In this document: positions 1 to 36,061 of the stretch, piece after piece
How the letters are laid out: the number at the start of each line of letters is the position of its first letter
Numbering within the stretch: the stretch's first letter is position 1
From: Actinomycetes bacterium
Lineage (GTDB): Bacteria; Actinomycetota; Thermoleophilia; RBG-16-64-13
NCBI GenBank assembly: GCA_024637035.1
Contig: JAGXFW010000008.1
Coordinates: 143,981 to 180,041, forward strand
Reading direction: 5' to 3'
Length of the DNA stretch: 36,061 bases
Translations under genes and position numbers: made by a program
The notes under the pieces: model-generated
Database searches by the model: none
The model's input: the letters and a program-made list of their open reading frames with translations, nothing else
Told to the model about the DNA's origin: nothing

Positions 1-1
1 C

Positions 2-367
2 AAGCGGTTCCATTTCTATCTGGAAGGCGACCTTGGGGCAGAAGGGAACCTCAGCATGCTACGCACAGCCATGGCCGGATCGGCCGTGGCGTTGGAATGC
101 TACCCAGGCGGCTACGGACAAAGCGTAAGCGATCTCCCCCTGCTCCGATCTGCGATGTTGGGAGTGCCGAGCATAACGACTCGCCTAGACGCTCCTCCCG
201 GCGCAATCTCGGCGCAACCTGGGGAATGGCTGGATGCGATCACCGGGCTGCTTGATGACCCTGGTCGCCAGCAGGTTCTAGCACGAGAGGCTCGCGGCTG
301 GGCCGAATCCCGTGCTTCGTTCGATTCGTACCGAAACATCATCGAGGAGGTATCGACATGGCTGTGA
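2..367 (+). CDS. Glycosyltransferase-like protein, C-terminal part (cut by window edge)
   Basis: The reading frame is open from base 2, so the gene starts upstream and only its last 121 residues are here. The segment has a conserved DLPLLRSAMLGVPSITTR stretch followed by EWLDAITGLLDDPGRQQVLA and an AR-x-W motif. This resembles the sugar-nucleotide-binding C-terminal half of GT-B glycosyltransferases, where a 'choose a locus, GVP, EW..AI..LL.DP..R..LA' pattern is typical. Phages of actinobacteria often carry glycosyltransferases among their tail genes, where they may decorate virion proteins; that role is inferred from position. The stop overlaps the next start by 10 bases, so it belongs to the late phage operon. 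Without the N-terminal half the family call stays tentative. Confidence 0.5.
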   Translation, partial: KRFHFYLEGDLGAEGNLSMLRTAMAGSAVALECYPGGYGQSVSDLPLLRSAMLGVPSITTRLDAPPGAISAQPGEWLDAITGLLDDPGRQQVLAREARGWAESRASFDSYRNIIEEVSTWL

Positions 368-648
368 ACACCCACAAGATCCGGAAGTCCTCACGGGCTC
401 AGAACGAGAAGCTGCCTGACATCACCGGCGCCCAGATCACGTACGCCGGCGGCGTCGAGTGCGAGATCGAGGTGACCCAACGCCGGAACGATGAGCCCAC
501 CATTACGGCCGGCTCTACGATCACCGTCGGCGGCCGTACGGGTGTGTGCATCGACACCAGCGCTGAGATCATGCCGCAATACAAGCTGGACGGCTCCATC
601 GTCTGGGAAGCCAACTACCGGCTAGCCACCGCCGGAGACTCGGTCTAG
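358..648 (+). CDS. Small phage protein of unknown function
   Basis: This encodes 96 residues and starts inside the end of the upstream gene, behind a good ribosome site (GAGGAGG about 7 bases before the ATG). The protein has a basic N-terminus (KIRKSSR) and then a region rich in Thr, Gly and beta-prone residues with two cysteines. I do not recognise a family. It sits directly before the tail-tip gene and has no membrane segment or signal, so a small structural or tail-assembly protein is the likeliest role. That is inference from position only. Confidence 0.6.
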   Translation: MAVNTHKIRKSSRAQNEKLPDITGAQITYAGGVECEIEVTQRRNDEPTITAGSTITVGGRTGVCIDTSAEIMPQYKLDGSIVWEANYRLATAGDSV

Positions 649-651
649 CGC

Positions 652-1815
652 ATGGGCCAGACCTTTAGCAGCGCTCTGAATGGATCAAACTGCACCGTGA
701 GCGGTCAAACGATTGTCTCACTTGCGGCCACCGAGGATCTGGTGGCGGACTACGACACTGCGTCGGCAGTCTGTTTGGCTCCATCCGGAGCGCATGCTAA
801 GGGGTCCACGGTGCAGACGATCGAGGGCGGTGTCTCCACGGGATACTGGACCGTCGAGGATCCGGTGCGCGTCAAGTCTGGTGCGCGGACCTGGAGGAAG
901 AAGAGCGGGGACCATTCCTACGGGCACATCCCGCTGATCTCCTACCGGCTTAGGCGGCTCGGGTATATGCAGGCCCGATCGACGCTCTCGGCATGGAACA
1001 TCGGTTACGACAACTTCCCGCCGAAGTTCTGCACGATAGCTCGGCTGGCCGAGATCACCAACGAGGTCGGCGAACGCTCGCGAAACGGTGAGATCCACCC
1101 GTCGGAGGCGCGGGCGTTGCGCCAGAGTTGGAACCCCGTATATTCCGGCGCAGACGTAGTGGCACACATCTGCTCTTGGGTGGGCTTGTCGGTGCAGTTC
1201 GGGGTAGGTCTGCCACTGATGCCGGAAGAGTACACGCCGATAGGAAAGACCGTGATTTCGGCTCTCCAGGAGGTTGCGTCCTGGTCTGGCGCCTCGATAC
1301 GCCTGGACCGAAGCGGAACCATCGTTGTCTACGACTGGCAGGAGACGTATGGCAGAGGAGGGTCGGTACCCAGGCCGCAGGCCGTCCTGGAGGAGGAATA
1401 TCACGATACCCTCTATCCCATCACGTGTCTCACCGTGGTCGGCTCGGGCCTATCTGGCTACTATCGTACGCTGGCCCAGGACACGGCGGTCGAAGTGACC
1501 GAGGGGCTGGCTACGGCAGCCGGAGAACGAACCGTGGAGGAGCGTGTCGAGATACGGGAATATCCCATTACGCCCGCACTGGCTCAGAAGATCGCTCGGG
1601 AACGACTCTCGCGAATCGCGCTGGAAGCCGGGATCGTCCGATATAGGGGGCCGGCCGAGGGCTCGCAAGGCATCCGGCCCCTGGCCAGCCGAGTATTCTC
1701 GGTGACGCGGAATCTGGAGTGGGACGGACTCAAATATCGCTACGAGATCGACATAACGGCACCGACCTCCTCAATCTCGTGGGGCGCAGATCTTCCTCAA
1801 TCCGGGTGGTGGTGA
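652..1815 (+). CDS. Phage tail-tip/baseplate hub-like protein
   Basis: This encodes 387 residues. The middle (about residues 165-225) reads DVVAHICSWVGLSVQFG, then PIGKTVISALQEVASWSGA and a DRSGTIVVYDW strand. A 'one step per domain, search for the locus, then a short beta hairpin' pattern of this type is found in tail hub and tail-associated proteins of the gp27/gpD type. The C-terminus is beta-rich (YRYEIDITAPTSSISWG). No lysozyme or peptidase motif is visible. It lies between small unknown proteins and the large tail proteins in a single late operon. The order, small protein, hub, fibre, fits siphovirus or podovirus tail modules. Family assignment is by pattern and neighbours, so it is moderate. 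Confidence 0.45.
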   Translation: MGQTFSSALNGSNCTVSGQTIVSLAATEDLVADYDTASAVCLAPSGAHAKGSTVQTIEGGVSTGYWTVEDPVRVKSGARTWRKKSGDHSYGHIPLISYRLRRLGYMQARSTLSAWNIGYDNFPPKFCTIARLAEITNEVGERSRNGEIHPSEARALRQSWNPVYSGADVVAHICSWVGLSVQFGVGLPLMPEEYTPIGKTVISALQEVASWSGASIRLDRSGTIVVYDWQETYGRGGSVPRPQAVLEEEYHDTLYPITCLTVVGSGLSGYYRTLAQDTAVEVTEGLATAAGERTVEERVEIREYPITPALAQKIARERLSRIALEAGIVRYRGPAEGSQGIRPLASRVFSVTRNLEWDGLKYRYEIDITAPTSSISWGADLPQSGWW

Positions 1816-1816
1816 G

Positions 1817-2314
1817 ATGCCGCGCATGCCTAGCAAAACAGAGCTGCAAGAGTCGTTCGGTGGTAGGGGCCCACATGTCGCGAATCGCTCCGTCCACGCC
1901 GATCTCCGCGATGACGAGCGAAAAGGGCGACTCATGCGGGAGGGGCAGATACAGGATAACTGCACTGTCCAAGTGGAGACGCTGGTCTCGTTCGGCGAAG
2001 GCGGCCCTGTCTCTGATGTCTCTGACTGGATCGAGTTCGGCCGGGTGAAGTTCGTCAAGCGGCCGATCATGACCACGGGCAGTATGCGCGTGGCTTTCGT
2101 GGACGAGTGGGCACTGAATGAGGAGGCTTCCAACTACGATCCTGTCGTGCATTTCGCCGTCCCCTGTCTGTCGCAGGCATTGCGCTTCCGCACCGACGAG
2201 CGAGGCTTCTACACCGGGGCCAAGGTGCTCTTCTTCGCATTGGGGTCTGTACCGGCCGACTTCCAATCGGTCATCTATACGTTGTTCACGGGCCCGGCCA
2301 TCCGCACAGCATGA
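1817..2314 (+). CDS. Phage structural protein of unknown function
   Basis: This encodes 165 residues and starts one base after the preceding stop, so it is probably translationally coupled. The N-terminal third is polar and charged and contains LRDDERKGRLMREGQIQDN. The rest alternates beta-prone segments (RVKFVKRPIMTTGSMRVAFV, TGAKVLFFALGSV). The C-terminal part (residues 110-160) looks like a jelly-roll or beta-sandwich fold. I recognise no family. The position between the tail hub and the large adhesin-like gene suggests a baseplate or fibre-connector protein. No cysteine cluster, membrane helix or enzyme motif is present. Confidence 0.55.
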   Translation: MPRMPSKTELQESFGGRGPHVANRSVHADLRDDERKGRLMREGQIQDNCTVQVETLVSFGEGGPVSDVSDWIEFGRVKFVKRPIMTTGSMRVAFVDEWALNEEASNYDPVVHFAVPCLSQALRFRTDERGFYTGAKVLFFALGSVPADFQSVIYTLFTGPAIRTA

Positions 2315-2326
2315 TAGGAGTCTCGC

Positions 2327-4552
2327 GTGCCTGATGAACGCACAGATCGCACGAACTACTTAGGGCTCTTGGCCTTGATGATGACGGCCGCGGATGCTGA
2401 GAATTGGTCCTATCCCTACTGGAACGTCCTCATGCTCGACGCGGCGCTGTCGGGTCTGGCGTGGGCCGAGAGGGACGGGGTGGCTCACCTAACCGCCCCC
2501 ACGGTCATGCCTACGGCCGCCTTGGTCACAAGCGGTGGGCTGCTTGCGGCCGGCCGCGACCTGGATATCGTGCAAACGTTCGTGGACGACTACGGTCGAG
2601 AGACTCTGGGCGGACCTATCGCCGGCCTCAACACGGGTGTTCCGATTGTCGACCCGGCTGTCGCTGCCACCTACGGCACTATCACACCGGGCGGCACAGG
2701 CTATGCGGGCGGGCTTTTCGAGGCCTGGTTCAGCTGGACGGACGGCAACGGGGGAGAGACTCTGCCTTCGCCGGTCGTGAGCATGGACGTGCCCTATCTT
2801 ACCGGCGGGCTTCTGTCGGACATCCAGGTCGTTCTGCCCTCACTCCCGTCTGCGGTCGGTGCCGCCGGCGCCAACGTCTACGCTCGCCACCGTTCGGGCA
2901 ATGTGGTGCTGGCCTACCGAATCGAAGTCGCTTCTGTCGACACGATCACGCTCACCGGCGTCGCGGCCGACTGCTACCGCACGCTGCCCCTAGCCAATTC
3001 CACCCTCTCCAGCCGATCGATCAATGTCACCGGCCGGGCGGCAAATGCGGGCGAGACTCCCGCACTCACCCGTTTCTACGTCCGGCCTGACGGCACGGCT
3101 TGGTCTTCCGGAGATCGGCGCCTCAAGTTGGCCGGCGTCGACGAGTGGGATCCGGATACCGTCACCTATCCGCTGCTGTACACCGGAGCCACCGGGGAGC
3201 TCGTCGCGGGGTATCCTCCATCGATATCCCAGGTGAAGGCAATCCGTCAGACCGATCTCGCCACCGAGACTGTCGGGATACTACCCAATGCTCAGATTCC
3301 CGCAGAGATAGCTCGGGATGCCGAGATTGCGGCGCTTCTTGGTGGCCCTTACGTCGTCAGCGGTCTTGTGGCTGCTGCACAGGGTGCTCCCGACATGACC
3401 GTCCAGGTTTCAACAGGGTGGGCAGTCTCTAATACGAGGTTATGGAATCCCTCAGCGGCCCCTGTGGTTACCATCGCCACGGCCCACGGGACCCTTGGTC
3501 GGATCGATCTCGTCTGCATCGACGCGAGCGGGACAATCGTCTCCTCTGGGACAGACGCGGCCTGCAAGGGGACAGCGGCGGGGTCACCTGCTGCACCAGC
3601 TGACCCGACCGGATATGTGGTCCTGGCACAAGTGACCGTACCGGCTCTTGATACGACCATAGAATCCGGGCAGATCGTCGACTACAGACCACTGCACCCC
3701 ACTCTCGTCCAGCTCGATATCGAGACAGATGCTCACGCGGCCGACGATATACATGCTTCGGCCAGCCTTGTCGAGGTGGACACCGGCACCGACAACATCA
3801 AGAAAGTCACTCCTGACGGACTGGCTGGCTCCTACGCTGGCACGAAAAGCATGAGTATCATAGCTGTCGAGCAGACCGCCGATGTGATCACCGGGGGCTC
3901 GAAGGTCGCCTTCGTCATACCTCCTGCTCTCGATGGCATGGACCTGGTCTACGCGAATGCCTGGTCGAATACGGCAGGGGTCACTTTGGCCCCTCCTGGC
4001 CCGCTCACTTCGGCCCTCGGGACTGGAGTGGGCAATGTCGACAACGGTTTGCACAAATACAAGGTCACGCTGACCAACGCGACCGGAGAGACGGAGGCAG
4101 GTACAGCCAATGCCGGGACCACGGTGGTGGATAAGGCGGTCAACGGGAAGATTGAACTGACGGCCATCCCCATCGGCGCTGCAGGTACAACGTCTCGCAA
4201 GATTTACCGGACAGTCGCCGGTGGCGCGGTGTACAAGTTGCTTGCCACGATCGCCGACAACGTGACGACCATCTACACCGACAACATCGCCGACGTCTCC
4301 CTGGGGGTCGATGCTCCGAGTAACAACACTACCGGCGTGACCACGGTCGAGGTCTACAACGTAACCCAGAGTATCGACATGCTGACCACCGGATCGACCA
4401 TCGCCACCGGGGTGAACATCGGCACCCCGGCAGACATCGACGAGTTGAATGACGACGTGGCGGGCGGGGATGTCTTGCGTATCGATGTGTCCTCAGAGAC
4501 CACCACCCCCGCGAAGGGCCTTATGGTCGTTCTCGAATTTAGGTTGCCGTAA
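2327..4552 (+). CDS. Large phage tail/adhesin protein with two Ig-like tail repeats
   Basis: This encodes 741 residues. It carries two copies of a domain common in phage baseplate and fibre proteins. One is at about residues 115-225 (FSWTDGNGGETLPSP, then ANVYARHRSGN). The second is at about 555-668 and is better preserved (YKVTLTNATGETEAGT, SRKIYRTVAGGAVYKLLATI, YTDNIADVSLG). In this family the motif order GETxAG, RKIYRT, TIADN, YTDN is diagnostic. Between them is a region with TAHGTLGRIDLVCIDASG, typical of tail proteins that carry a beta-structured receptor part. The start is ATG-like GTG at 2327 behind ATAGGAG. The stop overlaps the next ATG by one base (TAATG), so the genes are coupled. 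It is probably a baseplate or side-fibre protein. Confidence 0.65.
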   Translation: MPDERTDRTNYLGLLALMMTAADAENWSYPYWNVLMLDAALSGLAWAERDGVAHLTAPTVMPTAALVTSGGLLAAGRDLDIVQTFVDDYGRETLGGPIAGLNTGVPIVDPAVAATYGTITPGGTGYAGGLFEAWFSWTDGNGGETLPSPVVSMDVPYLTGGLLSDIQVVLPSLPSAVGAAGANVYARHRSGNVVLAYRIEVASVDTITLTGVAADCYRTLPLANSTLSSRSINVTGRAANAGETPALTRFYVRPDGTAWSSGDRRLKLAGVDEWDPDTVTYPLLYTGATGELVAGYPPSISQVKAIRQTDLATETVGILPNAQIPAEIARDAEIAALLGGPYVVSGLVAAAQGAPDMTVQVSTGWAVSNTRLWNPSAAPVVTIATAHGTLGRIDLVCIDASGTIVSSGTDAACKGTAAGSPAAPADPTGYVVLAQVTVPALDTTIESGQIVDYRPLHPTLVQLDIETDAHAADDIHASASLVEVDTGTDNIKKVTPDGLAGSYAGTKSMSIIAVEQTADVITGGSKVAFVIPPALDGMDLVYANAWSNTAGVTLAPPGPLTSALGTGVGNVDNGLHKYKVTLTNATGETEAGTANAGTTVVDKAVNGKIELTAIPIGAAGTTSRKIYRTVAGGAVYKLLATIADNVTTIYTDNIADVSLGVDAPSNNTTGVTTVEVYNVTQSIDMLTTGSTIATGVNIGTPADIDELNDDVAGGDVLRIDVSSETTTPAKGLMVVLEFRLP

Positions 4553-6189
4553 TGACCTTCTCAGCGACAGGTGGAACGAAGACCGTTGATGGTGCCTATA
4601 CGGTGCATGTATTTGCTGGGTCGGGCGTTCTCGAATGTGTGGGCGATCTTTGCGATGCCGAAGTGCTTGTTATCGGCGGTGGTGCAGGTGGTTCACAGGG
4701 TGGTGGAGGTGCCGGTGGCGTCCTGAGTGGGACCGTTCTCCTCAACGGGTCTATGCCCGTAATCGTCGGCCACGGCGGCGGGGGTAGATACGGCCACGGG
4801 GTCACCGTCGTCGATTATGGCTACCCCGGTGGAAACTCCTTCTTCGGTGGTCTGACGGCCCTGGGCGGCGGCGGAGGAGCGGGCACCGACTTCCCGAAAC
4901 CTACCTACGTTGGAGGATCGGGCGGCGGTGGCGGTGGCTCGAGCGGTGGAGCTGGCGGGGACGGGACATCTGGTCAAGGATATGCGGGGGGCAACCGGGC
5001 CGGTTACGCCGCTAGTGGCTACCCTGCCGGTGGCGGCGGCGGTGCCGGTGCAGTCGGTGGCAACGCCACGTCCAGTAGTCAGGCAGGGGCCGGTGGTACA
5101 GGAATCTCAAGCGATATCATCCTTACCGGAAGTCCTGTCGACTACGCAGGAGGTGGTGGGGGAGCGGTCGTCTTCACTGTCGGCAGTGGTGGCGCAGCCA
5201 CGCACGGCGGCGGGGCCGGTGGAAAGCAGAATACGCCTGGCACAGCGGGCACCCCCAACACAGGTGGCGGCGGAGGAGGCTCGGGCACGGGTTCGACAGG
5301 AATCGGCGGGCGCGGCGGATCGGGGATCGTGGTGGTACGCTACCTGACCACTCCCGCCCCGGTAGCGAATCCATTCTGGGCCGCGGCGGTCGGCGGATCG
5401 TCCTTCATCCAGGGTCTTTATACCGTCCATGTCTTCCCTAAATCGGGGTCTTTGGTATGCGGCTTGGGGACCATCGACGGACTCGTCCTCGTGGCCGGTG
5501 GCGGTGGTGCAGGTGGCGGATCGACCTACGGAGCGGGTGGTGGGGCCGGAGCCGTACTGGCGGGCGCGGAGACACTGATCGGGACTATGCCTGTCACGGT
5601 CGGGGCCGGGGGATTGGGAGGACCTGTCACAACCTCCAAGGGTGACCCGGGGGGCCAGAGCGTCTTCGGCACCCGTACCTGTCCAGGCGGCGGTGGTGGT
5701 GGATCATCCACCGAGCGAGGCGGCGACGGAGCCTGCGGTGGTGGCGGCGGTGGCGGTGGATACGGTATCGGTGTCGGTTCGCAGGGCTACGACGGTGGAA
5801 ACCCCGCGCACGGCTTCGCCAGTGGTGGCGGCGGTGGTGCAGGTGGGGTCGGTGGGACCACCATTGAGGCTAATGTGGGCGGTCTAGGGGGTATTGGTGT
5901 CGACTCCACGCTCCTCGGCGTCTCCATAGGATTCGGCGGCGGTGGCGGTGGTGGGGCGCAGGGCAACACTTGGGGGAGACCTCAGGGCCGGGCCTCGCAC
6001 GGCGGCGGGGATGGTCAGTCTCAACAGGCGGCAATCTCCGACCCCCAGGACGCTAGGGCATTCTCCGGCGGCGGTGGCGGTGGGAGTTGGACGACGAAGG
6101 GTAGCGGTGCCGTGGGTATCGTCATCATCAGGCACCTGACCGAGATACCGATCAGCAGTAGCTTCCTACCCCAGATCATACTCTGCTGA
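4552..6189 (+). CDS. Duplicated glycine-rich (polyglycine) tail fibre protein
   Basis: This encodes 545 residues with very high Gly content, built from two homologous halves. Half one starts at about residue 15 (YTVHVFAGSG) and half two at about residue 290 (YTVHVFPKSG). Each continues with a hydrophobic strand ending in GGGAGG (VLVIGGGAGG; VLVAGGGGAGGG) and then many short GGGG/GAGG blocks, and closes with GIVVVRYLT or GIVIIRHLT. This is the layout of phage glycine-rich domains that fold as sandwiches of polyglycine II helices, as in adhesins at fibre tips. A receptor-binding role is inferred. It is coupled to both neighbours by one-base stop/start overlaps. The third-position codon choice GGC/GGT/GGG/GGA is mixed, which limits slippage in so repetitive a gene. 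Confidence 0.75.
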   Translation: MTFSATGGTKTVDGAYTVHVFAGSGVLECVGDLCDAEVLVIGGGAGGSQGGGGAGGVLSGTVLLNGSMPVIVGHGGGGRYGHGVTVVDYGYPGGNSFFGGLTALGGGGGAGTDFPKPTYVGGSGGGGGGSSGGAGGDGTSGQGYAGGNRAGYAASGYPAGGGGGAGAVGGNATSSSQAGAGGTGISSDIILTGSPVDYAGGGGGAVVFTVGSGGAATHGGGAGGKQNTPGTAGTPNTGGGGGGSGTGSTGIGGRGGSGIVVVRYLTTPAPVANPFWAAAVGGSSFIQGLYTVHVFPKSGSLVCGLGTIDGLVLVAGGGGAGGGSTYGAGGGAGAVLAGAETLIGTMPVTVGAGGLGGPVTTSKGDPGGQSVFGTRTCPGGGGGGSSTERGGDGACGGGGGGGGYGIGVGSQGYDGGNPAHGFASGGGGGAGGVGGTTIEANVGGLGGIGVDSTLLGVSIGFGGGGGGGAQGNTWGRPQGRASHGGGDGQSQQAAISDPQDARAFSGGGGGGSWTTKGSGAVGIVIIRHLTEIPISSSFLPQIILC

Positions 6190-8786
6190 TGAGCTTCAAG
6201 GTCAAAAGATGGGCCTCTAGGGGCCAGATCAGCATCAGCGACTACGACCCCGATGTGGGCTACACCGGGACACAGGCAGTCCGCTCGTTCGTCTTCCCGA
6301 TCTCCGGAAAGTTCATCTTCCTCAACTACAAGGGACTGGACGGTGTCTACTACATCTATGACCCGGTGGGGCCGGAGTGGTCTGGTCCGTGGTTCGTGGA
6401 GTCCGGGTGGATCTGGGGCTGGTGGAGCGCGTTCTACGGCCCGCAGGTCTACTATACGAGGACAGCCGACGAGGGGATATTCGGGTACGGGGGAAGCCAG
6501 GACCAATGGTCGGGGAACCACACATGCGTCTCGATTGACAAGAACTTCGTCCTCACTCGCTACTCCGCACCGAGCTACACCGGCATGTATAATTCCACCA
6601 CGCGGTTTCACCCAGGCATGGGTATCACCGCCAACGGACTCCCGTCCAGACTTGCCTCGACGATGTACAAGGTCACATCTGGGGATCCTTGGCGAGTGGG
6701 GATCAACTCAATCGGACCTGGCGGTACTCGGGCGGTGGCCGATCGTCTCCTTGATGAATATGCCTGGACCCTGGACCCGATTGATCACCAGATATATTGG
6801 TCGGGGCAGGATGTGGGTCCATATATCTCGTGGTCGGTGAACGACGACTGCTCTAACCCAGCCGTGGAGGATCACAGCAACCTGTTCCTCTCTCCTCCAG
6901 CGGCGGGGGGCGGGTGCGCGGGTATCCCTGTCTCCGCCACGGCTACGAGGGTGTTCGTCAGCGGGGATGTGTACGGGTGGGTGGATAACAGGCTCGGGGG
7001 CCTGCCGGGTGTCATGCAGTGGGCGAAAATCAATGAGGACCCGCTCACGGAAGTCGCCATCCCCTGGACCTCGACCTGGAACCTCCGGCAGATGCAGCTG
7101 GGCGGGGGCTACGATCTCTATCAGGGCGACATCGACGGGGTCGACCACGAAGTCCTCGTCCCCATTGTGGGAGTACCGACTTACGTTCCCGGCCTCGGGC
7201 TGTTTATGGGGTCAAATATCTATGGGGAGGGTGGTGCGTCGATCACTCCGTACTTCATGGACCCGTATCAGCCGACTGGTCTCGCTCCGCGAGCAGCGAA
7301 CCTTGGGGTATCTGCAATCGGATGGGCGGGTGAGGTCGCAATTCGGCCGAACCTGAGGGTGGAAGATGTTCTCCCGGCGGACCGACTGAATCCGCAGGGG
7401 ATGGGAGGATCGGTCGTTGAGCGGGTCGATGGGAAGCATACGAATACGGGTTCGGCGATCTGCATCAAGACGAACCGCAGTTACACGAACCTCGACCTGC
7501 CCCTGACGGTGGACGTCAGTTCATACCCCGTGACCGATCCTGACTTCGTCTGGCCTGGAGCGGAGGATGGCATCGTCGAGGGTATGGGTTTCATGAGCTT
7601 CACCGAAGGCCCCGATGGAAAAATGATCTGGGGCGGAATGCCCGACCCATCATGGGGGATGTATTCTATCGTCCCTGGATGGGGTTGGCTCAACATATGG
7701 ATGGGCGCGGGGTACCTCCTGGAGGAGAACCTCGGTGGGGTGCCTACCTACTCACTCCGCGAATCCTCTCGGATCAGTGCGACCAACTCAGCGATGCAGC
7801 CGATGCCCGCCAACTACGTGGGTGCCAAGGACCAGCTCATTGGATTTCCCGACTTCCCCGGTGGGCCTATCGTCTGTTTTTGTCAGGCTTGCCCGAAGGG
7901 GATCTCGATGCCGTTCTGGAAGGCATTGGTCTGGAGGATCAGCGAGGCAAGTGTCTGGACAAAGATTCTAGACTGGCAGGACATCGGACCACCGGGACTT
8001 GGAGAGTCGAACTGGACTGTCTGGAGTATTGCCCCGATCTATGCGTGTGCGGCTCTACCCCAGGGTGGCTTCCTCATCGGGGCCACCCTGTACTTCGACC
8101 CGTGGGTGGAGGGGGAATGGGAGGACACCCCCGGCGCGAGACTCCACACCTTCATGGGGACCGGTAAGGGCTGGGTCCCGAGCAAGCCCGGGTGGGCCGG
8201 GCCGTTCGAGATCGAGAACTCCCCCCGCCTCCTCACGGCCGAGCCCCTCTCCGCCGGGAGGTCACTCTACGGCCCCGATGCCCTGCTGGTCTACGACCAC
8301 AATGGGACCTTCGTCACGCATCTCAACACGCCCGAGGTCTACCCCCCTGATGGCCGGTCTATCCTGGTCACGAAGGGAGCGGTCCCCCGCGTGATCTTCA
8401 AGACCTACAAGGAGGGCAGTTACTCGGACTACGCCGAGGGCTGGGGTGCGTGGTTTGACTACCAGGGCGATGGCGATCTGGACGTGCCGATGTTCGTCAG
8501 CTACGACCTGATGTCTCCCGGTGGGTTGATCCGCCCGGGGATGGGGAAGTTCAACGGGTTCCTCGATCTGAGCCCGCTCGGACCGAACCTAACAGACCCC
8601 GCCTCGAAGTGGGGAAAGCTCACCAGCCTCTACGGCTACTACTCCCAGACCCACCCACAGACTGAGTGGGGCGGGGCCGGGACACCTATGCTACGGTTAG
8701 GCCGAGGAGGTCGGATGATCACGCCCCTCGGCTCCCGGAACCCGAGCAGCCGGCAGGGCACGAAAGGCGTCGGCCAACGCTCCTGA
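6189..8786 (+). CDS. Large Trp/Gly/Tyr-rich tail protein, probable receptor-binding or spike protein
   Basis: This encodes 865 residues and starts in the stop codon of the polyglycine gene (TGATG). Trp, Tyr, Gly and Pro are unusually frequent (for example WSGPWFVESGWIWGWWS at about residues 63-80). Beta-strand-like segments recur with patterns such as 'GxGWVPSKPGWAGPFE' and 'SMFVSYDLMSPGG'. This suggests a beta-propeller or repeated blade fold rather than a coiled fibre. I recognise no enzyme motif or named family. It is the last large gene before the small and lysis genes, a position usually taken by the host-recognition protein, so tail spike or receptor-binding protein is the best inference. 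No ribosome site is visible, which fits translational coupling. Confidence 0.6.
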   Translation: MSFKVKRWASRGQISISDYDPDVGYTGTQAVRSFVFPISGKFIFLNYKGLDGVYYIYDPVGPEWSGPWFVESGWIWGWWSAFYGPQVYYTRTADEGIFGYGGSQDQWSGNHTCVSIDKNFVLTRYSAPSYTGMYNSTTRFHPGMGITANGLPSRLASTMYKVTSGDPWRVGINSIGPGGTRAVADRLLDEYAWTLDPIDHQIYWSGQDVGPYISWSVNDDCSNPAVEDHSNLFLSPPAAGGGCAGIPVSATATRVFVSGDVYGWVDNRLGGLPGVMQWAKINEDPLTEVAIPWTSTWNLRQMQLGGGYDLYQGDIDGVDHEVLVPIVGVPTYVPGLGLFMGSNIYGEGGASITPYFMDPYQPTGLAPRAANLGVSAIGWAGEVAIRPNLRVEDVLPADRLNPQGMGGSVVERVDGKHTNTGSAICIKTNRSYTNLDLPLTVDVSSYPVTDPDFVWPGAEDGIVEGMGFMSFTEGPDGKMIWGGMPDPSWGMYSIVPGWGWLNIWMGAGYLLEENLGGVPTYSLRESSRISATNSAMQPMPANYVGAKDQLIGFPDFPGGPIVCFCQACPKGISMPFWKALVWRISEASVWTKILDWQDIGPPGLGESNWTVWSIAPIYACAALPQGGFLIGATLYFDPWVEGEWEDTPGARLHTFMGTGKGWVPSKPGWAGPFEIENSPRLLTAEPLSAGRSLYGPDALLVYDHNGTFVTHLNTPEVYPPDGRSILVTKGAVPRVIFKTYKEGSYSDYAEGWGAWFDYQGDGDLDVPMFVSYDLMSPGGLIRPGMGKFNGFLDLSPLGPNLTDPASKWGKLTSLYGYYSQTHPQTEWGGAGTPMLRLGRGGRMITPLGSRNPSSRQGTKGVGQRS

Positions 8787-8971
8787 CTCCGCTTCTCGCA
8801 TAGGCCTCGAACACCAACCCCCTTCGACAGAGGACCTCCCAAGGACGATCGCCCTGCGCGATCTCCTGACCCTGCTCTCCCTGGCTGTGGGCGTCGTCAT
8901 CGGCATCGGCATCGGTGTGGCCGACCCCGTGGTCTAACCCCGGCGCGGGCTTCCTGGTCAGCGCCGTCACG

Positions 8972-9163
8972 ATGGGACCGTGGGACGCTCCGGACTACCC
9001 TCACCAGCCGGAACTCGTCGTCAAACTCGACATGACGGCCCCCGTGGTGTCGTGGCCGACGAGGCGTCCGTCGGGGTACTTCGGCCTGAAGCTCTACGAC
9101 GAGACTGTGAGCCTCGATCAGACCGCCGGCAGCCATGTCGCGGTGTATGCAGACTACGAGTAA
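8972..9163 (+). CDS. Small phage protein, unknown
   Basis: This encodes 63 residues from ATG 8972 (MGPWDAPDYPHQPELVVKL). A GTG at 8915 would add 19 residues that look noncoding, so the ATG is preferred, although neither start has a clear ribosome site. The protein is acidic, with alternating beta-prone parts (ELVVKLDMTAPVVSW; VAVYADYE). No family is recognised. It is followed 12 bases later by the Cys-motif gene, whose ribosome site overlaps its stop region. Confidence 0.45.
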   Translation: MGPWDAPDYPHQPELVVKLDMTAPVVSWPTRRPSGYFGLKLYDETVSLDQTAGSHVAVYADYE

Positions 9164-9175
9164 CGGAGGCATCCT

Positions 9176-9337
9176 GTGGCCGACTTCAACCACCCCATCA
9201 CCGGGGAGCCCCTGCACGAGATCGAGCTGCACACCATCCCCTGCGCAATCTGCAACCGCCCTGTGGAGGTGGCCCCGCACGTGGAGACGGTGCGCTGTCT
9301 GGAGCACTCGCCGGAGTATTGGGAGGCGACGCCGTGA
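9176..9337 (+). CDS. 53-residue protein with a Cys-x2-Cys zinc-knuckle-like motif
   Basis: This short gene starts at GTG 9176 behind GGAGG (9166-9170, spacing 5-6). It reads MADFNHPITGEPLHEIELHT and then IPCAICNRPVEVAPHV, ending with VRCLEHSPEYW. The CAIC pair followed by CLEH gives a Cys2-CysHis set that could bind zinc. Its stop overlaps the GTG start of the next gene (GTGA), so translation is probably coupled. Small zinc-knuckle proteins are common in phage late regions, but no function can be assigned. The start and ribosome site make it a real gene with good confidence. Confidence 0.7.
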   Translation: MADFNHPITGEPLHEIELHTIPCAICNRPVEVAPHVETVRCLEHSPEYWEATP

Positions 9338-9798
9338 CGGACGCTTACGACAGCAGGCCGGGGACGCTCGAACACATAGCACGCGTGGCGGAACTGATGG
9401 ACGATTTCGCTGCCTTGTTGCGGGCGCGAGCGCAAAGACACGACGCAAGCAAGCTGTCCGACCCGGAGCGAAGCGTCTTCGACGAGTACACGCCCAAGCT
9501 GAAAGACAGCACCTACGGCTCCGACGAGTATAAGGGCTACCTGGCAGGCATGGGCGAGGGACTGACTAGCCACTACGCTCACAATCGGCACCATCCCGAG
9601 CACTTCGAGAACGGCGTAGATGACATGGGGTTGGTCGACATCATTGAGATGCTGATGGACTGGAAGGCGGCTACAGAGCGACACGATAACGGAGATCTCG
9701 AACGGTCGATACGGCTCAACACAGACCGCTTCAGTTTGACTCCGCAGCTCGCGCGCATCCTGGCGAACACAGCCGCCGAGAGTGGGTGGAGCAAATGA
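9334..9798 (+). CDS. DUF5662 family phage protein
   Basis: This encodes 154 residues from GTG 9334, overlapping the previous stop. The pattern is RHDASKLSDPE near residue 35, SHYAHNRHHPEHF near 75-90 and LVDIIEMLMDWKAA at about 100. This HDxSKL ... H..N.HHPEH ... DIIEMLxDWKAA order is the signature of DUF5662, a phage and bacterial family of unknown activity. The conserved His/Asp residues suggest a metal-dependent helical-bundle (HD-like) protein, which is inference. The earlier bases in the same frame are out of register with the gene context, so the GTG at 9334 is chosen. It overlaps the endolysin start (ATGA). Confidence 0.8.
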   Translation: MTDAYDSRPGTLEHIARVAELMDDFAALLRARAQRHDASKLSDPERSVFDEYTPKLKDSTYGSDEYKGYLAGMGEGLTSHYAHNRHHPEHFENGVDDMGLVDIIEMLMDWKAATERHDNGDLERSIRLNTDRFSLTPQLARILANTAAESGWSK

Positions 9799-10643
9799 CC
9801 ACCTTCACCGACGAATCCGCGAAGCTCTTCAGCGGCCGCTTCCTCCTGCCGCACGAGATCGCGCCATGGATCGCCGCTCAACAGTTCGGCGCCATGCCTG
9901 CGAATCACACTGTGCTGCACCACACCTGGTCACCGACCTATGACCAGTGGTCGGGACGGTCCACCCTGGACGGGATCTTCGCCTACTACCGTCGCGATCG
10001 GGGTTGGCCCGCCGGGGTCGGACCGCACTTCTGGGTGGCCCCACGTGAGCGCGGTGGTCCGCTGGGTGTCTGGATCGGCACGCACCCGCGCCACGATGGG
10101 ATCCACGTCGCGGGATTCAATCACCGCTCGCTCGGCATCGAGACGGCCTGGAACGGGGACGCCGCGCCATTCACCCCCGCCGTCGAGGCCGTGCTCCGGA
10201 CGCTCGTCTTCGCGCTCTCGAGTCGTCTCGGGATCCCGCTGCGCTGGACGCACGCCAAGGCGCCAGGCCTGAGCCTGCATCGGTGGTGGGCGTCGAAGTC
10301 CTGCCCGGGCACCAAGAACACCGACGTGCGGATGGCCGCTGCGATGCTTCCGCAGAAGCCGCCGATGCCCCCGCCCCTGCCCCCACCTGTCCCGGACCCA
10401 CCCCAGGAGGACCCCATGGCCGACCCCGAAGTGCTGGCGATGCTCAAGAGCATCAACGCGAACATGGAAGCGATGGCCGCAGACCTGCGACTGATGAAGG
10501 ATCGCGTCCACCTGGGAGTACGTGAGGGCGGGTTCCAGCGGTGCATGGCGAACGCCTACGCAGCGGCGAACACGGCCCGACTCGCGGAGCTAGCAGACGA
10601 CGCCCGCCGGGCGAACGTGCCCACCGGATTCGAGCAGGTGTAG
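9795..10643 (+). CDS. Endolysin: N-acetylmuramoyl-L-alanine amidase with C-terminal helical domain
   Basis: This encodes 282 residues. Residues about 35-175 form an Amidase_2/PGRP domain that cleaves the MurNAc-L-Ala bond of peptidoglycan. The zinc ligands appear as H42 or H43 (VLHHTWSP), H162 and C170 (HRWWASKSCPG). The eight-residue gap between the last His and Cys is the same as in T7 lysozyme. A Pro-rich linker (about 188-205) joins a 75-residue Ala-rich helical C-terminal domain. ATG 9795 is preferred over GTG 9786 because GGAG sits at the right distance and the ATG overlaps the upstream stop. An AGGAGG and ATG inside the gene at 10405-10418 allow a second product. Export probably relies on the downstream holin, since no signal peptide is seen. 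Confidence 0.88.
   Translation: MTTFTDESAKLFSGRFLLPHEIAPWIAAQQFGAMPANHTVLHHTWSPTYDQWSGRSTLDGIFAYYRRDRGWPAGVGPHFWVAPRERGGPLGVWIGTHPRHDGIHVAGFNHRSLGIETAWNGDAAPFTPAVEAVLRTLVFALSSRLGIPLRWTHAKAPGLSLHRWWASKSCPGTKNTDVRMAAAMLPQKPPMPPPLPPPVPDPPQEDPMADPEVLAMLKSINANMEAMAADLRLMKDRVHLGVREGGFQRCMANAYAAANTARLAELADDARRANVPTGFEQV
10405..10418 (+). promoter_or_regulatory. Internal ribosome site and start in the endolysin gene
   Basis: A full AGGAGG (10405-10410) lies five bases before an in-frame ATG (10416-10418) that encodes Met208 of the endolysin. It is placed exactly after the proline-rich linker. Starting there would make a separate 75-residue C-terminal protein (MADPEVLAMLKSINANMEAM...). This is the strongest ribosome site in the lysis cassette apart from that of the holin. 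Several phage endolysins are known to make such free cell-wall-binding subunits from internal starts. Confidence 0.6.
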
Positions 10644-10648
10644 AGCCT

Positions 10649-10969
10649 ATGACTGCGGACGAAGCGCGGCAACTGCAAGGGCTCGCCAACAACGTGGGGG
10701 AGCTGACTGTCGCCGTGGTGGATACGCGTGTGGCCGTTGCCCGACTCGAGGAGCGGGTGGCTACGCTGTTCCACGCGGAGGCGACAAGGCTTGTCGCATG
10801 CCACGACCGCCACGAGAAGCTCGACGTGCGTATCGACGCCTACGACAACCGACAGCGCGGGCTCCTGGGGATGCAGTCCAAGCTCGCGGGCGCTGCGACC
10901 CTGGCCGGACTGATAGCTACCGGTATCGGGGCCGTCGCGGCCTTCGGGCGCATCCTGGGCGCGTGGTGA
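10649..10969 (+). CDS. Coiled-coil protein with one C-terminal membrane helix (XhlA-like, holin accessory)
   Basis: This encodes 106 residues from ATG 10649, five bases after the endolysin stop. The first 60 residues have heptad-like spacing (LANNVGELTVAVVDTRVAVARLEERVATLF) and predict a coiled coil. Residues about 78-102 (SKLAGAATLAGLIATGIGAVAAFGRIL) form one membrane helix. This layout, a cytoplasmic coiled coil plus one C-terminal helix, is that of XhlA-like lysis proteins, which work with a holin and an amidase. Its place between endolysin and holin supports this. No strong ribosome site is seen, so it may be coupled to the endolysin. Confidence 0.6.
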   Translation: MTADEARQLQGLANNVGELTVAVVDTRVAVARLEERVATLFHAEATRLVACHDRHEKLDVRIDAYDNRQRGLLGMQSKLAGAATLAGLIATGIGAVAAFGRILGAW

Positions 10970-10990
10970 TCCAAGAGAGGAGGCTGATCC

Positions 10991-11047
10991 ATCCGCTATC
11001 CCCGTTGGTCCCTGTACCGGTGGCAGAAGCGCCGCCGAAGGAGGTAA
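10991..11047 (+). CDS. Possible 18-residue cationic peptide with an ATC start
   Basis: A perfect AGGAGG (10978-10983) stands seven bases before an ATC codon at 10991 that opens a short frame ending in TAA at 11045. The peptide would be IRYPRWSLYRWQKRRRRR (18 residues, first residue Met if initiated), with nine basic residues and three Trp. No ATG, GTG or TTG is available in this frame after the preceding in-frame TGA at 10985. The ribosome site would otherwise serve no gene, since the holin has its own AGGAGG overlapping the peptide's end. Rare ATC or ATT starts exist (infC). A mutated ATG or an unused site are alternatives. Confidence 0.3.
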   Translation: MRYPRWSLYRWQKRRRRR

Positions 11048-11053
11048 CACCTG

Positions 11054-11341
11054 ATGGACAACGCGCAGGCGTACGGCCTGCTCATCGCACTCCTGCTCCC
11101 CTTCCTGGCCGGTCTGCTCACAAAGGCCACCTGGCCCTCGTGGCTCCGGTTCAGCGTGCTCGTGGCGCTCTCCGGCGCCGTAGGGGCGGGGACGCTCTAC
11201 TACTCCGGAGAGCTCGTGTTCACCGCCGACACATACCTCGTGACTGTGGCCGCGATCGTGGGGGCGTCTCAGACGGCATACTACGTGCTGATCAAGGCGA
11301 CCGGCCTCAAGCCGTGGCTGGATGGAATGCTGGTGAATTAG
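11054..11341 (+). CDS. Holin, three membrane segments
   Basis: This encodes 95 residues, starting at ATG 11054 behind AGGAGG. Three hydrophobic segments are visible: about residues 6-25 (AYGLLIALLLPFLAGLL), 32-50 (FSVLVALSGAVGAGTLYYS) and 60-82 (YLVTVAAIVGASQTAYYVLI). The C-terminus is short and polar. The size, three helices and location just after the endolysin and the coiled-coil protein make it the pore-forming holin that times lysis and lets the amidase reach the wall. The family is not assigned to a named holin class. Confidence 0.7.
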   Translation: MDNAQAYGLLIALLLPFLAGLLTKATWPSWLRFSVLVALSGAVGAGTLYYSGELVFTADTYLVTVAAIVGASQTAYYVLIKATGLKPWLDGMLVN

Positions 11342-11350
11342 CGACTGAGG

Positions 11351-11423
11351 CGCGGGTGGCAGGGCCGGGTGGCCCGGTGGGGCTCATATCCCCGCGAGCG
11401 CGGTTCGAGTCCGTGGCCCGCCA
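11351..11423 (+). tRNA. tRNA-Met (CAT), initiator-like, beside the phage lysis genes
   Basis: A 73-base cloverleaf can be folded by hand. The acceptor arms CGCGGGT (11351-11357) and GCCCGCC (11416-11422) pair except at the first position, where C1 faces C72. The D arm is CAGG/CCCG with A11 opposite C24. The anticodon stem TGGGG/CCCCG carries the loop CTCATAT with anticodon CAT at 11385-11387. The T arm CGCGG/CCGTG holds loop TTCGAGT, and the discriminator is A at 11423. An unpaired 1-72, a purine at position 11 and three consecutive G-C pairs in the anticodon stem are bacterial initiator hallmarks. No CCA is encoded. It starts 10 bases after the holin stop. The A-C mismatch could mean a phage-adapted or decaying tRNA. 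Confidence 0.8.
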
Positions 11424-11445
11424 TACCTCGCCTCCTTTTGCTCCA

Positions 11446-11470
11446 CCCAGCCTGTTCATCGCGGCCTGGG
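11446..11470 (+). terminator. Possible terminator after the tRNA
   Basis: CCCAGCC (11446-11452) can pair with GGCCTGGG (11463-11470) with one bulged base, followed by a pyrimidine-rich CGGGCTTCCTTTG. The stem is short and there is no clean T run, so it is only a plausible end of the lysis/tRNA transcript. Confidence 0.3.
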
Positions 11471-11540
11471 CGGGCTTCCTTTGCTGTTCGATCCAAGGGC
11501 GAGCGACTGTGTCGGGATGCTGGGACGGACCTTCGTGCTG

Positions 11541-11557
11541 TTTGTGGCTGCCGCAAA
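11541..11557. promoter_or_regulatory. Near-palindrome upstream of the DUF2335 cassette, possible operator
   Basis: TTTGTGGC, a central T, then GCCGCAAA form an inverted repeat with one mismatch. It lies about 50 bases before the first gene of the two-gene cassette. A weak -10-like TAGTGT follows at about 11571. It could be an operator over the cassette promoter; no regulator is known. Confidence 0.3.
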
Positions 11558-11608
11558 CATGGTAGTGTGTTGCGTGTCAGGCGGATGAGGAAGGAGCCCG
11601 CGATCATC

Positions 11609-11836
11609 ATGGATGAATCCCGCGGATATCGGCTGTATGCGCGACCCACGTATCTCCAGGGCATGGCACGGACTTTGGATCTTGGTGGTTCCGTCCAGCG
11701 AGTAATCTACAACATGAGTTCGACTCCGAATGTGGCTGACACTCGCGCGCTCGCTTCAGACTGGCGTGCGGTTGGCTCAGACTTGGCCGTGGCGATGCAG
11801 CAGGTTGAATGCTCTCACGGGAAGAATGAGTCCTAG
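11609..11836 (+). CDS. 75-residue protein, partner of DUF2335 gene
   Basis: This encodes 75 residues from ATG 11609; an ATG at 11585 in the same frame would add 8 residues. AAGGAG lies 12 bases before 11609. The protein carries YARPTYLQGMARTLDLGG, then YNMSSTPN and ADTRALASDWRAVGSDLAVAM. The pattern 'LxGMAxxLDxGG ... Y N xS ... AD xxAL xSDWxxVGxDL' looks like a conserved small family that I remember beside DUF2335 genes; its function is unknown. Its stop lies 11 bases inside the DUF2335 gene, so the two are translationally coupled. It may be a phage moron or a host gene. Confidence 0.6.
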   Translation: MDESRGYRLYARPTYLQGMARTLDLGGSVQRVIYNMSSTPNVADTRALASDWRAVGSDLAVAMQQVECSHGKNES

Positions 11837-12392
11837 CCGAAGGGAACGCAAGAAGGCGAAGAAGGCGAAGAAGGCGAGTGCTCGCAACCAGATGAAGCAC
11901 CCGGCTTCCGTCGCGGGGGGCGAAGTGGTGCCGGCCTCTTCAAGAGCTTCCGAAGAGCCGGGACAAGGTGCTCCGGGTTCGGGTGGTCATGTGCGACGCG
12001 TGTCAGCTTCCCTTCAGGCCAGTTTCAGCGGCCCGCTCCCTCACCCCGCAGTTCTGGCGGAATACGATGAGGTATTGCCCGGATGCGCGGAGCGCATTGT
12101 GTCCATGGCCGAGACCCAGTCCCGCCATCGGCAACTGCAAGAGAATCGCGTTGTGCGCGGCAACGAGATTCGTTCTAGTCTCGGGCTGATCTCCGGCTTC
12201 GCGATTGGACTTGCTGGTCTCTTCGCGACGTACAAGATAGCCGTGATCGGGGAACCTTGGGTCGCGGCCGTCGTCGGCACATTCGACATAGGTGGCCTTG
12301 TCGCTGTGTTTGTCTTGGGACGACGAGAGTCGCAGGAAGATCGAGATGCGCATGCCGACAGCGACGAGTCTGGTCAAGGGAAACTGTTCTAG
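11826..12392 (+). CDS. DUF2335 predicted membrane protein
   Basis: This encodes 188 residues from ATG 11826, overlapping the upstream stop. The start of the protein is a lysine-rich stretch made by three tandem copies of a 9-base unit (11850-11876), giving KKAKKAKKA. Residues 67-102 carry FSGPLPHPAVLAEYDEVLPG and ERIVSMAETQSRHR, the signature of DUF2335 (GPLPxPxxLxxYxxxxPGxAxRIxxMAExQxxHR). Two membrane helices follow at about 118-140 and 145-166, then an acidic C-terminus. The soluble part probably faces the cytoplasm. The family has no known function. It occurs in phages and bacterial accessory regions, which fits its place at the prophage edge. Confidence 0.8.
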   Translation: MSPSRRERKKAKKAKKASARNQMKHPASVAGGEVVPASSRASEEPGQGAPGSGGHVRRVSASLQASFSGPLPHPAVLAEYDEVLPGCAERIVSMAETQSRHRQLQENRVVRGNEIRSSLGLISGFAIGLAGLFATYKIAVIGEPWVAAVVGTFDIGGLVAVFVLGRRESQEDRDAHADSDESGQGKLF

Positions 12393-12474
12393 GAGGCGCG
12401 TATCGCGGCAGACATTCTACCTGGAGTAGGATGCTGTCAGCCGCAGGGATAGCGACTCTGACCCGACAGCCCCC

Positions 12475-12497
12475 GCAAAGAGACTACCTCTCTTTGC
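12475..12497. repeat. Perfect 9-base inverted repeat with 5-base spacer
   Basis: GCAAAGAGA (12475-12483) and TCTCTTTGC (12489-12497) are exact reverse complements around CTACC. It lies between the DUF2335 gene and the ssb remnant. It has no T run, so it is not a standard terminator. It could be an operator, a hairpin or part of a recombination site at the prophage boundary. Confidence 0.6.
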
Positions 12498-12512
12498 CCC
12501 GTTGGGCCGTGA

Positions 12513-12773
12513 ATGCCAGTCCCAATCCAGGTAGCCAGTGTCCTTCGGTTTCGCGAAGTTTGCCGTCTCATGGTGGGCAGATTCGAGAAGTCGGAGGAGG
12601 CGGACTTCTTCCGCGTCAAGGCATGGAACTCCCAGGCCGAGGCGGCGGCGGAGCATCTAGTCAAGGGCCGCCGTATCGGCGTGGAGGGAACCTTGCGGCA
12701 GGACACGTACGAGAAGGACGGCGAGGAGCGCAAGGCGGTGTCGGTGGTCGCGCGGCGCCTAGAGTACCTCTGA
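12513..12773 (+). pseudogene. Decayed single-stranded DNA-binding protein gene (ssb remnant)
   Basis: The last 65 codons encode a clear SSB C-terminal OB-fold: RFEKSEEADFFRVKAWNSQA, then AEHLVKGRRIGVEGTLRQ, DTYEKDG and VVARRLEYL. Bases 12541-12573 in a different frame read SFGFAKFAVSW, which matches the preceding SSB segment (usually AxAKFxLAVNR). The two halves are joined only by a shift near 12570, and that upstream frame is closed by TAG at 12531. The normal N-terminus (NxVxLxGxLTRDPE) cannot be found. The acidic tail of a functional SSB is also missing. The gene therefore looks like a remnant, either of the phage or of a host gene broken by integration. A separate functional ssb must lie elsewhere. 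Confidence 0.65.
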
Positions 12774-12786
12774 GCTAGGCCGTCGA

Positions 12787-12833
12787 AGCGAGCGGAAGTT
12801 GCGGGCCGGTGGCTCCGGCCCGCGTCGCTCGCT
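12787..12833 (+). terminator. Two-part 17-bp hairpin without T run
   Basis: An outer stem AGCGAGCG (12787-12794)/CGCTCGCT (12826-12833) encloses an inner stem GCGGGCCGG (12801-12809)/CCGGCCCGC (12815-12823) with loop TGGCT. It starts 13 bases after the ssb stop and lies just before the MalT-like gene, so it could terminate the upstream transcript or act as a 5' structure for the regulator. It makes an upstream GTG start at 12809 for that gene unlikely. Confidence 0.5.
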
Positions 12834-12844
12834 GGCGCCCTCCC

Positions 12845-15766
12845 ATGAAAATGGATACCTTTACGCACAGTAGGCTGGAAGGCGATCTAGTTGCGCGCGG
12901 GAGGAACGGTGCGGCTCCATTCTCACCCGACTTCGCCATCTGGGCGGACACGGAGGCCCGGGCATTGCCGGGTGACCGATCCCCCAAGCTGAGTCTGCCC
13001 CGGCAGGGGTTCAGTATTCCCCGGCCGCGCCTCCGCGCGCTCATGGCGGGCCTGGCGGGCGGCGGCGTCATCACCCTGGTCGCCGGACCGGGTTATGGCA
13101 AGACGGCGACCGTGGCCGACCTGCTCCTTTCTTGGGAACCCACCTCGGCCTATTTGGCGCTCGACGAAGACGATCGCGATCCCGAGCGTCTCCTCGTGCT
13201 CCTGGCGCAGATGGTCGATGCGGTCTGCCCCGGCGTCTGCGACCGGATCGAGCACGTACTCTCTTCAGATGAGAGACGAGAAGAGATCCGCTCTGAGGCC
13301 GAAGGTCTGCTCCTAGACGAACTTCGGAGTCAATGCTCGCATGGTGTGGCGTTGGGCTTCGACGACCTCCACTCTATCGAGGGTTCGCCGGCCGAGGCAC
13401 TCTTAGGGAGGTTCCTTGCGGCTTGTCCTTCCGAGTGGTTGGTGCTGGCCTCGTCGAGGAAGCGTCTCACGCTCGATCTCGGGTTCCGGGCCAACCAGGG
13501 TCGCATGCTCGATCTCGGAGCGCGCCGCCTTCGCCTGACTCCTACCGAAGTCGCCGTGTGGGCACGCAGTGCCTGGGGGCTTGAACTGACCCACACAGAT
13601 GCGAGAGCCGTCTGGAGGATGACCGAGGGGTGGCCCGTCGCCCTCGTGCTTGCCGGTGCCCACCTTGGGCGACGGGGCCAACTACCTAACAAGAGCCGCC
13701 TCCTCGGCTTGTCTCGCCACGGGCGTCAGCTCAGTGAGTACTTGGCGAAGGAATTCTTCTCTTCGCAGGAACCCGCTACAGCGGCGTTCTTCATGGAGGG
13801 CTTCCCGTTGGAGCGCGTGGTGTTCCCTCGTGACGGCGCGCTGTTCAGTTGTGGCGCCGATCCAGCCGAGCGGCTGTGCGAGGAACTGGTGGACGGAGGC
13901 TTCTTGGTCGCGCGGACGGGTCACCGCACGTACGCGCTCCACCGCCTGGTTCGTGATTTCGCCGAGAGCCGGGCTCGAACGACCCATCCCGACAATGCTG
14001 CGGCGCACATCGTGCGCGCCGCGTCTCACCTTGAGTCGGCGGGTGAGCCGCGTGCGGCCCTGGCGCTCTATCTCCGTTCAGGCCACCTCCATTTGGCCAC
14101 CGGAGTACTGAGAGAGCTGATGGGGTCGAGTCCCAATGTCGCCCAGATCATTGCCCGCCCGGAATGGCTTGCCATGCTTCCTCCCGAGGCCGTCGGCACT
14201 GAGCCGTGGCTCCTCACGCTACGTGCCCGCCTCCTCCAAGATAAGGGAGACTGGCGGGAGGCCGAGCCCGCCTTCGCCTCGGCCCGACGCCACTTCGAGC
14301 GGGCGGGCGAACGCTCGGGTGTCTTTCACGCCGCACAGGGGCAGGCGTTCTGTCTGTACCTCCTGGGGCGGTATGACGAATGTCTTTCGGCTCTGACTCG
14401 GGCCGAGGCCATGTGCTCGGGGGCCGAGGAGCGGGCGGAGATCAACGTCAACATCGGGAGTGTTCTGCTGGGGCTCTGCCGCTGGGACGACGCGGTCGAG
14501 CGGTTCGAACTCGCTCTCGTCGGGACGTCGCGTGAAAGGCGGCAGGCGCTTGAGACGCGGATAGCGGGGCATCGCGCGCGGCTATTCCTCCTGCGGGGTC
14601 GTCATGCGATAGCCAGGGAGTGGGCGGTCCGCGCGGTCCGCATGTCATGTGATCAGTCAGCGCTCTCCCACGCCACCATGCTGAACACCGCGGCGACGTT
14701 GGGGTACTTGAGCGGCTGCTACGAGGAGGCACGTTCGCAGGCCGAGGCGGCGCGGGCGCTGATCAATGCTCGGGGACTCGTATTTCTCGACGCTCCCTCC
14801 CGCCTCACCCTCGCCGGGATCCACATGGGCACCGGTGATTTCCGGGCGGCCGTAGATCTCCTGCGTGGCTCTCTCGAAGCGAGCGTCCAAGCTGGAGACA
14901 TAGAGGCTGCCGTCTGGGCCGAGGACATGCTCGCGCAACTGTGTCGCTGCAACCGCAATCCGCGTCGAGCGCTCGAACACCACGCGCGCGCTCTGCAGCT
15001 CATCGATGGCAACAGCCTCTCGGACGCCGATCGCACCCGAGTGGTGTGTGGTTTGGGCATGGATCTCTGTGCTGCCGGCCGCGCGGAGGAGGCGATGCCC
15101 CACTTGAAGAAGGCGGAGGAGTCCAGTCGACGTTTGAGCTTCGAGGCGTCGCTCTCCCAGGCTCAGTTCTACTTGGGTTGGCTTCACGCGTGCGCCGGGG
15201 ATGAGGGCTCCGCATCGCGGGCCTTGAGCGAGGCCCTACGGCTGGCCCAGACGAACCGCTATGTTCACTTCTACAGGTTGGAGGCGAGGGTCGCTACGCC
15301 TATCCTCGCCCTCTGCGCTCGGTTCGGCTTGGACGAGTTCATAGAAGCCGAGATACTCCCAGGGTTGCCCCGGCAACGTGTGCAGTACTACCGGATGCTT
15401 TCCGAGGGTCCCACGTATCCCACCGACGTGCCGCTCGGCACCTCGCCGCCACCGCGCATGGCGCCTGTTGCGCAGCCTGCTGTTTCGTTGAGCGATCAAG
15501 AGTCGACCCTCAATAGCGCCTTCGACCGATTGACCTCACGGGAGGTGGAGATCTTGCTCATGGTGGCCGAAGGCTTGCCGAACAAGGTGATCGCCTCGCG
15601 GCTCTACATCACCGAGAAGACCATCAAGACCCACACGAACAACATCTACCGGAAACTCGAGGTGAGCAACAGGCTACAGGCGGTACTCCGCTACCAGGAC
15701 TATCAGCGTCTGCCCGCCGGGAAGAGAGCGACCCGTCACAGCGACCGACCGCCCCGAGGGTCGTGA
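12845..15766 (+). CDS. MalT/LAL-type transcription regulator (STAND ATPase, TPR, LuxR HTH)
   Basis: This encodes 973 residues from ATG 12845; no ribosome site is obvious and the ATG at 12851 is an alternative. Residues about 81-88 give the Walker A motif GPGYGKTA and about 170 the Walker B (LGFDDLHS). A long helical region rich in TPR-like repeats follows. The C-terminal 60 residues are a LuxR helix-turn-helix (LTSREVEILLMVAEGLPNK, then ITEKTIKTHTNNIYRKL). MalT-like regulators bind a ligand on the TPR sensor, use ATP to oligomerise and switch on promoters. The ligand here is unknown. Its nearest neighbours are a broken ssb upstream and a lipoprotein on the other strand downstream, so no target is suggested. 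A hairpin overlaps its stop codon. Confidence 0.85.
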   Translation: MKMDTFTHSRLEGDLVARGRNGAAPFSPDFAIWADTEARALPGDRSPKLSLPRQGFSIPRPRLRALMAGLAGGGVITLVAGPGYGKTATVADLLLSWEPTSAYLALDEDDRDPERLLVLLAQMVDAVCPGVCDRIEHVLSSDERREEIRSEAEGLLLDELRSQCSHGVALGFDDLHSIEGSPAEALLGRFLAACPSEWLVLASSRKRLTLDLGFRANQGRMLDLGARRLRLTPTEVAVWARSAWGLELTHTDARAVWRMTEGWPVALVLAGAHLGRRGQLPNKSRLLGLSRHGRQLSEYLAKEFFSSQEPATAAFFMEGFPLERVVFPRDGALFSCGADPAERLCEELVDGGFLVARTGHRTYALHRLVRDFAESRARTTHPDNAAAHIVRAASHLESAGEPRAALALYLRSGHLHLATGVLRELMGSSPNVAQIIARPEWLAMLPPEAVGTEPWLLTLRARLLQDKGDWREAEPAFASARRHFERAGERSGVFHAAQGQAFCLYLLGRYDECLSALTRAEAMCSGAEERAEINVNIGSVLLGLCRWDDAVERFELALVGTSRERRQALETRIAGHRARLFLLRGRHAIAREWAVRAVRMSCDQSALSHATMLNTAATLGYLSGCYEEARSQAEAARALINARGLVFLDAPSRLTLAGIHMGTGDFRAAVDLLRGSLEASVQAGDIEAAVWAEDMLAQLCRCNRNPRRALEHHARALQLIDGNSLSDADRTRVVCGLGMDLCAAGRAEEAMPHLKKAEESSRRLSFEASLSQAQFYLGWLHACAGDEGSASRALSEALRLAQTNRYVHFYRLEARVATPILALCARFGLDEFIEAEILPGLPRQRVQYYRMLSEGPTYPTDVPLGTSPPPRMAPVAQPAVSLSDQESTLNSAFDRLTSREVEILLMVAEGLPNKVIASRLYITEKTIKTHTNNIYRKLEVSNRLQAVLRYQDYQRLPAGKRATRHSDRPPRGS

Positions 15767-15777
15767 GGCGGTCGGTC
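15743..15777. terminator. Perfect 11-bp hairpin overlapping the regulator stop
   Basis: GACCGACCGCC (15743-15753) and GGCGGTCGGTC (15767-15777) are exact reverse complements with a 13-base loop that holds the TGA stop. There is no T run. Being symmetric, it can also end transcription coming from the opposite strand. Confidence 0.6.
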
Positions 15778-15872
15778 TAGGGAGGGATGTCGGTGCGCGA
15801 GAGTCCTGATGGGACAGGAAGAGGGACGGTGTCTCTCTTTGAGCGGTTTCTAACGCGCTATACCTTGCCAGA

Positions 15873-15901
15873 ATTCTACCAAACAGGCCGTATATCGTCA
15901 A
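15873..15901 (-). promoter_or_regulatory. Strong sigma-70 type promoter on - strand, antisense to the regulator 3' end
   Basis: On the - strand TTGACG (15901-15896) and TAGAAT (15878-15873) are separated by exactly 17 bases, and the -10 is preceded by TGG (extended -10). The predicted start is near 15866. No convincing protein frame follows; the transcript would run into the 3' end of the MalT-like gene and meet the hairpin at 15777-15743 after about 125 bases. The bases 15767-15946 otherwise hold no gene that I can support. Confidence 0.6.
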
Positions 15902-15946
15902 CGGTCATCGGGCTTTGGTGGGCGTGGGAGGTCATAAGTCTGGTGC

Positions 15947-16867
15947 CTATTGACCCACCGTCAGCGGGATCTCGGTGACGTTGACCATCGAGCCGTCCTT
16001 GGCGGAGTACTCGAAGGTGATCAGACTGATCGACGTGCCGGGTTTCGCGGTGAACGGCACGGTGACGTCCCACGTCCCGCGGGTGCCCGTTCCCGATGTG
16101 GCGGTGACGAACTGATCCACCAGGGTGACGCCGTCCGCATCCACGATCTGCAGTTGCGAGGTGGCTTCGAAGGTGTTGGAACTGCCGTGCACGCGGAGCG
16201 GGCTCGTGACCACGTCGCCGATAGTGGGTGACTCCACGAGGATCGCCGGAGTGTGGTCCTCGTAGTCGAGGCGGCCAACCGGGTGCTCGAGCAAGAACCC
16301 CTCGCCACCGAACACGGTGATGGCCTTGCCGTCGAGCTTGAACTGCACCGTCTCGACACTGGGGAACTGAGTGAGTGTGTATACGACCTGAGCCAGGCGC
16401 AGCCCCATCGAGAGGCTGCCGCCCCCTGATTCGTACTCACGCGAGAGGTCTACTGTGGCGGTGGGGCCGTCGATGTTCACGCCGAGAAGGAGCGTGCCGT
16501 CCGGGATGGCGGTGAAGATGCCGAGCTGCGTTTCCTCGGGGTTGGGGCCGGCCACGAGAGCCTGCACGGCCGCGGCGGCGGTCTGCTTGGTGTAGGGGAT
16601 CGTGCGATGTATGGCCTGCATCTTCTCGTTCAGTACGAAGTAGACCGAGATCTGCATGGTCTCGCCCGAGAGCGTGGTCGACGCGGTGTCGGGAGCGGTC
16701 GTAGTGGTGGTCTCACCGTTCTGGGCGACGGTGGTGGCCGTGGTCGAGACCGGCCCGCCGTCCTGCACGGTCTGGCTGTAGCCGCACCCCGCAAGCGCGA
16801 GTAGCGCCCCGAACACTACGGCCAGGGTGATGATCGAGACGGTGTGTGATGTGGGTGTGGATCGCAT
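15947..16867 (-). CDS. LpqB-like lipoprotein with GerMN and Gmad2 domains
   Basis: This encodes 306 residues from ATG 16867, behind a strong AAAGGAGG. A lipoprotein signal (SIITLAVVFGALLALAGC) puts the lipidated Cys at residue 28. A Thr-rich linker follows (TTTTTAPDTASTT). A GerMN domain covers about 72-190 (VYFVLNEKMQAIHRT, TAAAAVQALVAGPNPEE, ATVDLSREY). A Gmad2 Ig-like domain covers about 205-303 (ILVESPTIGDVVTSPLRV). GerMN lipoproteins occur in spore germination and, in actinobacteria, as LpqB, encoded next to the MtrAB two-component system. Here it follows such a pair on the same strand with an 84-base gap. It is shorter than LpqB and has Gmad2 rather than Gmad1, so it is LpqB-like rather than LpqB itself. 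It probably acts outside the membrane and modulates the kinase. Confidence 0.8.
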   Translation of the reverse strand: MRSTPTSHTVSIITLAVVFGALLALAGCGYSQTVQDGGPVSTTATTVAQNGETTTTTAPDTASTTLSGETMQISVYFVLNEKMQAIHRTIPYTKQTAAAAVQALVAGPNPEETQLGIFTAIPDGTLLLGVNIDGPTATVDLSREYESGGGSLSMGLRLAQVVYTLTQFPSVETVQFKLDGKAITVFGGEGFLLEHPVGRLDYEDHTPAILVESPTIGDVVTSPLRVHGSSNTFEATSQLQIVDADGVTLVDQFVTATSGTGTRGTWDVTVPFTAKPGTSISLITFEYSAKDGSMVNVTEIPLTVGQ

Positions 16868-16951
16868 GGTCGCCTCCTTTCGGCACTCAGTAGATGCTCT
16901 TATACTCCCCCGTTCCCATCACGCTCGTGACTCACGGAGGTAACGATCCTG

Positions 16952-18445
16952 TCACGGTGTGCTACCCGGGAGTCTCAGAGTGAAGCGCGTTCCTTCTCCC
17001 ACGGCACTCTTCACCTGCAGAGACCCGCCCAGGAGGCGGGCGTTCTCTCGAGCGATGGCCAAGCCGAGGCCGCTGCCGGAGCCGGTGAGCGAGGATCGGC
17101 TCGGGTCGGTCTTGTGGAAGCGATCGAAGATCAGAGCCAACTCCTCGGGGGGGATGCCCGGCCCGTGGTCGGTCACCGTGACTTCGAGCTGAGGTGCGGT
17201 GCGGGCCTGCTGCTCTGGGGCGCGTCGCTCCGGCGATGCCTCAGTGATGCGCGCGTCCACCCACACCGGGGGTCTGCCGTGACGGAGGGCGTTCTCAACG
17301 AGGTTCACCACCACCCGCTCCAGGCGACGGCGATCGGTCACCACTACGAGCGCGGTCGCCACGGGTTCGGCCGTGCGTGTGGGGTCGCGGACCGCAACGT
17401 CATCCGGCCACGACCGAGCCGCGGCCATCTGCCGCAGGAAGACGGCGACGTCGAACTCCTCGAGGCGCACCTCCTCGGCGCCGGCGTCGAGGCGGCTCAT
17501 CTCGAGCAGGTCTTCGATCAATCGCCGCAGACGCGCCACATCGCGCACCATGAGCTCGGCGGCGCGCCGGCCGTCTTCACCGAGCGTTTCGCCCTCCAGG
17601 GCCTTCGCCAACAGCGAGGCCTCTCCTACGAGCGCCGCCACAGGGGTGCGCAGCTCGTGGGTCACGTCGCCCGCGAAACGGCGCTCTCGCCGGCGGGCGG
17701 ACTCCAGGTCGCCGATCTGGGTCTCGACGGTCTGCGCCATGCGGTTGAAGGAGTCGGCGAGTGCGCCGAATTCGTCTGGACCGGTGGGGAGGCGGGTGGA
17801 GAGTTCTCCTGCGGCCATTCGGGCCGCCGCCGCTGCGGCCCGGCTCACGGGGCGCAGCGTGGCCCGTGCCAGCAGGTAGCCGAGGCCGCTGCCCACTACG
17901 GCCAGGAAGAGGCCGATCCCCAGAAGCACGTCGCGAAGTCGGGCCAAAGCCGCCTCGCGCTCGCCTTGCGGGAAGAAGAAGTAGATGGAGCCGTTGTCGC
18001 GGGGCCCCTGGCTGCCCACCGCCAGGGCGCGCTCCCCTCCCAAGGTGACGGTCTGGAAGCTGAGACGACCCGAAGCGAGGGCGCGAGACAGGCCGTCTTC
18101 CACAAGGGCGGGCGACACCTGCGGCCCCGATTGGTACGTGCCCCGCTCGGTGACGATGAGCGTCTGGAAATCGCCCCGTATCGCCAGGGCGCGGAGGAGA
18201 CGGTCGTAGTCGGCGTCGGCGGCATCCGGCGGGAGGATCTCTTCCGCCAGCACCAGGTTGAAGCGGGCCTGCGCCAGCGATTCGTCGACGGCGGCCTGTT
18301 CCTGTTCCGAGCTCACCAGCAGGTACGATCCGGCGGAGAGCGCCAGCGCTGTCACGGCGATGGCGCCGGCGAAGGCTAGGGCGAGGCGGCGGCGCAGCCG
18401 CGGGGCGTACCGCTTGGGACGCGATCCGACCGGAGGCCGAGTCAC
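16952..18445 (-). CDS. mtrB: Sensor histidine kinase, MtrB-like
   Basis: This encodes 497 residues starting with GTG 18445, which overlaps the response-regulator stop (GTGA). Two membrane helices (about 22-45 and 172-193) enclose an extracytoplasmic sensor of about 125 residues. HAMP is at about 195-245. The phospho-acceptor is H263 in RRFAGDVTHELRTPVAAL. The ATP-binding domain has the N box NLVENALRHG (N385), DHGPGIP (G1) and SGSGLGLAIAREN (G2). It would phosphorylate the regulator encoded upstream. The operon order, regulator, kinase, GerMN lipoprotein, is that of mtrA-mtrB-lpqB, which controls cell wall and division genes in actinobacteria. The sensor differs in size from typical MtrB, so the gene symbol is by context. 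Confidence 0.78.
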   Translation of the reverse strand: MTRPPVGSRPKRYAPRLRRRLALAFAGAIAVTALALSAGSYLLVSSEQEQAAVDESLAQARFNLVLAEEILPPDAADADYDRLLRALAIRGDFQTLIVTERGTYQSGPQVSPALVEDGLSRALASGRLSFQTVTLGGERALAVGSQGPRDNGSIYFFFPQGEREAALARLRDVLLGIGLFLAVVGSGLGYLLARATLRPVSRAAAAAARMAAGELSTRLPTGPDEFGALADSFNRMAQTVETQIGDLESARRRERRFAGDVTHELRTPVAALVGEASLLAKALEGETLGEDGRRAAELMVRDVARLRRLIEDLLEMSRLDAGAEEVRLEEFDVAVFLRQMAAARSWPDDVAVRDPTRTAEPVATALVVVTDRRRLERVVVNLVENALRHGRPPVWVDARITEASPERRAPEQQARTAPQLEVTVTDHGPGIPPEELALIFDRFHKTDPSRSSLTGSGSGLGLAIARENARLLGGSLQVKSAVGEGTRFTLRLPGSTP

Positions 18446-19173
18446 CTCTTGGCCTTGTATCCCACCCCGCGCACCGTGAGTATCAGCGCGGGTTCGGCCT
18501 GGTCGGCTTCGATCTTTGCGCGGAGGCGCTGGATGTGCACGTCCACCAGCCGGCTGTCGCCGAGGTAGGTGTAGCCCCACACGCGGTCGAGTAGTTGGTC
18601 GCGGGTGAGCACCTGCCCGCGGTGGCGCACCAACTCCACCAGCAGGCGGAACTCGGTTGCGGTGAGCGCGACGGGCGCACCGTCGCGGGTCACTTCGTGC
18701 GCTACCTCGTCGATGGTGAGGCCGTCCAGTCGCAGTTCTTGCGAGGCGTTGCCGCCGCCGAGGGCGCCGTCGGTCGTGCCGAGGCTGTCATCAGTGGGCG
18801 TCGGCCGTGCGCCGGCGCGTCTGAGCACCGATCGGATGCGCGCCACGAGTTCCGGCAGCTCGAAGGGCTTGGTCACGTAGTCGTCGGCGCCCGACTCCAG
18901 GCCTACGACCACATCCACCGTCGAAGAGCGGGCCGTCAGCATGACGATCGGCACGAGCGACGTGCGGCGCACACGGCGGCACACCTCGAAGCCGTCCAGA
19001 CCCGGGAGCATCACGTCGAGCAGCACGAGATCGGGGTCGTGATCGCCGACCGCCGCCAGGGCCGCCGGACCGTCGGCCGCCTCCACTACGCGGTACCCTT
19101 CGGCTTGGAGGCCGAGGCGGGTGACCTCGCGAAGGGAAGCGTCATCTTCCGCGATCAGCAGGAGTTCGTCCAC
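18442..19173 (-). CDS. mtrA: OmpR-family response regulator, MtrA-like
   Basis: This encodes 243 residues from GTG 19173. The receiver has acidic pocket D10-D11, phospho-acceptor D53 (LLDVMLPG), T80 (IVMLTARS) and K102 (YVTKPFE). The C-terminal winged helix (about 145-243) includes TEFRLLVELVRHRGQVLT and YLGDSRLVDVHIQRLRAKIE, then LTVRGVGYKAKR. The stretch TVDVVVGLESGADDYVTKPF is nearly the same as in actinobacterial MtrA. It is a DNA-binding regulator acting with the overlapping kinase. The start is only about 6 bases from a -10 box, so the mRNA may be leaderless. Confidence 0.85.
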   Translation of the reverse strand: MDELLLIAEDDASLREVTRLGLQAEGYRVVEAADGPAALAAVGDHDPDLVLLDVMLPGLDGFEVCRRVRRTSLVPIVMLTARSSTVDVVVGLESGADDYVTKPFELPELVARIRSVLRRAGARPTPTDDSLGTTDGALGGGNASQELRLDGLTIDEVAHEVTRDGAPVALTATEFRLLVELVRHRGQVLTRDQLLDRVWGYTYLGDSRLVDVHIQRLRAKIEADQAEPALILTVRGVGYKAKR

Positions 19174-19179
19174 GGACCG

Positions 19180-19208
19180 ATTATGGCTGTTGGCGAGTCG
19201 CGTGGCAA
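19180..19208 (-). promoter_or_regulatory. Promoter of the MtrAB-LpqB-like operon, probably leaderless
   Basis: On the - strand TTGCCA (19208-19203), 17 bases, CATAAT (19185-19180) are 5/6 matches to each sigma-70 hexamer. The -10 ends 6 bases before the GTG start at 19173, so the predicted transcription start falls on the start codon itself. No ribosome site precedes the gene, consistent with leaderless translation, which is common in actinobacteria. Confidence 0.55.
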
Positions 19209-19249
19209 AGGGTCTGTCTCGGGGGACGGTCGAGTTCTCAGCGCGGTGA

Positions 19250-19363
19250 TCAGCGCAGCGCGAAGATGCCGCTCACCACGAGCCAGACGATGACGAATAT
19301 GAACACAGTCAGAGCAACGGTGATCACCGCGGTCAATGCCCGTGATTCAAGCTGCTTCTTCAT
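19250..19363 (-). CDS. 37-residue single-pass membrane peptide
   Basis: The start is ATG 19363, chosen because a perfect AGGAGG lies nine bases upstream (another ATG at 19369 would be only three bases from it). The peptide is MKKQLESRALTAV followed by one hydrophobic helix (ITVALTVFIFVIVWLVVSGIFAL) and a single Arg. The N-terminus is positively charged, so it should face the cytoplasm. It is 41 bases upstream of the MtrAB operon promoter on the same strand. No family is recognised. A role in modulating the neighbouring sensor kinase is conceivable but is only inference from position. Confidence 0.65.
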   Translation of the reverse strand: MKKQLESRALTAVITVALTVFIFVIVWLVVSGIFALR

Positions 19364-19616
19364 GATCATCGACCTCCTGGATTCCCCCGTGGTCCATTCT
19401 AGATAGATTCCCCCATGGACAGGTACGAAACGGACCCGAGGCCGACTGCGCGAGAAGCGACGGACGTGTGGCTCGGCCGAACACCCGATTCGCGACGAGA
19501 CGGATGGCGGTTCTGTGCCGGTGCAGAGCGCACCTTTCTGTCCGCCCCCAGCGTTACTATTGGAGGAGGACGCTGCGGAATCGGGCACGAGAGTTTTCGA
19601 CAGGACCAGCTACCAA

Positions 19617-19632
19617 TCGCAATATGTTGTGT
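19617..19632. promoter_or_regulatory. NrdR box 1
   Basis: TCGCAATATGTTGTGT matches 13 of 16 positions of the NrdR box consensus as I remember it (ACACWATATATWGTGT). It is the first of two boxes 32 bases apart, on the same face of the helix, upstream of nrdR. It overlaps the region where the -35 of the nrdR-nrdJ promoter would be. Confidence 0.7.
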
Positions 19633-19634
19633 GC

Positions 19635-19640
19635 TATGCT
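19635..19640 (+). promoter_or_regulatory. Probable extended -10 of the nrdR-nrdJ promoter
   Basis: TGCTATGCT (19632-19640) gives a TGN-extended -10 TATGCT lying between the two NrdR boxes. No good -35 is present at the usual distance. NrdR bound to both boxes would block it, giving self-repression by dATP-loaded NrdR. Confidence 0.4.
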
Positions 19641-19648
19641 CGATCGGT

Positions 19649-19664
19649 CCACTACATGTTGTGG
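19649..19664. promoter_or_regulatory. NrdR box 2
   Basis: CCACTACATGTTGTGG matches 12 of 16 positions of the NrdR consensus and is close to palindromic. It begins 32 bases after box 1, with 16 bases between the boxes, the spacing known for functional NrdR pairs. Confidence 0.7.
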
Positions 19665-19812
19665 ATAACGCTGGGGATTGACTGCGAGTATCCTGTGGAG
19701 AAGTCGTACGCTCCTGGGGATATCTGTGTTCCGGCGGGGGGCCGGGATGGGCCGCGCCGTCGTGGGGTACGGCCCCAGCAGGGCGGCGATCCGCGAAGCA
19801 CAAGGGAGAGAG

Positions 19813-20274
19813 ATGCACTGCCCATACTGTACGCACCCCGAGAGCCGCGTGGTCGATTCGCGCGACGTGGAGGGTCTGGAAGCGATCCGCCGCCGCCGTG
19901 AGTGCATCGAGTGCGGCCGTCGCTACACCACGTACGAGAAGCTCGAAGAGGTGCCCATCACCGTGCTCAAGCGTGATGGCGGCTCCGAGCCCTTCCGGCC
20001 GGAGAAGCTCCTGGTGGGCCTGACCAGGGCCTGCACCAAACGCGACATCGCCCTCGGTACGCTCGAGGAGTTGGTGGGCGAGATCGAATCGCGGCTTCGT
20101 AGAGAGATGGTCTACGAAGTCACCTCAGGACACATCGGGGAGCTCGTGCTCGAGCTTCTCCAAGACGTCGACCTTGTGGCCTACGTCCGTTTCGCCTCGG
20201 TCTATCGTCAGTTCGAGAGCATCGAGGAGTTCAAGCAAGAACTCGAACAGCTTACGAAAGTGGGGGTCAGATGA
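19813..20274 (+). CDS. nrdR: NrdR, transcriptional repressor of ribonucleotide reductase
   Basis: This encodes 153 residues. The start is ATG 19813 behind AAGGGAG; it opens with MHCPYC, the conserved start of NrdR. A zinc ribbon uses C3, C6, C31 and C34 (CPYC ... CIECG). An ATP-cone follows (about 48-138: VLKRDGGSEPFRPEKLLVGL ... YVRFASVYRQFESIEEF). In this family binding of dATP with ATP makes NrdR oligomerise on NrdR boxes and repress nrd genes. Two such boxes lie upstream, so it should control its own operon. The stop overlaps the ATG of nrdJ (ATGA). Length is typical. Confidence 0.95.
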   Translation: MHCPYCTHPESRVVDSRDVEGLEAIRRRRECIECGRRYTTYEKLEEVPITVLKRDGGSEPFRPEKLLVGLTRACTKRDIALGTLEELVGEIESRLRREMVYEVTSGHIGELVLELLQDVDLVAYVRFASVYRQFESIEEFKQELEQLTKVGVR

Positions 20275-22601
20275 CCGTCAAGGAGATGAAGGAACTCTCC
20301 GCCGATTTGGGCTCGAGGTTGTCGCCCAGCGCGCAGAAGGTACTTGAGAAGAGATACTTGCGTCGCGACGAGCACGGGGAGGCGATCGAGACCCCTGTCG
20401 AGATGTTCGCTCGAGTCGCCGAGAACATCGCGAAGGCCGAGCTGAACTACGATGCCGATGCCGATGTCGAGGCGGTCGCGGCGGAGTTCTTCGGCGCTAT
20501 GGTCGGCCTGACCTTCTTGCCCAACTCGCCCACTTTGATGAACGCCGGCCGTGAACTACAACAGCTCTCAGCGTGTTTCGTGCTGCCCGTGGAAGACACC
20601 ATGGAGTCGATCTTCACCGCTATCAAGAACTCGGCACTCGTACACCAATCGGGTGGCGGCACGGGCTTCAGCTTCACTCGGCTGCGGCCCCGGAACGATA
20701 TCGTGCGCTCCACCAACGGCATAGCCAGCGGCCCCGTGTCGTTCATGAAGGTGTTCGACACAGCCACCGAGACCATCAAACAGGGCGGCGCCCGGCGCGG
20801 CGCCAACATGGGCATCCTGCGGGTGGACCATCCCGACATCCTCGACTTCATCACTTCGAAGGAAGACGAGGACGTGCTCAACAACTTCAACATCTCGGTG
20901 GGGGTGACCGAGGAGTTCATGGAGGCGGTGGCGAACCGCGGCGACTACGCCGTGCGCAACCCGCGTGACGGGCAAGAAGTGGGCCGCTACGACGCCCTCG
21001 AGGTGTTCGATCTGATCGTGAAGCTCGCTTGGAAGAACGGGGAGCCGGGCATCATCTTCCTCGATCGCCTGAACCGGGACAATCCCACTCCCCACATCGG
21101 CACGATCGAGTCGACCAACCCGTGCGGCGAGCAACCGCTCCTGCCGTACGAGAGCTGCAACTTAGGTTCGATCAACCTCAAGCTCATGGTGAGCGACGGA
21201 GCGATCGATTGGGACGAGCTGAAACGCACCGTACATCTGGCCGTGCGTTTCCTCGACAACGTCATCGATATGAACCGGTATCCGTTGGCCGAGATCGAGC
21301 AGATGACGAAGAGCAACCGGAAGATCGGCCTCGGCGTCATGGGCTGGGCGGACATGCTCGTGGAGATGGGCATCCCCTACGACTCCCAGGCAGCCATCGA
21401 CATGGCGCACGACGTGATGGGTTTCATCGACGAAGAAGGCAAGCAGGCGTCCGAATCATTGGCCCGCGTTCGCGGAACGTTCCCCAACTACGAGGGCAGC
21501 CGTTGGGAGGAGAAAGGCCGCCGTCTGCGGAACGCAACGGTCACCACGATCGCCCCCACCGGCACCATCAGCATCATTGCCGGCTGCTCGAGCGGCGTCG
21601 AACCGCTCTTTGCCTTGGCGATGATACGCAACGTCATGGACAACACCGAGTTGTCCGAAGCGCACCCCTATTTCGAGCAGGTGGTGCGGGAGCGCGGTCT
21701 CTACTCCGACGGGTTGATGAAGCAAGTGGCCGCGGCGGGGACGCTGCACGAGATCGAGTCACTGCCCGACGACATCAAGCGGGTTTTCGCCACCGCTCAC
21801 GACGTCACGCCCGAGTGGCACGTGCGCATGCAGGCAGCTTTCCAAGCCCACACGGATAACGCCGTTTCGAAGACTGTGAACTTCCCCAACAGCGCCCGCC
21901 CGGAAGATGTGGAAGAGGTCTACCGCCTTGCGTACGAACTCGGCACCAAGGGTGTCACCATCTATCGCGATGGCTCTCGCAGCGAGCAGGTGCTCAATAT
22001 CGGCGAGGTGAAGCGCAAGATCACGGGGGAGCCCGCGCCTGCCGTCAACGGAGCGAATGGAGCCAACGGCGCGAATGGCGCCACGGCGACCAGGCCGGAG
22101 GGCGGCTTGACGACCGCCCAGATCCGTCGCAACCGAGGTTCGGTCCTGAACGGCGAGACGCGCGAGAAGGTCACCGGCTGCGGCAGTCTCTACGTCACCG
22201 TCAACCAAGACGAGTTCGGTCCTCGCGAACTGTTCGCGAACATGGGTAAGGCCGGAGGATGCGCGGCTGCATCGACGGAGGCCCTCGGCCGCCTCATCAG
22301 CTTGGCTTTCAGGTACGGAGCGCCGCCCGAGAAGATCGCCAAGCAGTTAAAGGGCATCCGTTGCCACGTTCCGCTGGGTCTTGGGCCGAATCAGGTGCTC
22401 TCCTGCCCCGACGCCATCGGCAAGGCTCTCTCCGACAAGTACTGCGAGGGCCTGACCACCCTGTACTACGAACCAGAGCAGCAACAACTCGAGATGCCCA
22501 TCGCCTACGCTCAGGGCGCGTGCCCGGATTGTGGCGGCGCCATCGAACACGAGGGCGGGTGCATGGTATGCCGAGCCTGCGGTTTCTCGCGTTGCTCGTA
22601 A
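20271..22601 (+). CDS. nrdJ: Class II (adenosylcobalamin-dependent) ribonucleotide reductase
   Basis: This encodes 776 residues. It converts ribonucleotides to deoxyribonucleotides using a B12-derived radical and needs no oxygen. The active-site stretch NPCGEQPLLPYESCNLGSINL begins at residue 283 with the catalytic C285, N283 and E287. Other family motifs are GGARRGANMG (about 173), HVGxxES-like region and APTGTISIIAGCSSGVEP. A low-complexity linker NGANGANGANGA sits at about 588. A TSCPD-like domain follows (GGCAAASTEALGRLIS). The C-terminal Cys-rich region has CPDCGG, CMVC and RACGFSRCS, which supply the redox-active thiols. It is fused by overlap to nrdR and ends before a hairpin. Confidence 0.93.
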   Translation: MTVKEMKELSADLGSRLSPSAQKVLEKRYLRRDEHGEAIETPVEMFARVAENIAKAELNYDADADVEAVAAEFFGAMVGLTFLPNSPTLMNAGRELQQLSACFVLPVEDTMESIFTAIKNSALVHQSGGGTGFSFTRLRPRNDIVRSTNGIASGPVSFMKVFDTATETIKQGGARRGANMGILRVDHPDILDFITSKEDEDVLNNFNISVGVTEEFMEAVANRGDYAVRNPRDGQEVGRYDALEVFDLIVKLAWKNGEPGIIFLDRLNRDNPTPHIGTIESTNPCGEQPLLPYESCNLGSINLKLMVSDGAIDWDELKRTVHLAVRFLDNVIDMNRYPLAEIEQMTKSNRKIGLGVMGWADMLVEMGIPYDSQAAIDMAHDVMGFIDEEGKQASESLARVRGTFPNYEGSRWEEKGRRLRNATVTTIAPTGTISIIAGCSSGVEPLFALAMIRNVMDNTELSEAHPYFEQVVRERGLYSDGLMKQVAAAGTLHEIESLPDDIKRVFATAHDVTPEWHVRMQAAFQAHTDNAVSKTVNFPNSARPEDVEEVYRLAYELGTKGVTIYRDGSRSEQVLNIGEVKRKITGEPAPAVNGANGANGANGATATRPEGGLTTAQIRRNRGSVLNGETREKVTGCGSLYVTVNQDEFGPRELFANMGKAGGCAAASTEALGRLISLAFRYGAPPEKIAKQLKGIRCHVPLGLGPNQVLSCPDAIGKALSDKYCEGLTTLYYEPEQQQLEMPIAYAQGACPDCGGAIEHEGGCMVCRACGFSRCS

Positions 22602-22614
22602 GCGCGAATGAGGC

Positions 22615-22642
22615 ACCCCGGGGCGCCCTTGGCACCCGGGGT
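22615..22642 (+). terminator. Hairpin after nrdJ
   Basis: ACCCCGGGGCGCC can pair with GGCACCCGGGGT (12 pairs with a bulge) around a short CTT loop, 13 bases after the nrdJ stop. There is no T run. It probably ends or trims the nrd transcript; the next gene begins only 5 bases later. Confidence 0.5.
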
Positions 22643-22647
22643 CTTCG

Positions 22648-22929
22648 GTGACCTGGATCGTCGACATCGAGCCGTTGGGAGTGCTCGAGGCTGAGCCTCC
22701 CGACGCTCTCGAGATCGCGTTCGACGTCATCTTCCCCGGTGAGACTTGGTGTCGCTGCGTGGTGCTGGTCGGCCGTGATTTCCCGTATAGCTCAGAACAC
22801 GAATTGGTCTCGACCGCCCGCGATGAGGTCGTGCGCGTGATAGAACGTGAGGGTAGGCCGGTCGCGGTGAGACTCAGGCTCGGCTCCGACGGGGTCGAGG
22901 TGCAGGCTGTGGGCGCGCCGGGCGGGTAG
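22648..22929 (+). CDS. Hypothetical protein of 93 residues
   Basis: The start is GTG 22648, close to the nrdJ terminator hairpin, with no clear ribosome site, so the start is uncertain. The protein is acidic and beta-prone (MTWIVDIEPLGVLEAEPPD, then AFDVIFPGETWCRCVVLV) and ends with VRLRLGSDGVEVQAVG. No membrane helix is present. No family is recognised. It runs into the membrane-protein gene 12 bases later on the same strand and may share its operon. Confidence 0.45.
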   Translation: MTWIVDIEPLGVLEAEPPDALEIAFDVIFPGETWCRCVVLVGRDFPYSSEHELVSTARDEVVRVIEREGRPVAVRLRLGSDGVEVQAVGAPGG

Positions 22930-22941
22930 CTATCGGGACAG

Positions 22942-24051
22942 GTGGGTGTGGCTTCATTGGATGAGTCGGTGATGGCGCATGGCGATCCGAATGCGGCGCC
23001 TTTGAGCGGGGCGGCGCCTGCGACCCGCGACGAAGCCGAGCTCACCTGGGATTTCGATATCCCCCTGATCACCGACCGCTTCATGTTGTGGGAGTTCTTC
23101 AAAGTCTCGGGGATCTCCGCCCTCTTGGTCCCCATCCTGGTTGCCCTCATGGGCTTCTTCGTCGAAGGCGAACTGGTCCTGCTGCCCTGGCAGGTGCCGG
23201 TCTTCGCGTTCGTAGCCATGTTCGTGCTCTTCCTCCTCGCTTCGTTGCTGCTCGGGAACAAACATGGAGCGACGTTCCACCTCGACGCTAACGGAGTGGG
23301 ATACGCGGCGCGTAAACGCGAACAGCGTCTGAACCGGCTCGCCATCATCGTCGGAGTCCTCGGGGGCAGCCCCACGGCAACCGGCGCAGGCCTTTTGGCG
23401 GCCTCGCGGGAGACGCTCTTCATCTCCTGGGAAGACGTGGAGCGGATCAAGGTGTACCCCGGCCCGCGGGTGATCGTACTCAAAGACTCGTGGCACGTCG
23501 TGCAGAGGCTCTATTGCCCGCCGGCTCTGTTCGAGCAGGCGGCTCAGCTGGTCGAGTCCCATCATCGGACGGCTGTCGCCGTCCGCCTGGCGGAGAAGGC
23601 GGCGGCTGCGGCACAGGAGGCGGCGGAGGCGACTCTGCGGGGTGACCCTCTCTCGGCTTCGCGCGCGGCATCTGCTGTTGGGCAGGTAGGGCGGTCGCTC
23701 ACGAACCGACTTCTGTTGATGGGCGGGGGCCTACTGCTCACGGTGGGTGCCCAGGCCTGGTATTTCAACGACGGCGAACTAGCAGCGCGGGCCGGCATCG
23801 TGGGTGGGGTGGTGATCGCGCTCTCTCAGCTGTTCCGTGAGGTGGCTGCGCGGCAGTTGTTCGGCTTCGTGGGCGCCATCGGCGTGGTGTGGCACGCGAC
23901 GATGCTGGGCGTCTCCGCGCTCGAACCCATCAAGGGGATCTATGAGCCGGCCCTCACCGCCGTGCTGGACACCGAGTTGCTCGTTATGGCGGCGGTCAGC
24001 ACGTTGGCGCTGCTGGCGCTTGCCTTGTTCCCCTGGATATGGAAGCGATAG
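22942..24051 (+). CDS. Polytopic membrane protein, unknown
   Basis: This encodes 369 residues from GTG 22942 (an ATG at 22972 is an alternative). The first 30 residues are polar. Hydrophobic segments are at about 51-72 (SGISALLVPILVALMGFF), 80-107 (WQVPVFAFVAMFVLFLLASL), 256-274, 285-301, 308-327 and 343-367. Between helices 2 and 3 lies a soluble part of about 130 residues (HGATFHLDANGVGYAARKRE; LFISWEDVERIKVYPGPRVI), which looks like a PH-like or DUF304-type beta domain, then an Ala-rich helix (VRLAEKAAAAAQEAAEATLR). No transporter motif is seen. It is followed after 12 bases by a zinc-ribbon protein, so the two probably act together. Confidence 0.6.
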   Translation: MGVASLDESVMAHGDPNAAPLSGAAPATRDEAELTWDFDIPLITDRFMLWEFFKVSGISALLVPILVALMGFFVEGELVLLPWQVPVFAFVAMFVLFLLASLLLGNKHGATFHLDANGVGYAARKREQRLNRLAIIVGVLGGSPTATGAGLLAASRETLFISWEDVERIKVYPGPRVIVLKDSWHVVQRLYCPPALFEQAAQLVESHHRTAVAVRLAEKAAAAAQEAAEATLRGDPLSASRAASAVGQVGRSLTNRLLLMGGGLLLTVGAQAWYFNDGELAARAGIVGGVVIALSQLFREVAARQLFGFVGAIGVVWHATMLGVSALEPIKGIYEPALTAVLDTELLVMAAVSTLALLALALFPWIWKR

Positions 24052-24063
24052 CCGGAGGTGGCC

Positions 24064-24708
24064 GTGGACATCGGTGAGAGTCGTGCGCGTTTCTGCATGT
24101 CGTGCGGAATGGAGGTCCGTGGGGCGGGGGCCTTCTGCATGGCCTGTGGGGCCCAGGTGGTGAATCCGGCCGCCGCGGTCGCCCCGCCGCAGCCGCCGGT
24201 ATGGCCTTCGGACGCGTCGCAGTACGGCGAGGAGCCTGCCGACAACGATCCGGTCGTGGGAGTCGTCGGCAGTGCCTCGCGCGCTGAGGGGTTGATGGGG
24301 CTGAAGAGGACGTCGTACACGATCATCGTGAGGCGGCAGCGTCTGGTCTTTGCTCAGGTGACCAAAGAGATGGCCATGGCCGCGGTCGAGGCCGCCCGCG
24401 GCACCGCGAAGGACTCAGGAAAGGGCTTCTTCGGGCAGTGGGGAGCGCAGCTGAACGCGGTGGGCGGGATCGCGGACCGCTACCACAGCATGTCGGTCGA
24501 TCAGGCTCTCGCCGAGAACCCAGACAACTGGCTCCTCGAGCGGGCTCAGGTGAACGGGGTCAAGGTGAAGTCCGGCTCGTGGAACGACGACAATGGCCAG
24601 AGCGAAGACAGACTCACGATCAAGTCCACCGAGGGCAAGTTCCGATTCAACATCGGGAACAACGCGCGTGAAGTGAAACGGCTGCTTCAGGAGGCGGGCT
24701 GGCTCTGA
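24064..24708 (+). CDS. Zinc-ribbon protein with C-terminal beta domain
   Basis: This encodes 214 residues from GTG 24064, chosen because GGAGG (24054-24058) lies five bases before it; a GTG at 24058 overlaps that site. A zinc ribbon is at about residues 10-31 (CMSCG ... CMACGAQ). A Pro-rich linker follows (APPQPPVWPSD). The C-terminal half has SYTIIVRRQRLVFAQVT, a helix (MAMAAVEAARGTAKDSGKG), and ends with LTIKSTEGKFRFNIG and an AREVKRLLQEAGWL helix. The last part resembles a PH-like domain. It forms an operon with the preceding membrane protein. A role in envelope or signalling is only inference. Confidence 0.6.
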   Translation: MDIGESRARFCMSCGMEVRGAGAFCMACGAQVVNPAAAVAPPQPPVWPSDASQYGEEPADNDPVVGVVGSASRAEGLMGLKRTSYTIIVRRQRLVFAQVTKEMAMAAVEAARGTAKDSGKGFFGQWGAQLNAVGGIADRYHSMSVDQALAENPDNWLLERAQVNGVKVKSGSWNDDNGQSEDRLTIKSTEGKFRFNIGNNAREVKRLLQEAGWL

Positions 24709-24778
24709 CCTGACGGTCGGCCGGCGGCCTTGGCTCAGGAGGCGGTCCGCGGCTTGGGAAGGCGTTCCCGGTCAGCAG

Positions 24779-24814
24779 GCGTCCGGTGCTGGCGCAGACG
24801 TGGGCACCGGACGC
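24779..24814. terminator. Bidirectional hairpin between convergent genes
   Basis: GCGTCCGGTGC (24779-24789) and GCACCGGACGC (24804-24814) are exact reverse complements with a 14-base loop. It lies between the stop of the + strand zinc-ribbon gene and the stop of the - strand DUF3160 gene, where a shared terminator is expected. Confidence 0.7.
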
Positions 24815-24840
24815 CGTGGGATGCTCGAGGCTGAGGTCTC

Positions 24841-27144
24841 TCAGTCGCCGGCCGGGGGAGGCGTCACGATGAACTCTCCGGTCCACGTGGGGCGCGGCGG
24901 ACCGGAGCCCGCGTCGAGCACGGCTTGCCACGCCTCGTCGGTCATACGGTTCGCCAGCGGCACCGTGAACTCGTAGTAGTCGTAGGAGGCGCCCAGGAAC
25001 ACCCGTTGCTCCCCGTTCACTTCCAGCACGGTGTAGAGCGCCAACGGGTATCCGGTGCCTTCCTCGAGCGCGGTGTTGCTATTGAGGTCGGAGTGCACAT
25101 CGGCCACCACGGGGCTCTTCTCATCCGGCGGGGACATGGTGCGGCCTTCGGCGTCGTAGAAGAGCTCGAGAGTCTCCAGGGTGTTGCCGAACCAGCGGAT
25201 CACCTGAGCGTCGGCGTCGTCGAGCGCTTCCCCAGCCAGTTCCTTCCGGGCGATGCGTTCGAGGTCGGTGCAGAGCTGCGCCATGGTGTCGAGCTTGCCC
25301 TTGATGTTCTCATCAAGGAGGCCGTAGGCTGCCAAGCCGTCGCGGGTCGACACGGCCAGTGCTGCCATGTGTTTGTAGAACTCGGGATAGGGCTCCACGT
25401 ACCCGGCCACCTCGGGCTCCTCGCCTCCGTCGCCCTCCGAGGCCACCGACTGCTTGGCGTAGAGGATGGTGTCGTGGCGTAGTTCGGTCCAACTGCCGAG
25501 GGCGCCGGTCAGGCTCTTCCGGGCCCAGGCCTTCGTCCTCATCACGTGTGGCGCGGCGTCGCCCGGGAAGGCCATCGCTTCGCGCAGCCCGTCGAGCCAC
25601 CCGGTGTAGATCGTGGCCGGCCAGAACGCTTCGGCGCGGGTGTCGAACTGAGCCTTCACCTTCATCAGCTGGCTCTCGTAGTTCTCGAATGCCTGCTGGC
25701 CGTACGTGGTGGTGAGCAACTCATAGGCCTGGTTCGAACCGAGGACGGCCATGACGTCGAGGCCCATGGGCATCATGCGCTGCTTGTCGGGCGCGGTGCC
25801 CACGAAACTCCACACCAGCTGCTGAAACGCATACGAGTCGGGCACGTACCGTTGGCCCATGACCCGGAAGCTGCGCGAGAGCTCATCCTTGGCGGCATCG
25901 TCGGTCGTCCACACCGGGTGTGATTGGATCATCGGCGGAGCCAGCTTGCGGATCTCCGCCCGGAGCTCGTCGATCTTCGCGTCGTCCGCGAGGTCGGCCA
26001 TTGTGGGAGTCTGGCTGCCGAAGGCCACTCCCATCGGCGGGCGTAGGTCCGCGGGGCCCAGGTCGTCCGACGTGCCCACGAGGAACGTGGTGGGCTCGTA
26101 GATCGCCTTCCAGGCCTGTTCCGTCTCCCCGGTGAGCGCCAGGGTGATCAAAGCGGCCTGGCGTGTGAGGCGGCGGGCCAGCACCTCGTCCACATCGGGG
26201 GCGTGAGGGTCGGTCCAGAATGCCGTGTGGCCGTACCACATCATGGCTTTGAAGTACCGTTCGAGCTTCTCGCTTCGCGTGTAATGGCCGCGTGGTTTGT
26301 ATTGACTGTAGTCCTCCGTGTAGCCCAGCACCGGAGAGGTATCCTGGCCGGCGGCGGCTTCGATCAAAGCCAGCTCGGCCGTCACCTCGTTGCGCACTCG
26401 GTCGGGCGCAGTAACGCCGTCTTTCAGCAGCGAGTTGCCCACGGCGAAGTAGGCCTCAGTCGCCAGCGCCGCTTCCTCCATGGGGGTGCCGGTGGCTTCG
26501 TTCACCTGATCGCTGGCGGCGGTCTGCAGTCTCTCCGACATGATCTCGAGTTGCGAGAAGAACTCGGTCTCCTCGAGGCTCTGAAGCGTCATGGAGAACA
26601 CGCTATGGTAGGAGTTCAGCACGGCGTCGGTGGTGACCAAGGCCGGGATGCCCGCGTAGCGCGCCTCCTCGTAGATCTGCCAGAACTTCCAGGGGACCCA
26701 GCCATCGGCGAAGTTCGTAGCGACGAACCCCTGGCGCTCCAGGATCGCCTGGGCGGCCGGGTCGAGCACCACGCTGCCGAAGTTCGCCACCTGGGCAAGG
26801 TCGACGGGCGCAGGGTCCACGTATTCGGGCCCGGGGAACGGTTTCGCATCTTGGCCTACCGTCACGGCCGTAGGGGTGGTGCCGGAGGCGGAAGTGGTCG
26901 TGGAGTCTCCCGTACAGACCGCCGCGAACATCGTGACCGCTCCTAGGGCTACCGCCGCCACGATCGCTGTCGCGATCCGGGTCGGGCGGGTCGTGCCGGT
27001 CGGGCGGGTCGAGCCGGGCGTGCCGCCGGCCTGTTCGGCGCCCGAAGTCCGGCTGGTCCGCCCCGTGCGCGCGCTCAGCTCAGCCCGCTCGTTCCTCTCT
27101 CCTTCGAAGCCGCCTGCCATGTTCTCGGACCCATCGCGCATCAT
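24841..27144 (-). CDS. DUF3160 family exported or membrane-anchored protein
   Basis: This encodes 767 residues from ATG 27144, overlapping the upstream partner's stop. A disordered basic N-terminus of about 52 residues precedes one hydrophobic helix (ATAIVAAVALGAVTMFAAVC, about 57-78). The helix ends in Val-Cys, which is not a proper lipobox, so it is likely a membrane anchor. The bulk (about 115-767) carries family motifs: VTTDAVLNSYHSVFS, ELRHDTILYAKQSV, VEPYPEFYKHMAAL and VADVHSD. DUF3160 proteins are extracellular, helical and of unknown function. It is translated with the upstream repeat protein, suggesting a two-part surface complex. Confidence 0.8.
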   Translation of the reverse strand: MMRDGSENMAGGFEGERNERAELSARTGRTSRTSGAEQAGGTPGSTRPTGTTRPTRIATAIVAAVALGAVTMFAAVCTGDSTTTSASGTTPTAVTVGQDAKPFPGPEYVDPAPVDLAQVANFGSVVLDPAAQAILERQGFVATNFADGWVPWKFWQIYEEARYAGIPALVTTDAVLNSYHSVFSMTLQSLEETEFFSQLEIMSERLQTAASDQVNEATGTPMEEAALATEAYFAVGNSLLKDGVTAPDRVRNEVTAELALIEAAAGQDTSPVLGYTEDYSQYKPRGHYTRSEKLERYFKAMMWYGHTAFWTDPHAPDVDEVLARRLTRQAALITLALTGETEQAWKAIYEPTTFLVGTSDDLGPADLRPPMGVAFGSQTPTMADLADDAKIDELRAEIRKLAPPMIQSHPVWTTDDAAKDELSRSFRVMGQRYVPDSYAFQQLVWSFVGTAPDKQRMMPMGLDVMAVLGSNQAYELLTTTYGQQAFENYESQLMKVKAQFDTRAEAFWPATIYTGWLDGLREAMAFPGDAAPHVMRTKAWARKSLTGALGSWTELRHDTILYAKQSVASEGDGGEEPEVAGYVEPYPEFYKHMAALAVSTRDGLAAYGLLDENIKGKLDTMAQLCTDLERIARKELAGEALDDADAQVIRWFGNTLETLELFYDAEGRTMSPPDEKSPVVADVHSDLNSNTALEEGTGYPLALYTVLEVNGEQRVFLGASYDYYEFTVPLANRMTDEAWQAVLDAGSGPPRPTWTGEFIVTPPPAGD

Positions 27145-27740
27145 GTGCCCCCTCCCTCCGGTTCATCCGTTCGCATCGCCTTGAAGCCGAAGCCGTTCCA
27201 GCGGTAGTGGACCTCGGCTCCCGATGTCTCAGTTAGCACAATGAGGTCACCTTCCCCGTTCTCGGCGCTCCGAACCCGCAGGCCGACCGGTCTCGGCACG
27301 AGGGGCGAGGTCACCAAGCGCTCACGATACCGGTCGTGCCGCCAGGCGATGAGACCGATGTGACGGCCTTCCTCGTCGTCCAGGATCGCGACCACCTCAG
27401 GGGTGCCGTCGCGGTCGGCGTCGGCGACGATGGCATCCACCACCCGCCACTTGGCGCGAGACCGGTAGGTCGTGTCGCCGTCCACGATCATGATGCCCTC
27501 GGCGCCCGGAGTGACCCGTATCTCTTCGGGCATGGCGTCGCCGTCGAGGTCGGCGTAGAGGAAGGTCGGAGGCGGGCCGAGGTCCGATTGCATCCCGAGG
27601 CAGGTGGGGCCGGCGATCGCCAGGAGCACGCCGAGCACGAGTGCGCCGATCGGTCGAGATCTCCCCCGCCGCGAGGCCGTCGTGCCGCCGCGCCGCTGGC
27701 TCGGCCTGCGGGGCCCGGTGTCCAAGGGTCCAATTCGCAC
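27141..27740 (-). CDS. Exported protein with FG-GAP/Ca-binding-like repeats
   Basis: This encodes 199 residues from GTG 27740. The N-terminus is basic, followed by a hydrophobic segment (PIGALVLGVLLAIAGPTCLG, about 30-49) that acts as signal or anchor. Two DxDxD repeats follow, LYADLDGDAMPEE at D64/D66/D68 and VADADRDGTPEVVAI at D107/D109/D111. These are like the Ca-binding loops of FG-GAP beta-propeller blades. A third similar strand is GEGDLIVLTETSG. With under 200 residues it is a partial propeller at most. The stop overlaps the DUF3160 start (ATGA). Upstream bases on this strand hold another open frame, so the start is uncertain. Confidence 0.55.
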   Translation of the reverse strand: MRIGPLDTGPRRPSQRRGGTTASRRGRSRPIGALVLGVLLAIAGPTCLGMQSDLGPPPTFLYADLDGDAMPEEIRVTPGAEGIMIVDGDTTYRSRAKWRVVDAIVADADRDGTPEVVAILDDEEGRHIGLIAWRHDRYRERLVTSPLVPRPVGLRVRSAENGEGDLIVLTETSGAEVHYRWNGFGFKAMRTDEPEGGGT

Positions 27741-27872
27741 GTCAGGATCATCGCCTCGCGGAGGAAGTCCGGGTTGTACGTTTGGAGGTAGGCTCCAGTC
27801 ACGTCAGCACGACCGGGCAACGGATGGCCCGGTTCTCGGAATTGATTGTATAGCGTCAAGAAAGGAAGCGCC

Positions 27873-29375
27873 ATGAGAGGGCCAGCTACTCCCGCAACCA
27901 GCATCGCCACCCGTCCGGGCCGCTCTACCACGGCAGAGCGGAGGGCAGGGTGGACGGGTCTCGTATCCAGAGTGGGAGGTCGGGTGGCGGCTCTCGCCAC
28001 GGCCCTCCTACTCGGGGCGCCAATGATCGCGCATGCCGACGGGCCGACGATCGAAGATGTGGCGGTGAGGGTCGACGCCGTGTGGATACTCCTGTGCGCC
28101 GCCCTGGTCTTCATCATGCATCCGGGATTCGGCATGCTCGAATCGGGCCTGGTGCGCCAGAAGAACACCGTGAACGTGCTGATGAAGAACTTCATCAACG
28201 TGGCTCTGGGCGTGATCACCTTCTACCTGGTCGGCTACGGCCTCTCGGGCGAGGGCAATTCGCTGTTCGGCACGTCGGGGTTCATGCTCCAAGGCGTCGA
28301 CGTGCGTGACCCCATGACCCTCGTCCTCTTCGTGTTCGGCCTGATGTTCTGTGCTACCGCGGCCACGATCGTGTCGGGCGCGATGGCTGAGCGCATGAAG
28401 TGGAGCGCCTACCTGGTGTACGCGTTCTTCATGACCGCCCTCATCTATCCTGTGGTAGCGAAGTGGGTGTGGAGCGGCGATGGTTGGTTGAACAAGCTCG
28501 GATTCCTCGATTTCGCCGGGTCCACCGTGGTGCACTTGGTGGGAGCCACTGCCGCCTTCGCCGGCCTGCTGCTTCTCGGCCCGCGGATTGGCAAGTACGG
28601 GCCTGGACGTCGCATCAACGCGATCCCTGGTCACAATCTACCGCTGGCCACCCTGGGTGCCATGATCCTGTGGTTCGGCTGGTACGGCTTCAACGTCGGC
28701 TCCACGCTTGGGGCCGGTGACCCGGCTCTCATCGGGTGGACCGCACTCACTACGACCCTGGGAGGCGGCGCGGGTACTCTGGCCGGCATGACCGTCATCT
28801 GGATCAAGGCACGCAAGCCCGACCTGTCGATGACGCTCAACGGCGCCCTCGGCGGACTCGTCTCTATCACCGCGACGTGCGCCTACGTAGGCTTCGGTTC
28901 GGCGATCATCGTGGGTGCGGTGGGCGGCGCCCTCGCCGTCGGCGCGGCGCTGCTCTTCGATCGCCTGCGCCTCGACGACCCAGTCGGCGCCATGGCCGTG
29001 CACGGTGTCGGAGGCGCCTGGGGCACCCTTGCCGTTGGACTGTTCGGATACACCGACATCACGTCGGCGCAGCCCGTGGCCGTCGGCCTGTTCACCGGCG
29101 GAGGTTTCCATCAACTGGGTGTGCAGGCGCTGGGAGTCATCGGGACGATGGCCTGGGTGTTCTCTGTGTCCACCGTCGTCTTCGTGGTGATCAAGTACAC
29201 GATCGGCCTCCGGGTCTCCGAGCAGGAGGAGTACGAGGGGCTCGACATAGGCGAACACGGCACCGGCGCGTATCACGGCGACTTTCTGGGCTCGGGCTCC
29301 CGAGGCTCTCATGGGTTGGCTCATCGAGAGCTGGTGGGTCAGCCCAGACTGGATCCCAGCGTCGGTCGGGCCTGA
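27873..29375 (+). CDS. amt: Ammonium transporter (Amt family)
   Basis: This encodes 500 residues from ATG 27873 behind AAAGGAAG. A long basic N-terminus and signal-like helix (AALATALLLGAPMIAHADG) precede the transporter. Eleven helices follow. Family motifs include FGMLESGLVRQKNTVNVL and a conserved PHLVGATAAFAG-like HLVGATAAFAG, WFGWYGFNVGS and VHGVGGAWGTLAVG, which carry the pore histidines. Amt takes up ammonium/ammonia at low external supply. No glnK/glnB is next to it; the following gene is a PucR-type regulator. The cytoplasmic tail is short and Gly/His-rich. The TTG at 27846 is rejected as a start because it lacks a ribosome site and precedes the signal. Confidence 0.9.
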   Translation: MRGPATPATSIATRPGRSTTAERRAGWTGLVSRVGGRVAALATALLLGAPMIAHADGPTIEDVAVRVDAVWILLCAALVFIMHPGFGMLESGLVRQKNTVNVLMKNFINVALGVITFYLVGYGLSGEGNSLFGTSGFMLQGVDVRDPMTLVLFVFGLMFCATAATIVSGAMAERMKWSAYLVYAFFMTALIYPVVAKWVWSGDGWLNKLGFLDFAGSTVVHLVGATAAFAGLLLLGPRIGKYGPGRRINAIPGHNLPLATLGAMILWFGWYGFNVGSTLGAGDPALIGWTALTTTLGGGAGTLAGMTVIWIKARKPDLSMTLNGALGGLVSITATCAYVGFGSAIIVGAVGGALAVGAALLFDRLRLDDPVGAMAVHGVGGAWGTLAVGLFGYTDITSAQPVAVGLFTGGGFHQLGVQALGVIGTMAWVFSVSTVVFVVIKYTIGLRVSEQEEYEGLDIGEHGTGAYHGDFLGSGSRGSHGLAHRELVGQPRLDPSVGRA

Positions 29376-29462
29376 CCGTTCCGGCCTGATCGGCTCGGAG
29401 CAGATCGATAGCACCTGCAGCGTCTGTCCCCTTGGCGGTCCAAAGCATTAGACGAATGGACA

Positions 29463-29490
29463 AGGACAAAGGTACACCCAACTGTATAAT
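29463..29490 (+). promoter_or_regulatory. Promoter of the PucR-family gene
   Basis: AGGACA (29463-29468), 16 bases, then a consensus TATAAT (29485-29490). Transcription would start near 29497, at the first base of a perfect hairpin. The bases 29376-29563 hold this promoter, the hairpin and the ribosome site, and no other gene. Confidence 0.5.
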
Positions 29491-29497
29491 GAGACCC

Positions 29498-29526
29498 GCT
29501 TGCCCGGCGCTCCGCGTCGGGCAAGC
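29498..29526 (+). promoter_or_regulatory. 5' leader hairpin at the predicted transcript start
   Basis: GCTTGCCCG (29498-29506) and CGGGCAAGC (29518-29526) are exact reverse complements around an 11-base loop. It would form at the very 5' end of the PucR-gene mRNA, or could be a DNA site for a dimeric regulator just downstream of the promoter. Confidence 0.55.
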
Positions 29527-29563
29527 TGCCGGCCGAGGGCGACGATCGGGAGCAGAGGGTCAC

Positions 29564-31219
29564 ATGACGGTCACCGTGGAGCAGGTGCTGAAGTTGGGGG
29601 CGCTTTCGCAGGCTCGTGTTCTTGCGGGAGCCCGAGGTCTGAACCACGCGGTCACCTCGGTCACGGTGGGCGAGGTGCCTGATATCGCCGAGTGGCTCTC
29701 GGGAGGCGAGATCGTCCTCTCCACCATGTTCGCCCTCACGAACGACACGGACCGCCAGCGAGACTTCTGCAGACGCATCATGGCCGCCGAAGCGTCCGCC
29801 TTGTTCGTGAAGCCCAAGCGGTTCGTGGGGTCCTTCCCCCTCGATATCCTCGAGATCGCGGAGAAACGGGGCTTCCCCATCGTGGAGGTGCCTCAGGAAG
29901 TTCGCTGGACGCGCATCATGCAGGAGACGATGGAGGTGCTCATCGACCGCCAGGCTTCTCAACTGGAGAAGTCGCAGGAGATCCACCGCCAACTCCTCGA
30001 GGTGGTGATCAGCGGAGGTGGTTGGTGCGAGATAGCGAGCGCGGCGGCCCGTCTCATCGAGAAGCCCGTCCTCGTGCTCGACGTATCCCTGGAGGCTCTC
30101 GGTGTGTCCGCCGACTTCCCCTGGCCCGAGGCCGAACTCCATCGCCTTCTCGACACGCCGGCGGTTCGCGCCCAGTTCGAGAACCTGCCCCGCTCCCCGC
30201 AGAAGCTCATGCGGCTGGTGGAGGAGGGGGCACCGCCGCTCTTCGCTGTTCCGATAGTGGTGAGCCACAGCTGCTTGGGCTACGTGGGCACCATCACCGA
30301 TCGTCATGAACTCGACGAGGTCGAGAAAGTGGCGCTCGAGCACGCGGCCACCGTCGCGGCGGTCGAGATGGCGCGGGATCAGGTGCGCTTCGAGACCGAG
30401 GTGCGGCTGAAGGGCGACTTCGTCGACGACCTTATCGGCGGGCGCTTCAGCAGCGAGGACTCCATTCTTCGTCGGGCGAGCTTCCTCGGGTGTGACCTGA
30501 GTCACGGGGCGACGGTAGTGGTGGCCGACGTGGACGAATTCGAGCGCACCATGGCCGAACGGAAGCTGAGCGAAGCCGACGTGCAACGTCTCAAAGCGCG
30601 GCTCTTCAGCCGGTGTACTCGACTGGTCTCCGAGATCGAGCCGTCGTCACTGGTGAGCCTCAAGTCGGATCGAGTGATCATCTTCTTGACCGGGCCTTCG
30701 GCCGAGGACCAGAAGGCCATCGATCGGCTCATCGACCGACTTCAGGCGCGTGCTCGAGAGGTGGCGGATCTCGCGGTATCGGTGGGGGTGAGCCGCTTCA
30801 CCGATCACCTCCCCGGCCTGCGGAAGGCGTTCGAAGAGGCACTCGCGGCCCTGAAGGTCGGTCGGAAACTCCAGGGTGGGGCCAGTGTGATGCATTTCGA
30901 AGGCGTGGGCTCGTACAAGCTGCTGCTCAGCATCTGGGAGCACGACCCCGAGGAGCTTCGCAGCCTCTACCTGGAGACCATCGACCCGGTGGAACGGTAC
31001 GATCGCCAGAACGACTCACAGCTGGTGAAGACGCTGGTCACCTACCTGGGGAACGACGAGAACCTTTCGAAGACTGCCGGAGACCTCTTCGCCCACCGGC
31101 ACACCGTGCGGTACCGCCTCCAGAAGATAGGTGACCTCACCGGTCTGTCCGTCTTCAAGAGCGAAGACAAAGAACGTCTCAGCCTCGGCCTGAAGGCGGG
31201 GAGTCTGCTGAACGGCTGA
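29564..31219 (+). CDS. PucR-family transcriptional regulator
   Basis: This encodes 551 residues from ATG 29564; an upstream in-frame start at 29432 precedes the promoter and is rejected. The N-terminal PucR domain (about 1-125) reads MTVTVEQVLKLGALSQARV and AEWLSGGEIVLSTMFALTND. A GAF-like middle region follows, then a CdaR GGDEF-like domain (about 290-420: GATVVVADVDEFERTMAERK, VSVGVSRFTDHLPGLRKAF). The C-terminal PucR HTH has LVKTLVTYLGNDENLSKTAG and HRHTVRYRLQKIGDLTG. Family members respond to purine, urate or nitrogen compounds and often regulate catabolism. Its place next to an ammonium transporter on the same strand suggests nitrogen metabolism. The target is unknown. Confidence 0.88.
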   Translation: MTVTVEQVLKLGALSQARVLAGARGLNHAVTSVTVGEVPDIAEWLSGGEIVLSTMFALTNDTDRQRDFCRRIMAAEASALFVKPKRFVGSFPLDILEIAEKRGFPIVEVPQEVRWTRIMQETMEVLIDRQASQLEKSQEIHRQLLEVVISGGGWCEIASAAARLIEKPVLVLDVSLEALGVSADFPWPEAELHRLLDTPAVRAQFENLPRSPQKLMRLVEEGAPPLFAVPIVVSHSCLGYVGTITDRHELDEVEKVALEHAATVAAVEMARDQVRFETEVRLKGDFVDDLIGGRFSSEDSILRRASFLGCDLSHGATVVVADVDEFERTMAERKLSEADVQRLKARLFSRCTRLVSEIEPSSLVSLKSDRVIIFLTGPSAEDQKAIDRLIDRLQARAREVADLAVSVGVSRFTDHLPGLRKAFEEALAALKVGRKLQGGASVMHFEGVGSYKLLLSIWEHDPEELRSLYLETIDPVERYDRQNDSQLVKTLVTYLGNDENLSKTAGDLFAHRHTVRYRLQKIGDLTGLSVFKSEDKERLSLGLKAGSLLNG

Positions 31220-31342
31220 GCGCCGCGGCGCGGAGGCTTCTCGGGCGACCGCGGCGGGCCGGCCCGGGCGACCGCGGATGCTTTCGGGGCGACCGCGGGC
31301 ACCTTCCCCGGCGGTCTACGTGGTCCTGGGCGGTCTACGTGG
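31220..31342. repeat. Repeat-rich spacer between convergent genes
   Basis: A 12-base palindrome GCGCCGCGGCGC (31220-31231) begins one base after the PucR stop. Three direct copies of GGGCGACCGCGG (31243-31254, 31266-31277, 31287-31298) follow at spacings of 23 and 21. Two copies of GCGGTCTACGTGG (31311-31323, 31330-31342) end the spacer; the second holds the iscU stop. GACCGC and GCGGTC in the two families are complementary, so the region can fold as a shared terminator. Confidence 0.6.
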
Positions 31343-31718
31343 CGGAGGCGGCTGTCTGACGCGAACGATAGTCCTTGATCGCCTCATGAAGGCCGTCGGC
31401 CGCCAAGTTGGAGCAATGCATCTTGTTGGGCGGCAGCCCACCCAAGCTCTCGGCCACGCTCTTGTTCGAGATCTCGGAGGCGTCGTCCAAGGACTTGCCC
31501 TTGGCCATCTCGGTGACCATGCTCGAGGTGGCGACCGCCGCGCCGCACCCGAGGGTCTGGAACTTGACGTCTTCGATGCGGTCATCCTTCACCTTGATGG
31601 TGATGCGCATCATGTCGCCGCACGTGGGGTTGCCGACTTCGCCGACACCGTCGGCGTCTTCGATGACACCCATGTTGCGTGGGCTCCGGAAATGGTCCAT
31701 CACTGCTTCTGAATACAC
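31335..31718 (-). CDS. iscU: Iron-sulfur cluster scaffold IscU/NifU-N
   Basis: This encodes 127 residues. The start is GTG 31718, chosen because AAGGAGG lies five bases upstream and the protein begins VYSEAVMDHFRSPRN, the normal IscU start. Cluster ligands are C33 (GNPTCGD), C58 (TLGCGAA) and C102 (KMHCSNL), with D35 and H101 nearby. The LPPNKMHC is the usual chaperone-recognition region (LPPxK). It assembles Fe-S clusters with sulfur from the neighbouring desulfurase, upstream on the same strand with a 78-base gap. Its stop sits inside a duplicated 13-base repeat. Confidence 0.9.
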   Translation of the reverse strand: MYSEAVMDHFRSPRNMGVIEDADGVGEVGNPTCGDMMRITIKVKDDRIEDVKFQTLGCGAAVATSSMVTEMAKGKSLDDASEISNKSVAESLGGLPPNKMHCSNLAADGLHEAIKDYRSRQTAASAT

Positions 31719-31796
31719 TGCCGCCTCCTTCCCGCATGGCGCGGGGTGACTCTCGTACTGATCACTCTTCCCGCTCACGCTTCGCCGTATTCGCTT

Positions 31797-32975
31797 CTAC
31801 TGCCTGCTCGTGGGCTTGTTGTACACGGGAGACATGTCCCGTAGCCGCGCCACGACCGGGGGGAAGGCCTCGAGGAAGTAGTCCACATCGGCCTCGGTGT
31901 TCGTGTGCCCGAGCGACAGACGGATGGAGCCGTGAGCTTCCTCCGCGGGTATACCCATTGCCAGCAGCACGTGGCTCGGGTCGAGAGACCCGGTGGTGCA
32001 CGCCGACCCGGAAGACACACCGATGAGGTTCATGTCGAGACACAGGATCATCGCCTCGCCCTCGATGCCCTCCACGCGGAAGTTCAGCATGTTGTCCAGG
32101 CACTCGGTCGGGTGACCGTTGATGGCGATGTCGGGGATGGTTTCGTGCATGCCCTCCCACAGCCTGTTGCGTAGCCCGCGTAGGCGGGGGCCCTCTTCCG
32201 CCATACGGTCGGTGACCAATTCGAGAGCCGCGGCCATGCCGATGATGCCCGGCATGTTGTGGGTGCCCGGCCGACGCCTGCGTTCCTGGGCTCCACCTTG
32301 CATGAGCGGAGTGATCCGCACTCGGTTGCGGATATAGAGGGCGCCGACGCCCTTCGGCCCGTAGAACTTGTGCCCCGCCAACGAGAGCAGGTCCGCGTTC
32401 ATCGCGGCCACGTCGAGGGGGAGTTTGCCCGCGCTCTGCACGGCGTCGGTGTGGAAGATCGCACCGGCTTCCCGTACGATCGCCCCGATCTCCGCGATGG
32501 GCTGGATGGTGCCGACCTCGTTGTTCGAATGCATGATGGAGACGAGGACCGTGTCGGGCCGGATCGCTTTGCGGACGTCTTCGGGGTCGATCATCCCGGT
32601 GTTGTCGACCGGCACGCGCGTCACCTCGAAGCCGCGCTTCTCGAGGAATTCGAGCGGCTCCAGCACAGCGTGGTGCTCGATGGTGCTGGTGATCAGGTGC
32701 CGCCCTTTGTTCTGCTGCGCGTCGGCTGCGCCCTTGACCGCCCAATTGTCGGATTCGGTGCCACCGCTGGTGAAGTGGATCTCGTTCGGCTGGGCGCCGA
32801 TCCTCTCGGCGATGCTCGCGCGGGCCCTCTCCAGGGCACCGGCCGCTATGAGGCCGGCCGTGTACATGGTCGACGGGTTCCCGTAGCTGTCTTTCAGCCA
32901 CGGCTCCATCGCCTGGAAGACCACCGGGTCGACCGGGGTGGTGGCGGCGTGATCCATATAGATCGGTCTGTCCAT
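31797..32975 (-). CDS. iscS: Cysteine desulfurase (IscS/NifS class)
   Basis: This encodes 392 residues from ATG 32975 (MDRPIYMDHAATTPV), the usual start of this family; a longer frame upstream has no family match. PLP is held by K203 (LSLAGHKFYGPKG), with H101 near ITSTIEHHAV and D177 (FHTDAVQS). The active-site Cys is C326 in GVSSGSACTTGSLDPSHV, on the flexible loop typical of the NifS/IscS (class I) type. It converts cysteine to alanine and gives sulfur to IscU. It is divergent from the cytochrome operon, whose Rieske protein needs such clusters. Confidence 0.92.
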   Translation of the reverse strand: MDRPIYMDHAATTPVDPVVFQAMEPWLKDSYGNPSTMYTAGLIAAGALERARASIAERIGAQPNEIHFTSGGTESDNWAVKGAADAQQNKGRHLITSTIEHHAVLEPLEFLEKRGFEVTRVPVDNTGMIDPEDVRKAIRPDTVLVSIMHSNNEVGTIQPIAEIGAIVREAGAIFHTDAVQSAGKLPLDVAAMNADLLSLAGHKFYGPKGVGALYIRNRVRITPLMQGGAQERRRRPGTHNMPGIIGMAAALELVTDRMAEEGPRLRGLRNRLWEGMHETIPDIAINGHPTECLDNMLNFRVEGIEGEAMILCLDMNLIGVSSGSACTTGSLDPSHVLLAMGIPAEEAHGSIRLSLGHTNTEADVDYFLEAFPPVVARLRDMSPVYNKPTSRQ

Positions 32976-33031
32976 CGAGAAAGTGCCTTTCTTGCTGACG
33001 CGGTGACCAATAGTAGCATCGCATGCTCTCG

Positions 33032-33061
33032 TTGCCTCGGGCGGGAGCGATGTGGTATTTT
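33032..33061 (+). promoter_or_regulatory. Promoter of the cytochrome operon
   Basis: TTGCCT (33032-33037), 18 bases, TATTTT (33056-33061), with TGG directly before the -10 (extended). The start would be near 33068, giving a leader of about 47 bases with a GGGGGGA ribosome site before ATG 33115. Confidence 0.5.
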
Positions 33062-33114
33062 GCCCTCGGTTGTCAACGCGCTTGCTCCAAGCAGTGCGGT
33101 TCGGGGGGATCCGG

Positions 33115-34317
33115 ATGAAGCGAGCGCCGCTCGTCGCGGGCATCGTTCTTATTGTCATCGGTGTGATCGTAGGGCTGGGGCTCGACTACACGTCGAAGCC
33201 GGCCTTCTGCTCGTCGTGCCATCCCATCGCACCATTCGCCGAATCTTGGGTCGGGTCCAGCCACGATGAGGCTGGGGTCACGTGCATCGAGTGCCACTTC
33301 GAGCCCGGGGTCGTGGGCTACATCAAGGGCAAGACGTACTCGGTGATCAAGCTGACCCAGTGGGCCGTGGGCGAGACCGACCGCAAGCCCGAAGCGCACC
33401 GCACCATCTCAAGTGGCGCGTGTCGGCACTGTCACCCCGATCCAAAAGCCACCTTCCTGCCCCACTCCTTCCACACCGAAGAGGCCAACCTGCAGTGCAT
33501 CGAATGCCACAGCGGCGTCGTGCACGGCTCGGAACTGGTGGGTGCGGAGAAGCCGCAGGCCGCCGCCGACCCCGCCTTCTGTAGCGCGTGTCACACCGGC
33601 GACTTCGCCCCCATCCTCTTCGCGGCTATCGAGCCGGTGGGTCGGGAACACCCCGGCGCGCCCAAGGTAGACGTGAACGTGTGGCGCAACGTCCATTGGC
33701 GTGCCGCCGACGGGCCTTCGGTCATCGACGGCGTGTCGTACGACAAGATCGAGCGGGAGACCTGCCTGGCCTGCCACGACGAGCCCGCTGTCGCGAAGGG
33801 CTGCAAGAGCTGCCACTTCGCCCGCGTGCCGGAGTTCCGCCTCTCGTCGGCGGCCGAGACGGCCAGCGGGTTCCCGGTGGGCATCTTCGCCGTGTTGTTC
33901 GCACTCCTCATGCTCACCGCCTTCCTGAGCTCGGAGGTGAGGGCGCGCATCTTCACCTCGCGCTGGATGCAGGCCTTCGCGGGGTTGATCTGCCTCTCCG
34001 ATGTCGTTGTGGTGTACTTCATCATCCGGGACACCTTGGTCCGGGAGACCGGCTCCCAAGAGATCGGCGCGACGACGGTGTGGATCACCTATCTGTTCCT
34101 GAGCGTGGCCATCGTCATGCTCGTGTTGTACGAGTCGATCATCAGGCCCGGGCGCCAGCGCTTCGTGCTGCTGCCGCAGACCGATGAGGAGGAGATCTTC
34201 GTGCCCGACCACAACGTGTGGTTGAAACACCCCGATGCGACCACGTCGGTCGACCACGACGAGGAAGACCCCACGTACCGCTACGGCGCCCTCCCCACCC
34301 CCGAGGACCGCCCATGA
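33115..34317 (+). CDS. Seven-haem membrane cytochrome c (NapC/NirT-like) with C-terminal membrane domain
   Basis: This encodes 400 residues from ATG 33115. Residues 7-23 form an N-terminal membrane anchor. Seven CxxCH haem sites follow: 32-36 (CSSCH), 57-61 (CIECH), 103-107 (CRHCH), 128-132 (CIECH), 156-160 (CSACH), 217-221 (CLACH) and 230-234 (CKSCH). Three more membrane helices are at about 253-272, 285-305 and 322-343. The tail (about 350-400) is acidic and cytoplasmic. NapC/NirT proteins have four or five haems and one helix, so this is a larger, fused form. It probably passes electrons from the Rieske/cytochrome b unit to a periplasmic acceptor. The stop overlaps the Rieske start (ATGA). 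Confidence 0.88.
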   Translation: MKRAPLVAGIVLIVIGVIVGLGLDYTSKPAFCSSCHPIAPFAESWVGSSHDEAGVTCIECHFEPGVVGYIKGKTYSVIKLTQWAVGETDRKPEAHRTISSGACRHCHPDPKATFLPHSFHTEEANLQCIECHSGVVHGSELVGAEKPQAAADPAFCSACHTGDFAPILFAAIEPVGREHPGAPKVDVNVWRNVHWRAADGPSVIDGVSYDKIERETCLACHDEPAVAKGCKSCHFARVPEFRLSSAAETASGFPVGIFAVLFALLMLTAFLSSEVRARIFTSRWMQAFAGLICLSDVVVVYFIIRDTLVRETGSQEIGATTVWITYLFLSVAIVMLVLYESIIRPGRQRFVLLPQTDEEEIFVPDHNVWLKHPDATTSVDHDEEDPTYRYGALPTPEDRP

Positions 34318-34790
34318 GTGACCCCGTCTCCACCACACTCTCCGACGCCTCCGCCGAGAGCCTCTCCCGCCGGAGCTTCCTCACCTACCTCCTCGGCCTG
34401 GCCGGAGCCCTGGGCGCCGCCGGCCTGCTCTTCCCCATCGCTCGCTACGCCTACCCGGTGAAGCGTGTGGAGGTGCAGCCCAAGGTACGGGTGGCCGCAG
34501 CCTCCGCCCTCACCCCGCTCGGGGAAGCCGTGGTCTTCGACTACCAAGATGCCTCCGCCGTCCTCATCCTCCTGGAAGACTCCACTCCGAAGGCCTTCTA
34601 CCTCGCCTGCACCCACTTCGGCTGCCTGGTGAAGTGGCGCCCCGAGGAGAAGGACTTCTACTGCCCGTGCCACGCCGGCATCTTCGCCCCGGACGGCACC
34701 GTGGTCTCCGGCCCTCCGCCCTCCCCTCTGGTGGAGCTGAAGGTCGTGGTCGAAGGCGACGACCTCTTCGTGGAAGGGACGGTGGGGTAG
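34314..34790 (+). CDS. Rieske [2Fe-2S] protein
   Basis: This encodes 158 residues. A twin-arginine-like signal/anchor is at about 19-40 (SRRSFLTYLLGLAGALGAAG). The cluster ligands are C99 and H101 (CTHFGC) and C117 and H120 (CPCH), with C104 and C119 forming the usual disulfide. The short insertion between the two loops and the GxxPSPL region (SGPPPSPLVEL) fit b6f/bc1-type Rieske proteins. It sits between the multihaem cytochrome and cytochrome b6 in one operon with overlapping or closely spaced genes, so it is a subunit of the same quinol-oxidising complex. Confidence 0.93.
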   Translation: MSDPVSTTLSDASAESLSRRSFLTYLLGLAGALGAAGLLFPIARYAYPVKRVEVQPKVRVAAASALTPLGEAVVFDYQDASAVLILLEDSTPKAFYLACTHFGCLVKWRPEEKDFYCPCHAGIFAPDGTVVSGPPPSPLVELKVVVEGDDLFVEGTVG

Positions 34791-34794
34791 AGCC

Positions 34795-35451
34795 ATGGAT
34801 ATCGCCGCCAAGGCCTTCCGCTACCTCGACCGCCGCTACCGCCTGCGCGAGCCCTTGGAATACCAGCTGAACAAGCGCATCCCCGCGCATCTGAACTGGA
34901 CCAACTGCTTCGGGGGCATCACCTTCGTCTGCTTCTCGGTGCAGGCCCTCACCGGCATCCTCCTCGCCTTCTACTACAAGCCCACCCTCCCCGAGGCCTA
35001 CCAGAGCGTGCTGCGCATCATGGAACAGGTGCCTTTTGGCGCCTTCGTCCGCGGTCTGCACGCCTGGACCGCCAACGTCATGATCTTCATGGCCACGCTG
35101 CACATGCTGAAGGTCTTCTTCATCTCGGCCTATCGCCCCCCCCGGGAGTTCACCTGGGTCTCGGGGGTCTTCCTCTTCTTCGTCACCGTCACCTTCGGGT
35201 TCTCCGGGTATCTGCTCCCCATGAACCAGCTCTCCTACTGGGCCACCACCGTGGGCACCCAGATCGCCGGGGCCATGCCCCTGGTCGGCTCCTACGCCCA
35301 GCTCTTCCTCCTCGGTGGAGCCAAGATCGGTGGGGAGACCTTGACCCGCTTCTATGCCCTGCACGTACTCGTGCTACCCGCCGTCATCATCGTGCTCCTG
35401 GCCGCCCACTTCTCCATGATCCGCCGCCAGGGGATCTCCGAGCCGCTCTAG
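34795..35451 (+). CDS. petB: Cytochrome b6-type subunit with haem c_n cysteine
   Basis: This encodes 218 residues with four membrane helices. Haem b ligands are H89 and H103 (13 residues between) and H190 and H205 (14 between), the b6-type spacing. C38 in LNWTNCFGGITF aligns with the cysteine that binds the extra haem c_n in cytochrome b6. Family motifs include RFYALHVLVLP and MIRRQGISEPL, almost the ending of PetB. It lies 4 bases after the Rieske gene and 27 before the subunit IV gene. Split b6 plus subunit IV is the b6f/b6c form rather than bc1. Confidence 0.92.
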   Translation: MDIAAKAFRYLDRRYRLREPLEYQLNKRIPAHLNWTNCFGGITFVCFSVQALTGILLAFYYKPTLPEAYQSVLRIMEQVPFGAFVRGLHAWTANVMIFMATLHMLKVFFISAYRPPREFTWVSGVFLFFVTVTFGFSGYLLPMNQLSYWATTVGTQIAGAMPLVGSYAQLFLLGGAKIGGETLTRFYALHVLVLPAVIIVLLAAHFSMIRRQGISEPL

Positions 35452-35478
35452 GAGAGGGGAGGAGACGAGGACACCATC

Positions 35479-36054
35479 ATGAGTGATACCAGCGACCACA
35501 CCCACACGCACCCCGAGTACGACGCCCCGGCCGTCCCCAGCCCGGCCGCCCTGAGCGCGGCTGGAGCCGCCACGGTCGCAGCCGGAGCAGGAGGCGCCCC
35601 CGGACCCGGAGCAGGACCCGGAGCAGGAGTCACCGCCCGCAGCACCACCTACCCCACCACCCCCGGCTACCGGGAAGAGGAGATGGAACTCTTCTTCCCC
35701 CACGAGGTGGTCAAGTTCGGCATCATCATCGCCATCGTCTCCGCGGGGCTCACCTTCCTCGCCACCATGGTGCCCATGCCGGTGGGCGAACCCGCCGACC
35801 CGCTTCGCACCCCGGCCGGCATCGAGCCCGAGTGGTACTTCCTCGCCGTCTACCAGCTCCTGAAATACGTGCCCCGCTGGCTGGGGGTGGGCTTCAGCTT
35901 CATCCTCTTCCCCGCCATGCTGATCACCGTGCCCTTCTTCTGGGGTCGCATCACCCGCTACCGCTGGGGTCGCGCCATCCTGAACACCGTCGTGGGTCTT
36001 GGAGCAATCGCCGCCCTCACCCTCACCCTTCTTGGGTTCTTGGGGTTCGAGTGA
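35479..36054 (+). CDS. petD: Cytochrome b subunit IV-like protein
   Basis: This encodes 191 residues. The first 65 residues are low complexity, with His-rich HTHTHPEY and a long Ala/Gly/Pro stretch (AGAGGAPGPGAGPGAG), unlike PetD of chloroplasts. Three membrane helices follow at about 77-96, 136-156 and 168-190. The quinol-site motif PEWYF is present in IEPEWYFLAVYQLLKYVP. It would complete the cytochrome b6-like core. The stop overlaps the next ATG by one base, so the operon continues past the window. Confidence 0.88.
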   Translation: MSDTSDHTHTHPEYDAPAVPSPAALSAAGAATVAAGAGGAPGPGAGPGAGVTARSTTYPTTPGYREEEMELFFPHEVVKFGIIIAIVSAGLTFLATMVPMPVGEPADPLRTPAGIEPEWYFLAVYQLLKYVPRWLGVGFSFILFPAMLITVPFFWGRITRYRWGRAILNTVVGLGAIAALTLTLLGFLGFE

Positions 36055-36061
36055 TGGGGCG
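36054..36061 (+). CDS. Start of a further operon gene, cut by window edge
   Basis: An ATG at 36054 overlaps the stop of the subunit IV gene (TGATG), and only 8 bases remain (Met-Gly). The close overlap suggests another subunit or electron carrier gene of the same operon. Nothing can be said of its product. Confidence 0.35.

Follow-up and report, generated by a model that had tools for sequence, protein, structure and literature searches.

The window, by which we mean the whole 36,061-nucleotide stretch of DNA analysed here, holds a MalT-like regulator gene and a GerMN/Gmad2 lipoprotein-like gene on opposite strands, and the region where they face each other contains a promoter, a C-rich stretch and a hairpin, from which we predict a small RNA (Table 1). 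Positions 1-12800, adjoining the MalT-like gene, are occupied by a run of phage tail, lysis and ssb-like genes (assigned by eye), perhaps the end of a prophage.

Table 1. Features at the predicted RNA locus, in window coordinates
Feature	Position	Strand	Basis
MalT-like LuxR-family regulator (TPR, GerE), 985 aa, convergent	12809..15766	+	
Predicted small RNA, ~124 nt	15743..15866	-	Spacing in 6/6 genomes, fold, no shared ORF
Conserved hairpin GACCGACCGCC/GGCGGTCGGTC, terminator-like without U-tract	15743..15777	-	Inverted repeat, covariation
Loop motif GACCCUC	15756..15762	-	Same in 6/6 genomes
Conserved C-rich stretch CAUCCCUCCCU, predicted unpaired in the window; putative pairing region	15779..15789	-	
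-10 box TAGAAT, TGG directly 5' (extended -10)	15873..15878	-	Same in G001
-35 box TTGACG	15896..15901	-	Sequence and promoter scan; same in G001
GerMN/Gmad2 lipoprotein-like gene, upstream, same strand as the RNA	15947..16867	-	

Promoter, predicted RNA and hairpin

The minus-strand promoter TTGACG-17-TAGAAT spans positions 15901 to 15873, and the near-consensus extended promoter that the initial annotation described, with its 17-base spacer and TGG-TAGAAT element, is found exactly where it was placed. It is the single promoter-like site called by the promoter scan between 13000 and 18000 (0.4 expected), and one of three sites with at least 10 of 12 promoter matches on the two strands of the window. 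With the start taken as 7 bases after the -10 box and the end as the foot of the hairpin, the predicted RNA would overlap the final 24 nt of the MalT-like ORF, the stop codon of which lies within the hairpin loop. Its predicted fold beats 200 of 200 shuffles (z -3.35).

The arms of the hairpin (15743-15753 and 15767-15777) pair over 11 bp without a mismatch around a 13-nt loop, which bears out its earlier description as perfect and symmetric, and such structures are rare in the window, where we found two distinct perfect inverted repeats with arms of at least 10 and loops of 3-15. The other of these, at 24778-24815, is a perfect 12-bp repeat between two convergent ORFs, the longest such repeat in the window and likely a terminator. 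A search of the 3.57-Mb genome with the hairpin pattern finds this one site only, even when up to 3 mismatches are allowed.

The suggestion that this hairpin could end the RNA after about 125 bases holds up in part: the length fits the anatomy of the locus, but in the window the stem lacks a U-tract on both strands, the terminator scan gave no call there, and the GC hairpin followed by a U-tract that defines an intrinsic terminator is absent from this site. Of the five relatives introduced below, two (G012 and G005) have a terminator-like call at the hairpin and three (G001, G010 and G014) have none, leaving the 3' end uncertain, and since a second hairpin follows in G010 and G014, this end may also differ between genomes. 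Our reading is that the RNA probably ends at or near the conserved GC hairpin.

The view that no credible protein frame is present is likewise upheld, as no ATG, GTG or TTG frame of at least 8 aa begins inside the RNA in the window, nor does one in G010. The start of a 75-aa ORF on the minus strand coincides with the -35 box and precedes that of the predicted RNA; neither this ORF nor a 63-aa plus-strand ORF has a Pfam match. A very short peptide gene might be seen in G005, where a 34-residue frame directly follows GGAGGG and stays open to the end of the segment examined; however, no reading frame is common to the six genomes, and we consider the chance of such a gene close to negligible.

Conservation of the unit and its neighbours

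Six of 18 genomes of the family, in four genera, carry the unit of promoter, C-rich core and covarying hairpin with its GACCCUC loop: that of the window (G000), G001 of the same genus, and G005, G010, G012 and G014, which represent three other genera (all sequences come from MAGs). A BLAST search with a 211-nt window query matched 5 of 61 genomes, its own included. The match in G001 is 87% over 201 nt, whereas in the three other genera it is limited to 45-49 nt comprising the C-rich stretch and the hairpin (E 2.3e-12, 2.1e-8 and 4.0e-5), downstream of the GerMN orthologue in every case; the element of G014 was added after inspection of its GerMN locus. The core alignment of the six has 35 invariant columns, with GACCCTC in 6/6. 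Neither CCUCCUCCC, which lies upstream of the C-rich stretch, nor CCTCCTCCC occurs in G000 or G001, and each is found in G012, G005, G010 and G014.

The conserved hairpin comprises 13 pairs, with 98.7% of the alignment cells paired, and sliding its partner cuts this pairing to 22-57%. Over six rows that include two close pairs, its covariation score is matched by 1 of 500 shuffles; three pairs are changed on both sides, a number that 72 of 500 shuffles reach. For the 5' part of the RNA, the consensus structure consists only of a pairing between G-rich and C-rich segments, which is broken in the window's genus, and the fold of the G005 RNA is unremarkable (13 of 200 shuffles are equally good).

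Each of the six genomes has its own promoter with 10-11 of 12 matches, and its position is nearly constant, with 85-97 nt from the end of the -10 box to the start of the core and 124-137 nt to the end of the core, giving predicted RNAs of about 123-136 nt. Shuffled upstream regions equal this strength and position in 0-2 of 2000 trials each, and scans of the five relatives called the RNA promoter every time (0.1-0.2 sites expected per region), with one additional, weaker promoter-like site in the G005 region. Among family members that lack the core, none of 10 stretches following GerMN (eight of 600 nt, two of about 200 nt, namely 200 and 205) has a promoter-like site on that strand; this control leaves out G006 and G013, and its G007 stretch follows the best GerMN match rather than the copy adjoining the MalT-like gene of that genome.

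The two genomes of the window's genus were also compared. Between G000 and G001, the promoter is identical at 21 of 29 positions and all 8 changes fall within the 17-base spacer, leaving both hexamers unchanged; the chance that all 8 changes would spare the 12 hexamer positions is 0.6%. The core is identical at 62 of 63 positions and the 5' part of the RNA at 55 of 61, compared with identities of 87.7% in GerMN, 83.0% across 14100-15766 of the MalT-like gene and 68.9% in the gap that precedes the promoter. Unchanged hexamers and a conserved core set against drifting surroundings are, to judge from the alignments, the pattern of a transcribed, constrained RNA gene.

An alternative is that the hairpin is only a two-way terminator between convergent genes, and that the promoter is coincidental. 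The hairpin is indeed strong, symmetric and suitably placed for this, and several family members without the RNA have other hairpins at that place (by eye). However, a terminator would need neither the C-rich flank, nor the GACCCUC loop, nor a promoter at a near-fixed distance in all six genomes, nor hexamers that resist change, and the window hairpin has no U-tract to begin with, making this explanation distinctly unlikely in our judgement.

On the strand of the RNA, a GerMN orthologue precedes it in all six genomes (in G010 and G014 across a gap of about 440 nt that, by eye, may contain a small ORF), and GerMN, RNA and a convergent MalT-like gene stand together in five of the six. This arrangement, and the overlap with the MalT-like ORF in the window and in G001, would be compatible with an antisense RNA acting in cis, one that pairs with the 3' end of the MalT-like mRNA and so controls it, as the initial annotation had suggested. 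The overlap is, however, confined to these two genomes of one genus, whereas the MalT-like ORF stops about 80 (G012), 150 (G010) and 105 nt (G014) beyond the core. G005 keeps both RNA and promoter with no MalT-like homologue at E<=1e-60, a threshold at which the regulator is found in 16 of 18 family genomes and missed in G005 and G013 (G013 is 64% complete, and a more distant homologue in G005 is possible). Conversely, in seven genomes (G002, G003, G004, G009, G011, G015 and G017) the convergent pair is present but a strong RNA match is missing. As the RNA occurs without a MalT-like match and the convergent pair without the RNA, its function is seemingly independent of that neighbour. When the C-rich stretch was paired with each of the two possible start regions of the MalT-like gene, the energies were -18.3 and -8.7 kcal/mol, neither of which reaches the 5% background level of -21.8. 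We therefore reject antisense control of the MalT-like gene on the overlap pattern and on G005, and hold it to be highly improbable.

With promoter, spacing, core and hairpin all kept across four genera, the small RNA that had been proposed from one sequence gains firm footing, and we consider it very probable that an independent RNA gene lies between GerMN and the convergent MalT-like gene.

A model built from the six genomes (R1) scores all of them at E<=1e-15, which proves nothing new since these are its own building rows, and within the 18 family genomes the best match after these six has E 3.3e-4. R1 returned no further strong member in 299 genomes of the class (weak matches in 17 genomes, E 5e-6 to 0.008) or in 396 genomes of the phylum (weak matches in 6 genomes, best 2.0e-4; one genome is common to both sets). 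By eye, with one locus viewed per genome, these weak matches are other hairpins or coding DNA; at loci in G275 (L052), G006 (L059) and G246 (L058) a comparable C-rich stretch falls within or immediately behind coding DNA, and we left these out of the count. Scanning the GTDB collection with a pattern gave 5 loci, the same five relatives (the window's own genome was possibly left out), and a scan of viral contigs gave none. In a GerMN tree of 18 rows, from which G006 and G013 are missing, the genomes with the RNA group together (a value this low arose in 0 of 500 shuffles), but the distribution of the RNA needs two changes on a partly open tree, such that a single gain is unsupported.

Two observations on other loci are worth recording. 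At L070 of the window's genome (G000:C33:451227-454279), a tRNA-Pyl with a CUA anticodon (1450-1521) lies close to a PYLIS_2/mtbB pyrrolysine insertion element (2870-2969), as it does at L075 in G001 (1450-1521 and 2868-2967); UAG is probably translated as pyrrolysine in this organism, at least at this locus. Elsewhere in the class, four genomes of a different family (f4) share a TCGTCTCCCGACGA mini-hairpin that is conserved throughout and precedes a GC hairpin whose loop is C-rich (L046 and L056 near 1501-1564, L050 at 504-562 and L057 at 1064-1126). One weak alpha-r14 match lies among these loci, which could possibly represent a second C-rich RNA family.

Comparison with known RNA families

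An Rfam scan of the whole window at gathering thresholds gave no match. Permissive scans of the window stretch and the five relatives returned 7 sub-threshold matches (best E 0.063), of which 5 are small RNA families at the RNA locus (alpha-r14 twice, sX13, and Hrs13 twice). The alpha-r14 model (RF02344) has no match at E<=5 in window stretch 15600-16050, and its full-length matches in G014 (28.2 bits, E 0.063) and G010 (23.2 bits, E 0.79) are sub-threshold, the better one standing against a gathering score of 58.8. Likewise, Rfam 6C has no match at E<=5 in the window stretch or the five relatives. 6C has two C-run loops, and the Cuckoo/CcsR RNAs are characterised by a C-rich motif.

The RNAs of the alpha-r14/NfeR1 group are short trans-encoded RNAs of Alphaproteobacteria defined by a C-rich anti-Shine-Dalgarno motif, CCUCCUCCC, in unpaired regions (PMC10746234, PMC3927594). 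The same 9-base motif lies in the core of G012, G005, G010 and G014. Unlike the alpha-r14 RNAs, however, which have three hairpins with the motif unpaired in each, the RNA described here has one conserved hairpin, lacks the motif in G000 and G001, and belongs to a different phylum; Hfq was not found in the RNA-bearing genomes. Neither the bit scores above nor the hairpin count supports membership in alpha-r14.

For the mycobacterial RNA 6C/B11, PMC10470900 describes C-rich loops that repress an mRNA with six Gs in its 5' UTR, in a lineage with no known Hfq or ProQ. Here too the host is an actinomycetote and the pairing candidates are C-rich, although predicted from sequence in our case, and the loop is GACCCUC as opposed to the two C-run loops of 6C. 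The Cuckoo/CcsR RNAs resemble our RNA as C-rich RNAs adjoining a conserved protein gene. According to PMC10253847, however, they arise by processing of a transcript that also carries a DUF1127 gene, whereas ours is one RNA that has its own promoter and lies next to a GerMN gene.

The RNA has the sequence-level marks of a C-rich trans-acting small RNA, namely its own promoter, short length, noncoding character and a conserved C-rich motif, and looks like a new family of this already known kind. We think that it would work like alpha-r14 or 6C/B11 while being a member of neither.

Possible mode of action and significance

Our main reading, to which we assign a probability of roughly 0.6, is that an independent small RNA gene with a sigma-70-type promoter produces an RNA of ~124 nt, the C-rich parts of which block Shine-Dalgarno regions in trans without Hfq. 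A housekeeping-type promoter (sigma-70 group) would drive the short RNA, the CAUCCCUCCCU stretch (joined by CCUCCUCCC in the three other genera) and the GACCCUC loop would serve as pairing regions, and these C-rich parts would most likely bind the G-rich Shine-Dalgarno regions of several mRNAs in trans, blocking translation independently of Hfq. For the anti-Shine-Dalgarno mechanism taken by itself, we judge the odds to be about even.

Hfq was found in none of the six RNA-bearing genomes at E<=0.001, one of these genomes being 78% complete, with a search whose control was positive in 5 of 14. When the six genomes are pooled, sites perfectly complementary to the C-rich stretch (AGGGAGGGAKG) show no enrichment relative to the reversed control, with site and control counts of 4/0 (G000), 4/1 (G001), 9/14 (G005), 5/4 (G010), 6/5 (G012) and 4/4 (G014), where five of the six site counts include the RNA locus itself; the window's genus alone stands above the control, on very small numbers. 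Among 22 start regions of the window, a single one lies narrowly beyond the 5% background level (-22.0 vs -21.8), which is no more than expected by chance. We note also that the C-rich stretches of G012, G005, G010 and G014 have a potential pairing partner in a 5' G-rich segment, and may thus be structural or masked.

The lack of overall enrichment of exact mRNA complements, along with the repetition of short C-rich motifs in the RNA, would suit a small RNA, expressed from its own promoter, in which the conserved C-rich parts are contacted by a protein, for titration or as a scaffold, and not by mRNAs. Against this, no candidate binding protein was found in a search that covered Hfq, and unpaired C-rich motifs of known small RNAs are held to act by base-pairing (PMC10470900, PMC10746234). 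We regard protein binding as unlikely, and retain base-pairing with mRNAs as the preferred reading.

Individual complement sites offer leads for targets. In both G010 and G014 (L105 and L094, at 1501), a TadC-like gene (named by eye) carries an exact complement of this stretch where its Shine-Dalgarno sequence would be, making this gene a candidate target. Further complements at Shine-Dalgarno positions precede a ferredoxin-like gene in G001 and an oxidoreductase gene in G005, named by eye and to be taken as leads only.

Through comparison between genomes, a single promoter-plus-hairpin reading of raw sequence was both raised to a conserved RNA gene and corrected. In the library searched, no paper combined Thermoleophilia and small RNAs, and wider searches gave nothing on this group among the matches listed. 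It is tentatively conceivable, with chances that we put slightly short of even, that the RNA founds a new family of anti-Shine-Dalgarno small RNAs, acting independently of Hfq within a single uncultured family of the Actinomycetota, and is an independent counterpart of alpha-r14 and 6C/B11. On this view it would be held under strong constraint in the space separating a sporulation-domain lipoprotein gene from the convergent MalT-like regulator. A conserved C-rich RNA in these bacteria would suggest that anti-Shine-Dalgarno small RNAs arose more than once and, if the proposed mechanism is true, that they can act without Hfq outside the mycobacteria.
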